The notes under the pieces were generated by a model that saw nothing but the letters and a program-made list of their open reading frames with translations, did not search any database and was not told the origin of the DNA. From positions 806,001 through 870,000 of the forward strand of contig AP026130.1 in assembly GCA_030295235.1 (NCBI GenBank): a stretch of 64,000 bases of DNA, given 5' to 3'. A program made the translations under genes and the position numbers. Positions 1-64,000 of the stretch are shown in pieces. This stretch comes from Fistulifera solaris (Eukaryota; Bacillariophyta; Bacillariophyceae; Naviculales; Stauroneidaceae). Within the stretch, counting starts at the first letter, position 1. The number at the start of each line of letters is the position of its first letter.

Positions 1-472
1 TTTGTCCTTCCGAAATGGTGAAAGTCGGCAAGGTGATGGATACGCTCAAAGAAAAACATCCCGAACTGTACCAGAAGGTGGTCCCCGTCTTTGTTTCAGT
101 GGATCCAGCTCGTGATTCGTTAACAGCATTAAGAGCTTACGCACAAGATTTTCATCCCGATTACGTCTTTTTTAACGGGTGCGCCAACTCAGGTGCAGCA
201 AATGGCCAAGCTATTTCGTGTTTACGTGAGTAAAGCGGATGAAACAGAAGATGGCGACTATTTGGTAGATCACTCCATTGTTATCTATTTTCATAATGAT
301 AAGGGGGATCTGGAGGATTGCTTCACTCAGTCAATGCGTCATACCGATGTCACGGAGAAGATTGTAAGTTGGATTTGCTTGCTGTGTTTATCAAGACAGC
401 TTTGTGTCTCATTTGCTCGCTATTGCTCAGGTCGAACTCATGACGGCGAAGAAACTGCCCGCTGTATCATAA
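1..472 (+). CDS. SCO1: SCO1/SenC copper chaperone, 5' partial
   Basis: SCO1 delivers copper to the CuA site of cytochrome c oxidase at the mitochondrial inner membrane. The visible part begins inside the thioredoxin-like fold, at the second half of the CPxxCP copper motif (residues CPSE encoded at 3-14). It continues through the family stretches VFVSVDPARD and YLVDHSIVIYF, which includes the third copper ligand (His of VDHS). A GT-AG intron is predicted at 364-430 (67 nt). The last exon, 431-472, ends in KKLPAVS. One extra T in the six-T run at 168-173 shifts the frame: dropping it gives the family-like YVFLTGAPTQVQQM. I read this as a sequence error. The N-terminus, with presequence and membrane anchor, lies outside the window. 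Identity is secure; exon limits are predictions. Confidence 0.9.
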
Positions 473-532
473 TCTTTTGCTGGGGCCGTCAGATAGTGCA
501 TGCTACCCTGTGGTTGCTCGCTGCAATTGGTT

Positions 533-1801
533 TCATACGTCGTTGCTATCGACTTCCCTTTCTTCTCGTAGTATTTCTTCGTAGGAATCCGAACTATTTT
601 GCCGCTTCGATCTTCGTAGTTCTACTTTCGATTTCTCTAATCTATTAATGCGTGGCCCTGTTGATTCTGTCGAAGATTCGTACGGATCTGCAATCTCCTC
701 TCCGGATTCGCTTGCTTCTACTTGTTCATAGCGACCTGCACTTTCTTGTTTCTTTTCTAGATGGAAAACCAGTTTGTACATTAAAACTCCTCCAAAGATG
801 ATGAGGCACGCCACTATTCTTCGGGGGGTTATTCTGTCACCAAAAATAATGACTCCCAGGAAGATTGTGAAAATCTCCTTCAAAACCCCTCCGATCATAA
901 GAATGATGGCGCTGGCATGCATGATTAAATAGAACTCACAGAGGATCATAACAATCGCCAAAAATGCTCCAAGTCCTCCCAGCGCCAAAGACGACATGAT
1001 GAATTCTCCAGAACGGTTTGCCAGTTGAGTCCACGGTCGTTCAATGATGATGGAGAGCATCAACAAACTCCAAAACATACTGGGTGCCAGCATACGCATC
1101 GTCGCTATTGTTGTTTTGATGGGAGGTTCCATGGTTTGTAACTTGAGCTGTACGAGTGTCCACCGCGCTCCGCTCAGCATACTCGCGGTAATACAGAGTA
1201 AGAAACCGGCCCACTGAAATTCTTTGTGACTTTCGTCACTCTCGTCACTTTCGGTGACGGTCAGTAATTCTCCGGCGACGATCACCATCACCACACCTAT
1301 CAAAGGCCAAGTAATTTTCTCAATACCGAATGCATAGGCCCACCCCAGCACAAAGACGGGCGTCGATGCCTTGGCCATCGTATAGATTGTTAAGGAAATC
1401 GAAACCATCGCCAGATTCGAAAAACCAACGTCCCCGGACGTCACCATTCCGCAGGGAATACTGATCAAGGCCCAGTCCCTCCAAGTCATGGTCGTGACCC
1501 GTTCACCGCCCAGCGATTTGAAGCAACGACACGCCACGACACTAAAGATCCATTGCATCAAAAAGTGAACGGTTGTCATCAGTAATGGACAAGGAAACGC
1601 TCGTTCGTCCTTTCCGAACACTTTTTTGTTGTAAATGGAGAGTAATGATGAAAATAAAAACCAGCCGGCCATCTGTGAAAGAAAGTGAGAATCAAAAATG
1701 CAGGATGGAAGCGATGTGACGGCGGAAGTCGAATAACGTACCGCCGGCAAATAGGTGCAGTGTTGCTCGTACATAGAATGAAGAGGTATAGACGGCGGCA
1801 T
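533..1801 (-). CDS. SLC35/TPT-type (drug/metabolite superfamily) transporter
   Basis: A multi-pass membrane transporter of the triose-phosphate/nucleotide-sugar translocator group. About ten hydrophobic segments are visible, with typical TPT features: SIYNKKVFG in the first helix, a Ser/Thr-Lys stretch around YTMAKASTPVFVL, and the C-terminal GGVLKEIFTIFLG followed by FGDRITPRRI. The closest general resemblance is SLC35C2-like proteins, but the substrate cannot be told from sequence. An in-frame 69-nt intron at 1673-1741 (GTACGT...TTTCACAG) is likely, because the acceptor directly precedes MAGWFLF. With it removed the protein is about 399 residues. The hydrophilic tail after YKLVFHLEKKQ is acidic and Ser-rich. 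The gene converges on SCO1 with about 60 bp between stop codons. No frameshift was seen. Confidence 0.85.
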   Translation of the reverse strand: MPPSIPLHSMYEQHCTYLPAVRYSTSAVTSLPSCIFDSHFLSQMAGWFLFSSLLSIYNKKVFGKDERAFPCPLLMTTVHFLMQWIFSVVACRCFKSLGGERVTTMTWRDWALISIPCGMVTSGDVGFSNLAMVSISLTIYTMAKASTPVFVLGWAYAFGIEKITWPLIGVVMVIVAGELLTVTESDESDESHKEFQWAGFLLCITASMLSGARWTLVQLKLQTMEPPIKTTIATMRMLAPSMFWSLLMLSIIIERPWTQLANRSGEFIMSSLALGGLGAFLAIVMILCEFYLIMHASAIILMIGGVLKEIFTIFLGVIIFGDRITPRRIVACLIIFGGVLMYKLVFHLEKKQESAGRYEQVEASESGEEIADPYESSTESTGPRINRLEKSKVELRRSKRQNSSDSYEEILREEREVDSNDV

Positions 1802-2217
1802 TGCAGACTAAAGTATGGGGGTCTAGAGAAACAGAAGATAATGAAAAATTGATTAGCTGGTCTGGATAAGCGAAGAATGATTACAACAAAGACTCTATTA
1901 TAAACGGATGAAGAAACATGCATGCTTTGACAACAAAAAGTCATCGTGTTGTTGCGGAAAGACCTAACGGATGTGACAGGGTCTCTGGTATACCTGGTAA
2001 GTTGTACCCAACTGGTACTTGATCTTTTTAAAGTGTGACCGACTGGTACTAAACGAGTTAGTAATAGTGCGTCACATAAGAGTCCAACCGAAAGTTTACT
2101 AGGTGCTCATTATGGCGTTGCGACACAGTGTGACATGTGACAAATATTTACTCCGTATTACTTCGTAAAAACTAAGGACATCAGTTAGATTTCAAGGGCA
2201 AATAACATGGCTGAAAT
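1802..2217. other. Intergenic, upstream of the transporter and downstream of MMS19
   Basis: No convincing gene is visible in this stretch. The motif AACTGGTAC and a variant GACTGGTAC occur near 2010 and 2051. Otherwise it is AT-rich spacer that must contain the transporter promoter and the MMS19 3' end. Confidence 0.5.
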
Positions 2218-5200
2218 CTAGTCGATCAGTAACCATGTGTTTCGCACTTCAACACAAGTCTGTCTTAGAAGCCCGGAAGGATGGTTCATTGCAGCTCCAA
2301 GAATGGATACCACGGGACCTTTGACTTCTTTCACTATACGATGAATTCCCGCTAAATTGGCCACTGTTTGTATCGTTTGAAGAGCAAGTAGCTTGCACGA
2401 CAAAGATCCGAATTCATCCGCTTTAACAAATGCTCGCATCGCACCCACGACAATCTGATATTCCAGTCCGTTGACACTGCTGGATGCGAACGATAGCAGT
2501 TTCACAATCGCAGCGAGCGTCACTTTCATCACGGTCGGTGCATGGGGACCCGATTGATCGATCATGTCAACTGACAGTCCCCGAACGAGAACACGAGCAA
2601 AAACTTGAATTTGTGGGGAAAGGATTGTTCGAAGGTCGGCAAGACATAATAAGTTTCCCACCGCTGCAAGCTCTCCAGCGGCAAGATCAGATGTTTCTTG
2701 GAAGTGAGCGTAGAGGTGTTTCGACGCCAAATGAATGAGCCGTTGCTTCCAAAGTCGCGCGGGCTTATCTGTGTTGAAAATAGAACCAAGTGATGAAGCT
2801 GCTGCTACGCGGATAGTGAGCGCCATGTCCGTGTATGGAATTTTCCTCAGATCAAGTTCGTCGGTGCTTGCTGAAGGAGCGCAAAAATACCATCGCACGC
2901 AACACTCAAAATTAACTGGAGCACTCGGTCCGCCGTCTTGGATGACAAGCCGCCCTTGAGTGCAGCGGCTGATCCAAGGACTCCAAGAAAAGATATACAA
3001 TCGCAAACCTCCGCTGTTAGAACCCTAACGTCCTCTTGTCTCAACTCCGACCCTTCTCGAAATGCGGTGATAAAAGTTTCGATTTTCTTCCCAACTGTTT
3101 CGATTATCAGTGTTTGTATGGGGCAACTTGTTGAATCAGGAGAAAACTTCCAGGCCACGCAATGAAGGCATTGGGCTGCATAGGATCGAGCGTTCGCTGG
3201 ATACTGTTTTGACAAAGCAAATTCTGCTAGGTCAAATCGCATTTCCCATAGTTTAGTTTCCGCGCTGGAGCTTAAACGTAATCCGTCGTGACAAAGAGCG
3301 GAAGATAAGAATACTGTCCCGATCACATTCTTCAAAATTTCTTTGATTTCAGTAGCTTGTATAGTCGATGGATAAGTAGATTGAATCAAGGCTTCCAAGT
3401 GTTCGGCGTCAGCTACACGCTTGTATGCAGTAGCTAAAAATGATGCGATTGGAAGAACCTTGTTCAATCCTGTCTCCAAGTCCTCTGTGCACGCCAAGTC
3501 TTTGCTATAGCAAACGGCGAGCTTATCCAGTAGCTCGACGGCGGTACATCCCGGTGTGTCGAGCTTCTGAAATGCACGAGCACTGAACGAGCCGTTCTCG
3601 AGAAAGATTAAAGAAAGAAGCTTTGCACATTGCTCCACTTCAACAAGCTTCTCTTCGCCGAGAGCATCCATCAGTTTGCCTGCCACACGCTGGACAATAG
3701 ACGCAGCCGAGGACAAACTCGACGTAGTGGCTAGGCCGAGTGCATATTGATCGTTTCTCTCATTAGTCCTTGGCAGACAAGATGATGATACGAGTCGCGA
3801 CAACGCTTCCTTCTTAAAAAATAAAGGTGTCGACATGCTTTGTATAGCTTCCGTGTCACTCAAAGCTTTACCGAGCATTCGTCCGGTTACCTCGGCGCAG
3901 GCCTGAGGGTAGCTCAATGGACCAGCTATCTCTCCATCATCACATACTACTTGAAGGAGAGACTGAAGATAACTATCAATTCGTTCCGAGTGATCTTCAA
4001 GAGAACCGGGCGGCGAATTGACGACAATTGATTCGATTGTGCGTATAGCAGCAATGCGTACTCCAGTCCATGATTCATCCGGTGGAAGCGCGTTAAATAG
4101 CGAAAAGACTTTATCTAGAGCAGTGGCGCTATACGGAGCCAGGGGGTGTGGTACAATAGCTACTCCTTGTCCTTTTGCCTTTTCCAATGCTACTACGGTC
4201 GAAGAAAAGAACGCTCCAACTCCGTACAATGAGCTAGCGACGTCAGCTTCTTCGCTTGGGGCAAAATCCAATTGTTGTAAAAGTAATTCCAAGAAATCTT
4301 CCAGCGTTTGACGAAGGGTTTGAGGCCCTCCGCAAGAACATAGACACGCTGCGTATGCAATGGCAACTCTTTTCTGTGAAGAGGATTCCATTTTCGAGAC
4401 CATTGTCTTTAGGGTGTCTCCCACGAAAGCAGACCAGTGATCACGAGAAACTCGTTCCGCATGAGCAGCGACCCTCGAGATCAAGTCGCGGCAGTGGTCC
4501 GCCAGGATGCGGTTCGTATCTTGCAATTCTTTGCCACCAGCGGCGAGTGACGTCTGATCATGAACGATTACGAGAGCATCGGAAAGATCCCGCAACTGTT
4601 TTGGTGCTAAAAGCCCGATCCGGCTAATATCGCTTCCACTATCAAACAGTATAGACTCGAGGTCTTCTATTCCCTCACGGAGCTCTTTCGTCGTGGGCGG
4701 TCCATCTCCTGGAGGTGGTACGAGTACTTCCAGGACAAGGCCTAGGCTTAATCGAATCATGCTATCCTCTCCGGCTTGGACAAGTGCCTCGTCATAGTCA
4801 AAATTTCGTAGAATAGACAGCAACGCGCCTCGTAGACCTTCCCGCGTAATCCCATGCGTATCGTTTGGCGGTGGTGTGAATTGAATCGGGTAATATGGTG
4901 CCACCACCTCAAAAATTTCGTCGATCGGCATTGTGCTAACAAGTGGACGGAATGCCACAAGCATTGTGCTCAAAACTTGCAGTAATTGCATAAGACAACG
5001 TGGGTCCGATTCGCCTTGCAAGCAGCGGGCAGCGAAAGTGGCAAAGCGCTGCACTTCTTGTTGTGTTGCGGAAGTGAGTTGAGAGGACGATGACTGACGG
5101 TATTGTTCGGCAATTGAGTCAATAGCAGCACTTAAGAGCTGAAAACAGAGTGACCGGCGAGTTCTGGGAAGTACAGATAGACCCGAAATAATGTTTGGTT

Positions 5201-5873
5201 TGTATTGATCCCATTCGTTGTCCTCGGACACAGCACACCGTCGTTGAATTGAATTCAATGTACATTGTAAACGATTTTGCACGAATTCATCAAACGAGTC
5301 CACATTCGGATCCATAGGTAAACGAAAAGAGCATTCAATCCTTCCATTGCCTCGTCACGTATTCGTTCATCGCGATCTTCCTCCGGATCTGGCTCCACCG
5401 GACCGCAGTGCTCTTGATAAAAGTTTCCCAGGAGTCGTGTGGTTGCCAACGACAATGGCATGCGCTGACAGGATTCCAGCGCTCCACGTAAGCACGCCAG
5501 TGCCACCAGGCGCGCACTCAAACTTCCCGAAAAGGCCGGACCTAATTGTTGGATTAGAAGTGCTAGCGACTCTTCGTGAGACGACTTTGTCGATAAACGG
5601 ATACCCTCCTCCGTCACGACGCGCGTTCCTTTCAAAATGGAGCGAAAGAAATTTCTCGATTCTTCACGATGGGCATTCGCACTTGTAGAAGATGCCAAGC
5701 ATGCATCCTTTGAAGTGTATGAGGCGGGGTTTTGAGACAAATTGGAGAATATCTGATGATTCGTAGGAGCTTTCGATTCGAATGCAATTACGTACCTTCC
5801 AAATGCGAAAGAGCTCTTCGGTCGTGCCCGATAGCGCCGTCGACATTTGTGTAGCTTCACTCACGACCGACAT
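2218..5873 (-). CDS. MMS19: MMS19-like cytosolic iron-sulfur assembly targeting factor
   Basis: MMS19 is the HEAT-repeat scaffold of the CIA targeting complex that hands Fe-S clusters to DNA polymerases, helicases and other nuclear and cytosolic enzymes. The diagnostic N-terminal block is YYPIQFTPPPNDTHGIT, close to the family's FTPPPNDPYGI. Before it comes a helical repeat containing LIQQLGPAFSGSLSARLVA. The rest is all-helical HEAT-type sequence ending in a C-terminal repeat domain (EVRNTWLLID). Exon 1 (5796-5873, starting MSVVSEATQ) joins across an 88-nt intron (5708-5795). The body needs two single-base corrections: one base missing at the A4 run 5325-5328 and one near the GG at 2863-2864. 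The joined protein is about 1,190 residues, normal to slightly long for the family. It is transcribed divergently from the sulfotransferase across a repeat array. Confidence 0.85.
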
Positions 5874-6011
5874 GATAATTAGCTATATTTAAGGATGGTT
5901 TGAGCTACGATTGCGAATGAATTTATTTTATTTATTTATCAATCTGCCGCTTCATTGTTGGTGGCAAAAGCAGATGCGCCGCCGCACAATGAAATACGGA
6001 GTAGTGATTGC

Positions 6012-6490
6012 GATCATACAGAAATTCTGTGGTCGTAGCTCCAGAAATTCTGGACCATCTGCAAACATACAAAAATTCTGTGACAGTCGTTCCAGAAATT
6101 CGGGAATGAATGAATCTGAATTACTGGTACGGTACCAGGTACTTGTATGGGGCAAACAGAGATCTTGTGGTCGTTCCAGAAATTCTGGAATCGGTGCTTT
6201 GGGTCATACAGAGATTCTGTGGTCGTTCCAGAAATTCTGGACTCGGTGCTTTGGGTCATACAGAGATTCTGTGGTTATTCCAGAAATTCTGGACTCGGTG
6301 CTTTGGGTCATACAGAGATTCTGTGGTCGTTCCAGAAATTCTGGAATCGGTGCTTTGCGGGTCAAACAGAGATTCTGTCGTCGTTCCAGAAATTCTGGAA
6401 TCGGTTCTTTGGGTCATACAGAGATTCTGTAATTTATTATTTGGGTCAAACAGAGATTCTGTGGTCGTTCCAGAAAATCCCCGGAATTGG
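6012..6490. repeat. 52-bp tandem array of paired palindromes (family 1)
   Basis: The units start at 6156, 6208, 6260, 6312, 6366, 6418 and 6450, so the period is 52 bp with one 54-bp and one shortened unit. Diverged copies precede them from 6018. Each unit carries an ACAGAGATTCTGT-type palindrome, then GGTCGTT, then CCAGAAATTCTGG, then a CGGTGCTTTGGGTCAT spacer. The same palindrome pair in the opposite orientation builds the array near 54.05-54.25 kb, also with a 52-bp period. The flanking copies are degenerate and the central ones nearly identical, which suggests repeated local amplification. Confidence 0.9.
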
Positions 6491-6575
6491 TGTTTGGGTA
6501 AAAACAGCGATTAATCTGTTGAAATGCCTTTCAAAATTTTCATTTCAAAATTAACTACCACCTTTTAAAAGTGTA

Positions 6576-6615
6576 GACGACTTTTGCCACGACTGCATTT
6601 CAGTCAAGAGTCATC
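6576..6615 (-). repeat. Single copy of hairpin element (family 2)
   Basis: The sequence CACGACTGCATTTCAGTCA is present in reverse orientation, preceded by AAAGTGT. This matches the core of the element repeated at 17.96-18.44 kb and 48.63-48.89 kb. The stem is GACTG/CAGTC with a five-base AAATG loop (reverse strand). Confidence 0.7.
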
Positions 6616-6707
6616 GATTTTGCTTCCAACATTATTTTCGCACCCGCAGTCACAACGAGAAGCGACAATGATACAACTAATTTGCACTTTTTATATCATG
6701 AGGAACA

Positions 6708-7838
6708 ATGAAGCGATGCACAGCACGTGAGACCACTTTGTTAGCACTGGGTCTGGGAGTTGTTCTCGTTTCTTTCGCGCAGCTTCATCTGGGTTTGCAA
6801 ACACCTCCGTTTCCTCCCTCGACACTTCTTCATTCGACGTCGCAATCTTACAAAATGAGTTACTCCAGGGCGGAGATTATTCCCCAAAATATTTCTGCTC
6901 ATGGAGGAGGACTTGTACACATAGGAAAGACTGGCGGAAGCACTCTTTCATTACTCTTACGAAACGGCTGTCACTCGTTTATGAGACATCCGTGTTACAA
7001 TATTTCAAACGAATCCCCGGCGAGCCGACTCATTGAAAAATACTATCATGTTCCCGATTTTGGGTTGCTACGAGAATCCCAGCATGATTTTTATGTCATT
7101 ACGGCTCGTGATCCCTTGGATCGAGCGGTTTCGGCCTTTGTCTACGACCATATTCGCAATCGAGACGCACGGAACGAAACCATGGATCCGATGCAACGCG
7201 AGCGCTATGAGGCAGCTTATGTCTGTTTTCCTACATTGGAGGTGTTTGCGGCCTATTTGAAAGGAAATTCGTCGGATTTTCATTATCCGTATCATCGGAA
7301 GGAAGTGCACCCAGAATCCTGCCGCGATTTGGCGCGAGCGGCCTTTCATGGGCATGTTCGAATTTACAGTCACTTGTATTTTAGTTTGGAAAGGATCCGG
7401 TCTTTTATTCCGGGAATAAAGAACCGTGTATTCTTCCTCATTCGCCAAGAAAGACTTTGGGATGACTGGATTCAAACGAATCGTATTTTGCAGGACACGT
7501 ACGGGTTGTCGTCGCAGGATTCCTCGTATGATGTCCCAGTCGAAGCAAGGGAAGACCGTCGCAATTCGACCAACTTGGAAATCAACAATCGACTACCTGT
7601 GGGCAAGACCCTGTCGTCACTTGCAACACAGTCCCTTTGTCGGGCCCTTGAGACGGAGTACACTGTTTTCTTTTGGTTTTTGCTGATTGCAAATAATATT
7701 GACAACGAAGAATTTATGTTCAGTTTGAACAAGGCCAAAGAATCGTGCGGGCGCTATTTGAATATGGATGAAATGATAAGAAAGGAGTCTATAAGCATAC
7801 GAGAAGTCTTCGAACACGGGGTTCGTGTCAGGAAGTAG
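6708..7838 (+). CDS. Membrane-anchored sulfotransferase-family protein
   Basis: This is a predicted type II Golgi-type sulfotransferase that would use PAPS to sulfate glycans. A short cytosolic tail is followed by a hydrophobic anchor at residues about 9-30. The 5'-phosphosulfate-binding loop is HIGKTGGST (residues 71-79). The 3'-phosphate-binding segment is RDPLDRAVSAF (about 134-144), with the conserved Arg and Ser. A basic or aromatic acceptor region and a C-terminal helical part containing CGRYLNMDEM follow. The length of 376 residues is usual for carbohydrate sulfotransferases. The start is the first ATG of the open frame and directly precedes the anchor. The acceptor cannot be named. 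Diatoms make sulfated polysaccharides of the extracellular matrix, which is a plausible but unproven role. Confidence 0.8.
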   Translation: MKRCTARETTLLALGLGVVLVSFAQLHLGLQTPPFPPSTLLHSTSQSYKMSYSRAEIIPQNISAHGGGLVHIGKTGGSTLSLLLRNGCHSFMRHPCYNISNESPASRLIEKYYHVPDFGLLRESQHDFYVITARDPLDRAVSAFVYDHIRNRDARNETMDPMQRERYEAAYVCFPTLEVFAAYLKGNSSDFHYPYHRKEVHPESCRDLARAAFHGHVRIYSHLYFSLERIRSFIPGIKNRVFFLIRQERLWDDWIQTNRILQDTYGLSSQDSSYDVPVEAREDRRNSTNLEINNRLPVGKTLSSLATQSLCRALETEYTVFFWFLLIANNIDNEEFMFSLNKAKESCGRYLNMDEMIRKESISIREVFEHGVRVRK

Positions 7839-7928
7839 CGAATCAAGAAATTACCTGCAAATTTTGGTGTTATTCAAACACAATGTACACATATTTACAA
7901 GCGAATTTGCAGTTATTGACTATGCAAT

Positions 7929-10900
7929 TCATTGGTTCGGCGGCTTGTCTAGCTGAGTGGACCCAAGTTTCTGTAATTCGGTTCGAATACCCTCGATGTT
8001 TGCCAAGGCGAGGAGCAAGCCTTGTCTTCGGTTGAACGACGCAGCGAAAGACGAGACCATTAAACCATATCGAGCCATTTTATCTGACAAAATAGGGTCC
8101 TGAGACGATTTTGCCATTTCGAGACAGATTTCAGCAATGATTGAATCGCCACAACGTCCCAAACGTCCGAGAAATATATTAACTTCAGATCCGAACTTGG
8201 ACACGGCTCGATTAATCACATAAGCTCCGATCTCGTTAAATCGGATGTCGTTAATTGGTGCCTTGCTGGTCAATTCAAGAAGGACTGACATAGCTTCCAC
8301 GACTTCACCGTAGTAAGGCTGCTTTTCAACATATTGGCGAGCAGCCCCAAAGGGGCGTAATAGTTTCAGTTGCAATATCTCTTTAGCTTGCACGGAATAT
8401 CCTCCGTATTTCAAAACAAAAAGCAACGGATACAGAACAAGAAATGCCTCGCTAGGTCCAGAATCTATGATCGGAACGACTCTTTTCAAAATACTTCGAC
8501 AGATAGACTGGGCTTGTCTCCGATTACCCAACATTTCATGATAATATGCACACAGAGAAAAGCTGGCTGCCCCCGTGTCAAAACCGTATGCTTTCCGCAA
8601 GAGTGTTGTGTGCTTGATTGGCTTGTACATTGTCCTGATAACACTCTGCGCCGCGACGGCTTTTTCCAGGTCGCCTATACGAGCAAAGAGAATCATTTGA
8701 AGGAACAATGAATGTATATGGTGCACCCTTCTGCCGTGTCTTCGCGTTTCTTCGAGAAGCCTGTACAGCATTGCCTGCTCGTAGCACCGTTTCGAATCTT
8801 GCTCAATTTTGCCGTCCGAAAAAGCCCGCGAAAGTCCCATGTACGCGGGAAAGATAATGGATCGGTCCTTAATATCCTGTGCGTTTCTTGCCCTGTCCAT
8901 CACGCGGATAGCATTTGCAAAGGTGATGTAGCTGTTGTGTCGTAAATCGCAAGCCTCTTGGCTCATGCCTAAGCCAACACTAAGTCGAATAATATCGGCA
9001 ATGTCTTCCGCGGCCAGTACTGAAAGAATGTCCGATGAAAACCCACAGTTCTCTTCAAGATCAGTGTTTTGCCAACCGAACATTCCAAGTGAACTTTCAA
9101 ATACCTTGATGGATTCAATGGCTTCTGGGGTCTCTTCTACAAGCGATCCGATCGACAAAGCGACTTTTGCGGCATTGTGCGTAGACCCCGACGATTTCCA
9201 GTGTACAAAAAGTTTAAGCCAATCTTGGAGTGAGGAATCAGCTGATAACCGCAATTCCATATTTTCAGCAGTTTTTCGGTGTACGTCTCTTTGGCGAGAT
9301 CCTAGCATCAATCCAAGAATAGTGGTGCGCCACGTCGATTTGAAGAATGAGAACGTTGTCGAGTCAGAGTTGGCGTCGAAGTCGGCTTGTTTTCCTTTCA
9401 AAACATTGTCTTTGACGTCATGTAAGACTAAAATCCCCTCTAGAACAGCAACCTTGAGTGAGCTCGCCACCTTTTTGCGTACATCTTTCTCCTGTGAATC
9501 TGCTCCGGCCATCAAAACTCTGACAAGGTCGCCAAGTGCAAATTTGTCTCCCAGGACAGCTGCAATGTTCAGCGTTGAGCGAACTTCTACGTCAAGGGCG
9601 TCCACCCGGTGCAAGATAATGTCAGACGTTAACTTTTGTTTTGTATCACCGCGTGCGCTCTCATCGTTCGCTGTTGCATCGACCATCAGGGTTAAAACGT
9701 TCATCGCAAATTGCGGCATGCCTCCCGATTCTAACATTACTTCATGCAGCAGATCAGGAGAAACAAGGTCAACTTTGATGCCTAGCTTCTTGGAAATAAG
9801 AAGACGAATTTCGTCCTCCGTCAGCGGCCCCAAATGAATTTCGAGAAATCTGCCACTGAAAGCGAAATGGTTTTCCATAATTTCCCAGAAATAGTCGCCT
9901 ACTCGAAACATGCTTTTCTCGACTGGTGAAGTGCCGATCAGAATAACATTGTTTGCATAATCCAAAATCCTCTTCAAAATAACCCATGTTAGTTCGTCAG
10001 TGAAATGTACATCATCGATAGCGATGACCACGAGTCCCACATCTTCAATGCAGCGTAAAAAGGCATTGGCGAGAAATGCCGCAACTGCCTTCTTGGGTGG
10101 ACTTTTCCTGGTGGCCAGATCAGCATTTGATTCGAGTAAATATCTAGTCGCGAACTTGACTAGATCAGGCGGAGCTTGGATGTCGCGACCGACACCACGA
10201 ATAGACTCAATCAACTTTGACTGAGAATCTTCAGGTTCATGAGCATCAGACGACTGAGACTCACTATCATCTTCTACGATATTATTGGACGAACTGTCAT
10301 TTGAAGAAAGAGCATATAACCTCATGATTCTTGCGAAAATAGTTTGGAACGTTGCAAAATGGACCAGCATTTCACTATCGAGACAAATGTGATTGATGAA
10401 AACAACTCCTCCGTACTTCTGAGCGTTCAACTCCAATTGTTGTCGAATTGATTCAAGAGTATGGACCAGGAAGCTGGTCTTTCCCATACCAGAAACTCCG
10501 TCCGCGAGAATAAACTTGGATTCAGATTGAGGCGAAATCATTGTATCGTGTGCCAGTTGAACCACCTCGCGGATTTCTTTTTCCCTCCCGACAAAGTTCG
10601 GCTCAAAAGTCCCCCAAGTTCGTTCGGACACACTCATTGGAACGAATATAGGCACAGGTTCGCTATATCCTTTGGCTTTGATTGCTGGCAAAGCCTCGAA
10701 GGCGTACGAGCGTGAAGCCACTTGACGAACTCGGTTATCGACAAGCACCCCTGGGTTATCAGGTGAGTGCATCAAGCGCGCCGCTAAATTGACGCTAGGT
10801 CCCATGACGGCGTACTCGTGTCTCATCGAACCACCCACGGCGCCGCAATAAACGTCACCAAAAGTAGCTCCAATCTTTGCCTTAACACCGAATTTGACTT

Positions 10901-13900
10901 CTAGCGCTTTTTGTATCAGCATTGTGGCTGGTAGAGCCCGCTCTGTAACAAGATTGGGGAATGTGGACCCACGGAGACCAAAAGTAGCTATCATAATAAA
11001 TCCCTTATCATCCACGATGAACTGACGCAAGTGGCCGCTGTAGTGCTTCAATTTGTTGGTGACTAAGTTCATAACATCATTGAGAAGATGAATCACCTCG
11101 GTGTCTTGCTCTAGATCTCCTGATAGATTAATTGGCAAATGCAACTCTATGAACATCACATACACACTGCGTAGTTCAGCCTCCTCCTTCTGCTTGTCAT
11201 TGACAGAACCACCTAGTCCAGCGCTTTCAAAATCATTTGCTGCGGCAATATCATTAGAAACAACGACGGGATGGACATATAATGACATCAAACGCCGGTA
11301 CTCAATCAGGTCGTCGGCTTCTAAACCATCCACCTCTTCAGTCACACCGCGAGACTTTGCATTGCGGACCTTTGTACTGTATCTTGATGTGTCGAAGAAA
11401 CTTCCTGACCGATCTGCAACCAGTAAGGCGTTTTCCGGGTCTAACTTCTGGCGTCCGCATTGTTGGCTTATTATACTTATAAATTCCTCGGAGCCAACGG
11501 CTTCACCAAGCTTGGCTCTATCACAGGCTGTTGTTGCTTGGTCAATGGCATCACCAATGTATAGGTATTCGCGTCTATTGCGATTATCCCCAACATGTAT
11601 TCCATTCATCTGCCCAAATCCTAGACCCAAGTGAATATTTAGGCAATCGACTGTTGACCCTATCAATTCTTGGGCACTAACCAAGGATAAGACAGGAAAA
11701 TCAGTACACTCTGAGATCAATGATGCTGCACATGCTGATGCTTCGGCTATACATTGCTCCTTTGACCTTTTATCAGTAACTCTCCACTCTGCAAAAGAGC
11801 GTCACCTGCAAACTTCTGAATATCACCGGAATACTGATAGATCATTTCTACAATTTTTTGAAAGTAAGAGTTGATCACTTTCGACAGTTTTTCGGGGTCA
11901 AGCACCGTACTAAGCTTTGTAAATCCGGAGATGTCGACAAACATCAATGCACCTTCAAATGTAGCAATTGCTGGAAGTACTCCCCCGTCGTCATCCTCAC
12001 TGCTCGATTGTGCGGACCATGACATTGAAGAAGAAAATGAAGATCGTCGTGAAGGGCGGTTGTTTGCGCCTAAGAAGTCATCCAATGAAGAACAGCTATT
12101 TTCTCCAGAGTCTGGTGTAGAAACTGACACTGACGCTGACTCGCCAGACGCCGAGTCGAGGGAATCTGAAGATATCCGTCTTACCAAACGCCTTCTTGGT
12201 CCTCTGTCTTCTGATCGGTTTTGATCACTGAATGAAGAGTCGATGCTGTCGGCATCACTCGAACTTGCTGCACTATCCGCATTCGAGGACACGTCGGCCA
12301 TTCCATTTATCCTTCTCCGGTTTGGTCGAGAAGCTTCGAACTTGGATTTCGCCTCCTTTTTAGCAATTGATCCCTTATTTCTTGCCCCAAATGGCTGATT
12401 ACGCATGCAGGAATATTGCTTGCAAGATTGTTGATTGAAGCCAAAATGTGCGCTCGTCTCACGAATTTCTCACCTTCCTTGTTGAAAGCGATCATCGTGC
12501 CGACTTTCTGCAACTCCGTTCTGAGGTTGGCTAGCATTGATAGATCCAAACCCTCCCCGCCTCCAAATGGCATTTCTGGCACTGCTGATGTTGGTGGTGC
12601 CGATTCTTGCACAGGGACACGCGGAGGTTTTTCACTCGACCTTCCTAAGGCAATTGGCATAGATGACATCAAGTCATCATATTCGTCATCACTCATATCG
12701 TCTTCGCTGTCGCCATCGGACGATCCGTACGATATTCCTTCACTGCTGTCTGTGTATTCACTATCGTCACTGGAATCAGAATAGTCGTTGCAGTCTTCCA
12801 ATAACTGATCAAGATTCATTGGATTGGCCGGTAGATTGGGTGTTTGAAGATATTCATTAGGAAGAAAAGCATCGTCGTCAGCATTAAATTCATCCTCTTC
12901 TTCAGTTCCTTCCTCAGGATCACTATCACTATCACTATCCTCCTCGTCATCATCTGCATCCACGCCCTCAGTTTTAATTTCTACAAATGAGGACACTGAC
13001 GCGTTCGCTTGTTCGTCGATTTCTTTCATCATCCGCTTGCTTTCATTCTTCGTTTCCGGTGCATTTAATTTCGCCTCACATATATCCGTAGCAGATGTTT
13101 CTACAAGTTCGCTTGTAAAATTCTCGCCGCCATCGTTGTCGACGCCCGACGACAATTCATCCTCGTCGCTTTCAAAACTCTCCTCCAATTCACTGGAGTC
13201 ATCAGACCGATTGGAATCTGTCTCAGCTATACTTTCGTGGTCCAAATCTCGGCTTGCCGGGTTGTCACCGTGATTTGTTTCTTTGTCATAGCTGCCTTCA
13301 GCTGTTTGCATATCTTCAAAATCACCAAGATCCTTACTTTGTTGCGAACAGGGAGTCCATTTTCACCCAGCCCGTCTTCTTTCAAGTCATCGCTGTGCTG
13401 AAGCGGTTGGGTTTGAGGTTGATTTGTGAAGCTAGGCATTTCGCCAGAATTAATTTCGATGCCGCCTGTCTGAGTTGCAATCTGAGAATAGCTATTACCA
13501 GGCTTGTTTTCTGAAACAACGCTTCTTGAAGACGAGTCGTTGAGATCAACCATTGTTTGATTTTCAACAAAAGTTACCGTCGTCTGCGCCGTTACTACAC
13601 TTTCGTCGTCGACACCCTCGCCAATTCTTCGAGCTGTATCCTTTTCAACTGACTGTATTTTTGGTGGGCTATGTGTAATCAGACTTTGTAGTCTCGTGAT
13701 GACTGCTCGTGCTTCCTGAGACGCTTCTGATGAATCTACTTTGCGAGGAGCGGCGGCAACATTTTTGGAACCGTTGTGGAGAGACGGCTTATCACCTATC
13801 CGTTGCAAAGAGCCCTCAAATCATCCACATTACTACTCCCTGTTGTACGACTTTGAGTAGCCTCACCTACAGAGATCGCTTGTATGCCATTCATCGGTTG

Positions 13901-14519
13901 ATCCTTCTTTAACACATCGAACGCCGGCACCTCACCGACTGACGTTTCGGATCGCCACAGTGAGCCGTTCTCGCTTGCCATCAAATCAACACCGAGTAAA
14001 TTTCCGTACTTCGGAAGCCCATCCAGAAGACTCTCCTCTACAAAATAGCGATCGTAATCTAGCGTTGAGATGCTGCGACCAGTCGTTTCGTCGACGCTGC
14101 TGGAATTGGCGTGGCTTTCACTGTGGTCGACATCGTCGTCTCCATTGAAGTTTCCGATAGTATCCATTTCAGAATCTACCGCCAGCAAATACCGCGCTTG
14201 ACGAAGAAACTTGTATTCGACTAACCGCAGCTGATGTAGGTGTTCTTTTCAAAGTGAAATGGCCTCAAGCTCAAGCTCCCTACGCTTCATTTGCGGATGA
14301 ATATTTCATGCCATGCATTTCTATCATTCGACATCGCTTCATCATTCGGTCTTTTGGAAGCAAATGAGGCCAAAAGAAACACTATACAAGAATTAGTAGG
14401 TTTGATTACCGTGCCATTGTGCCCAAATGCGCGAATCTTTCAAAAATGGGGTATGGACGAAAAAGTAGAAACTGGCACATTCACCGCTGACGTAGGCGTT
14501 CTTTGTCCTCAAAAGACAT
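7929..14519 (-). CDS. Soluble-adenylyl-cyclase-like protein: two class III cyclase domains, NTPase and helical repeats
   Basis: The domain order resembles animal sAC (ADCY10). A long acidic Ser-rich N-terminus comes first. Cyclase domain C1 follows, with LMFVDISGFTKLS and IQKFAGDALFAEW carrying the two metal-binding Asp residues. Cyclase-like domain C2 contains AKIGATFGDVYCGAVGG and MGPSVNLAARL. A signalling NTPase has Walker A GVSGMGKTS after FVGREKE and Walker B-like LVVIAIDDVHF, and a long TPR-like helical tail ends the protein. The total is about 2,100 residues. Four single-base losses in homopolymers must be bridged: 11793-11796, 12357-12361, 13338-13340 and 13807-13809. The start is uncertain: 14167 is a safe internal Met. 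A better model begins at 14519 (MSFEDKERLRQR), splices 14280-14484 and continues into a coiled coil, but meets an in-frame TGA at 14249-14251. The family makes cAMP and is often bicarbonate-responsive; that activity here is inferred. Confidence 0.8.
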
Positions 14520-14659
14520 AAGACCACCACACACCACATACCTACCTTTTTCTGCAAATGACTTCCTAGAAATGGGGACTCGAGACTCGAGACCTCAAAT
14601 GGCTCGACTAACGTTACTACAAGTACATCGTCATAATCGCTACCCTTATTCTATAGTCT

Positions 14660-17658
14660 CTAGGTAGATAGCATCTTTTCGAGATCCGCCGTCTCACAGT
14701 TCTCTGGCGCTTCGATTTTATATCGCGTCGCTGTCCTTCCTTGATAGTCCTTCTTGGTTTCACCGGATCTTTCGCACAACTTTTCGAATACAGGTCTCCA
14801 AAAGCATGTTCACGGCGATTTTCGAAGACATCCGCAATCAACGAGTTGATAAGCTGTAAAGAATGTGTGGGGACGTCCTGAGAGATAGCTAGGTCCTTCA
14901 ACAAATACGTCATTCGAAGTATGGGGCCCCGGTCAGCACCATCAACCCAACAACCACGAATCAGCGATAATGGTTTCATGATATAAACGTCCTCGTTCAT
15001 TCCAGAGGATAGAGGGTGTTTTCGCCAATAAAAGAAATGGTCCCCATAGAATAAATTAACCTCGTCATCTTCCGACTGTTCATCCGATACTCTAGATCGC
15101 AACAACTCGGCAAGCTCACCACTCCTTCGTATGATCCTCTCAACACAAAACATTATTTGTTCATCATTGAAAACACTGCTATCCTCTGATCTTTGCTTGC
15201 GTAAAAGTTGGAAAATGTCAACAACCAAGGCATTTACGTGATGTCCTTGTGAAATGAGATACTCCAGTTGTAAGAAGTGGGCATCGTTACCAGCACTTCC
15301 TGCAACGTGCAGTACCTTCTCAAACTTAAGATACGTTTCCCAAACTCTTTCCACGCACAAAGAGAACAGCTCACTCGTATCTTCCTCATCAACAATATCA
15401 ATAACGTTCCGCCACGATTGCAGACAATGTACAAATGTGGATGTCTCAATGAACACTTTTCTTTCGCATCCAGGTATGACCGATTGCCCGAATCGATCAC
15501 AGAGCTCCTCTAGTTGTTCAAAGCATGTATCCGCAGCAGAGCGCATGTTCTCAACAACCGACGGATCGCGAAATTCACTACGGTCCCCCGTGAGAATTTT
15601 CGACTGTTTTTGTACATATGTAGCCAGAAGAGCATCGATCATTCTACCATCGGGCATCAAATCGGCATGCAGCTTTCCGGCCTGAGTCAAATCGTGCAAC
15701 AGCTTCGACAAGACAGCAGAGGCATCGTCATGGCCGGAATGGAGCCAAGCTGCGACGATAGGGTGAAATGTAAGCAAACGTGCGCCGGACTTTATCGGAT
15801 CTTGCAAAAGTTTTTCTGCTACATCTAAAGCTTTTTGAAAGCCTGCATAGCTCCTTGTCCTGATATGCGCCTGGATCAAGGCCTCGTAGGTCTCAATCGT
15901 GGCCATACCTTTGCCCTCGATTTCTTGCACCCATTTCTCGACTGGAATCACCTGACTGTCATTGAATGACGGAACCAGCCTATCGTATCTATCAAATTGA
16001 ACGTATCTACCATACGGCCGAACCACCTGGGTTAGAGGACCGCCGCTCCACCGTAAGGGTGCGTTGTATTCACTTGGGCCAGGGGCTAGTGATTGCTCAC
16101 CAGAACCTTCTTCATCCAACACTTCCATCCGGCTTAAGCACTTACGTAAAAATTCCAAGTCCAGATCGTCTTTTTTCAAATATGACGACGACGAAAGAAG
16201 AGAAAGAAAGCTCTCACGATCAGGTTCAAAGCCGTCAAATGTCCTATTGTAGCGCCCCGCTTTGCCGCCTTGCTGGGCCCAGACCTGAATCAAGCTGTTT
16301 ATTACCAACGTATTCGGCTTGGGCAGAACTCTCCCTTGATCATCCGGTGTCCCATTTTCCATAGCAAGAACAATGTTTTCCGCCGCTTTTGCCACCGACG
16401 CCATATCGTTTCCTTCAAGACACTTCAAGTAGTACGCATAGATATCCGCATCAGGGCGAAGACCTTTGGTCCGCCACAAAACATTCAAAACGGCTTCCGC
16501 TGTTGGCTGGACACCTCTCTTACGACGCGAGAAAAGCACGCCTTGATAGGCTTGCGCCAGTTGATACAAGATCGCTTTCCCAGTCTGAAGAGTTCGTTCG
16601 GTGCCTTCCTCTTTGTTCAATGGCAGCATCGTCACATGAGGACTATTATCATCCGCGTGCGTTGTCCGATTCTTTTCATTCATAGCTTCCACCCAATTAT
16701 AAGCAGCTTTTCTGGCAGCATTGAGGCGAACGTAGGGAATAAAATTGTATCCCGTAGGCAGGTGGAGGGCTGACTGATCTACGTCCAATTGAGACGACGT
16801 TGGTGATGTCGTCAGGGATTCCAGCAACGCTTTGTACGGACTTTGTCGCTTTGATGGATTCAAAGTTGTCACGATGTATCTTTCTTCGTTGCTTTCTTCG
16901 TCAACGTCTAAAGCATTCTCAATTGCATCATCACCGACAAGTAAATCATCGTCCTCAAGACCAACCAAGTCCGAATTCACCGACTCAGTTGCTTGGTCTT
17001 TCTTATCAATAACAAAGTCCTCTAGTGCTAATGATGAAAATCTGTGCGCAAGGTCTTGTTGCGTCATCGAATTGGAGCCCGGATCTTCCTCGCAAAGCAA
17101 CGGATCTCCCGACGAATGAAAATGATCGAGTGCCCGGGCCGCAGCGGCATGCGTCGCCAGTTTCTTTGTCTTGTAATATACTTCGGGTGAATCCGCAACG
17201 AGTTCGATTTTGTCCTTCGCGTGGCGCAACGTTCCCGAAAGAAACAATTGTTTCGTCACCGGACACACAAACACGGCCGTCCAGACAATGACACCCCCTA
17301 TGGTCAGAGACGAAGCATGAAAGTTGCTGGTCACTGATACAATTCCATGTTCTTGTAAGTAATATTGATTAAGTCTTGCCAAAGGGCTATTTTCTCGTAG
17401 TTGCTCTAAGGGGATAGAATCCTTTTGATCTGTATCATGCCGCGTTCCATCCGATGCTGAGGAAAAGGAGCGAAGAAAGGAGCGCCGTTGACCGTTGAAC
17501 ACAAATGATCGAATAGGCTGTGAAGTATTCGGGTAATTTGCCAAAACCACGTTACGGGTCGTCGCACAGGACCTGAGGAAGGATGAGTGGGATAGCGTTC
17601 TATGCAGAAACAAGATCGATCTCTTTCTACTCTGCCCCCGCAGGGCTTGGGCACTCAT
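14660..17658 (-). CDS. Large mitochondrial-type helical-repeat (PPR/TPR-like) protein
   Basis: This is a roughly 1,000-residue protein of uncertain function. The N-terminus (MSAQALRGQSRKRSILFLHR) is rich in Arg and Ser and lacks acidic residues for over 60 positions, as in mitochondrial presequences. The body contains paired-helix segments resembling PPR/TPR units, for example NTLVINSLIQVWAQQG and IETYEALIQAHIRTRSYAGF, each about 35 residues apart in the middle third. A role in organellar RNA handling is therefore possible but not shown. The open frame runs to 14617, but the last 20 or so codons look out of frame. Adding one A at 14716-14719 gives a C-terminus reading KIEAPENCETADLEKMLST with a stop at 14660-14662, which I prefer. 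It is transcribed divergently from the ABHD11-like gene across the family 2 repeat region. Confidence 0.6.
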
Positions 17659-18606
17659 TTCGTTCGGTCGTAAAATGCCACGTTATAAGTTTCATTTAGC
17701 AAGGAATTAGCATGAGTAAGGACTGTATTCATGTATTGTTTTCGTCCAATTTACTACGAAGAATGCTATAGGTCCGTTAGTTTTTTATCCTTTGCGTCGA
17801 ATGTTTTCCATCTCGTGAATTTTTCGTGGTTGTGCCTGCTACCCATCTCCGCACAACGCACGTGCTTATGGCGTCATCACATACCCAGATTATCTGGGAG
17901 TGTGGTGTTTTCATGTTCCCAGCAATTCTGGGTGAGTGTTTCAACCACGTATTGATTCGTGACTCATGACTGAAATGCAGTCATGGTTTTCTAAAACTAA
18001 CACTTTGGGTCCATAGTAAATACGGAAACAACGCTTCGCAAGTCTTTTCGACGTATAACATAATGACGTGTAATGAAAACGCTGCTAAAGATTATTGCTT
18101 GGCGACAAAAACAAATTGAGCTCAAGATACATTGCTGAACGAACTAGTTGTAGGTAGCATTGACGCTCGAAAGAACATTTTTTTACTGAAGCGCAGTCGT
18201 GGCGAAATACGGACAACACTTTGGTCTATAGTAATACGGAAGACAACGTTTCGCAAGGCTTTTCGACGTGAAATACAATAACATGTAAATTAAACGCTGA
18301 CAAATACTATTGTATTGCAACAACGAGAAATGAAACTCAATTTGAACGAATGAATTGTAGGCAGGATTGACGCTCGAAAGAATACAGATTCATGACTGAA
18401 ATGCAGTCGTGGATAAATGATCTTACACTTTGGAGTATAGTCAATAAATTTTTATTTATTTAGAATCAGACAGAAATTCTGAATTGCTACTCCGTAGTTC
18501 TGCGCGAAGAACAACAACAAAAAAAAAAAAACAATAAGATCTACCGCTTGGTAGGATCTCTAGATATCAGTAACTCGAACGTTGTTGTTTGCATCAATTC
18601 CCTCTG
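17659..18606. other. Divergent intergenic region filled with family 2 repeats
   Basis: No gene is visible between the divergent helical-repeat protein and the hydrolase. The region contains about two and a quarter diverged copies of a roughly 215-bp unit (17961-18441), a single family 1-like palindrome near 18470 (CAGAAATTCTG), and an A-rich run at 18520-18532. Confidence 0.75.
17961..18441 (+). repeat. Tandem ~215-bp units with hairpin plus ACACTTTGG box (family 2)
   Basis: Three hairpin copies start at about 17964, 18186 and 18390. The first is a perfect eight-base-pair stem, CATGACTG-AAATG-CAGTCATG. Each is followed by an ACACTTTGGGTCCATAGTA-like box at about 18000, 18220 and 18425. The first two copies also share a downstream stretch with TTCGCAAG.CTTTTCGACGT and a later GATTGACGCTCGAAAGAA-like stretch that leads into the next hairpin. 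Divergence between copies is substantial, so the duplication is not recent. No coding frame and no terminal inverted repeats of a transposon were recognised. Confidence 0.85.
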
Positions 18607-19590
18607 ATGTCGACACTGCTGCTGGGGTCAGATTTTGCTCGGTCACTTTTGGGCTGCACGGGGGTTGCCGTAAAAATTTCGTGCCGACAGGAACGTCGAT
18701 CATTCCTTCGAGCGTCACGGCGTTCATTGTCCTCCTCTCCCTTTCATTTCAGCGTCGTGGAAACGCCTCACTATTCCTCGACCATCGTTTTTCTGCACGG
18801 TCTACTGGGGAACGGGAAGAATCTACGTACTTTTGCGCGTGAATATTGCCGCCAACAACAAGCAAGAGGGATTTTGGTCGATTTACCCGGACATGGCTCT
18901 TCCAAACACTGTCTGGCAGCCACGACGAGTATACCCAACTGTCTTTCGGGACTACACCGAACATTGCAAGCGGCTGGCATCGATGATGATGTTTCGTGGT
19001 CACTGGTGGGACATTCGATGGGAGGACGGATTGCCCTGCAGTACGCTTATCACGCGGGCTCATTTCCGCAGCCCCAACGGCTTGTTTTATTAGATACTGT
19101 ACCAGGAGGATTGAACGCTTCGGTGATGCATGTCATGGCAGTCGCGGAACAATTTTTATCTGCTGTTTCACAAACCAGCACGACGAGGAAGGAACTCGTC
19201 CACCAGTTAACACAGGAGCACGGAATCGATCTTGCCACAGCGCAATGGCTGGGGGGTTCCTATGATACACAAACGCGAGAATTTTCGTTTTCCTTGAAGG
19301 GCGCCAAGAATTTAGTGCAATGCTTTTTTGAACGAAACAATCCAACGGGCTCCTTCGTCGAAACGATCGAAAATGTTTTGAGGCACAATGCCAAAATCGA
19401 GCGCATCGATATTGTTCGCGGAGGAAAGAATCCTTCTTGGAACTCGGTCCAGGATCAAGTATTGCAATTGGAAGCACTGGAACGAGTTCCACCGAGCCAG
19501 TCGCAGTTACGAGTGCACCTTCTCCCAAAGGCCGGTCACTGGGTTCACATGGACGATCTTCCTGGCTTGATCCAAGCTTTATGTTCGTAA
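18607..19590 (+). CDS. ABHD11-like alpha/beta hydrolase, probably mitochondrial
   Basis: This is a serine hydrolase of the alpha/beta fold. The oxyanion-region motif FLHGLLGNGKN (about residues 62-72), the DLPGHGSS turn and the nucleophile elbow GHSMGG (Ser about 137) are all present. The catalytic His lies in KAGHWVHMDD near the C-terminus. The closest general match is the ABHD11/YbfF group, which acts on esters and has been linked to protection of mitochondrial lipoylated enzymes. The first 45 residues are rich in Arg and Ser (RQERRSFLRASRRSLSS) and look like a mitochondrial presequence. The frame opens at 18589 with TTG, so I take the first ATG at 18607, giving 327 residues. No intron and no frameshift are seen. 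Confidence 0.85.
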   Translation: MSTLLLGSDFARSLLGCTGVAVKISCRQERRSFLRASRRSLSSSPFHFSVVETPHYSSTIVFLHGLLGNGKNLRTFAREYCRQQQARGILVDLPGHGSSKHCLAATTSIPNCLSGLHRTLQAAGIDDDVSWSLVGHSMGGRIALQYAYHAGSFPQPQRLVLLDTVPGGLNASVMHVMAVAEQFLSAVSQTSTTRKELVHQLTQEHGIDLATAQWLGGSYDTQTREFSFSLKGAKNLVQCFFERNNPTGSFVETIENVLRHNAKIERIDIVRGGKNPSWNSVQDQVLQLEALERVPPSQSQLRVHLLPKAGHWVHMDDLPGLIQALCS

Positions 19591-19858
19591 CAAACCCTTT
19601 TTTTGTTGAATCTGATAGGAGCCATGTACACTAGATCCTTGTTTCTTTCAACATAATGTAGCTAGCTTTGAAGTGCGGAATGAACAGTATGCTAAGACGA
19701 TTGCTTACTCCTCTTGTGTCGTAACTTAATTGGCGTTCATACAATCTCAGCAACTACGTCGACTGAATGCCCTTTCTCAAAAAAATAACTAGCCTTCTTC
19801 GAGACGATTGCTACGGATTCTTCTATTAGTTTGATCACATTGTACTATAAGATTGAAT

Positions 19859-20314
19859 TTACGCGACCAAAGTACTGGCAGTCGCCGACTCGTACTTCCA
19901 GTTGGACGGAAGCTTACGGGTGGTTCGGTAGTAACGCGCCAAACGGTGAATACGGCTTTCGATGAGAATCAATCGGAACTTGCTGTCCTTATCCTTGCGA
20001 TTGCGCTCCAAATGCTTGCGCACTTGCACGGCCTTCTTGATCAACATGTACAAGTCCTCGGGAATTTCGGGCGCCAATCCGTTGGCCTTGAGGATGCGCA
20101 CAATCTTTTGACCCGTGACGGACTTGACCTGAGCGATACCGTTGGAATCACGGAGAAGAACACCAATTTGACTGGGGGTAAGACCCTTCTTGGCCAACTT
20201 GCAGACGTGCTCTTCGACATCCGCGGCGGAAGTCTTGAGCCACGAAGGAGGAGAGCGCTTGTACGGAAGGGCTCGTCGGGAGATACCCTTTCCTGGTGCA
20301 TGCATACGACCCAT
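19859..20314 (-). CDS. RPS13: 40S ribosomal protein S13 (uS15)
   Basis: This is a complete 151-residue small-subunit protein. It begins [12 protein letters not shown] and contains the family segments [25 protein letters not shown] and [10 protein letters not shown]. The length equals that of S13 in other eukaryotes. In the 5' UTR a likely intron lies at 20321-20492, ending TTTTTTTTGTAG seven bases or so before the ATG and beginning GTAAGT. That size closely matches the intron of the divergent RPS4 gene. Together the two genes form a head-to-head ribosomal protein pair that probably shares a promoter around 20500-20770. No frameshift is present. Confidence 0.97.
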
Positions 20315-20492
20315 GATTTACTACAAAAAAAAGAAAGAATGAAAAGAATACCGTGAGAGCTGAATTTGTGAACGAAGGTGATGATAAATAAGGAACGTTT
20401 GAGCGGCCCCCGTCAAATGCCGCCAGACTATGGTCGCTTCTAGATAATCCGTTCACTCAACACTACAATTAATATTTCTTCCTTCGACTTAC

Positions 20493-20778
20493 AGTTGATT
20501 TATTTACTGCTGAAAAAAGAAAACAAGAACGACAATAACAAAGAGTCAATTACAGTGCTCGATGTGCTTTGAATTGCAAGAGACGGCTGGAGTGTTTGCA
20601 TTTACCCCTTTACTAAAAAAAACTTGACGGACGAAAACAGACCATAGTACTTGTTTCGTACAAAAACCACGTAGACTGCCGCCCGTTGCTTTTCCTCCAT
20701 CGCGCTATTTCTCATCGGTCTCGTTGTATTGCAGAGCCCAGTGGAATCAATCAAGCAAACTAACAACAAACTTTCGAA
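20493..20778. promoter_or_regulatory. Shared upstream region of RPS13 and RPS4
   Basis: This stretch of fewer than 300 bp separates the predicted first exons of two head-to-head ribosomal protein genes and must contain both promoters. I recognise no specific factor site. The inference rests only on geometry and on the two predicted 5' introns. Confidence 0.5.
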
Positions 20779-21735
20779 ATGTAAGGAAACGAATATCGTT
20801 GCAGAGAAATAAAAGGCGTGTAGATAGTTCTGGACGAAGGAGGAGAATGTAGTTTGATGCTCGTAGTGTTTTTCTGGACGACAAAAAGTCTCGCTCTTGG
20901 TTGTATTATTATTTCTGGCGTCTCTCTCACACAACACGTCCCTCTTTCAACAGGCCTCGTGGACCGAAAAAGCACTTAAAGCGCTTGAATGCGCCCAAAC
21001 ACTGGAACTTGGCCAAGATGGGGGTGTTTTCGCCCCCCGACCTTCGGCGGGTCCCCACAAGCTCCGTGAATGTGTGCCCCTCGCTATCATCCTTCGGGAA
21101 CGTCTCAAGTACGCCTTGACCGGCAAGGAATGCAGTCAGATCTGTATGGAACGCAATGTCAAGATCGACGGCAAAGTCCGAACGGACTGCAACTTCCCTT
21201 GCGGTTTCATGGACGTCATCGAGTTGGAGAAGGCCGGTGACCTGTTCCGTGTCATGTTCGACACCAAGGGCCGATTTGTTATGCATAAAATCAAAAGGAC
21301 GAAGCCCAATACAAGCTCTGCCGTGTCAACAACGTCATGGTCACCGCCAAGAAGATCCCGGTTGCCGTGACTCACGATGGACGCACCATTCGATACCCCG
21401 ACCCGGATGTCAAGGTCAACGACACCGTCAAGGTCAATATTGCCACCGGAAAAATGTCCGACATCCTCAAGTTCGAACTCGGTGCCATGGTTACCATCAC
21501 CAAGGGACGTAACACGGGTCGCGTGGGTCAAATTATGCACGTGGAACACCACGACAACTCGTTCGACATTGTCTCGGTGAAGGACTCCAAGGGCCACACA
21601 TTCGCCACTCGTTTGTCCAACGTCTTTGTCATTGGATCGGGATCCACCCCACAAGTGACCCTTCCCAAAGGACGTGGTATCAAGAAGACCATTATTGAGG
21701 AGCGTGCGGAAGCCCAAGCGGCCGGACGTCTTTAA
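20779..21735 (+). CDS. RPS4: 40S ribosomal protein S4 (eS4)
   Basis: This eukaryotic S4 carries [33 protein letters not shown], the KOW-like segment with [13 protein letters not shown], and RLSNVFVIG. The start codon appears to be split by an intron. AT at 20779-20780 is followed by GTAAGG; the intron runs 20781-20953 and ends TTTCAACAG; the next exon starts with the G of ATG, giving MPRGPKKH. Two single-base losses must be bridged, one in the G run at 21020-21024 and one near 21293-21298. These restore [10 protein letters not shown] and [13 protein letters not shown]. Such lesions in an essential gene argue for sequence error. The protein is about 262 residues, as expected. Confidence 0.95.
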
Positions 21736-22060
21736 GTAGGTTGTGACCGCCATTGATAAGAATAAAGTAACAGTTAGCTTGATGACTACAGATATTAATA
21801 GTATTTTTTTAAAAAAGTTAGGTAATAATTAGGTGAATATCTCATTTGGATGGAGGGCGTTTGCGACTTTAATCACAGAAGCGAAAAGCTTTCCTTTGCG
21901 TTCGGGACAGGCATCTAGTTGAGTCGGGAGAAAAAGTAATCGACAATGAAATAATGCTTTATAGTACTTTTACAACACGTCACACAGGTACCGGAAGTGT
22001 ATAGGACGGCGGGGACGCTGCGACGCTGCTGCTAATTTTCTGGATCGCGACATCGTCACC
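21736..22060. other. Intergenic, RPS4 3' end to MYST gene
   Basis: This short spacer between two plus-strand genes holds the RPS4 3' UTR and the MYST upstream region. Nothing else is recognised in it. Confidence 0.5.
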
Positions 22061-22129
22061 ATGAGATTCTCCGTCAGAAATAATAATCGTAGCAATCAAC
22101 AAAGCTTTTGTGCAAGAAATAAAACTATT

Positions 22130-23990
22130 ATGGTCGCTCCTACGGCAGAAAAGAAAACGCCCAAAGGGCGCAAATCGCTGAAAGTCGACATTAAGACGGC
22201 GGATACCGGAAATGAATCGTCCACATCCTCGACGGCGGGGACACCGCGCTCCGCCCCATCGCCGGCGCAAGATTTACATCCATATGCCCGCGGAGCGGTC
22301 ATTGAAGTTTGGTATATTCCAAAAAAGACGGGAGAAGAAGAAGAATGGTGGTGGACCGAATCATCGTCCGATGATGAAGACGAATTAACGTCCCGCTCGA
22401 CCAAATCACTGCGACTGTGTGACATTATTGATCGCGCGCCCGTACCCAATAAACCCGACGAGTGGAAGTATTACGTCCATTATCGCGACTTTAACCGTCG
22501 GATGGACGAATGGATTAATACCGATCGGATTGTATCTCCGCCGTCGATTGGGAACGCCAAGGCCAAACTGTTGAAGAAAGAAGAAGAAAAGAAACACAAA
22601 AAAAGGAAACAACCTGCGGAAGAAGTACTGGATGTTTTGGGACCCCGACAAAGTCGACGTCGGTCGGTGGGACAAATCGAGAATGAAGAAGCATCGCGAA
22701 CACGGTTGTCCAGGAAAAAGTCCATGGATGATGATGCTACCATCGTGGCGTCCAATACGGCCGATGACGACGAAGAAGATCTAGAGCGAGGACGCGGGGC
22801 CAAGACCAAATCGAGTGGAGTGCAACAAGCCGTATCGAATGGCGAAACCAACAATACCAACAAAAGGAGATTGTGGCCTTGTCGGCAGAAGCTGTCACAA
22901 CTCACACGGTCGATGGTCACGTGGTAGCCACGTTCAATGCGGTGGAGTTGGATGAACACGAAGGACTGGACGAACAAAGTTTGCGCGAGCATGAGGAAGT
23001 TACGAAAGTAAAGAATGTTGCCTTTCTCGAGTTGGGACAATTTCAAATGGAAACCTGGTATTTTTCGCCGCTTCCTAAAGAACTGTTGGGACCTTCGGGT
23101 TTTCTAGAAGTGCTGTACGTCTGTGAATTCACATTGCGCATGTTTTCGCGAAAATCAGAGCTGTTGCGTTTCCAGAAACGTCTGCCGACCGAAAATCGTC
23201 ATCCTCCTGGAGATGAAATCTATCGCAAGGGTAATCTTTCCATGTTTGAAGTCGATGCTCAACAAGAAGAAATCTACTGTCAGAACTTGAGTTACATCGC
23301 CAAGCTCTTCCTGGATCACAAAACACTTTACTTCTCGGTGTCGCCGTTTCTGTTTTACGTGCTCTGCGAAGTGGACGAACGTGGCTATCACCCAGTGGGG
23401 TATTTCAGCAAAGAGAAGTACAGTGACGTCGGCTATAATTTGGCCTGCATTTTGACTTTTCCGTCCCATCAGCGCAAAGGTTACGGCCGTTTCTTGATTG
23501 CCTTTTCGTACGAGCTCTCCAAGAAAGAAGAAAAAGTGGGATCACCCGAAAAGCCAATGTCCGATCTTGGTCAACAGGCATACAAGCCGTATTGGACATC
23601 TACCATCATTGATTTTCTTTTGAACCAATCGGATGAGTCGGAGTTGAGCATAATGGTATGTACGACATGGATGCAAGTTATGTCATCATCGAGAATATCA
23701 CTAACTGTGTTATTTCATGTTAGGATATATCGAAAAGGACTTCCATTATGGCGGAAGACATAGTATTCACGTTGAACCAACTAGGTCTACTCAAATTCAT
23801 CAACGGAGTTTACTTCATTACGGCTGAAAAAACTTTACTAATGAATCTGGCAAAGAAATATCCCGTCAAGGAACCAAGGGTAGATTCATCGCGGCTGCAC
23901 TGGACTCCGTTTCTTACTGATATCAAACGGGACAAATTCAGCATTCACTCCAAGAAATCAAGCGTCTCCGAAGAGGGAAAGGCGAAGTAA
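22130..23990 (+). CDS. MYST-family histone acetyltransferase, Esa1/Tip60 type
   Basis: This is a nuclear lysine acetyltransferase resembling the NuA4 catalytic subunit. A chromo-barrel domain occupies about residues 55-137 (YYVHYRDFNRRMDEWI), then a basic and acidic linker leads to the MYST domain. That domain has KLFLDHKTLYFSV, YFSKEKYSDVGYNLACILTFP (catalytic Cys), an acetyl-CoA loop QRKGYGR, the catalytic Glu in SYELSKKE, and GSPEKPMSDLG. The finger region is degenerate: CEFTLRMF is followed by Phe and Leu where C2HC fingers have His and Cys, as in yeast Esa1. One A is missing at 22862-22865. A 68-nt intron lies at 23656-23723. An upstream in-frame ATG at 22061 is possible, but MVAPTAEKK at 22130 looks a better start. 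The 3' end meets the lipase gene tail-to-tail. Confidence 0.92.
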
Positions 23991-24010
23991 TGCACTTTTC
24001 TTAACTATAG

Positions 24011-27000
24011 TCATTGAGTAGAAAGGTCGCCATTAGCCTTCACTCGGGCTGCAAGCTCGTCTACGACTGTGCTCCTTCGAAGGCGTTGACGTTCCGGTAG
24101 CTGGCACCCTTCGTTGCGCTCGTTTGAAGCATCATCCAAATTGCCAATAAGGGATTGCGATAAAACGAACTCCCCACTACTCCGTCGATGTCGTAATAGC
24201 ATCGATCACAGACGCGGACAGGAACCGTAAGTCCAATCGACGGAAGCGGCACTCGATTCTGAGCACATTGATCACAAACTAAAGTCCCGCAACTACGACA
24301 GTTGTGTTTATCTCGTGCTTCCTGGGCTTCATTGTTGAAAGTACTCGCCCATGTAAATCGACTAGCGCAACATGAACTAAAAACAGGTTGAGTGACCTCT
24401 CTCCTCTTTTACAAACCAAAATAGATTAGGAAACGTACCATGTGTCATCCTCGTCATACGCTGTCCAACGAGGAGGAGCTTCCTGTGCTCGACGAACAGT
24501 GCGAACCTCCATCAGCGCTTCATAATAGTTTTTGCATTTATGGTCCGAGAGCATGTTCCCCGCTAGACTAACTCTGCGCAATTCTCGGAAATCTCGTGGT
24601 ACATAGACTGCTTTATAAACCCCTCTATGCGCATAAATGTGGGCAATTTTCCCAGGGACGAACATCCGAGGCAACGGACTTTCCTCTAATATGACCGGCT
24701 CTTGATCGTCTTTTTCATTCTGGCATGAATCGTTACATGCCGAAGTGCTCTTGGCGGACGTGCTTTCGCCAGCTATATCCTGATCGAGCGCGTCATTGAA
24801 TTCCTCATCGTCACTTTCTTCTAGAAGCTTTTCGTCTGGGTCATAGTATTCATCGTCATCGATAACAAGACTACGAGGAGCCGATCGAGAATCCAAGCCA
24901 CCCATGTAATCCACCGCTAAGGCAACGGGTACATCATTCGCGTCGGTTTTCCAATCCGGGGATGTTCTCGTGTTTACATCCCACCCTTGACTTTCCCATG
25001 TGGTGATGTCTTCATTCGTGTTTCCTTCAAATATTTGATCCTCTTTGACTAATATGTCTTTAACAGATAGCAGCCTCTGCTTGCTAGCTATGATCTGACT
25101 TTTGCAGTATCTTTTCAGTTGCTTTGAAGAAGCAGAAAGCGTAAATCCTTCACGCCATCTGGAAAGAGAGTTGCCTTTGGTAAGGGCGCGATTCAATCAA
25201 GATCAGAAACAAAATAAAAGCAAAGTCACTTACCTAGGCGCCCATACTGACTTAGCTCGATCTGTAATCGCCAGAATATCATCAGGCAAATGTTCTTTAA
25301 CCCAGGTTTCCCTGATATGTAAAAGAAACTTTAACAGTTCTCTACAGCTCACTAGGGTTAGTCGCGGAACCGCGTCGTCGTGCAGAACTGCTGTTGTTAC
25401 GAACGAGCCTACAAAGTCCGACAGTTTGACGTCAATACAAGGCGGCGTTCCATACGCATATACCCTCAGTATGCTCTGTTCGGCTGAACTTTTATTGATT
25501 TCAACGGAGGAAGAAGAAGAAAAGTGTTCCGGTAACTCCTTCTTAAGATTTCTCAACACAAGAATACCCAACAGAGTCGCTACTGCTCCGCCGAGTGAAT
25601 GTCCCGTGAGTCGAATACGAAAACCTCTTTTTGCGAAATCAACCAGCGCGTCAATGTGCTCCCGGTGCAGATTGATCGCAGCGTTCGCCATACCACAAAC
25701 GGCCAACCCTTGACCCTCATGCACTTCTGTCCAGTCGTCGTTATTCTGCTGTGCTGCTGATTCCGTTGCCGATCCAACATAAAGATCTGGAAAAGGAAGA
25801 GGAGCTTGACGAATATCAGTGACAACATCCTGTATTGAAGATGTTCCGCGTATGGATAAACAAGCAATTTTGTGTTGATCGTGGACGAAAAGAGCCGAGG
25901 CAGGCAAATCATACCCCAACTCCGAGTCTTGCAAATGCAAATGAGCGTAGACCAGACGCCAACCTTGTTGCGCTGCGAGAAGCTGCATGTCCACCTCTTT
26001 TCCGCATAGATGAAATTAAGTGCTATAGGAGCATAAAAAATAAGAGACTTGAAACCAACAAACATTCCGTGTGAGTCAATTTTTTTTACTGCTAACAGCG
26101 GACCGACATACCTCTAGTGTTGCATCTGGTAGCCTGTCGCATACCGCTCTAGGTTCCTCCGACTCGCCATCACTTGCGTCTCCGCAAATCCCATCTTTCT
26201 GTCTAACATTTCCGTGTCCTGTTTGAGTGATCGCGGGCTTTTCAATCTGACTCTGTTCTCCTTCTCCGTTATCTTCTTCTGCACGAATAGCATGAATTTT
26301 ATGCTCATGATCTGGGTTGAGCCCTCTCATCGCTCGATGCTGTGCCAGCGCGTAGAAAATAGCTGCACTGAGCTCATGCACGCTTAACGGCCAGGAATTC
26401 CGATTGATGTTGAGCGTCTTTTGCAAAAGATCAGCCGCCGCCAGGAACTCTTTGCGCAACATGATTGTATATATCCCATTCAATCCATACTTCCGCAAGA
26501 CATCAGCAGTCTCTACGGCAACAGCGGCTTGAGCCCCCAGCGGTATCTTCTTTGCCATTGTAATTGCCGCTTCCGCTATCCGAACTGCCACTTCTTCCAA
26601 GCTGTCAACCCCCGTATCAAAGTAGGGTCTTAAATTCCCTTCTTTATGATCACGACACCGCGCAAGTCTCCATGCCACCCTTTCTGCCAAATTGTGCTCC
26701 AATAACTGTATTTTGCAATCATCACAAACTCGTTCCGGTACATCCGGATGGTATCCCAAATGAGGCAGCCGATGACTGCACGAGCTATGCGCGTGACAGA
26801 AGCTCTTGCCGCACAGCCGACAGTGGTGGCGTAACCGCGTGGGTCCAAACGTTTTGTTACATGAAAAACAGCTCTCGGCTTTTTTGCCACGGCGGCCTTC
26901 GCATAGGGGTTGGCACCAATGTACGAGCGCGATGAAAATCAGCATCTTCTTTCGTGAAATCATCCTCCATGGGTGAATCGAGTAATGCGTCCACTGTCTC

Positions 27001-27582
27001 CTCTTCCGGCAAATACGTCCTCCATTCTTTTACCAGCTGTCGTTCGATCCATACCAAACTGCTAAAAGGGGGAAGTTCCGGAGCTTCCACATTAGGTCGA
27101 AAATATCCCGTGGCATTATTGCCCAATTCACTGTATTGCCGTTTCCACCGCCCTTTACAATACGCGAACCGGGCGGTGCGATGAATGCGACTCATCGTCG
27201 AAGTCAAGAGCTCTCGCGCGGCCATGGGGATGACTTCTTTCGAAATTTCTTTCCATGACGGAGCCGGAGCACTGATTGTGCCGCTGAAATTGGTATTTAC
27301 ATTACGCACTGAGTCGAGCCTAGCGTCGACATGACAATCGTTCTCGGTTCGGTTCGATGATGCGGATGGATAAATCTCACGATGTAATGTTACTTCATCA
27401 GTTCGTTCTGTGTCATCTTTTTCGAGATCATAATTGTCACATTCTTCGAACCAGGATTGGGGCACAGGAAGAAGATCATCATCGTTTTCCTCGATCGATT
27501 CGACGCTCTCGGTATCGCTGGCAATCGTGTCCTGATTTAAATAAGACGGCCGAGTCTCTCGCGCTGCAATGACCGATGTCAT
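24011..27582 (-). CDS. FYVE - class 3 lipase - FYVE protein
   Basis: This is a predicted endosomal lipid hydrolase with an unusual plan. The first exon (26112-27582) encodes an acidic N-terminus and a FYVE finger with CFSCNKTFG, RLRHHCRLCGKSFC and PERVCDDC, then a helical stretch. Exon 2 (25234-25994) holds a class 3 lipase with nucleophile GHSLGGAVATLLG and YAYGTPPCID. Exon 3 (24439-25158) completes it with VPGKIAHIYAHRGVYK and MLSDHKCKNYYEAL, as in diacylglycerol lipases. Exon 4 (24011-24376) encodes a second FYVE finger: CSCC, KHNCRSCGTLVCDQC and VRVCDRCYYD. Introns are 25995-26111, 25159-25233 and 24377-24438, with phases consistent throughout. One extra A/T in the six-T run at 26880-26885 and one missing G/C at 24172-24175 are bridged. 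The result is about 1,105 residues. FYVE domains bind PI3P; the lipase substrate is unknown. Confidence 0.85.
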
Positions 27583-28093
27583 TATTTGCTTTGTCTTTGA
27601 AAAACAACTAGTCTTCGAAATCGAATAGAAATAACCAGCAGGAGAAGGACTACTTCGATAACAAAGTGATTTTCTTTACGGATCATGGCCGTCACTTCAA
27701 GAAAAAAGGAACCAGAATAACACGAGAAACGCGCGACGTATCTGTTCCCAAATATTTTAGAGTTAGAGTTTCATGACTCTTCCCAGTCACATGTCATCCA
27801 TCATAGGATAACAGCTTGTGATAAGAGAAGAGAGTGAGCAAACATCGATGAGGACATAACAGTCCAGTTGTCATTCATCTAGCTAAGATCATCGAGTTGT
27901 TTTTAGTCCGTGGAACTGTGTCGCTGATGGAAAACATTAAATATTGGTACACTCATGACTAATAACTGGAAACATCCAGTCAGAAAATAACTGGGTTGAA
28001 GTAAACAATACTTCATACTTTTTCTGTGACAAAGTACTTGGCACTCACGAGTTCGTTGTATGATGAAAAAGATCCATCATTTGATGATCTCAC
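27583..28093. other. Intergenic between two minus-strand genes
   Basis: This 511-bp AT-rich spacer lies upstream of the FYVE-lipase gene and downstream of the Lys/Ala-rich gene. I see no gene, array or strong palindrome in it. Confidence 0.5.
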
Positions 28094-30071
28094 TCATAAA
28101 GATATCCGGAACCAAAATTTCTTATTCTTTTGTGCTGCTTCGGCAGAACCAGAAGTAGCTTCAGTTTGATTCGGACGGCTCTTCTTTTCGGTGATTCATC
28201 CGCAGAGGTCTCTGCTTTCGCTCTGGATTTCTTGGCAGCGACTTTCTTCGGAGAAGTTTCTGCGCTCTTCTTGGGGGGATTCACCAGGGATTACGGATGT
28301 GGTCTTGGATTGCTTCGCTCCATTCACTGACTCGGAAGAAGCAGCTGCTTCTGTTATCTTCTCCGCTGCTTTCTTCGGAGTAACCTCCTTGCTTTTCTTG
28401 GGACGACTCTTATTAGGTGATTCACTGGTAGGTGCCTCTGAGATTGCCTTAGATTTGTCCGCTGACTTTGTCGTCGTTGAAGCAGATTTCCTTGCTGTCG
28501 TTTTCGGAGCAGCCTTCTCTGATGCTTTAGCCTTAGATTGTTTCGCTCCGTCCGCTGACTCCGCGGAAGCAGACTCTGCGTTCTTCTTCACCACTTTCTT
28601 CTTGGGCGATTCACCAGCAGGAGTCTCTACTTTCGAATTTTCCGCTGACTCGGACGAGGCGGACGTAGCTGCTGTTTTCTTCGCCACTGTTTTCTTCGGA
28701 GCAGCCTCCTTGTTCTTCCCCGGAATAACATTTATGGGCGCTTTTTCAGCAGGTGTCTCTGCTGCTGCCTTTGTCTGCTCCACTTCCGCGGAAGCAGATT
28801 CTGATTTCTTTGCCACGGCTTTCTTCGGAGCAGCCTCTTTGTTCTTCTCCTCGTCGACCTTTTTCGCAGTAACAGCTTTAGTAGTGGTCTTTACCTTTTT
28901 GGACGGTGGGTTAGCTTCGCCCTCTGTTTGTGTACTCGTTTTCGTAGAGTTCTTCGAGCCTACTGGCCGTCCCCGTTTCTTCGGCTCGCCGGCTGCTTTC
29001 ACTTTATCCGCAGGCTTAGCGGGTTCGTCTAAAACATTCTCCTTGCTTACATCACTCATGGCAGCAGCCGAGGGAGCAGGTTTGGCGGTCGTCGGTACCT
29101 TGGTTGGCGAAGGGGCCAGTGTCTTTTCTGCGGTTAGAATGGGAGCTGGTTTTGGGGTTGTTGAGGTCTTTGTCGACGAAGAAGTGGGGGTCTTCTTAGT
29201 TAGCGAAGATACTGATGATTTTTTCGCCATTTCTGAAGCAGCTGTAGCTTTCGCTGTAGATGTCTTCGTTTGTGTCGTGGACGGCTTTTCGACTGCAACA
29301 AGTTGTGTCGAAGGAGGCGTTGAATCAAACGACTTAGACACAATCATCTTGGACAAGTCAAGGTCTTGCGTGTGATCAAATCGAGTAGCTTCATCGACTC
29401 TTTCGGCATGCGTCCAAATGCGAATGACCTTCACTCGGTCACTGATCCCCTCAATCGCTCCATAGGGCGCTACACTATCCGAAAGAACAGCCACCAAATC
29501 GGCGGCAGCCGGAGGGTCCCCGAAAGGTAGATGCCACAGCATTGACATGATCCCAGACTCCATCACTGTAGCCGGCTATCGGTAGGTTTTCTTTGCCGAG
29601 ACGATTTTCCTCACTTTTGGTTGCGATCGCTGTAGAAACACTGATCCGGGGCACTTTGGAAATATCGCTGGGAACTTTGGCCCCTTCGAGCAAGACTAGC
29701 AAGTCGTAACCGCCACCGAAGCAGAGAAAGACACTGCTCTTTGTTCTCTTTCGCATAGACGCATGCCGGCGTGCTAGTTTCAAAATCCAGTCCGGTGCGC
29801 AATCCGTCAACAACGATCTCCCAAATTCCGCCACCGACTTGAAATCCATGTCGGACGGTTTTTTGACAATAGTGATGACGGAGAGATCTGTGTTGCATTC
29901 GGGATAGGTTTTCGAGTTTACGAGCTTCACTTCTATTCGAATAGAAGGAAAAGGATTGGGCATGAATGGAGGATGCGGGAAATGATATCCTGGATTGGGT
30001 GGCATGAAGCCTGGCAATGGTGGTTGCCCATAATTCGTCGGCAATGAAGGGGAGAGACCTTGGCGATCCAT
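28094..30071 (-). CDS. Uncharacterised protein with Lys/Ala-rich H1-like tail and AT-hook
   Basis: The N-terminal 40 residues are Pro-rich (LPGFMPPNPGYHFPHPP). A globular part of about 190 residues follows that I cannot assign (SIRIEVKLVN to VKVIRIWTHAE). The C-terminal two thirds is low-complexity Lys/Ala/Ser/Thr with recurring SPKK-type and KEAAPKKAVAKK-type units, as in linker histones. One AT-hook-like KKRGRPVGSK sits within it. Nuclear DNA binding is therefore likely but its role is unknown. Three homopolymer corrections join the frames: an extra G/C at 29518-29521, an extra C/G at 28273-28278, and a missing A/T at 28185-28188. The last gives an end reading AAQKNKKFWFRISL with its stop at 28094. 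I start at the ATG at 30071, because upstream in-frame sequence opens only with TTG. Confidence 0.6.
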
Positions 30072-30594
30072 ATTGTAAATAGACGCAGCAACTGTTTTAT
30101 TTGGTCGGTAACAGAATTGCCTATTTGCTTCTTCACGCAATTTTGTGTCAACGAGGGAACGCAAAGCGAAGCGTGTCAAGAAATAATAGCCAAAATGAGG
30201 TTGCGTTTTGCTTGCTGCTTGCTTCTTGCGGCCTCATCGTTTTTTGTCCCCTAAATAAACACCCCCAAGAATCATCTATCATCTCTTACAACGCACTTTC
30301 ACTTAAAGAACTACTTCCTAAGTAAAACCTCATACTATAATAATAAGTAGGACACACTTGTTAAGTGCACGAAGGAAAAAATCTCGTCGTCTGTTTTCAC
30401 CTCACTCAAGGCTAAAAATAATCATCTTCTCGTTTCCCGCGCATCCACGCAACCGAAAAAGCTTGATGATGAGTGTTGAGTGATGAGTGATGAGTGATGA
30501 GTGATGAGGCATTTTTTCTGTCAAAAAATAGCGCGGATCAAAGCACAACCAATCAAACCAACTAGAACCAGCGCAACCATATTTAGAGAGCTAA
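30072..30594. other. Divergent intergenic region with short 7-bp tandem repeat
   Basis: This region lies between the AT-hook gene (minus) and RsmG (plus). It contains a small GATGAGT heptamer array at about 30464-30508. Otherwise it is AT-rich promoter-type sequence, and no gene is recognised. Confidence 0.6.
30464..30508. repeat. Heptamer (GATGAGT) microsatellite
   Basis: About six consecutive copies of a seven-base unit GATGAGT, with one GTTGAGT variant, lie about 90 bp upstream of the RsmG ATG. Confidence 0.85.
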
Positions 30595-31677
30595 ATGATT
30601 GAGAAACTTTTATATATACTCCTTTTGTCTGTTTTACAAATCCAGCAAGGAAACGCGTTCATATCGATTGATGTCCACAATTGGTCCCCATCGATCCAAC
30701 AACACGACATCAATAAAGAACACGGGCGAAGATGCCGACATCATCTATCGAAACAAAGCTTAAAAAGTGAACAAGCCAGTGATTCCATAGATTCCAGAGA
30801 ACATTTACTCTCTCTGGATCCAGATTCGAAAGAAGCCCAGCAAATTGTCCTCGACGATTTACAACAAAGTGAGGAAACACTATCCAAATTGCGGAAGCTG
30901 AGTTACTTGGTCACAGAATGGAACAATCGAATCAATCTTGTGAGTCGACAGGATTGTTCCACGTCGACTGTATTTGGTCGCCATGTGCTTCCTTCGGCTG
31001 CTGTCACTCAATTGAAGGGCGACGATGGGGAACCTTTCTTACGTCGAGCCAAAAGAGTGGTGGATGTGGGGACAGGTGGAGGATTTCCAGGACTACCATT
31101 GGCAATATTGTATCCAGAAACCAGTTTTCTGTTATTGGACAGTGTGGGCAAAAAACTGACAGCGTGTGCGGATATGGCCGAACGTCTGGGTTTACGAAAC
31201 GTTAAGACACACCACGGGAGGTCGGAGGAGCTGATCGACAGCAAGTTTGATATCGTGACAGGACGTAGCGTAACGTCGGTTCCACAATTCTGCGCGTGGG
31301 TACAGCATCTGCTGACGGATGATGGTCACCTACTGTATTGGATTGGAGGTGGAGATATTCCCCCGAACGCGTTAGAGGTAGTCCAGCAAGATGTTCCTCT
31401 TTCGGAGCTGGTGCCAGTGCTGCAGTCGTCCGACAAGCGGATTCTAGTTTTTCCAGCCACGGCGGTTCGGAAAATTGCCAAAGAAAGTGGGTTACTACCC
31501 ACGCGAAAGGTGACAAAGAACTCAACATCCAACAAAACGAAAAACAAGCCGCAGCGGACACCAAAGACGAAAGGCGAGTGGCGTAAGAAATCGAGCGACG
31601 AACCGAAGCAGCGAAGTTATGAATCTTTCAAGCGATATTCATCATCCCCGCGAAATAGTTCAAGTAATGGTGATTAA
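30595..31677 (+). CDS. rsmG: RsmG-type 16S rRNA m7G methyltransferase, probably plastid-targeted
   Basis: RsmG (GidB) methylates a guanosine in the 530 loop of bacterial-type 16S rRNA. Family hallmarks are WNNRINLVSRQD, the AdoMet-binding VVDVGTGGGFPGLPLAIL, LLDSVGKKLTACADMAERLGL, and TGRSVTSVPQFCAW. The leader starts with a signal peptide (KLLYILLLSVLQIQQGNA) followed immediately by Phe-Ile-Ser. This fits the diatom plastid ASAFAP-type signal, in which a Phe follows the cleavage site. The enzyme therefore most likely acts on plastid ribosomes. The C-terminus has a basic Ser/Lys tail absent from bacterial enzymes. The protein has 360 residues against about 210 in bacteria, the excess being leader and tail. 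No intron or frameshift is seen. Confidence 0.9.
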   Translation: MIEKLLYILLLSVLQIQQGNAFISIDVHNWSPSIQQHDINKEHGRRCRHHLSKQSLKSEQASDSIDSREHLLSLDPDSKEAQQIVLDDLQQSEETLSKLRKLSYLVTEWNNRINLVSRQDCSTSTVFGRHVLPSAAVTQLKGDDGEPFLRRAKRVVDVGTGGGFPGLPLAILYPETSFLLLDSVGKKLTACADMAERLGLRNVKTHHGRSEELIDSKFDIVTGRSVTSVPQFCAWVQHLLTDDGHLLYWIGGGDIPPNALEVVQQDVPLSELVPVLQSSDKRILVFPATAVRKIAKESGLLPTRKVTKNSTSNKTKNKPQRTPKTKGEWRKKSSDEPKQRSYESFKRYSSSPRNSSSNGD

Positions 31678-31982
31678 TAAAACATAAATGTATATGAAAA
31701 CGTGTACTGTTATTAGTTTTAATTAACGTAATGAAGCTGAAATCGCATGAAAGGTGCCTGTTTTGAGAAAGCACCAATTGGTCATCTGCTGTTGAGTCGA
31801 CCCAAAATAACGCAATAGTTCGTTGTTAGCCTAAATGGTTTCGAATCAATAACGCCTGCGTGTAAATCCAAGCTCGTGAAAGCGATATAATCGGTGAAGT
31901 TAAAGCACGTGATGCTTTCGATCATGAAATCATTGAAACCAAACACCATCACAACTGGTCAGCCCTATCGATCCAATTTCCA
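31678..31982. other. Convergent intergenic region
   Basis: This spacer between the RsmG stop and the end of the minus-strand membrane protein holds both 3' ends. Nothing else is recognised. Confidence 0.5.
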
Positions 31983-32812
31983 TTACACAAATTCCAAAGA
32001 AGGGTCCTTGTAGCCGTAGTCGGATGTGGCCAAAGGTACATGACCACGATCATTGAAGTGAAAGCATAAGTCCAGAGGAAAAGAAGGACACGTACAAAAT
32101 GTCCCACCATGGAAACGGTCCATCGACATAGAGAGGAATAAGCGCCATCGGGGTTGTCCGCTACTTGCCACGCGGTGAATATACTGAAACACACCGCCAG
32201 CACGACACAGAAAAGGAGCCCACGCGATCCCTGAAACATTTTTATCGGTGATGTCCCCTCTCGTATGATAGTGTTGATATCCTCAACCTCGAGTTCTGTG
32301 AATGTATTTTCCTTGTTGGAAGACTCTGGATACAAAGGATTGCTAGGTTCATTGGATCCGTGGTCATTCGATACTCCTGATGGGTTATTGATACCCTTCT
32401 CTCCCTGACTTGTACTATGAGTATCTTGATTTTTGGACTCGGCAGTTTCATCTTTAGTAGTGGGGTTCATTTTAGCCTCCGATGCAGCAATATCCGAATT
32501 ATTTCCCTTTGATTCGAGTGTCGATGTCTCATCCATTTTCAGATTATTGTTGTTTGACAAATGGTTCTCCACCAAAATACGCCTATCAGATCCTGAAACC
32601 GTGTGTAAATGAGAGTCGTGTGTTGAAATAGGACTTGTAGCTTCTGCCTTGGCGCGCAAAAGATGAGGAAGAGATTCACCCAAACGATGCGCGTCTACAT
32701 ACGCTGCGAAACGAATGGCAAGGAGCGACAGTAGAAGCGTCTTTGAAATGGCTTGGTAATAAACGCGACAATGGAGCTTGATGTTGTTCTGTAACATCCT
32801 TTTTACTGTCAT
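31983..32812 (-). CDS. Type I membrane protein of an NPDG-LCRW family (paralogue 1)
   Basis: I know no characterised relative. A signal peptide (LLLSLLAIRFAAYVDA) is followed by about 170 residues of Ser/Asn/Glu/Thr-rich ectodomain. One hydrophobic segment comes next (LLFCVVLAVCFSIFTAW), then the motif NPDGAYSSLCRW. The gene about 3 kb away (35645-36793) has the same signal-ectodomain-TM plan and NPDGLCARLCRW after its membrane segment. The open frame continues to 31949. However, adding one base in the A/T run 32096-32099 yields a tail with CTCPSFPLDLC and HVPLATSDYGYKDPSLEFV. That tail parallels the Cys-rich, HTLVSTDGFDDYDHD tail of the paralogue, so I prefer an end at 31983. Surface location is inferred from the signal peptide and single TM. 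Confidence 0.65.
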
Positions 32813-33275
32813 GGTTGATTTGATGTAAAGGAAATGCCGACCTTGAATGGTTTGTTGTTGCGTATCTTGCGGAAAAAATGTGTCAAAGTTTCTTTTTTGA
32901 TTTTTGGGCCGCCGGATGTGAACGCCTGCAAGCCAAGCCCCGTCTATTTCTCCGGCTGGCCTGCGCGATTTTTCGTTTCCTACTTAATGTATACTCATTT
33001 ACTATAAACTTGAATGTAGTGTCTCCAACGCCTTGAAGTTGAATCACGCAGAGACACTTCCGTATTTCTCCGAACGCGAACCACACATTGGGACACGGTG
33101 ACGCGGGAATGTAACTCCGAGCGAACGAGAATGCCTCAAAATAGTAGACCGGACGCCGAAAAAATACATAGGTTGACGTTAAGAACCCCTCGAGCTCCAA
33201 CCAAAAAGGCAAGAGAACTCTCGTCCTTTTCATTACAAAACAACACAACGGTCATAATACTACAAAGCAGGCACC
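32813..33275. other. Divergent intergenic region
   Basis: This is upstream sequence shared by the membrane protein (minus) and the aminopropyltransferase (plus). I see no repeat array or gene here. Several short frames have no protein character. Confidence 0.5.
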
Positions 33276-34343
33276 ATGGTGCGATATTCTCTCGCCTTCT
33301 CTCTGATCGCATCATGCTTTACAACTGCCTTGCAATGTTCCGCTGTGAAGGCCATTTCGTCGTCAACTTCCATGTCAGCCTTGCCGGAAGTCGGCGAACT
33401 GTTTGAAGAAACGGGCTTTTATCAGTCCATCCGATTGTTTGACGAGCCGCCGCTCTTCACCAAACAAAGTGCCTTTCAACGTATTGAAGTCGTGCGTAGT
33501 CCGTATTACGGCAAAGTGTTAGTATTAGATGGAGTACTGCAATTAACAGAGAAGGATGCAAATGCTTACAATGAAATGATGGCCCACTTGCCCATGTTTC
33601 AACATCGATCACCGCAGCGTGTTTTGGTCATTGGTGGAGGTGACGGTTACGTATTATCGGAAGTGCTCAAGCACGAGTCTGTTCTTTCGGTAGATCACGT
33701 TGACTTGGATGTCGAAGTCATTGAAACATGCCGGAAGTTCTTTTCGTGGGGCGATGCTTGGAAGGACCCTCGCGTGACCTTGCACATTGCCGATGGAGCG
33801 GAGTTTGTCAGAAATGCCCCCACTGGATACTATGATGTGATTGTACAAGATTCATCCGATCCATGGGGATGGGATGAAAGCGGTAATATGGTGGAGTTAC
33901 CCTCGAAGGTTCTTTATGCGAGAGAACATTTTGAGAATTTGCATCGAATACTGGGCCAAGATGGCATTTTGAACATCCAAGCAGAGACGTTGCAAATTCC
34001 CTCTGATTTCGCTGGTGCCACGGAATGGAGGCAAACACTGTTGGATGTTGGATTCAGTTCCTCTCGGTATGGATCCATTCTCATCAGTTCCTATCCCACA
34101 GGCCAGATTGGATTCCTCATGTCCGAAAAGAAACCGGACTTATCCACATCACCAAGAGATATTCAACAACGGTTTGCTGCACTGAAAATGGTTGGAAAGT
34201 CCACATCCTACTATCATCCTAGATTGCAAGTCGGTGCATTTGATCTGCCCTACTGGGCCGAGCAACAAATGTACGGTGACGAAACGATCAAGTCCGTGTG
34301 TGACAATCCGAGTCACCCACACGATGAAATTGCCGACCAGTAA
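33276..34343 (+). CDS. Spermidine-synthase-family aminopropyltransferase with signal leader
   Basis: The family transfers aminopropyl groups from decarboxylated AdoMet to make spermidine, spermine or thermospermine. Visible marks are YQSIRLFDEPPLF near the start, YGKVLVLDGVLQLTEKDANAYNEMMAHL, the nucleotide-binding VLVIGGGDGYVLSEVLKH, and VQDSSDPWGWDE. Two details depart from the classical enzyme. GGGDGY replaces GGGDGG, and VDLD replaces the usual EID acidic strand end. There is also an insertion after DSSDP where classical enzymes have PxGPA. The N-terminus (SLAFSLIASCFTTALQCSAVKA) looks like a signal peptide, so a secretory or plastid location is possible. Product specificity cannot be read from sequence; diatoms are known to make thermospermine. 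The protein has 355 residues and the frame is intact. Confidence 0.85.
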   Translation: MVRYSLAFSLIASCFTTALQCSAVKAISSSTSMSALPEVGELFEETGFYQSIRLFDEPPLFTKQSAFQRIEVVRSPYYGKVLVLDGVLQLTEKDANAYNEMMAHLPMFQHRSPQRVLVIGGGDGYVLSEVLKHESVLSVDHVDLDVEVIETCRKFFSWGDAWKDPRVTLHIADGAEFVRNAPTGYYDVIVQDSSDPWGWDESGNMVELPSKVLYAREHFENLHRILGQDGILNIQAETLQIPSDFAGATEWRQTLLDVGFSSSRYGSILISSYPTGQIGFLMSEKKPDLSTSPRDIQQRFAALKMVGKSTSYYHPRLQVGAFDLPYWAEQQMYGDETIKSVCDNPSHPHDEIADQ

Positions 34344-34482
34344 TGACTCATAATGAAGAAATCTTTTCTTACACTTTTTACACAAACTGAGTGCACTTTT
34401 GCTATAGAATATTATTCTGATAACGCTACATCGCAGCAAGGATGTCACATGTGAGTAAGCTTGACGAATAAACATTCAATTT

Positions 34483-35299
34483 TTATAATTCAATACCAAA
34501 CAGCTTGAAGACTTGATTGGCAATCAGGAAGTACGACATAAGGCCACTGACATCCACAAAACTGGTCATCGCGGGAGCAGCAATTACCGAGGGGTCCAAG
34601 CCCAAAGCGACACAAGCAAACGGAATAATGGATCCCAATGTCGCCGCAATCGCCGACACGAGAGGAATGGTCAATGCTATTACTGTAGATACATGTTTCG
34701 ATATTCCCATACCAAAATGTGCCACAGGACCCACCCACATGCCGAGAATCGTCCCCGCCATGAGACCCGACAGGGCTTCTTTCGTAATGACGACGGGTGC
34801 ATTCCTTACGGAAATAGATCCAGCCGACAATGCCGAAAGGACGGTCCCGACGGTTTGTCCTCCGGTGTTTCCTCCATGACCCGCCAGGAGAGGAACAAAA
34901 TACGCCAGTTCGATTTGACGCTCCAACGTATGCTCAAAGCCATTCATTATCACGGCCGTGAAGGATAACGAGACGAGGAAAATACTCAACCACCCGACAC
35001 GCTTGAAAGCAATGGCGTAAAATGGTTTTTTTCAAATAGGTAGCGATATCTTCCATCGATTCGTCTCCTCCTCCTCCGTGTGCTCCGTGGGATGGAGTCG
35101 ATGTTCGTTTGTTTCCCTTGAGTTGGCTTTTGAGAATGTTGATTTCCTGTTTTTGTCGATTTATGGTTTCTTTGAGTTCCCGAAGAACGGATGCATCATT
35201 CTTTGTCATGATTATTGACTCGATATTCTTGAGAGCCAAAGATGGATGGTGGGAAACGAGAAACGCCAAAGCGGAAAGGATCTTGACGAATCGCAGCAT
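34483..35299 (-). CDS. MgtE/SLC41-type divalent cation transporter
   Basis: This is a Mg2+-type channel or transporter made of one MgtE membrane domain. Its selectivity motif PLLAGHGGNTGGQTVG is well preserved, followed by four further hydrophobic helices and an acidic membrane residue (PAMTSFVDVSGLMSYF). Unlike bacterial MgtE it lacks CBS and N-domains. Instead a signal peptide (LSALAFLVSHHPSLA) and a short coiled coil (LRELKETINRQKQEINIL) precede the membrane part. At about 271 residues it is short, and might dimerise. One extra A/T in the seven-base run 35026-35032 separates the two frames. Removing it gives YLKKPFYAIAFKRVGWL, matching the family's first helix entry. It converges with the aminopropyltransferase. 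Confidence 0.85.
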
Positions 35300-35644
35300 G
35301 CGACGAAAAATGTGCTATACGGATACGGAAACGTGGCAACCGTTTGACTTGACGACGCAGGTGAACTTTCAGATAGCTGTTGCGAAGTGCTTATAGAGAT
35401 AAAGAATCGACTCAAACGAAGAGGATGCCGATCGGAGTTATTTTGTTTTTGTTGTTGCTGTTCAACTTTCGTCGTTTTTCAACTTTTCGATCCGGCGTCA
35501 CGTACGTCACCAAACGTGAATCACCGATCACGATTCAGTGCAATCGGTTTACGAACTAAAGTGACAGCGTAGCAGAATACTTTAGAAAAACAAATCATTT
35601 GTTTACTAAACAAAGAATAAACAAATGATTCATTCATTCATTTA
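35300..35644. other. Intergenic with 3' hairpin of the next gene
   Basis: This stretch lies between the MgtE-type gene start and the Pro/Thr-rich gene stop, both on the minus strand. It contains a long inverted repeat at 35593-35630 and (ATTC)n just downstream of the stop. The remainder must hold the MgtE promoter. Confidence 0.6.
35593..35630 (-). terminator. Perfect 13-bp inverted repeat in the 3' region
   Basis: The arms AATCATTTGTTTA and TAAACAAATGATT are perfect inverse complements with a 12-base A-rich loop. They lie about 15-50 bases past the stop codon of the minus-strand Pro/Thr-rich gene, next to an ATTC tetramer run. They could fold in the 3' UTR, but a role in 3' end formation is only inferred. 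Confidence 0.55.
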
Positions 35645-36793
35645 TTATGCGAGCGATAAATCGTGGTCATAATCATCAAAACCGTCGGTGGACACCAACG
35701 TGTGCGTATGATGCGCCTTACTGCGACTCCCACAACAACACAAACAAGGATAACACAGCATCCGAAAGAAGGCGACCGACCATCGACACAATCGAGCACA
35801 CAATCCGTCGGGATTTTCCACCATTTGTTGCGCGACCAGGATCAAGAGTGTCACGCCCACGACGGCAAAGACCAATGTCGCGATGCGAACGTACGGATCT
35901 TCGACAAACTCTTCGGCCTCTTTCTCCAATGCGTGATTCTTCGAGTCGGATACTTCTTGCGGTGCAGTGGTCGGACTGGCCGTGGCGTGATGCGAAAATG
36001 TATCATCCTTGCCCCACATGTCATACTCGTCGGGTTTCGAGCTGTCTCTACCACCGAAAGTAGGTCGTTCGGTGCGGGGATGTTTTTTCTTTATGGGTGA
36101 TTGCGTGGGACTTTGCGATGGAGACGGAGTTCGGTGTTTTCTTTGTATGGGTGATTGCGTGGGACTGTGTGACGGAGGCGGTGTTTCCAGAACTTGAGTC
36201 ATTGTTGGCGCCGGAGAAGGACGCGGTGTTTCGGCAATCCATGCTTTTGTGGGTCTCAATGTAGGAGCAGCCGTTTCTATCACAATGGATTGTATGGGCG
36301 CCGGTGAGGGAGGAGACGTTTCCAGTACATTTTGTTGTGTCGGGGCTTGGGTCGGTGGAGATGTTTCAGCTACTACAAGTGACTCCGTGGGCGGCGGCGT
36401 GGACTCGAACGTTTCATCAATCCATGACTTCGTGGGTGCCGGTGTGGGAGGCACCGGTGCTTCCACGGGTTCGGGAGTTGGGGGATACTCTTCTATGATC
36501 AAATCATCACCGAAAAAAGAATCATCTTCTTCAACTAAATTGTCGTCTGCGGCGTTGAATTCGTCCTCTTCCAGCCATTTTTCCGGATCATCCTCTTTAT
36601 AAATGGTTTCCGGATCTTCGTCTTCTTCATTCGCGTAAGATAGTTCTTCACTTTCCGGGTCTAACGGTGTATCTAAAACGGGCTGCAATTGCCGTCGATT
36701 GTGACTGATCCGCCTCCGATCGGAATATGCAGAAATGACATTACTCGAAACCAAAGCGATCAGAAATGTTATTAACGCTTGCAATCGCTTCAT
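35645..36793 (-). CDS. Pro/Thr/Ser-rich type I membrane protein of the NPDG-LCRW family (paralogue 2)
   Basis: A signal peptide (ALITFLIALVSSNVISA) starts at the ATG at 36793. The longer open frame upstream is less likely. An acidic region of about 80 residues follows. Next come roughly eight imperfect repeats of about 18-20 residues, of the type TPPPTESLVVAETSPPTQAP, with (S/T)P-rich spacing like diatom cell-wall and mucin-type proteins. A single membrane helix (IATLVFAVVGVTLLILVA) leads into VENPDGLCARLCRW, a Cys-rich juxtamembrane CYPCLCCC stretch and a short acidic tail with YDHD. The membrane-to-tail part parallels the protein at 31983-32812. Surface display and O-glycosylation are likely but unproven. 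The frame is intact, about 382 residues. Confidence 0.7.
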   Translation of the reverse strand: MKRLQALITFLIALVSSNVISAYSDRRRISHNRRQLQPVLDTPLDPESEELSYANEEDEDPETIYKEDDPEKWLEEDEFNAADDNLVEEDDSFFGDDLIIEEYPPTPEPVEAPVPPTPAPTKSWIDETFESTPPPTESLVVAETSPPTQAPTQQNVLETSPPSPAPIQSIVIETAAPTLRPTKAWIAETPRPSPAPTMTQVLETPPPSHSPTQSPIQRKHRTPSPSQSPTQSPIKKKHPRTERPTFGGRDSSKPDEYDMWGKDDTFSHHATASPTTAPQEVSDSKNHALEKEAEEFVEDPYVRIATLVFAVVGVTLLILVAQQMVENPDGLCARLCRWSVAFFRMLCYPCLCCCGSRSKAHHTHTLVSTDGFDDYDHDLSLA

Positions 36794-37785
36794 TGTTATA
36801 TTACTTTGGAGATAGTTAATGGGAAGGAGCACAAGAAAATGATTATATTTGTTGGGTCGACATTTGCATCTGTGATGACTTTGGCCATGGTCGTTTTGGC
36901 AACCGTGTTTTTTTTTTCGTCCGTGGTTTTGGCCGGACGGGAAAAAACTCGAACGACGCGTGCCAGCCTTGTACTGCTAAAGACACAGTATCACAATCAA
37001 TGACTGTGATCATGGAGGTGACGTCATAAATGACAATTAGAACGAATGAGTGCATAGCTCGCATGAGTAAACGTAGCTAGAGTTTTCTGGAGACGGTGTT
37101 TGGGATAATAACGAAAGAAAATGCGCGCTCCAGAAATTTTGTAAACTGTATTTTGGATGATAACGAAAGAAAGTGCACGTTCCAGATATTCTGGATAGGT
37201 TACTTCTGTCACACAGAAATTCTGTGGTGGTCCAGAAATTCTGGACCACTTTTTCCGATCTCACCGAAATGCTGTGCGCGTTCCAAATAATCTAGAGACG
37301 GTGTTTGGGATAATATTGAAAGAAAGTGCACGTTCCAGATATTCTGGAAAAGTGACTTCTGTCATACAGAAATTCTGTTGTGGTCCAGATATTCTGGACC
37401 AGTTTTTCCGTCTTACCGAAATGCTGTGCTCGTTCCAAAAATTCTGGAAACGAGAAAGGACGTTAAAATTTACGCCAAAAACAAGTTCCTGGCATCGGTC
37501 GAATGGCAGAATTTTAACGTCGTTTCCCGTGTTTGGGATAATAGCTACAGAAAGGGCGTGATCCAGAAATTCTGGAAAGGTTTAGTTTATAGTGATGAGA
37601 CATGTATTTCGGAGTATTAGAAAAAATAAGGAATACGCCTTCTCCAAATTTTATTTATTTATTTTTTGCTTGTTTATATCATAAAAAAGCCTCATTTATG
37701 TCAACCGAGTAAATGCTTAGCAACATACTGACTAAAAGGACGCGATCCTAAAGATTCTTGTCATCAGAGCTTTGATTTATCATCT
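36794..37785. other. Intergenic region with family 1 palindromes in ~205-bp units
   Basis: This lies between the Pro/Thr-rich gene start and the EF-Ts stop, both minus strand. The repeat part is listed separately. The remaining 37610-37785 is AT-rich 3' sequence of EF-Ts. No gene is recognised. Confidence 0.7.
37081..37605. repeat. ~205-bp tandem units carrying family 1 palindromes
   Basis: The motif AGACGGTGTTTGGGATAAT occurs at 37091 and 37296, so the period is 205 bp. A partial third copy lies near 37530. Inside each unit are CCAGATATTCTGG, ACAGAAATTCTGT, then TGGTCCAGAAATTCTGGACCA or its variant, the same order of palindromes as in the 52-bp arrays at 6 kb and 54 kb. An additional GTTCCAAA(A/T)ATTCTGGA-like element closes the unit. 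It is non-coding. Confidence 0.88.
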
Positions 37786-38729
37786 TTAGTTCCCAGTAGT
37801 CATCAATTTGAATTGCTTCAATACGACATTGCTATCTTTCAAGAACATCTTGACTTTAGGGTTCGCTTCCTCGATCATATGGGCTTGCTCCAAAAGACAA
37901 AATTGCTCGAAATACTTGTGCAGCCGACCATTCACAATCTTCTCCAAAATCTCGGGCGGCTTGTCCGAGTCACCCATTTGATTGCGCAAGATGTCTTTTT
38001 CTTTGGTAAGCTCGTCCTGGGGAATATCATCACTACTCAAATAGGTGGGACGCGCTGCCACCACATGCATCGCCAAACGCTTGCCAATTTCTTGTAGCTT
38101 TTCCCGCGATACGCTTCCGGGCTGACGGGGTGCGACTTCAACCACCGCCGCCGCGAAACCCGCATCTTTCCCATCGACGCGGTTGTGAACATAGCCAACA
38201 AATATTCCTTCCGCTTCGGTTGCTTCGAATTTGAAGGCCTGTTTGACAGAAATATTTTCTCGAATGGCCACGACCGCTTCGTCCAGCAATCGCTGGACAC
38301 TGTCGGCTTGGAACGATTCTTCATGACCCAGTGTTCCCGAGGCCACTTTGGTCACGAGTTCGACAAACCGAGCGGAAAGGGCCGCAAAATCGGTTTCACA
38401 CGCCACTTGCACCAACGATGCGGATTTTCCATCGGAAGCTACTTGCAGTCCAATCAATCCTTGTGTCGTCTCTCTGCCTTGTACTTTCGAAGTGGCTTTG
38501 GCGGCGCCATGCTCGCGCAACCAATCCAGGGCCGACTGCACGGCGCCGTCGGTACTTTGCAAGGCCTTTTGCATTCCACAATCGGAGCACCCGTTAAAGA
38601 CCGTAACTCTTTCAGTGCTTCCATCGAGAAACCAGCCGAAAAGTTACAGCGCTGTTGAAATCGATGCAGCGATTTCGTTCGCGATGCGCAGCGCAAGAGG
38701 ATGGACGAAAATCGTTGTGTGGTGGACAT
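37786..38729 (-). CDS. TSFM: Elongation factor Ts, organellar (probably mitochondrial)
   Basis: EF-Ts recharges EF-Tu with GTP in bacterial-type translation. The N-terminal UBA-like part is MEALKELRSLTGAPIVECKKALQ, with SALDWLREHGAAKA after it. The core contains VQVACETDFAALSARFVELV, and the C-terminal dimerisation region has GRLHKYFEQFCLLEQ. The leader MSTTQRFSSILLRCASRTKSLHRF is Arg/Ser-rich without acidic residues or a signal peptide, so mitochondria are favoured over plastid. One A/T is missing at 38567-38570; adding it restores the ECKKAL motif. The length is about 314 residues. It is divergent from the MFS gene, with under 200 bp between starts. Confidence 0.93.
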
Positions 38730-38907
38730 TATGTTCTTTGTGTGAAGTTCGACAAAAAGGCAGCAAATATCGAGTTATGCTTGTTGTGGCTTGGTGTTTC
38801 GTAATTGGCTGTTATTGCCTTGTAATAAAAAAGCGAATGAGAGGACGATGCGTGATGACGACGAATGGATTTTTGCGGCTCTCGCTCTCGCGCCTTTGCC
38901 TCTAGGT

Positions 38908-38962
38908 CGTGACTAAACTTCAGTCATGGAAAAGGAATCTACACTATTGAGTTATAGTCTAG
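38908..38962 (+). repeat. Diverged family 2 hairpin element at the MFS gene start
   Basis: GTGACTAAACTTCAGTCATGG is followed by ACACTATTGAGTTATAGT, matching the hairpin-plus-box order of the copies near 18 kb. The stem is degenerate. The predicted ATG of the MFS transporter lies inside it. Confidence 0.55.
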
Positions 38963-41032
38963 AGAAAACGGATACCAACGGCGAAATGTTTGATAGTAAA
39001 TTTCCGTTGATGAATGACACTATGGTAGAAGCTTCTCCAGTCGATCGCTTAGAGGGGGGAACTTTCTTCAAACGACAAAAACGACCATCATTGCCTTCAC
39101 AACAAACTTCAAGTAATACATTCACAACAAGATTTCACAAGCCAGCGTCGATTCATCGAGTTGCACGCTAAGCAAACGTCTGTCGCAACCGAAATGGGGG
39201 AAGCGTGGAAGAATGCCGTCCATTCGGACCCTTCGGTCAAGGAGCTTCCCAACGATGTAATGCAAATACCTGACGAAGAATTGGCGTTTTATTATCATTC
39301 GGATACCGATCACGGCGACGACAACATTTGGGGATTGCTCAGTGGCGTGGGTGGCAACATTTACGAATGGTGAGTTTTCTTTCGAGTGCCCTTCATGCTC
39401 AACGGCGAGTGATGTTTGAAACAAATGCTTGATAGTAATTCCATAGCATGCCATGTGTGTGCCATGCCGAAAAGTTGGAAAATGTTTGTGACGCTTTCGT
39501 TTGTTCGATCCGCCTATTTGATTTGACATTGATGAAAGTCTTACATGCTAGTCTTTTGTGGCAGGTACGATTTTGCAGTATTTGGTCTGTTAGCACCCGA
39601 AATCGGGTCAGCCTTCTTCCCAGAATCGTCCAAGAAGTTGCAATTAATCAGCTCATTCGGTGTTTATCTTGCTGCTTTCTTAATGAGACCCGCTGGAGCT
39701 ATCTTGTTCGGTGAAATGGGAGACCGCATTGTCGGTCGAAGGCACGCTCTCATCTTTTCGATTCTATTGATCACCATTCCTTCCATATTAATGGGTTGTT
39801 TGCCCACTTACGAGACGTGGGGTGCTTTTGCGGCTTTTCTGCTCATCATATTGCGTATGCTCCAAGGCTTGAGTGTTGGTGGACAGCTAGCGGGGAGCTA
39901 TGTTTTGAGTATTGAGCAGAGCTCCGCGAACACGAGAGGGTTTCGCGGAAGTATTTGCGACGCTAGTTCGGTAAGTTTGACAGTTGACGACCCATCACTT
40001 GCTACAATTGTCACCTCACATTTTGTGTCAGGTGGGAGGGTTTCTTTGGCTTCGGCGGTCACCACTGTAACGCGATCCGTATTGACAGAGGATCAAGTGA
40101 ATCGATGGGGTTGGCGAGTGCCGTTCTTGTTTTCTCTTTTACTTGCCCCTCTACTATACGCGACTGTCAGTAGAGCCGAAGAATCGAAACTGTGGTCCGA
40201 ACGAATTGAACAGAAAAGTACAGAGACGAAAGTCCCGGAAAAGGAACAGACAGCTGCTCCTGCTGTAGTAGACTTATTCAGCTCGCCTTTTCGTCGGAGA
40301 CAGCTGGCAGGAATGATTGGCGTCCTGAGCGCTGTCACCAGCTCATTTTACACTATCTTTCTTTGGACTCCTGTCTATTTGTCCGAACTCAGGGGCATTA
40401 TGAACGAGCAATCGGCTGACTTAATCAACTTCTTCGTGGTGTCCCTATACATATGCTTCCTTCTCGCTGCTGGAAAGCTTTCCGACAAATTTCCCCATCG
40501 CATGGATCTTATTCGAATTGGTCTTCCAGCTTTAATCGTCACTGCGCCTACTATGTTCGGTGTATTCGAAAGCGAAAGCTGGGTCGGATATGTTTTGGCG
40601 CAGCTTCAATTCTGTTTCTGCTTGTCACTGATACAAGGCTCCATGGCTGCTTGGGAGGTCGAGCTGTGGATGTCGGACCCGACTCTATCTTTTACCGGTG
40701 TTGCGATTGGACATAACATTGCCGCGACACTATTTGGTGGAACCATGCCTCTTGTAGCAACGTTTCTTTATTACGTCGGCGAGGATGTTCTAGATGCAAG
40801 TTCCGACGATGTGGTATGGCCCAGGATCCTTCCTGGTCTTTATATATCCGTTTTGGGCTGCATTTCCTTCTACTGCATCAGTTATGTTGTACGTCATCCT
40901 CATGATTTGCGAGGTGATTCGAAACTTCAAGAAGCTGTCAAGAGAAAAATGGACGAAGCGCAAAAACAAAAGAACGACCCGCAAGAGCGATCCTGCTCGA
41001 ATAAAAACAATTATCTTCCTCCTATCATTTGA
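38926..41032 (+). CDS. MFS transporter, ProP/metabolite:H+ symporter type
   Basis: This is a 12-helix carrier related to the bacterial proline/betaine and dicarboxylate symporters. The family entry NIYEWYDFAVFGLLAPEIG is created by splicing 39370-39564. It is followed by the loop motif GDRIVGRRHAL and by RMLQGLSVGGQLAGS. A second intron at 39971-40031 (GTAAGT...TGTGTCAG) is read through in the open frame. Removing it requires one extra G at 40038-40040, giving VGGVSLASAV. A further extra G at 39054-39059 separates the hydrophilic N-terminus from the rest. The start at 38926 lies in a repeat element, so the true start may be a downstream Met (MFDSKF). The substrate is unknown; organic acid or betaine is typical of the group. 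Confidence 0.85.
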
Positions 41033-41225
41033 GCATGTTTCGCTCACGCCAATGCATCCATGACGACATGGAGAGCTTTTGCAAGTTGAGTATTGCCATG
41101 CACCGAAACTCTTCCTCGCAAGCGCGAATCGACGACCTCAATTCATAATTCAAATATCATATAGAAATGGCAGCTAACCCCTTGAAATGGTCCCCTAACT
41201 AATTAGTGAGATTTTCAAATACCAA

Positions 41226-42986
41226 CTACGCATTATTTTCGGTAGGTGGAGGGTCTGCAGAAGCAAATGGACCCTGAGTTGGCCAGCCATTACCTTCAGA
41301 ATACATATTCTCGAGCTCATTTGCGGGGTCAAAAAGCTGAGCGAAGTCCAAGTCCATATCATCTGCATTTGCACCCGAGTCCATCATACTCCAGTTAATG
41401 CTGTCCAATTCAATAGTCGTCGGAGTCTGTGGAGCGTCCGCAGAAACGAGAGGAGGTGGTGGATGCAATCCTTGCGACAAACGACCGGCCACCGTCGCAC
41501 TTTCTGCCACCATACCCGCCGCAGCTAAAGAGCTCGCCTGACGATCTCTTTCGGAGAGGTCCTCCGGTGGACGATAAAGACCAGGCATCGCCGACAAAGC
41601 CGAAGTGGATCTCGACTGAGGCGCAGAACTTCCCATCAGCATCGACAAACCCGTCGGCGGTGCAATATTAGAACTTCGTTGGCTAGTAGACATTGATCGA
41701 AAATCCGTGTGCAAATCAGCAGGTGGCTCACTTATGGACGCAGGTCTGTCGAAATCGGTTAGAAGTGAAAATAATCGAAGACAATAAATAACAAACTCGG
41801 CACTGACCTTCCAAGTAGCGATGGCATTCTCGTCGGTGCACTTTGAGATAACACTGGGCCATCCAAGGAAAAACTACCGGGACTAGACTCAGGATTCAAA
41901 AGAGGGGATGAGATGGAACCACTTCGCCCCCGCATTTGAGGCGAGGCACCCTTTGCTTTGTTCGCTTCATTTGTAAACATCGATCAGGATGATCGCGATG
42001 AAACAGTTCGTGTCGGTAAGCTCCGGCGTCTTGTCCCTTTGTTATCCTTCGAAATCCATACCTGCAAAATAAGACATGATGTGAGGCCAATAATTTGAAC
42101 CACCAAACAACACATGTCGAAAACAAGTAACTGTTAAATCTTACAGATTGAGCTGCCTCTGAAATGATGTCAGTTTGGTATGTCGAAAGTATCGCTGCAG
42201 AATATCATTCACAAAACGCTCCGGATCGCGAACAACAAAGCCATCACCGCTGGGCAAAAATGCTACCACGCTTTGATCTTCTTTGTTGAGCATGTCCATG
42301 AGCTTACGCGGAAAAGGATTAGAGCCAGAACTACCCAGAGCTGGAGACGAGGTCGCTGAGTGGGTCGGAGAATCTTGGTATGTGCTGGCAGAAGAGGATG
42401 CTCGACGGAGTCTTCGAGTCACCGGAGAATTTTCCACTAAAGAGCCCTCGCTGTTTCTACTTCTCAAAAGAGTCGCATTCGGCAAGACTCCGGTGATCGG
42501 GTTGACAGCAATTACACCAGCAGCACCGCTACCTGCTGGAAGCATAACAGCCCCCTGTGTTGGAACGGAAGTCGCCGCTGGCTGCATTGGTTGCTCAGAC
42601 GGTTTCCCTTCGTCATTATGATTGTTGGCCATTTCAAAATTTTTCCTCAGTGAAGATTGCTGTCTTGCCTTTTCCTGAGCGGCACGAAAGCCCGCCAAGT
42701 ACATAGCTCGTAGTTGCGCCTCTCTATCCGCATCACCCGCTGGAACGGTCCCAGATGTCACTCTCGATTCCGACTGAATGGAAGCGAGTGCGGCATCCAT
42801 GGAATCGCGTAGAGCCGAGAAATCCATCGTGTCATTCGGCGATGACGCTAAATTGTCGTTGTCATCCACAGACTGATCCGAGCTTGACCTTGCTGTTGGG
42901 TCTGGTACAGAAAATTGCCCGGTCACAGGTGTGGTTGCATCATTGTTGCCATTGCTGTAAGTAGTGCTCGTTTGTTGATGATTCAT
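41226..42986 (-). CDS. Heat shock transcription factor (HSF family)
   Basis: The HSF DNA-binding domain lies unusually far into the protein, at about residues 222-320, after a Ser/Asn/Ala-rich N-terminus. It reads [12 protein letters not shown], then [35 protein letters not shown] and [17 protein letters not shown]. The recognition helix [11 protein letters not shown] is intact. Exons are 42145-42986, 42062-41808 (minus strand order) and 41226-41745. Introns are about 83 nt and 62 nt, and their phases fit. One A/T is missing at 41952-41954 just past the domain. No clear leucine-zipper trimerisation region is seen after the domain, and the C-terminus is Ser/Pro-rich then acidic ([20 protein letters not shown]), as in activation domains. 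Diatoms have greatly expanded HSF families, so the target cannot be inferred. Confidence 0.9.
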
Positions 42987-43856
42987 TTTGCCTTTTCAGC
43001 GCACTTGGATGCGACAAAAGAGACCGTAGCTTTGATTGCAGAAAAATCAATTTCGTAGATTGATGATTAGCGTTTATTGTGCTTGAGAATAGAATCACCG
43101 AATTCGAAGAAGCAAGCGAGGAGCAGTCTTTGTTTATTGCGCCGTAACGCCGGAAAAATCCACCCGATGAAAGCTTCTTTTGCTATACGTCTTCTTGACA
43201 CCACAAATCGACGTCTTTGAAGAGCAACCTCGTCTTTGTTGATACGAATTCACTTGACAGGACTGATGGACTTGACGCTGAAAGATGTCATCGTTGTTAA
43301 CGCACAACAAAACAAAAAACCCGCATCGCTCCGTAGCCGCCGTACAAATTGCTACGGCGTAATTGGTTCAACCAAGCGGACGACAAACGACAAAGGGTGA
43401 AAGGTGCGTTTAGTTTTTTCGCTACAATTTGGGCCTTAGTGGAAGCGCCGCCACACGCCGGCCTATTGACTGTAATCAAATATGTACTTATTTTCCGTTG
43501 GTACACTGAAAATGGCGGGAATCGGAAAGACTGGCGTGACTTTTGTCCGTTGTGCGGTCATTTTTACGAAAATGTCATCATAATCGTACACTAGTCTACG
43601 GCGAATAGTATTTTGTCTTTTGTCCATTCCGTCCGCATGAAAAACTAAAAGCTGACGACATGTTAGTGAATGAATCATCATCCTCAATCACCGTCACGAG
43701 TACTTTACTCGATACCACTCTACTAAACAGAGCCCATCCGTCGGCCGCCCATCGGCGTTTTCACCGTTTGTTTCTCTCATTCGAAGAACCCACGCAACTG
43801 CTTGGTGTGAGAGTCAATTCATTTGCTCATTAAAGTTCATTGAAACGTACATCATC
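42987..43856. other. Divergent intergenic region, HSF and RPS12
   Basis: This spacer of about 870 bp lies between head-to-head genes. I see no tandem repeat of either palindrome family. Several 60-80-codon frames show no protein character. It must hold both promoters. Confidence 0.5.
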
Positions 43857-44378
43857 ATGTCTGAGGAAGAAGTCGCCGCCGCCGCCCCCCGAGGTTGTCG
43901 AAGAAGTCGAATTGAGCGTCTTGGATGCTCTCAAGCAGGTAAGAAAAATATGATACAGTGACTCCCGTCAGGGGGGATGACCTGCTATCGTTTACTCATA
44001 TACATCATCATTTTCCTTCAATAGGTCCTTCAAAAGTCCATGATCCATGGTGGATTGAAGAAGGGTCTTCACGAGTGCGCCAAAGCCCTCGACCGTCGTG
44101 CCGCCCGTCTCTGCTGCTTGGCCAAGGACTGCGAAAACGACGAGTACAAGAAGTTGATCAAGGCTTTGTGTGCCGAGGGCGAAGTCCACGTTATTATGGT
44201 GGAAAGTGGCAAAGATTTGGGTGCTTATTGCGGTCTTGCCAAGCTCAACGAAGATGGCACTATCAAGAAGGCTGTGCGAACGTCGTGCGCCGTTGTCACC
44301 GATTTCGGTGAGGAGACACGCGCCTTGAGTGTTCTTTTGGACTTCTTGCAAAAGCACGCCGACGGTGCTGAGATCTAA
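43857..44378 (+). CDS. RPS12: 40S ribosomal protein S12 (eS12)
   Basis: Exon 1 (43857-43938) encodes MSEEEVAAAAPEVVEEVEL and SVLDALKQ once one extra C in the run 43885-43890 is ignored. The intron is 43939-44024 (GTAAGA...TTCAATAG). Exon 2 begins VLQKSMIHGGLKKGLHECAKALD and continues with LCCLAKDCENDEYKKLIKALC and GKDLGAYCGLAK to a stop at 44378. Length and sequence are typical for the eukaryote-specific S12 at the beak of the small subunit. The C-run lesion lies in a GCC-repeat alanine tract, a likely place for sequence error. Confidence 0.96.
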
Positions 44379-44478
44379 AAAATGTAATGATAGATGCACT
44401 ACGTTTATCTTTTCATAGCAAGTTTTTACTTCAATTGTTTGGTTCAAATATCTCAAAATCCAGTCCAAGGTTAATAGT

Positions 44479-47400
44479 CTATAAGTTCAAATCTAGTAAC
44501 CAAGGATTGATTGGTAATACGTTAGATTCCAACTTCACTAGTCCCGTTAAACGGGTAAGCTGCAGCAGAATGTCGCGGGGGATCCGACGCTTGGAAAGGA
44601 CCTGGCTGTGAAATCGAAATCGGCAATTCGTACCCGTTTCTTCGGAGCGACAAGTGAACATACGAAGACAAGCTTCCTGGCCGAGTTGGAATACCTACAA
44701 GCTCTAATTCCGCGTTTTCGGGGAGTAGCCCCTCCGTTCTACCACTGATGATCCAGTCGCTGGCATCACTGGCAACTTTATAACGTACGTCCTGTCCATT
44801 CAATCCAGCAACATCAACAATGCACTTGATTTGCACAGGTCGGCCAACTATACCTTGTGTAACCGAGGGCATTAAGTTGACTGAAACTGGGGGCATCTCA
44901 GCTAAGGGTAATGGCATCTTTGGACAAGCTTGGCGAAGTGTATGGGATTCTTCAAACGCTACTCCCTCCTCATTATCGAAGACCAGTACAACCGTAGCTT
45001 TCACAGTATTCGGCACATCACCAGTCACGCGACATTCAAAGTTCAGCATGATCGTTTCACCGCAGTACACATCTGTACTGGCCAAAGTTTCGTTCAAATC
45101 CGCAGTGAGTTTGAGATAAGCAGGTAACTCGATTTTCCATTCTCTGACCAAAAACGATTTCGGGGCATGACATTCAAAAGCAGCATGAAGCACGAGCCGA
45201 TCCGATCTGTACGGGATAACAGTAATATCTTTTATGACAAAGCCAGTCTGACCGAGCGCTGGAACCGATAATTCCAGTTGCGCCTCAAATTCTTCACCTT
45301 GATCACGGCAAAATTGTGTGTTTGTTTGTACCTTCAACACTCCGCCACCCCCGTTATCCGCGCATTGCACCTTGATTGGAATGGAAACAATGCTATCCGC
45401 TGATGTAGAATTTAGATCGATCTCCAGAGCAGATAGCAACGTATCATCGTCTTGTTTCCCAACGAAAATCCCCGGGGATCCCACAAGCTGAGCTTTGCCT
45501 TGTATGATGGTGTCCTTTCCGCTGCTAAACTTCAGTAACAAATTCTGTGTGTGCCCAGGAATCAGGTAATTTGGTGCAACCGTTAGCATTTGAGAATGCT
45601 CGCAGGGAATGACATCGACGCGAATGGTGGGCTGTTTTCTTTTCTTCGGACTATACACAAACTTGACGTTGTTCCAACTCATTGAGATGGCTGATAAAAT
45701 GAACTGCCCTGACTGATTCGGAACCCATTTGTACTGATACTCGTTCCTCCCAGGCTTAACAGTGACGTCGCTTAGCTGCAGCTCGCTGAACACTTCCGTT
45801 TCTTTCACTTCGATGTTGTCTTCCATAGCTGCAACGTAAGATCGAAAAGGAACAAGCGAAATCGAAAGTGACCCAACTTTCACATCCTCTGGCAATTGAC
45901 TCGTCACAATGATTTTAACAGTAACCGTATCGCCGATTGTGTAAACTCGTTTAAAGAGCTTGCGCTCCGTACCATTTGCAGCACTCAATTCAAATTCATC
46001 CAGCGATACGATCGTCTGGAAGAGTGGTGCGCCCGACAATGTTGTTGTAGTGTCACATCCTGATATAACCGCAAGCAAATCTCTGAACACAACATCTCTG
46101 GCTTTAGGAGGTGCATGCGGGGCACCGAAACAGCAGACAAGGGTTTCGAGATATTTCGTGCCTGGTTCAAACTGACGTTGTAATTGGCAAAGGCGAAATA
46201 GTAAGAAGAAATAACAACTCTTCCAATCCTCGCATTCTTGGGCCACCTTAAACAATTCTTGTGCAGCAGTTCTTAAGCGATTCTGCTTAATGGCGATGTC
46301 GATTGCTTCTATGCGTAAGCAAGATGCAAGACGCTTCTTTCCCGAAGCTTCTTGATTTGCAGCCAGTAATTTAGTTAGACTCATGTACATCCACTCAAAC
46401 CCTTCTTTAGTCGAAAGGGCATCCGCGACAACATTTGCATTGTTGCGTAAGCTCGCTTCTTCAGGATCTTCGCGAGAACTGTTGGTGGGTTCGCTCCACG
46501 GTGCCCATTCAGCATCTGCCTTCAAATCGCTCGGAAAATCTTGTCCGCCAAGATTAGGTGTCACAGGAATCTCCATCAATTTGCCCATTTTTAACAATCT
46601 CAATCGAGTAAAACCCATCAGTTCACAAAGCGTTGCTGAGAATGCTTTGTCCTCAAAATTTGGCTTTTCCGTGTACGAGTATGTCGCCTCCTTTACGACC
46701 CAACCAAATTCCAGACCCCATTTGTTGACTTCAATCAATTGCTTAGTGTCATTTCCCGCCCGACCTTCTTGTACTTGCCACATCTTACGGGCAAAACCTA
46801 AACAGCGCTGCAGAACTGCATTCGCGTCTTTCACCGCGAACAAGTGGGTTGTTTCTCGCATGAGCAAGTAATACTCCAGTTCGTACGCGACCTCAGCAAT
46901 GCTAGCCGCTGCACAAATATGTTGTCGAAAAGCAAAAGGATCACCCCGTAGTGCGATTGGCAGAGACATATAGTTTGTCGTTAATCCTCGTTTCGCACTC
47001 TGTTTGTCCCAATCCGGGAGCATGGCACGCAACTCTTCATATTGTACCAATGCATCCGCATACAATTGACACTGCTCATACGAAAAAGCCATACTCTCTT
47101 TCACCAAAAAATACTGACGATGATCGGCCGATACTTTCTTCAATACCTCTTCATAATTGCGACACTTGTCGTGTAAATTATCGACAATGGTAGCCCCCAG
47201 TGCCGAAAGAAAACTTTCCCATTCCAGGAGCGGCGGTGTCTCCTCTCGCGCCAACGCCGCCAGCGCACACACTCGGGCACTGGGAAAATCGGCGTGCATC
47301 TTGCGCAACAAATCTCGTTCGAGTTTGGTTTTTTGACGAATGGGTGAATCGGTTGCCACAATGACGTCGAGTTCATCGTCCGAACTGTTGTTGCCACCAC

Positions 47401-48133
47401 CACCCAATTCTTCGGCACTGCCGGCCGTTCCGCTGATGCGGTGGCGTGCGGCCGCGACGCGACTGGCAAAGGCGGCGACGCGGGATTTGGCGCCGGACGA
47501 TGTGCTTTCACCGACCGAAGATGTATTGGAAATGGTGCTGGCATCGTCCGAGATGGACTGATAATTGGGGACCACGACAATGAGAAAGTTCGGTGGCGTT
47601 TCGTTGTTTTTAAATTCAGGGTTAGCTTGTAATTGACTGACAAAGATTTGAATCGAAGGTTTCACTTTGAGCCGATAATGCTCGAGACTGTGACATTCCG
47701 CCAGATATACATAAGTCATGGGATTCTGATGCCATTCCGATGCATCTTCCGCTCGATCGACCATGAGAATACCTCCATGACTCACGGTCGGCTGCAGCGA
47801 AAATTCGGGGATGGTAATGGACTCTCCGGTACGGATGTTCTTGTAGGGTATATCTTTCAGCGTGTTTTTATCATCGCGTAACAAGATCTTGGTGATCTTT
47901 TGATAAAGCTCTAAATGGCGCGATGCATCGGCGGCTCGGGGTGATTGAATTCTTCCCGAAGCAGCAGAAGTTGGATCGAGAAAATGAACAGATACTCTGG
48001 ATCGGGGTACATCATTGTCAGTGTCCGTTGATGATTCATTGTTGAGATAGGCAAAGCCGCGATTCAGATGTTCAAGAAATAAGTTGTCTTGATCAAAGTA
48101 AGTAGCCGACGCGGTAGGTGGATCTGCGGGCAT
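44479..48133 (-). CDS. TRAPPC10: TRAPPC10/Trs130 subunit of the TRAPPII complex
   Basis: TRAPPII is the exchange factor for Rab1/Rab11-type GTPases at the Golgi. This protein is about 1,200 residues, as expected for Trs130. Conserved regions include FKNNETPPNFLIVVVP near the N-terminus, DLLRKMHADFPSARVCAL and WESFLSALGATIVDNLHDKC. The helical DPFAFRQHICAAASIAEVAYELEYYLLMRE and a beta-rich C-terminal half with Ig-like folds follow. The open frame stops at 44522. If one extra C/G in the run 44577-44581 is ignored, the end becomes DPRDILLQLTRLTGLVKLESN and LLDLNL, with a stop at 44479; I think this is real, but less surely than the rest. No intron is needed. Confidence 0.85.
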
Positions 48134-49324
48134 ATTGGTTAGTCAGTTCTTAGTAGTGAGACGAAAGACGATGAAAGAATAATCACATGTCTCCGTTTCA
48201 AGCGTCAAAGTGTCGGCGTATCATGGTCGCAATAGAAGTCGCCGACGAACGGTTGCAACTTTCGTGCGGTGACATGTCGCAGTGGGCTCTCAAGCTAGGT
48301 CTATGTAAACGGCCGCCACGATGACAAACAGAAAACACACAACGTAAAAGACGAGACGCGCAGAGCATAGAATGCATACCCAACTCACAATCCTTACTAT
48401 CTCGAGCATCAATACTTCCATTACAGGTTTTTAGGGGTTCCGTATAATCGGACCGCGACTGCAAAAAATATTCCGGCCCAGATTGATACGTAACCCTCGC
48501 TCGTTCTCCCAACCTGATAAGCTAAAAGAATTGTCTTCAACCCAAGTCAACTTCCTTCACCATGCAATACACGCCTCAATAATAATTCATTATGTCGAAA
48601 AGCATAGGATATCGTGACTAAGTTATGCACTATAGACCCAAAGTGTTGTCCGTTTTCACCACGACTGCATTTCAGTCAAGAGTGATGAATCGTTTCCGAG
48701 CCAGACTGCTACCTAATCTTCGTTCGTTCTGCAAGCTTTGTAAAGCTAATTTTGTCTTCATGCCAAGACAAAGCATTCGCTAAGACCGTATCGATCCGTG
48801 ACGTCGAATGTGTTGGGGATCGCTGACTTCCGTATCTACTATATACCCAAAGTGTTGTCCGTTTCTCACCACGACTGCATTTCAGTCATGAATCAAGGCT
48901 ACGTATAATAACCTTCACTCGTTCTCCTTATTTGCAAACACATTATACATTTGTCTGTACCAGATATCACAAATAGACTTACTTCAACAACAAAAGCATA
49001 ACCCCTCTTGTGTCATGATGTCGAAAAAGGCTTGGGTTTGGGTTGTGAATTATTTTTGTAAAGCAGCAAATATCGCAGTGAGAGCCATGTACACTGACGT
49101 AGAAAGTGTTGTCATTATTTTTACGCGGCGCTGACAATAAAAGAAAAACAAACACGAACGCGGAAAACAGAAAGGTCGAAACATTCAATACAATGTAAAT
49201 AGCCTTCATTATAAAATAACCAGCAGTTGCCATTCTACAGGAGGAATAACATAAGAATCGAGGGCTATACGTCTCAGCTACAAATTTCAGTTCAATTGGA
49301 AAGCTTCCGCACCATCAGACGACC
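48134..49324. other. Divergent intergenic region with two family 2 copies
   Basis: This is a 1.2-kb spacer between TRAPPC10 (minus) and the PEX22-like gene (plus). Two reverse-oriented family 2 elements lie at 48629-48892. The rest is unremarkable AT-rich sequence without a gene. Confidence 0.6.
48629..48892 (-). repeat. Two tandem family 2 hairpin elements, ~210-bp period
   Basis: CTATAGACCCAAAGTGTTG at about 48630 and CTATATACCCAAAGTGTTG at about 48839 each precede GTCCGTTT and CACCACGACTGCATTTCAGTCA. This is the reverse complement of the hairpin-box element near 18 kb. The spacing of about 210 bp is close to the ~215-bp unit there. The sequence between the two copies is diverged. Confidence 0.85.
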
Positions 49325-50113
49325 ATGGCGGCGGACCATTTAGATACACGCGAAAAATCCAAAGAGCTAGAAACACTCTATGCTACTGTCCTCGTGTTCG
49401 GTGCACTGACAGCATTGATTTTTACATTCTTCATACGACCCATGTTTCGTCATATTCCCGCCACTACTGCGTCGAACGCCGATACTACCAACACGACGAC
49501 GCCCCGCGCCCCAACCAACAACTCCTTCGGAACGATCGTGAGCCAGAAATTAATGGCTTGTCGACCCAGTCACGTCTCCTCCCAAGGTGATCCTTCTTCG
49601 TTACTGAATACCGAAAGCTGGATGATTTCGTGGCAACATTGTCGTGTCTCGCAAGTGACGTCCGACGAGGTAACGCGCAAGGAACGGGCCCGTCTCCTGT
49701 CACGGCTGTTACACGACCATCCGCCTCTCAAAGGGAGCACGGTGATTCTCGGGGTTCCTTCCAACGATATCGAATGCCTTTTATTGAAACGGGCGGTGTA
49801 TTTGTTGGCCACCTATTACAATTTAGTTCTCTTGGTTGCGACAGAACACGAGGATCGTACCACATTGCTGTTGCGACTGCGAGGAGAAAACATTGTGACG
49901 GCAGATGTTTTACCGGATCATCGTGTCGTACGGACAGGGAGTCCTTCAGGACGAGTGGCATTTTGTCGACAAGTCCAACGTGTGGATTGGGTCTCGGATT
50001 TTGAGAAAGAAGTACAAGATCAGTTAGTACGATTTGGTTATAGGGTTGTGTTGTACGGGACCGAACCAGCGGTGGAGGGCGTATCGAAGCTTGGACAAGT
50101 TCTGCGATCATAG
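49325..50113 (+). CDS. PEX22-like membrane protein (tentative)
   Basis: A single N-terminal membrane anchor (LYATVLVFGALTALIFTFFI, residues about 18-37) is followed by a Thr/Asn-rich linker. A globular domain of about 150 residues then resembles the cytosolic Rossmann-like domain of PEX22. The best-matching segments are HRVVRTGSPSGRVAFCRQV and the following VDWVSDFEKEVQDQLVRFGY. These parallel the plant signature in which a Val-Leu-Phe strand, GR..FVRQ and DWH..... occur in the same order. PEX22 anchors the peroxisomal ubiquitin-conjugating enzyme PEX4 for receptor recycling. The match is by eye and weak. If wrong, this is an uncharacterised anchored protein. The frame is intact at 262 residues. 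Confidence 0.45.
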   Translation: MAADHLDTREKSKELETLYATVLVFGALTALIFTFFIRPMFRHIPATTASNADTTNTTTPRAPTNNSFGTIVSQKLMACRPSHVSSQGDPSSLLNTESWMISWQHCRVSQVTSDEVTRKERARLLSRLLHDHPPLKGSTVILGVPSNDIECLLLKRAVYLLATYYNLVLLVATEHEDRTTLLLRLRGENIVTADVLPDHRVVRTGSPSGRVAFCRQVQRVDWVSDFEKEVQDQLVRFGYRVVLYGTEPAVEGVSKLGQVLRS

Positions 50114-50354
50114 AGTAGCTGGAGATTGGGAATAAACTCGTTTTAATGCTAAGTTAACCATAAAATACCGTTACAGCAATCGCTCATGTGACTCGCAGGG
50201 TTACATCAATCTCAACTTTCACTATCGCTTCCAGCACGAAGAGAAGCGCAGCTTGCTGCCTAAAGCTATAAACTATTAAAGCTCATTAATCTCTCAAAGT
50301 ATGATTAAATGCCATGCCGTTCGTCAAAGATCAGAAAAGTGGTAGCTAATAGAG

Positions 50355-51155
50355 TTACTCCTCTTTCGGCTCCGTTTGTTCTTCCGAAGTGGAAAGTCCA
50401 GCTAATGCTGCAGCGGCTTCATCGGCAACACCTTCCGCATCCTCAGCGTCTTTTCCTCCCAACAATTTCTCCATTTCACTCTGGCACTCGAGAAATTTGT
50501 CGCGAAACTCATTGGCTATGTCCGAGTCGCCAAAACGAATCGCGAAAATGGTTTCCTTGAGTTCTCCTTCCGCAAAATCAAAGGCCGACCAAACCCAAGA
50601 TCGATCACTGCCCACATTGGGCTCCAATTTGATTTTGGGGTCTACTACATGGTTGGCAATCACCTTCATTGTCTTTTCTTGACGCATCAACAATCGGATT
50701 TTTTGATGCTCCCGATGTTTCAACAATCGCACTTCACCAATGCCTCGTTCGCGCCACGTCTTGTTGCCCGTACCTTGGTCAAGCAAAGTTTCGCCGTAAA
50801 TGAAGAGCTTGGAACGCTTCGTATAAAGTACTTCCTGCAATGTTTGTCAGAGCGAATGTGAAGGATGAGTCGAGCGACGCTTCGAAATTAACTCCATATC
50901 ACAACAAAAATAAGCTTACCTCCTCTTCTTCACCAGATTTGACTTCTACTTCCTCGAGCTTTACCTGAAATCAATCACAAAATATACGGAACAGTGTTTG
51001 AGAAAAGGAATTCATTATTGAATAGCATGGACGGGGAAACCACTCACCACCGGCTCGAACGTTGCGGTACTCTCTTCCTCCTTGGCGGGGACATCATCAC
51101 CTTCTTCCTCTTCTCCTTCCGCAGGAACTGTCTTTGGTTCGTCTTCTGCACTCAT
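50355..51155 (-). CDS. RANBP1: RanBP1-like Ran-binding protein
   Basis: This is a cytosolic co-factor that helps release RanGTP from export complexes. Three exons are predicted: 51048-51155 (MSAEDEPKTVPAEGEEEE and on), 50920-50964 (VKLEEVEVKSGEEEE) and 50355-50834. Introns are 50965-51047 and 50835-50919, all with good GT-AG sites and whole codons. The Ran-binding domain has EVLYTKRSKLFIYGE, WRERGIGEVRLLKHRE, KIRLLMRQEKTMKVIANH, WVWSAFDFAEGELKETIFAIRF and FRDKFLEC. The protein is 210 residues with acidic termini, the normal size. No frameshift was found. It is divergent from the USP-like gene across a minisatellite. Confidence 0.95.
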
Positions 51156-51838
51156 GATTGTTGTATTGGTTGTTGATATTGTCGTTGACAAAAAGGGTTA
51201 TATCCACAGCGATGATGGGCGGGCCGCCTTCCTTGTTTATGTGGCTCATCGTGATCGGCGCCGTCGATACCTATTATTAGCGCATTTTCGCTGGACGTGA
51301 AAAATCTACGAAAACGTTCGTACGGCGTATGCGTGTCAGGTCATGCCTGTAGGGAATCCGGAATTTTGAAGAATTGTTTTTCTATTTCAATAGAAAAACT
51401 CACGTCTCGGCACGTGCACAGAAAAAAGTGGGGGTGTGCTTTTTTGACGTGTCCAGAGAATGTGGGAATTGGGAATGTGCTTTTTTCACGTGTCCAGAGA
51501 ATGTGGGAATGTGCTTTTTCATGTGTCCAGAGAATGAGGGAATGTGCTTTTTTCACTTGTCCAGAGAATGTGGGAATGTGCTTTTTCATGTGTCCAGAAA
51601 ATGTGGGAGTGTGCTTTTTCACGTGTCCAGAAAATGTGGGGGTGTGGGTTTTCACGTGTCCAGAAAATGTGGGGATGTGTTTTTCACTTGTCCAGAAAAT
51701 GTGGGGATGTGCTTTTTCACGTGTCCAGAAAATGTGGGCGTGTGCGGCTTCGTCCGCAGACTGTAATCTGTGATCTTTCAAAAAATCGAAGAGCTTATTA
51801 CTCGGAGCAGTACTATTATACTAACATACAATGGTACC
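51156..51838. other. Divergent intergenic region with 33-bp minisatellite
   Basis: This is the region between RanBP1 and the USP-like gene. Its main content is the 33-bp array. Long open frames on both strands here exist because the unit length is a multiple of three and lacks stops. Confidence 0.75.
51434..51750. repeat. 33-bp minisatellite with CACGTG core
   Basis: Units begin at 51487, 51520, 51554, 51587, 51620, 51653, 51685 and 51718, a 32-34-bp period, with a diverged copy before them. The consensus is CA(C/T)(G/T)TGTCCAGA, then (A/G)AATGTGGG, then a variable pair, then TGTGCTTTTT. Several units contain a perfect CACGTG, the core site of many bHLH and bZIP factors. The array ends about 90 bp before the USP-like ATG. 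Confidence 0.9.
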
Positions 51839-53095
51839 ATGGCTGTGCGAGGCATTGCCAATCCTACAGGAACTTCTTGTCACGTCGGTAGCGCTCTCCT
51901 AATGCTCAAATATTGCCTGGAGCCACTCGCGTCCCAAATTGGGGCCGACGCCGCCGAAAATGCTGTGACGGATGACGTTGTTCACGTCGTGGGGCAGTTT
52001 ATTCGGCATCACGATACGAATGTGAAGCTGTTGTTCGATACGTTACGCAGCGGAATAGGTATTGAAGCGAAAGATCTGGGCGATGTCATTACGACTTTTA
52101 TGAAATTGATCAACTATTTTTGTCAGCTCACGAAGGAAGACGACGACGACGAACACCGCGACACAAAATCCACCCTATCATCGATATGGAATCAATGTTG
52201 CAACGCAGGAAAGGTCCATTCGGTACTGCTGGGAAACGTCAAAGGAGACGTCGGATGCTCTGGTGCATTACTTCGTAAGGAAACGAAACCTAGGTCTATG
52301 CCAGTTCCATTCCTAGTACATGTGTCAAGTCGGAAACAACTTTCACTCGTCGATGTGATCCGCGATACTCTTCAACCAAAAGTGGTCAAGGACTATGTTT
52401 GGGAAAATCAAAGCAATTCGTGTCTAGACGTACAGACATCGAGGACATTAGTTATCGACAATCTGCCTCCGGTGTGGCTTCTTCATCTCGATTGGTTTGC
52501 ATCATCACCCGACGGAGAACATGACTTTGGCACACTTTGCGTACCATCCAAATTCATGACACATGAAATACTCGACACCAATGATACCAGTAGTTACTAT
52601 GAACTCATTGGCGGAGTATTATTGTCTCAAGCCCATGATGAGGAAATTATTGACGAACGCGATCGGCGACACTATATTCCACTCATACGCAAAAACAACG
52701 TTTGGTATATGCTGGACGACGATGAAGAACCGCAAGAAGTGTCTGAAGAGCGCTGTCTCGAATTATTTGGCGGCGTCTCGCACGGTGAAGAATCGCTGTT
52801 TCGAGACAATGGCGAAACGGTCTCGGTCCGTGGATACTTGTTGGTGTTCCGTGACCCATCGCAATGTGAAAAACTGTGTTTCCTTCCCGACCAACTCCGA
52901 AATCCGTCCTGTATTGATTGGACCCTTCCGAATACATTAGTGGGACGTCGATTGCGCGTCGAATGGGCCAAAGGAAAACGTTATGAGGGAGTTGTCACCT
53001 CCTACAATGAGACGACGGGCAAACATCAGATTCGGTACGACGATGGCGACGTTAAAGAGTACGTCCTTCGGAAAAAGACAATCGAATGGCTTTAA
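51839..53095 (+). CDS. USP-like deubiquitinase with C-terminal Tudor-like domain
   Basis: The start fits a ubiquitin-specific protease Cys box, GIANPTGTSCHVGSALLML (Cys about residue 14). The His box is ERDRRHYIPLIRKNNVWYMLDDDE, with the usual HY and W..DD arrangement. Between them is a diverged helical and beta region. The C-terminus is RLRVEWAKGKRYEGVVTSYN, then GKHQIRYDDGDVKEYVL, a Tudor/chromo-barrel-like fold. The pairing is unusual. The open frame begins at 51770, but the preceding residues run into spacer, so I take the ATG at 51839 that directly precedes the Cys box. The protein has 418 residues and no intron. It probably removes ubiquitin from nuclear or methylated targets; that is inference only. 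Confidence 0.7.
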   Translation: MAVRGIANPTGTSCHVGSALLMLKYCLEPLASQIGADAAENAVTDDVVHVVGQFIRHHDTNVKLLFDTLRSGIGIEAKDLGDVITTFMKLINYFCQLTKEDDDDEHRDTKSTLSSIWNQCCNAGKVHSVLLGNVKGDVGCSGALLRKETKPRSMPVPFLVHVSSRKQLSLVDVIRDTLQPKVVKDYVWENQSNSCLDVQTSRTLVIDNLPPVWLLHLDWFASSPDGEHDFGTLCVPSKFMTHEILDTNDTSSYYELIGGVLLSQAHDEEIIDERDRRHYIPLIRKNNVWYMLDDDEEPQEVSEERCLELFGGVSHGEESLFRDNGETVSVRGYLLVFRDPSQCEKLCFLPDQLRNPSCIDWTLPNTLVGRRLRVEWAKGKRYEGVVTSYNETTGKHQIRYDDGDVKEYVLRKKTIEWL

Positions 53096-53132
53096 CAGCT
53101 TTGTGTTATATGAAATCAATTAATATCAGGGA

Positions 53133-53913
53133 TCATTCTTTCTGTGCAAGCTCGACAGGTAGTATTCCGGCACCCGTAATCTTCACGGCCGCGGATGGTC
53201 GTCCCGATGAACTTCCACAATCTTCAATTTTCTTGACGACATCCCATCCTTCTTGCAAGCTACCAAACACGACATGACGTCCATCTAAATGCGGAGTACG
53301 TGCCGTGGTGATGAAGAATTGTGTCGTGTTGGTGTTGCGACCCGCGTTGGCCATGGACAATACGCCCGGTCCTACGTGTTCCAGGATAAAGTTCTCGTCA
53401 TCGAACCTCATGCTGCTCGAAGTGGGCACAATTTGTCCACCTTGGATCATGAATCCCTTGTAATTGCGTATCAGATGTTACTCAAAATGCAAATAAGGAT
53501 GACATCCATACAATTAGTTTAAAACTTACCGGAATAATCCGATGAAATTGAGTTCCGGCATAACCTTGATGACAATATTTTTGAAAATTAGCCACTGTTT
53601 TGGGAACAAGATCACCATAGAGTCCGAGAACAATGCGTCCCGCCGGCTGGTTGTCAATCGATACATCGAAATACGCTTGCGACGTGACTTGTGCGAGTGG
53701 GGCCACCGGTCCCGCATTCGTTTCCTCATACCGCCACGATTTATCATTCAAATAATTCGCTACTACAGCAAATGTGGTGCCGACTGTCGCAAAGGTGGCG
53801 AACTTCCACAGCAACGAGCTTGTTTTCGGGTTGCTCGACGAAAACGATCGTGCGGTGGTCGCGCCGAAGGACGGGCTCATTCGTAAGTAAATTGCTCGTT
53901 GCGTCCTTATCAT
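53133..53913 (-). CDS. Cyclophilin-type peptidyl-prolyl isomerase with membrane anchor
   Basis: Exon 1 (53530-53913) encodes a Ser/Arg-rich leader (MIRTQRAIYLRMSPSFG), a hydrophobic anchor (LWKFATFATVGTTFAVVANY) and the start of the domain: AYFDVSIDNQPAGRIVLGLYGDLVPKTVANF, here shown only in part, and GTQFHRIIP. The intron is 53457-53529. Exon 2 (53133-53456) supplies GFMIQGGQIV, GVLSMANAGRNTNTTQFFI and PHLDGRHVVFGSLQEG. The catalytic Arg in FHRIIP and the Phe and His positions of the active site are present. In many cyclophilins a Trp lies after FGS-type strands; here it is in EGWDVVKK. A mitochondrial inner-membrane location is suggested by the leader. The protein has 235 residues. Confidence 0.92.
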
Positions 53914-54527
53914 TTTACCGTCGAGTACCAGTACTTTGTCTTTACACAAGAAAGGCTATGGACTGTTTGATCTTGTTGACAATAATCACCGCGTGATACT
54001 ACGATGATCGAGGTCTCCGTAAAATTTTCTGGAATGAAATACAACTGGTCCAGAATTTCTGGACCACCCCAGAATTTCTGTATCAATGAAATGCAACTGG
54101 TCCAGAATTTCTGGACCACCCCAGAATTTCTGTATCAATGAAATGCAACTGGTCCAGAATTTCTGGACCACCCCAGAATTTCTGTATCAATGAAATACAA
54201 CTGGTCCAGAATTTCTGGACCAGCCCAAAATTTCTGTATCAATGAAATGCAACTAAAACACACCGTATTCAGATTTTCTGGAAATTACACAGAATTTCTT
54301 TATAGCCACATGGAGTGAACGGATTATGAGGAGTCTCGGAAGGATGAAAAGCTCATTACCTAAAGGCATTCTCCTCCACCGAAGTCAAAAATTGTTTTTT
54401 CTTTTCTTTTTTGCGCCAAACGAGAAAACATCGGATTGCCATCTTCTCTTCCAGGAATGAAACAGAGAAAACAAAAGACAGTGAAATAGTTGAGTCTCAA
54501 AAGAAGAAAGAAAGGAGTGAAACAGCC
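53914..54527. other. Divergent intergenic region with 52-bp array
   Basis: This spacer between the cyclophilin and TSR1 genes is dominated by the family 1 array at 54040-54300. No gene is seen in it. Confidence 0.75.
54040..54305. repeat. 52-bp tandem array of paired palindromes (family 1), nearly identical units
   Basis: The palindrome CCAGAATTTCTGG starts at 54050, 54102, 54154 and 54206, an exact 52-bp period. Each unit reads GGTCCAGAATTTCTGGACC, then ACCC, then CAGAATTTCTGTATCA, then ATGAAATGCAACT. Copies differ by very few bases, so this array looks young or homogenised. A degenerate unit with CAGATTTTCTGG and ACAGAATTTCTTT follows to about 54302. Confidence 0.92.
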
Positions 54528-57176
54528 ATGCCGGGACATCATCACCGCGCGGGCGGTTTGCGTCAGAGCAACAAAAAGAACAAACGGACCAAAGCTTCCA
54601 AACGCAGCGTCGCTCGTGCGGCCGGAGGAAAAGTCATGGGCAGGACGAGTGCTTTGCATGGTATTGCGCAACAAAGCAAAGCCGATCGACGCAATCATCT
54701 GCAACAACGACGAGATGCCAAGCGCACCGAGCTTTTGCGCAAACGTCGGGGAGTCGATGGTCAACCGGCTCCTCCCCGGGTCGTCGGTATCATTGCCTTG
54801 GGAAAAGAACCATCGGTGATTGAGGAACGAGTCCGCGATGTGTTGATCAAAGATGCGGACAAAATTGTTCGACCGCATTATGCGGAACAAGCCACCGTGT
54901 CGTGTCGATATGAAGTGCACAAGAAGCAGGGAAATTTGACGGTTCTGACGTGTGGAACGGCGTTTGCACATTACGGCGAAGGTGATAACGCTGCGGTCTT
55001 AGCTGCTCTCGACTTGGCGCGAGTTTGTGATTTGATGGTTTTTGTCTTGGATGGGAATGCTACGAAGCTGGAGACTGACATTTCAGAGATTCATATTGGA
55101 AGTAGTCACATGGATACTTCTTCCCAAAAGGGATCGTCTGTTGCGGCAAACGAATGGGATCATTTGATTAGCGAACGTGGTGACCGTATTTTGACAGCAC
55201 TGAAAGCTCAGGGACTTCCATCGTTACTTACTCTGTTACTGAACACGGAGATTGCCTTGGACGATGCCATGACAATGCAAAGCACAAAAAGTCTACGTAG
55301 ACTCAAAGTCAAACGAAATCTTGAACTCAAAGATATGCCAGTCGCTTTGCAACGACCGAATTTGGAACCGGAAATGACAAAGTCATCGAGATTGACTTGG
55401 ATCAGAAGAGCAAGGACGAAATGATGGACGAAGATGTCGAGACGTTTTCTGTGACGGACAAAATAAAAACGCAGTCCATCGCTAACTTTGTTCGCGCGGT
55501 ATGTTCCATGTCCGCCTCACCGTCCAAGTGGGTCGAAGCATCTCCACGGCCCTATGTGCTCTCCGATTCTTACAAATACGACCATGCCACCAAGGAGCTC
55601 CACCTGACTGGATTCGTTCGTGGACCGATTCCATTGAATGTAAATGCCTTGTTCCACATTCCTGGAGTTGGAACACATCTGTGCAAAATTATAAAAGAAG
55701 ATGCGGCGCCGTTATCGCGGAGGAAAGAGACTAGTAAACCTACCATAGAGTCTGATCCAGATTTACAGGAAAGTCTTGATATGTTTGCTTCTCCCGACGC
55801 TTTGGAAGGTGAACAGAATCTTATTGGTTTCGATGAGGAGGAAGAAGATATGGAAAATGAGACTGATGGTGACCGATTTGCTCGACCTGCTGGTTGGTCG
55901 GATTACCAATCTGCTTGGTTAGACGCCGTGGACGAAGACGCTGCTAGTGAGCACGAAGATAATGGCGAGCTAGCGGACGAGTTAAATGCCAAGTTTAATG
56001 AATCATCGAAGCAAGCGGACATGGATTTAGAAGATTCAAATATTATTTCACCAGAAGAACGACACATGCTGCACGAACAGCGTAGAAAAGAAAACACGGA
56101 GCATCAGGAATTCCCGGATGAGGTTCAAGTTGACGAAAATGTGAACGCTCGAGACCGCTTTGCCAGATACCGATCCTTGAAAATTTTCCGCAAATCACCT
56201 TGGGATCCGAAGGAGAATCTTCCTGATGATTACGCTTCAATTTTTCACATATCAAATTTCAAAACAACGCAGCGCTCAGTCATGAACTACATGAAAGACG
56301 TTGCCAAGGAAGCCGATTTTACCGAATCGAAATTTTGGGGATCCTCTTTGAAAGATTCACAAATGACCGATGATGAAAGCGAAGACGATGATCTTCTGCA
56401 AGGCCATGTACCGAGCGGTTCTTACATTACTTTGACCATGGACAATGTCGAGCCAGACGCTTTTGAGAACGTTTCCTCGGGTTCGCTGCTAGTAGCAGTA
56501 GGTCTTTTGGAACACGAAAATAAGGTGTCAGTATTGCATATGGGACTAACGAAGAATGCCGAAGTTGAGGGCCCAGAAAATCTTCCAATAAAGAGCAAAG
56601 ATACGCTCATTATTCGTTGTGGTTGGAGGACCTGGAAAGCTCGGCCAATTTTCAGTCAGCACAACTTGAATTGTGACAAGCACAAGTTTGAGCGCTATGC
56701 TCCTCCGGCCGGAGCTTTCTTTGCCGCCAGTGTGTTCGGCCCTGTTACTTATTCACCTTGTCCTGTGCTAGTTTTTCGCGAAGACAACTTTGACGAGGTG
56801 TCTCCGGATGCTGCCAGACAACAACTCGTCGCCTCGGGAAGTGTGATCGGCGCCGATGCCGAGCGCATTGTTGTAAAACGAGTCATTCTGACCGGTTACC
56901 CCGTGAGAGTCCACAAGCGCTTCGCTACCGTCAAATACATGTTCTACAACCCAGAAGACGTGAAGTGGTTCAAACCGGCCTCGTTGTACACCAAACATGG
57001 TCTTCAGGGAAATATTTTAGAAAGCGTTGGTGACCACGGGACAATGAAATGTCTATTCAATGCACCTATTAAGCAGCACGACACCGTGTGCTTGCCTCTT
57101 TAAAAGAGTATTCCCTAAGTTTGCGGAGTGCGACGCTGCAAAGAGTCATGGAGCCCCTGTGCTAAAGATTTGGTAA
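54528..57176 (+). CDS. TSR1: TSR1 pre-rRNA processing GTPase-like factor
   Basis: TSR1 is a late 40S maturation factor related to BMS1 that has lost nucleotide binding. The basic N-terminus (MPGHHHRAGGLRQSNKKNKR) is typical. The GTPase-like region RVVGIIALGKEPS lacks a P-loop Lys-Ser/Thr, and CDLMVFVLDG follows. The C-terminal half contains RFARYRSLKIFRKSPWDP, and FAASVFGPVTYSPCPVLVF and GYPVRVHKRFATVKYMFYNPEDV. Two corrections are needed. One A is missing at 55372-55374, which joins the halves as PENDKVIEIDLDQ. One extra T lies at 57099-57101, without which the end reads LPLKRVFPKF and stops at 57174-57176, matching the family's KRVFPKW ending. Otherwise the frame stops at 57103. The protein is about 880 residues. 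Confidence 0.92.
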
Positions 57177-57201
57177 GCTATGGTCAAATATAAGCATTAA
57201 C

Positions 57202-58604
57202 TTAGGTTGTCGAAGTTATTTCTTCCTTATTCCCAACCGTTGTATCAAAATCGTTGAAAAATTCTTCCACCATGTTCTCGTCCGAAACAATTAAAAGAGT
57301 AGCCAACCGAGAGACGGTCAGCTTCAGCGATGTCACAAAATACTCTTTCTCTGTTTGCGAGGCGGTCTCAAAAATCCATGAATTTTCCAAAGTTTTAATT
57401 TGTACACATCTCTCTCGTTTCGCGAATGGAAACAACTTGCGATCTATGGATGTCACATTCAGGATCCGTTTGATATCTAAAAGATCGATCGAATCCAGCA
57501 TGTCGTTGTGCTGTACAGAACTCCAACTCGTTCGATGGTGCTTCTTACACCAAACGAGTCGGGGAGCAAGCATGTTACTATGAAGAAATTGACCCCGCTC
57601 GATCCATAACGACACAGCCTGGGATTCCCGTCTTGTAGAGTCATGAAGAACAAAGGTATGTCTTGCGTTCAAAAAGGTTTGAACGGCCCATTTAGCATTA
57701 TGAACCAATCTCTCGCACATTTCAGGTACCGAATCAACCTGAGTGGCTTTCAAGGTGCTTGTTACAGTCGTCCTGTTTTTGGCGAAATCTTCGGGGTCAC
57801 TATCATAATCGTTAACGTCACGTCTATAACGCACGACCGCTGGTGACTGCTGGTTGTTGTTTTCATTCAAAATGCGGTCGCAGTCCAAAGAAGTCAGCCA
57901 GTTATTCGGCTTGACTGGTTTATTTGTTGCAGTAAAGTTGTCATTCTGTACAGCGGAAAACGAGCGTGTCTTCTTCAAAAGATCCCTTCTTTACCGTCTG
58001 ATTCATCAAAAGGATAGAGTTTGTGTCGCAATGACTCCAGCCTTTGATTCCGAGCCGAAACGTTCAATCTTCTGTGGCGAATCGTTGACTGACCATGATT
58101 TCGTTTTGTCGTGTTCGGTGGGGAATCATTACAACCCGATTTGTTTTCGGTGTTAGAGACAAAGTCAAACTGCTGCCAAGCACCACACAGCGCATCGAGG
58201 TTCACAGTCAAGCCCCATAACGAATCAATGCGATTATCATGCAAAGCGGTTTCTTGACACCAGTTCAAACTATCCTTCCCTTCCACATTCGAGTCTATGG
58301 GCACACCACCACATAAAGTCATTCGTTGCGACGAATCTCGTAACGGACTTTCTGAATCGAAGTCCGCGTTGGTGGGAAACAGGTCGTCGTCCAGCAGAGC
58401 TGTATCACTGCGATAGACTAGACAATTTTTGCAAGACGCAGGACTGTGCAAGGTCACTTCCGCCCCATCGTCACTCATGAATATGGTGGTGGTGGAAGTG
58501 GGTGACACTTTCGGAGAGGCTTTTGAACTGTCTGTGCCGAGGAGGGGAGTACCAGCAGCATTGCCACGGGATGACGATGGTCGTCGTCGTCTACTCAACC
58601 GCAT
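57202..58604 (-). CDS. Uncharacterised protein with possible PH-like domain
   Basis: The N-terminal half is polar and Ser/Asp-rich and starts MRLSRRRRPSSSRGNAAG at the ATG at 58604. It contains one Cys pair (SCKNCLVY). The C-terminal 150 residues look like a pleckstrin-homology fold. Beta-rich segments (TFVLHDSTRRESQAVSLWIERGQ) are followed by DSIDLLDIKRILNVT and KRERCVQIKTLENSWIF, with a closing helix TEKEYFVTSLKLTVSRLATLL. The fold call is by pattern only. One A/T is missing at 57977-57980; adding it joins the halves as DGKEGIFLKKTRSF. The total is about 470 residues. It is tail-to-tail with TSR1. Lipid or protein binding at membranes is possible. Confidence 0.5.
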
Positions 58605-59101
58605 CGTGATGAGCAAATACTACAGAAGAACTTTGTCATCAACAACTTTGAAAGAGACGATCATGAACAGAAACGTCTCTTCTTTCCTTTGTGAAGCTCA
58701 TGATGCTTGACATCAAGAAAAACATACAGAACGCCCCCTGCGAGAATGGCTGTTTCAAGTTTCAAAACAGGTTATTAATTTATTCAGCATGAATATTGAA
58801 TAAACACACAAGACTACTTTGTGTCATGGATTGAAACTGGAACTATCAAACAAATGTACTTCGAACATCGTTCCTTTGTGACTTTTGAAATATAGTATGG
58901 AGCACAAAGTGGTGAACGGTGCTTTCACGTGCTGAATACTTTATCGGGACTCGAAAAGAAATTAATCACGTTGCCACCAGAATTCTCTTTTCTTCTTCGA
59001 CACAAACGCACGATGATGCAGGACGGCAAATAAATTGGAAGGAACTTGCGACGACGACAACAACATCATACCCTTCCAGAAGCTAAAAGTGCGAGACGAA
59101 C
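58605..59101. other. Divergent intergenic region
   Basis: This spacer of about 500 bp lies between the PH-like and Popeye-like genes. It is AT-rich and contains none of the palindromic repeats. I recognise no gene in it. Confidence 0.5.
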
Positions 59102-60354
59102 ATGAAGAAGAACTTTATCGAGAAACTGGTACAGAATCGATTTCAATCCAAGGCAAAAATTCGTCGCATCTTAGACGAGGCCAAATCGTCCAGCGCTCAG
59201 AAACCTCTGCCTCGCTATATTACGGGCACTCGCAATGGAGTATTTTATCGCATCAAAGTTCCTCCCCCGAAAAGTATATTGCCCGATATTCCCAAGCTAC
59301 CGTCGTCTCGGCCGGCCCCTAAAAGTTTCAAGCAAGTGAAAGCAGAGCCCGAGGTGAAAAACGAGCAAGTGAGCGATGTCATTGCCCAGTTGAGTTTATG
59401 GCTCAAAAGAATTGGTCCGTTTTACTCTTCAATTGTGGCTCGGTCTGTACTCTGATAGGATACACACGGTCCGATGTCTTGGAGCTGCGAATGTTCGCCA
59501 TTGCGGGCACTTTGAGTGGTCTCATTTACAGTATTGTGGAAATTCGAAAATTTCCCCCCATGGTATGGGGCTGTCTGTTTGCGGGAATCAACGGATACAA
59601 AATCTTTGAAATTTTGAGAGAACGCAATGCGAGCGTGCATCTTTCGGCGAGCCAGGAAGAAGTTTATGTCAAGCACTTTCTTCCGCATGGTGTCACCCCG
59701 AAACAATTTGAAGCCATCGATCAGGCGGCCACGACCATGAAATTCAAAGAAGGAGAAATCATTGTCAAACAAGGCGAAAAGCATCGCTATGTCTATTTGG
59801 TTGTAACAGGAAGTACAAAAGCTAGTGCATTAGGGCGGTATATGACAGCCGCTTCGGTGAAGCCGGAGCATCATGAAAAGGAGGGTGGGGCCAGTGGGGC
59901 ATGGATTGGTGAAATGGCCATGTTGGAGTTTTTGTGGAGGAAACAAGGGGGCGGTAAAGACGAGGATTCTGCGGAACAATCTGAACAGCTGGATTCTGAC
60001 GATAGGAAACTGCCGAAGCCGGCTCCACTGAAATCGGATCGCAATATGTTCACCATCATTGCCAAAGAGGACTGTACTCTTCTTCGATGGACTTTTGACG
60101 AAATGGAACATCTAATGGAGCGCTCAACCGACATGAGATCCGCTTTGACAAGGGCGATGGCATCTGCCATTGTTGGCAAAGTAATAAACTTTACGGTTAG
60201 TCGTTCGCGGCGCCATCCATGGTCAGCATGGTTGGGTGACTGGAACAATACGGATGGAGCTAGAGTGTTTGTGGACGAGTCGGATTCATCGGCGGACGAA
60301 GATGCATCACCAACAGAGCAACTACCATCTCCCGTTATTAAGAAATTCGCTTGA
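59102..60354 (+). CDS. Popeye-like membrane protein with cyclic-nucleotide-binding fold
   Basis: After a basic Pro-rich N-terminus of about 100 residues come hydrophobic segments NWSVLLFNCGSVCTLIGYT, LRMFAIAGTLSGLIYSIV and PPMVWGCLFAGINGYKIFEIL. A domain resembling the Popeye/CRP fold follows: VYVKHFLPHGVTPKQFEAI, MKFKEGEIIVKQGEKHRYVYLVVTGS, GAWIGEMAMLEF and FTIIAKEDCTLLRWTFDEMEHLM. Animal Popeye proteins have the same order and bind cAMP. Whether this one binds is unknown, because the usual phosphate-binding cassette is not obvious. One A is missing at 59405-59408; adding it gives LWLKKNWSVLLF. The start at 59102 is the first Met after an in-frame stop. The C-terminus is acidic and Ser-rich. 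The length is about 417 residues. Confidence 0.65.
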
Positions 60355-60393
60355 TCTACTGTTTAAATTTTTATTTCTCTTACAAATGTACAA

Positions 60394-62438
60394 TTAGTTC
60401 CTTTGACAACACTCACACGCCACGCTGACATCAAAATCAGCCCATTTTCCTTCACGTTGGATTCGAAGCGTCTCTCGCAAATCTACAATCTCTTTGGAGC
60501 AGCACTTGGTTCCCTTAAGTTCCAGGCATTTGATAAGACCAACCAGCGCCCAAGGATTTTTCGGATGTAACTTTAAATCATCACGGAATACACTTTCGGA
60601 CTCGTCGACATGACCTTGTTCTAAAAGCAAACCGCCAAGGGCATGGCGTATCGGCTGCATTTTCCCCCAAGGTTCGTCGTAGTTCAACTTGTCTTGCATG
60701 TCCACTGCTTTTCTCAACAGGTCGAACGCCATTTCGTAATTCCCTTCTCGGTAAGCTATTTCACCGCGTAGCATGACGGAATCCACAGCCAAAAGGTCTT
60801 TAACTGTATTATTGTGTAGAATGCGAAACTCAGCGTCGGGGTCCTTACGTAGTTCGTCAAAATGGTCTGCCTCGGATTTCGCCTCCTCCACGGAACCCAA
60901 AGCAGCCAAAGCAAGACCGCGTGCAAAGCGGATAGAGGCTGCCCGAAACAGCATCAGCCGCGGATCTTTCGGCAGTTCTACCTCGAGCAGTTCTCTCCAA
61001 CGACCGAATCGAATCATGACATGAATTTCCAAAGCAGAATACGTTTCCAGGTACGACGTAAGATATGGAAATTCCCCGAACATCTCTTCATTTACCAATA
61101 CATTCAATTCTTTCGCCACCTCCATGCCTTTCCCCTCCATTCCTCCAAGAATAGCTCCGTAGACGGCCATATGATAATCATGAACGACGTATCCAAAATA
61201 GAAGCTCTCTTTGCCAGCAGTGGAAGGACTGATTTTCATAGCAAACTGGTCGGCCTGGATTGCGAGACAATTGTATTCGACACAGGACTCATAGTCTCCC
61301 ACCAAAACATCAATGTGCGTTGGCATATGTATCAGGTGCCCAGCATGGGGAAATCCGCTCGCAAATGACTACAAGCTTCCAAAGCCAAAGCAGGATGAGC
61401 CGACATCTCCGACAGATGAACGTACATATGACACAAGCCAGCGTGCTGTGGGTGAATTGTAAGAGCCCGCTCTAGTACGGCGCGGACTTCCACAGTATCC
61501 GGACTGTAGGGCTTGCCAGATGGAAATTCATAGAGGTTCCATGCATTTAACACCATCAACGATTCCGCCAGACAATATGCTATCTCGGGGTCCTCCGGAT
61601 ACTTCTCGTACACTTTTCTCATTGCATTCGCATAGGGTCGTCCTACAATGTCTTCACTCAGACCCGAGTCAACACCCGGAACACATGTTAGTACACGAAT
61701 GGCGGTCAGTAGTTGCGCTTCTGCATCCGAAACCAACGTCGGTCGCTCATCATCGTCATCGCGATTACTCTTTTCTTCTTCCTTATTTGACGTCCCTGTC
61801 TTCTTTCCCTTTTTTCCTTTGCCTTTCTTTCCACCTCCGCTACTCTTCCCTCGGTGCAACTTTCGTAATTCTTCAATCTTTTCCACCGCTAACCTACTGT
61901 GGCGATCTGCAACTTGTTGACTGGGAAAAATGCACAACAAATCATGCTGAGTGATGTCTTCCAAATGATTGGTTGACTCGTAATAGGCTTCGCCTTTGAA
62001 ATTATAATTCGGAGAGTGACATAGGGCGATAAAGCCATGCGCCAGAACACAGTAGGGACTCAAAGCCAAACAAGACAAGAACGCTTTGGATGCCATCTCG
62101 TGTTGATAGCTCAACATCAATCGCAATCCCAAATCAAAAAATGCCCGCGCTTCTGCATTATGATCGATATTGGAAACATTCCGTCGCTGATACGTTCCTA
62201 AATTGAAAGCCTCTCGCGCTTCTTGATGAATGGGCGAGAGCATGTTGTCTCCTTCCAGTTGCTGATGTTGCGACGGTTCTACGCCCTGTTGGATTTGCGA
62301 TTATAGATAAGAAACATAGCCCCAACTTTCCTTTTGATCCAAATGAGTCAGTCATACAAATCTTACCTGATAATGCCAAATCGGCAATTTGTGCTCCGGA
62401 ATACGATTCGTATATTCCGAAGAGACTTCTTCGATCAT
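60394..62438 (-). CDS. Tetratricopeptide-repeat protein
   Basis: This TPR-type protein has the signature of a bacterial-like TPR family: HPQHAGLCHMYVHLSEMSAHP and, after joining, ADFPHAGHLIHMPTHIDVLVGDY. Further helical repeats surround it, such as AFFDLGLRLMLSYQHEMASKAFLSCL and GGLLLEQGHVDESESVFRDDL. A Lys/Gly-rich low-complexity insert (GKSSGGGKKGKGKKGKKTG) interrupts the first half. Exon 1 runs from MIEEVSSEY at 62438 to 62367; the intron is 62286-62366; exon 2 starts GVEPSQHQQ at 62285. One C/G is missing at 61347-61350. The total is about 655 residues. The function of the family is not known to me. The C-terminus is Cys-rich (VACECCQRN). Confidence 0.75.
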
Positions 62439-62861
62439 CTTTTGATTATTTCTGTGATTGTTGTTCGACTGACGTACGACTGCGTTTTTCAACACGACGC
62501 TTTGATTCCTCTTAGACGAGTCCTCTTTTGAACCAATCGATCGCACTTGTCAATTTTTTAATAATGAGAAGTGCTTGCAAAAAAGACGCAAATGATTGAA
62601 CGACAACATGATGCGCAACAAAACGCAAAAGCTTTTGTTAACCTTATGGCCGAGGCATTTATTCGCGAACGCGCGTGAAGCGAAAGATACCAGGACAGAT
62701 GAGCAGACGAAAGTGAGTCCCGTTCTCTCTGGACTGGATAAATAGCGCTGCGCAGCAGAGCGCAATAAAAAACACGCAAATAGTGCAAGCGTTATTGGAA
62801 AAGTTGCAACAGTTTCAAAGGCTTCCAGCATTATTACTAACATCTTTTGCCCATAAGACAC
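62439..62861. other. Divergent intergenic region
   Basis: This lies between the TPR gene and the ubinuclein-like gene starts. Open frames cross it on both strands but begin with non-ATG codons, and their residues lack domain character. No repeats of the two palindrome families are seen. Confidence 0.5.
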
Positions 62862-64000
62862 ATGACAAGCGAGGAAACGAGTCCAACAAAGAGGATTCTT
62901 CGCCGGCGGCGGCACTCCCCCTCCAAACGGTTCAGTCCGTGGCGACAGCCGAAAGATGCACGCGATCCAGAATCCGCCGCCTCGCTGAGTTGGTCGTCGA
63001 GCCGTCCTCATCCGGCGACGAATCATCCTCCCACGAAATCAACCAAACAAAAGTCGACGCGCAAACTGTTTCAAGAATTCATCTTGGTACAAATCCCCCC
63101 TCAATGTCACGGCTGATTTGGGTGTCGCTATTCGGAGGACCCGCCAGAAACGCATCAAGGGATTGTTGAAAGCCTTTCCGCAGCTGAATCAGCAAAAGTC
63201 CACCACCGACGATCCGCCGATGGAGGATGGGGTCAAGGGGGATTTGACGCAAGACAAGAGTGAAGAAGAAAGTAAGGCGCAAAACAAGAAGAAGAAGAAA
63301 AAGAGGAATCAACCGCAGCCGGGGGATTTTGGAAACATTGTGGATTATTTGGAAGCCAAGTATGTGCAAGGTGTCATGGTCGACGATTCCGGATCCGAGG
63401 ACGATAATGAGGAAGGTCAGGGGTCGGTCTATTCCGAGACGAGTTTTCTCGACGATACCGATTTGCAGCGAACCGTCGCCGAGCAGGTCCTGGCGCAAAC
63501 GACAACGACCAAGCTAGAACTCCGTGATGATGGCGAATTCTTTGTCAATGTTGGTGAGCTGGAGATTGAAGAAACCGATTTAACCAAAGATGAATATGAT
63601 CCACTACAAGATACCAAGACGAAGTCTCCCAAACGAAAACGCAAGGACGCGGAGATAGACAAGGAAGAAAACGCAAAGAAGAAAAAAGAAAGTCAAGCCT
63701 GAACTTGCGGACAAGAAAGGAAAAGCGGTGCCTACATCTACCAAGAGCGCCAAAGCTAGTACTTCCGAGGAGTCGCAGAAGCCCGACACGGCAAAGACAG
63801 GGTCATCGAAGGATACTCAGAAGAAGAGCAAAGAGTGCAAGAAAATCTACGAAAATCTGTACCAAAAACTGGTCGAAATGATCAAGAAAGCCTCACCGGA
63901 AGAATTGCCGAAACGAAAAACCAAAGATAAGGTCTCCATCAAATGCCCCGATGATAAGAAACCAGGAGACACTGTTATTTTCGCCAACCCCCATGTGCGC
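62862..64000 (+). CDS. Ubinuclein/HPC2-like HIRA-complex protein, 3' partial
   Basis: The N-terminal segment RKLFQEFILVQIPLNVTADLG resembles the ubinuclein beginning. After a Lys/Asp-rich linker comes a plausible Hpc2-related domain: FGNIVDYLEAKYVQGVMVDD, then SVYSETSFLDDTDL, and KLELRDDGEFFVNVGELE. These parallel the ubinuclein order of a DSFIDN-type acidic motif followed by a GGFYINSG-type strand. The family bridges HIRA and histone H3.3-H4 for replication-independent chromatin assembly. Two extra bases are ignored: a C in 63095-63100 and an A in 63682-63687. The frame then stays open to the window end, with a helical segment KKIYENLYQKLVEMIKKASP. The ATG at 62862 is the first in frame. The assignment is by eye. 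Confidence 0.6.

Follow-up and report, generated by a model that had tools for sequence, protein, structure and literature searches.

The 64,000-nt stretch of Fistulifera solaris DNA analysed here, referred to as the window in the following, contains three arrays (A, B and C) of paired palindromic sites next to predicted gene starts, i.e., the observation made in the initial annotation is confirmed. The arrays combine two site types, GT (aCAGAnATTCTGt, ACAG..CTGT) and GG (tcCAGAnATTCTGga, CCAG..CTGG), in a common oriented order: a GT site is followed, mostly after 19-20 bp, by a GG site and the latter, mostly after 30-34 bp, by the next GT site, with 52 bp as the commonest period. Besides this shared layout and the placement at predicted gene starts, the sites are enriched and their palindromes are more alike between loci than the spacers. 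From these sequence features, we infer selection, protein binding, a dimer and an effect on transcription; the identity of the binder as an HSF is a guess. The reading we favour, with chances about even, is that the arrays are promoter minisatellites by which the dyad sites of a dimeric transcription factor have been multiplied.

Layout of the arrays

The arrays and a lone copy of the shared 11-bp core are located as follows.

5991..6500, + strand (opposite to array C): array A, period 52 bp, nine GT-type and eight GG-type slots, degenerate ones included
37070..37590, + strand: array B, GG and GT slots alternating every 19-20 and 30-32 bp
54018..54306, - strand: array C, a 52-bp unit in four near-identical copies (54033-54254) with diverged copies on the flanks
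54290, 54270, 54226, 54207, 54174, 54155, 54122, 54103, 54070 and 54051, - strand: cores of array C
54021: degenerate core of array C (3 mismatches)
18471..18481, + strand: lone exact core (agaCAGAAATTCTGaat / CAGAAATTCTG) between divergent gene starts

At 54 kb, the initial annotation had described paired palindromes in fixed order forming a 52-bp tandem array. Tandem Repeats Finder (TRF) and motif reading agree with this description, the former reporting for 54033-54254 a period of 52 bp with 4.3 copies and 97% matches. The unit of array C consists of CCAGAATTTCTGG, 6 bp and CCAGAATTTCTGT, the latter with one change in copy four; that is, the pair stands, and its gap has to be corrected from about 7 to 6 bp. 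The proposed array of the same pair in opposite orientation at 6.0-6.5 kb is likewise found with the same 52-bp period (TRF, 6148-6430: 5.4 copies, 92% matches). Within this array A, the pair spacing is 23 bp in pairs 1-2 and 20 bp in the following six. The units of ~205 bp suggested for 37.1-37.6 kb are not what we find: array B shows a 153-bp higher-order unit of three times ~51 bp, and TRF reports a 50-bp period, too (64% matches). The palindrome noted near 18.47 kb is indeed alone, while the label 'degenerate' does not apply, given its exact 11-bp core at 18471.

To summarize the spacings, degenerate slots were counted (37163 and 37316, two highly degenerate GT slots of array B whose position was set by the lattice, as well as 6471, 37284 and 54021 with three mismatches each) and the sites 6116, 37400 and 37564 were omitted, such that the following regularity partly reflects slot choice: the GT to GG spacing is 19 or 20 bp in 17 of 19 adjacent pairs (the remaining two, with 23 bp, are the first pairs of array A), and the GG to GT spacing is 30-34 bp in 14 of 17 cases (outliers 28, 44 and 64 bp). 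Neighbours of like type occur as well, i.e., GT-GT at 32 bp in array A and GG-GG at 30 bp in array C. With a unit profile made from 20 units, we obtain 22 matches at E < 0.01 (A nine, B eight, C five), 20 of them by construction; the other two (37094 and 37530) lengthen array B. At the lone core, the profile match (18463-18481) reaches an E-value of 0.11 only.

Strict helical phasing of the sites was considered and rejected. The phasing is approximate only, with the 19-, 23- and 28-bp spacings and the 153-bp unit being off phase by ~70 degrees or more.

Enrichment and occurrence elsewhere

We compared the counts of the 11-bp core CAGAAWTTCTG with those in 20 first-order Markov sequences. Exact cores occur 19 times in the window (mean 0.0 in the Markov sequences) and cores with one mismatch 17 times (mean 1.9). 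With two mismatches, 26 sites are near the Markov mean of 23.7, so the excess is confined to the 0- and 1-mismatch classes. Nearly all sites from these two classes, i.e., 34 of 36, are within the arrays (A 15, B 9, C 10); the two others are located at 18471 (exact) and 17920 (one mismatch). Pairs of exact cores (CAGANATTCTG) with starts 17-35 bp apart are found 8 times in the window and never in 100 dinucleotide shuffles.

The same pair pattern matches 4 stretches in IMG/VR and 37 stretches among prokaryote contigs (257 Gb). None of these 41 stretches shows the alternation of 19-20 with 30-34 bp between exact cores, where the 4 viral stretches were inspected around the match and the 37 prokaryote stretches were checked by script for their first six spacings. 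Judged by eye, one of the IMG/VR stretches resembles a phage operator, another is a short repeat, and the remaining two are repetitive and look coding. Searching IMG/VR for the 21-bp palindrome and for the unit of GT, short spacer and GG yielded no match for either.

The phage operator-like site (IMG/VR contig L001:1701-1744) resembles the arrays in that it contains two CAGAATTTCTG/CAGAATTTCTGcat palindromes 33 bp apart. They sit just past a helix-turn-helix-like gene (named by eye), and the pair is perhaps a repressor operator. Unlike the arrays, the site belongs to a viral contig and is without the lattice; its likeness to the arrays is probably due to chance or convergence.

Among the prokaryote matches, two contigs of the Clostridia MAG E09__bin156 (L026 and L033) contain three exact cores each, three and two of which are of the GG type, one core pair 29 bp apart, as well as six and seven one-mismatch copies, respectively. 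They may represent a bacterial operator or repeat that is dispersed.

With regard to the literature, the titles and abstract starts of the matches listed for the palindrome strings include none on this question, and those for the half-site and spacing strings include none of relevance apart from one fungal HSF paper. Among the matches listed for palindromic or tandem-repeat promoter motifs of diatoms in open-licence literature, titles and abstract starts give no description of the element. The kind of feature is already known; its motif and layout were not met in the sequence collections and literature searched.

Conservation and symmetry

Between loci, we compared all 20 units (A nine, B six, C five). 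Given that slots were located by motif match, which builds part of the contrast between palindromes and spacers into the comparison, the identities for A-B, A-C and B-C are 0.82, 0.87 and 0.87 for the GG slot, 0.72, 0.83 and 0.72 for the GT slot, 0.59, 0.51 and 0.59 for the short spacer, and 0.55, 0.57 and 0.55 for the long spacer. When the long spacers are shuffled 60 times, the respective means are 0.48, 0.51 and 0.48 and the maxima 0.51, 0.56 and 0.54. That is, the long-spacer likeness exceeds every one of the shuffles in all three locus pairs, by little, which makes a common ancestor of the arrays likely.

An earlier run was restricted to chosen units (5/9 of A, 5/6 of B and 4/5 of C). Omitted were, for A and C, mainly degenerate units and those at the edges and, for B, a single unit. 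This run resulted in GG identities of 0.89, 1.00 and 0.89 and long-spacer identities of 0.58, 0.54 and 0.62, of which the A-C value was not above its shuffles. The contrast between palindromes and spacers thus shrinks from the chosen to the full set of units but persists. Copies inside array B are as diverged as copies from different loci (GG 0.87, long spacer 0.55).

Altogether, the arrays look like old relatives in which the spacers appear near-randomised and the palindromes, GG above all, less changed. As expected for promoter minisatellites, the motif, in slots placed by its own match, is conserved over the spacer between loci. This supports the idea from the initial annotation that the palindromes are the constrained part (GG slot 0.82-0.87 vs. 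long spacer 0.55-0.57 with motif-placed slots). Its related statement that palindromes are conserved while spacers differ holds for the conservation; the spacers are not wholly unrelated, being above their 60 shuffles.

We also assessed the symmetry of the sites. The outer dyad pair -2/+2 of GG co-varies (T-A in 6/22 and G-C in 6/22 sites), with 55% complementary pairs vs. 34% expected for independent sides. Symmetry beyond the column composition is smaller at -3 to -5 and absent in the GG core; for GT sites, one core pair is complementary in 0.85 of the cases vs. 0.72 expected. Several palindrome copies are broken on one side, and the left-right asymmetry of the GG site is largely due to degenerate copies.

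Perfect odd palindromes with arms of at least 6 occur 33 times in the window compared to 18.2 +/- 3.7 (maximum 27) in 30 simulated sequences; for even palindromes, the respective values are 21 and 17.0. Five odd palindromes have arms of at least 9 (10 or 11 in each case), namely one in array B and four in array C. The longest one of array B is given below; each of the four main units of array C contains its inner 21 bp, read on the opposite strand.

37227..37249, no strand assigned: perfect odd palindrome of 23 bp, GTGGTCCAGAAATTCTGGACCAC

When folding the single strands of one unit per array, the structures are better than those of shuffles (z of -3.75, -2.33 and -6.25), which is to be expected for palindromes.

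Two overlapping odd palindromes of 17 bp each, AAACAAATCATTTGTTT and TTTGTTTACTAAACAAA, are located at 35588-35614.

Neighbouring genes and further repeats

The window has 46.5% G+C, is about two thirds coding according to a simple codon model, and contains eukaryotic genes. Those next to the arrays are the following.

2847..5873, - strand: MMS19-like gene, 5' start 5873 set by eye
6708..7838, + strand: gene of a 376-aa protein without Pfam match, sulfotransferase-like by eye only
35645..36793, - strand: gene of a 382-aa protein (no Pfam match) that starts ~0.3-0.8 kb from array B
37786-38574, - strand: EF-Ts gene
53528..53880, - strand: cyclophilin-like gene, first coding exon, named by eye from its translation
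54528..57103, + strand: Tsr1-type 40S ribosome biogenesis gene in two reading frames (PF04950, E 2.8e-92; PF08142, E 1.9e-07)

Array C is located between the divergent starts of the cyclophilin-like gene (-, start 53880) and the Tsr1-type gene (+, start 54528), for which a PF22298 match is below its cut-off and whose C-terminal part matches nothing among plasmids. Array A is flanked by the divergent MMS19-like gene (-) and the gene of the 376-aa protein (+, start 6708), while array B is upstream of the 382-aa protein gene and downstream of EF-Ts, which among PDB chains matches only bacterial and mitochondrial-type ones. Overall, array sites are ~0.14-0.8 kb away from predicted gene starts and no array is flanked by convergent genes, although three arrays are too few for a test. 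As in promoter minisatellites, tandem units are thus found upstream of gene starts, the latter being predictions. The intergenic placement is weak evidence since a repeat of 50-52 bp would disrupt coding sequence. The neighbours (MMS19-like, cyclophilin-like, Tsr1 and unknowns) suggest no common pathway.

Further repeats are present in the window. The second intergenic family (17960-18450 and 48490-48930, with fragments at 6568-6614 and 38907-38959) has units of ~210 bp with the inverted repeat GACTGAAATGCAGTC or relatives, and one of its fragments adjoins array A. The third family (51435-51745) is a 33-bp array, for which TRF reports 9.1 copies. It contains CACGTG as well as TCCAGAAAATGTGGG and separates the gene at 51839, upstream of which it lies, from a divergent RanBP1-like gene (by eye; 50350-51155, -). 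A relative of the third family at 17877-17941 contains CCCAGATTATCTGGG, a perfect odd palindrome, at a distance of 34 bp from CCCAGCAATTCTGGG, and is close to the array motif CAGAAWTTCTG.

HSF as a candidate binder

Heat shock elements cluster in promoters. Like them, the arrays consist of inverted AGAA/TTCT units, and the dimer TTCNNGAA is present in array A (11), B (3) and C (2). Unlike them, the arrays show GAA-1-TTC instead of the 2-bp spacing and are without the canonical trimer, and the main units of array C have GTC/GAC in place of the outer TTC/GAA. Neither TTCNNGAANNTTC nor GAANNTTCNNGAA nor GAANNTTC, i.e., canonical heat shock elements, occur in the three arrays, and in no array did we find at least three alternating nGAAnnTTCnnGAAn units at 2-bp gaps. 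GAANTTC is found 8, 4 and 8 times in A, B and C, respectively, such that the arrays hold 20 of the 43 occurrences in the window. By appearance, rather than by their binder, the sites correspond to non-canonical HSF dimer sites, i.e., two inverted GAA/TTC units with an altered gap.

The window itself encodes an HSF-type protein, the sequence of which looks diatom-like.

42141-42986, - strand: HSF-type DNA-binding protein gene (PF00447, E 2.1e-14), with an intron apparently interrupting the domain

In P. tricornutum, HSFs are reported as the largest family of transcription factors, with 67 of the 196 (34%) predicted ones (PMC4827209). The section on motifs in PMC11267843 gives GAATTC, TTCNGAA and TTCGAATTC, plus TTCTAGAA, as bound by HSFs of P. 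infestans and names neither GAA-1-TTC nor an array. These targets resemble the sites studied here in being GAA/TTC dimers with non-canonical spacing that are HSF-bound in a stramenopile; they differ in that the arrays carry GAA-N-TTC with CA/TG extensions and belong to another lineage (PMC11267843). DNA-binding data for diatom HSFs were absent from the titles and abstract starts among the matches listed in the literature search.

Given the GAA-N-TTC core, the HSF gene in the window, the large HSF family of diatoms and the odd-spaced oomycete targets, an HSF is a plausible candidate, nothing more. That the binding factor is a member of this family, reading the two AGAA half-sites of AGAA-N-TTCT, is our foremost suggestion, though one we would rather bet against.

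Alternative explanations

The initial annotation jointly offered three readings, namely binding sites of a dimeric factor, a non-autonomous element, and an amplification-prone hairpin. Judged by its fit to the sequence, the first appears best, while a transposon finds little support. The hairpin idea is in line with the better-than-shuffled folding of the unit strands, which is, on the other hand, what palindromes would show anyway. In its neutral form, i.e., a dispersed minisatellite whose 52-bp unit spread intergenically and was amplified via replication hairpins without regulatory role, we consider it rather unlikely. Besides the folding, it could account for the slight long-spacer likeness between loci, for irregular spacings (30, 32, 44, 63, 64 and 84 bp) that look like core-core exchange, and for the presence of two further intergenic repeat families in the window. 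It fits less well that palindromes are less diverged than spacers, part of which is explained by slot choice, and that GG core changes come without a matching change on the other arm, contrary to hairpin selection. The same core changes mostly break pairs and thus also argue against transcribed arrays whose palindromes act as RNA hairpins, be it as small-RNA source or as UTR structure. Folded with DNA parameters, the units do yield stems that are 4 to 10 pairs long and have 3-base loops. Comparing the window with Rfam gave no match above a family threshold, and we regard such an RNA role as very improbable.

More observations bear on whether the arrays belong to a non-autonomous element, be it a DNA transposon or Helitron-like, whose transposase would bind the palindromes; we deem this improbable. 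Three dispersed copies in both orientations with residual spacer likeness would be compatible with it, and so would the 12-mer AACAATGAAGCG, which has the following exact copies.

5948-5959, - strand: AACAATGAAGCG, ~30 bp left of array A
6704-6715, + strand: AACAATGAAGCG, ~200 bp right of array A
36786-36797, - strand: AACAATGAAGCG, beside array B

The 12-mer thus surrounds array A in inverted orientation and recurs next to array B. With at most one mismatch, four matches are found in the window (including a one-mismatch copy at 24325) vs. 0.59 expected, and none of 100 shuffles reaches four. Furthermore, at least 12 bp are shared in 3 of 12 inter-array comparisons of 300-bp flanks vs. 28 of 1500 random intergenic pairs; one of these matches (15 bp) is of low complexity and the other two (12 and 14 bp) are around AACAATGAAGCG. 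However, only 6-13 of 30 bases match on either side beyond the 12-mer, and two of its three exact copies span predicted start codons, i.e., 6704-6715 that of 6708 and 36786-36797 that of 36793. Up to two mismatches, there is no second copy near array B and none at array C. Local alignments between loci stop at the array ends, and no repeats of at least 12 bp are found inside any of the six flank stretches. When relating left to right 150-bp flanks, direct matches do not exceed 7 bp, without any target-site duplication being found, and inverted ones reach at most 10, 9 and 6 bp; these lengths are within the range of 200 shuffles assessed for direct matches only (mean ~7; maxima 12, 10 and 11). 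For the non-autonomous element, the shared 12-mer above chance is a favourable point, while similarity ending at the arrays and flanks free of repeats speak against it. Gene paralogy beside arrays A and B was rejected as a source of AACAATGAAGCG, as the encoded proteins are unrelated.

Proposed mechanism and implications

According to the reading as promoter minisatellites, the arrays would be promoter-proximal homotypic clusters of dyad binding sites that were amplified as ~52-bp minisatellites. Each unit would carry two related sites, ACAGA-N-ATTCTGT and (G/T)TCCAGA-N-ATTCTGGA(C/A), and each palindrome would be occupied by a sequence-specific factor acting as a dimer, of which there may be one or two related kinds. 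Several dimers side by side near gene starts could then set the transcription of the adjoining gene or divergent gene pair. Unequal exchange between near-identical cores may shift the array length, with cores presumably held by selection while spacers drift. A weakness of this reading is that three loci from one window provide few independent samples, since copies within an array share ancestry. It also leaves the 12-mer beside arrays A and B unexplained.

Tandem repeats have been reviewed as facilitators of regulatory evolution (PMC3899988). Like the regulatory repeats described there, the arrays could alter the expression of nearby genes by copy number; unlike those in the part of the review considered here, each array unit holds two dyads common to several loci. 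A further likeness exists to the diatom iron-response palindrome ACACGTGC, which is found ~200 bp upstream of diatom genes and for which a dimeric factor was proposed (PMC3491386). Its sequence is unrelated to the array sites, and its description in the respective section of PMC3491386 includes no array.

A more far-reaching idea is a lineage-specific promoter code, in which an expanded HSF subfamily would read the odd-length GAA-N-TTC dyad. Oriented pairs ~two and three helical turns apart would then be part of ~5-turn minisatellites at many promoters, with the array length tuning the output. We consider this a long shot.

An enriched dyad with a common layout provides a ready bait for its binder as well as a ready reporter test. 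Should the arrays turn out to have a function and to differ in length, they would make it possible to study, in a simple system, the tuning of expression by the number of promoter repeats in algae.
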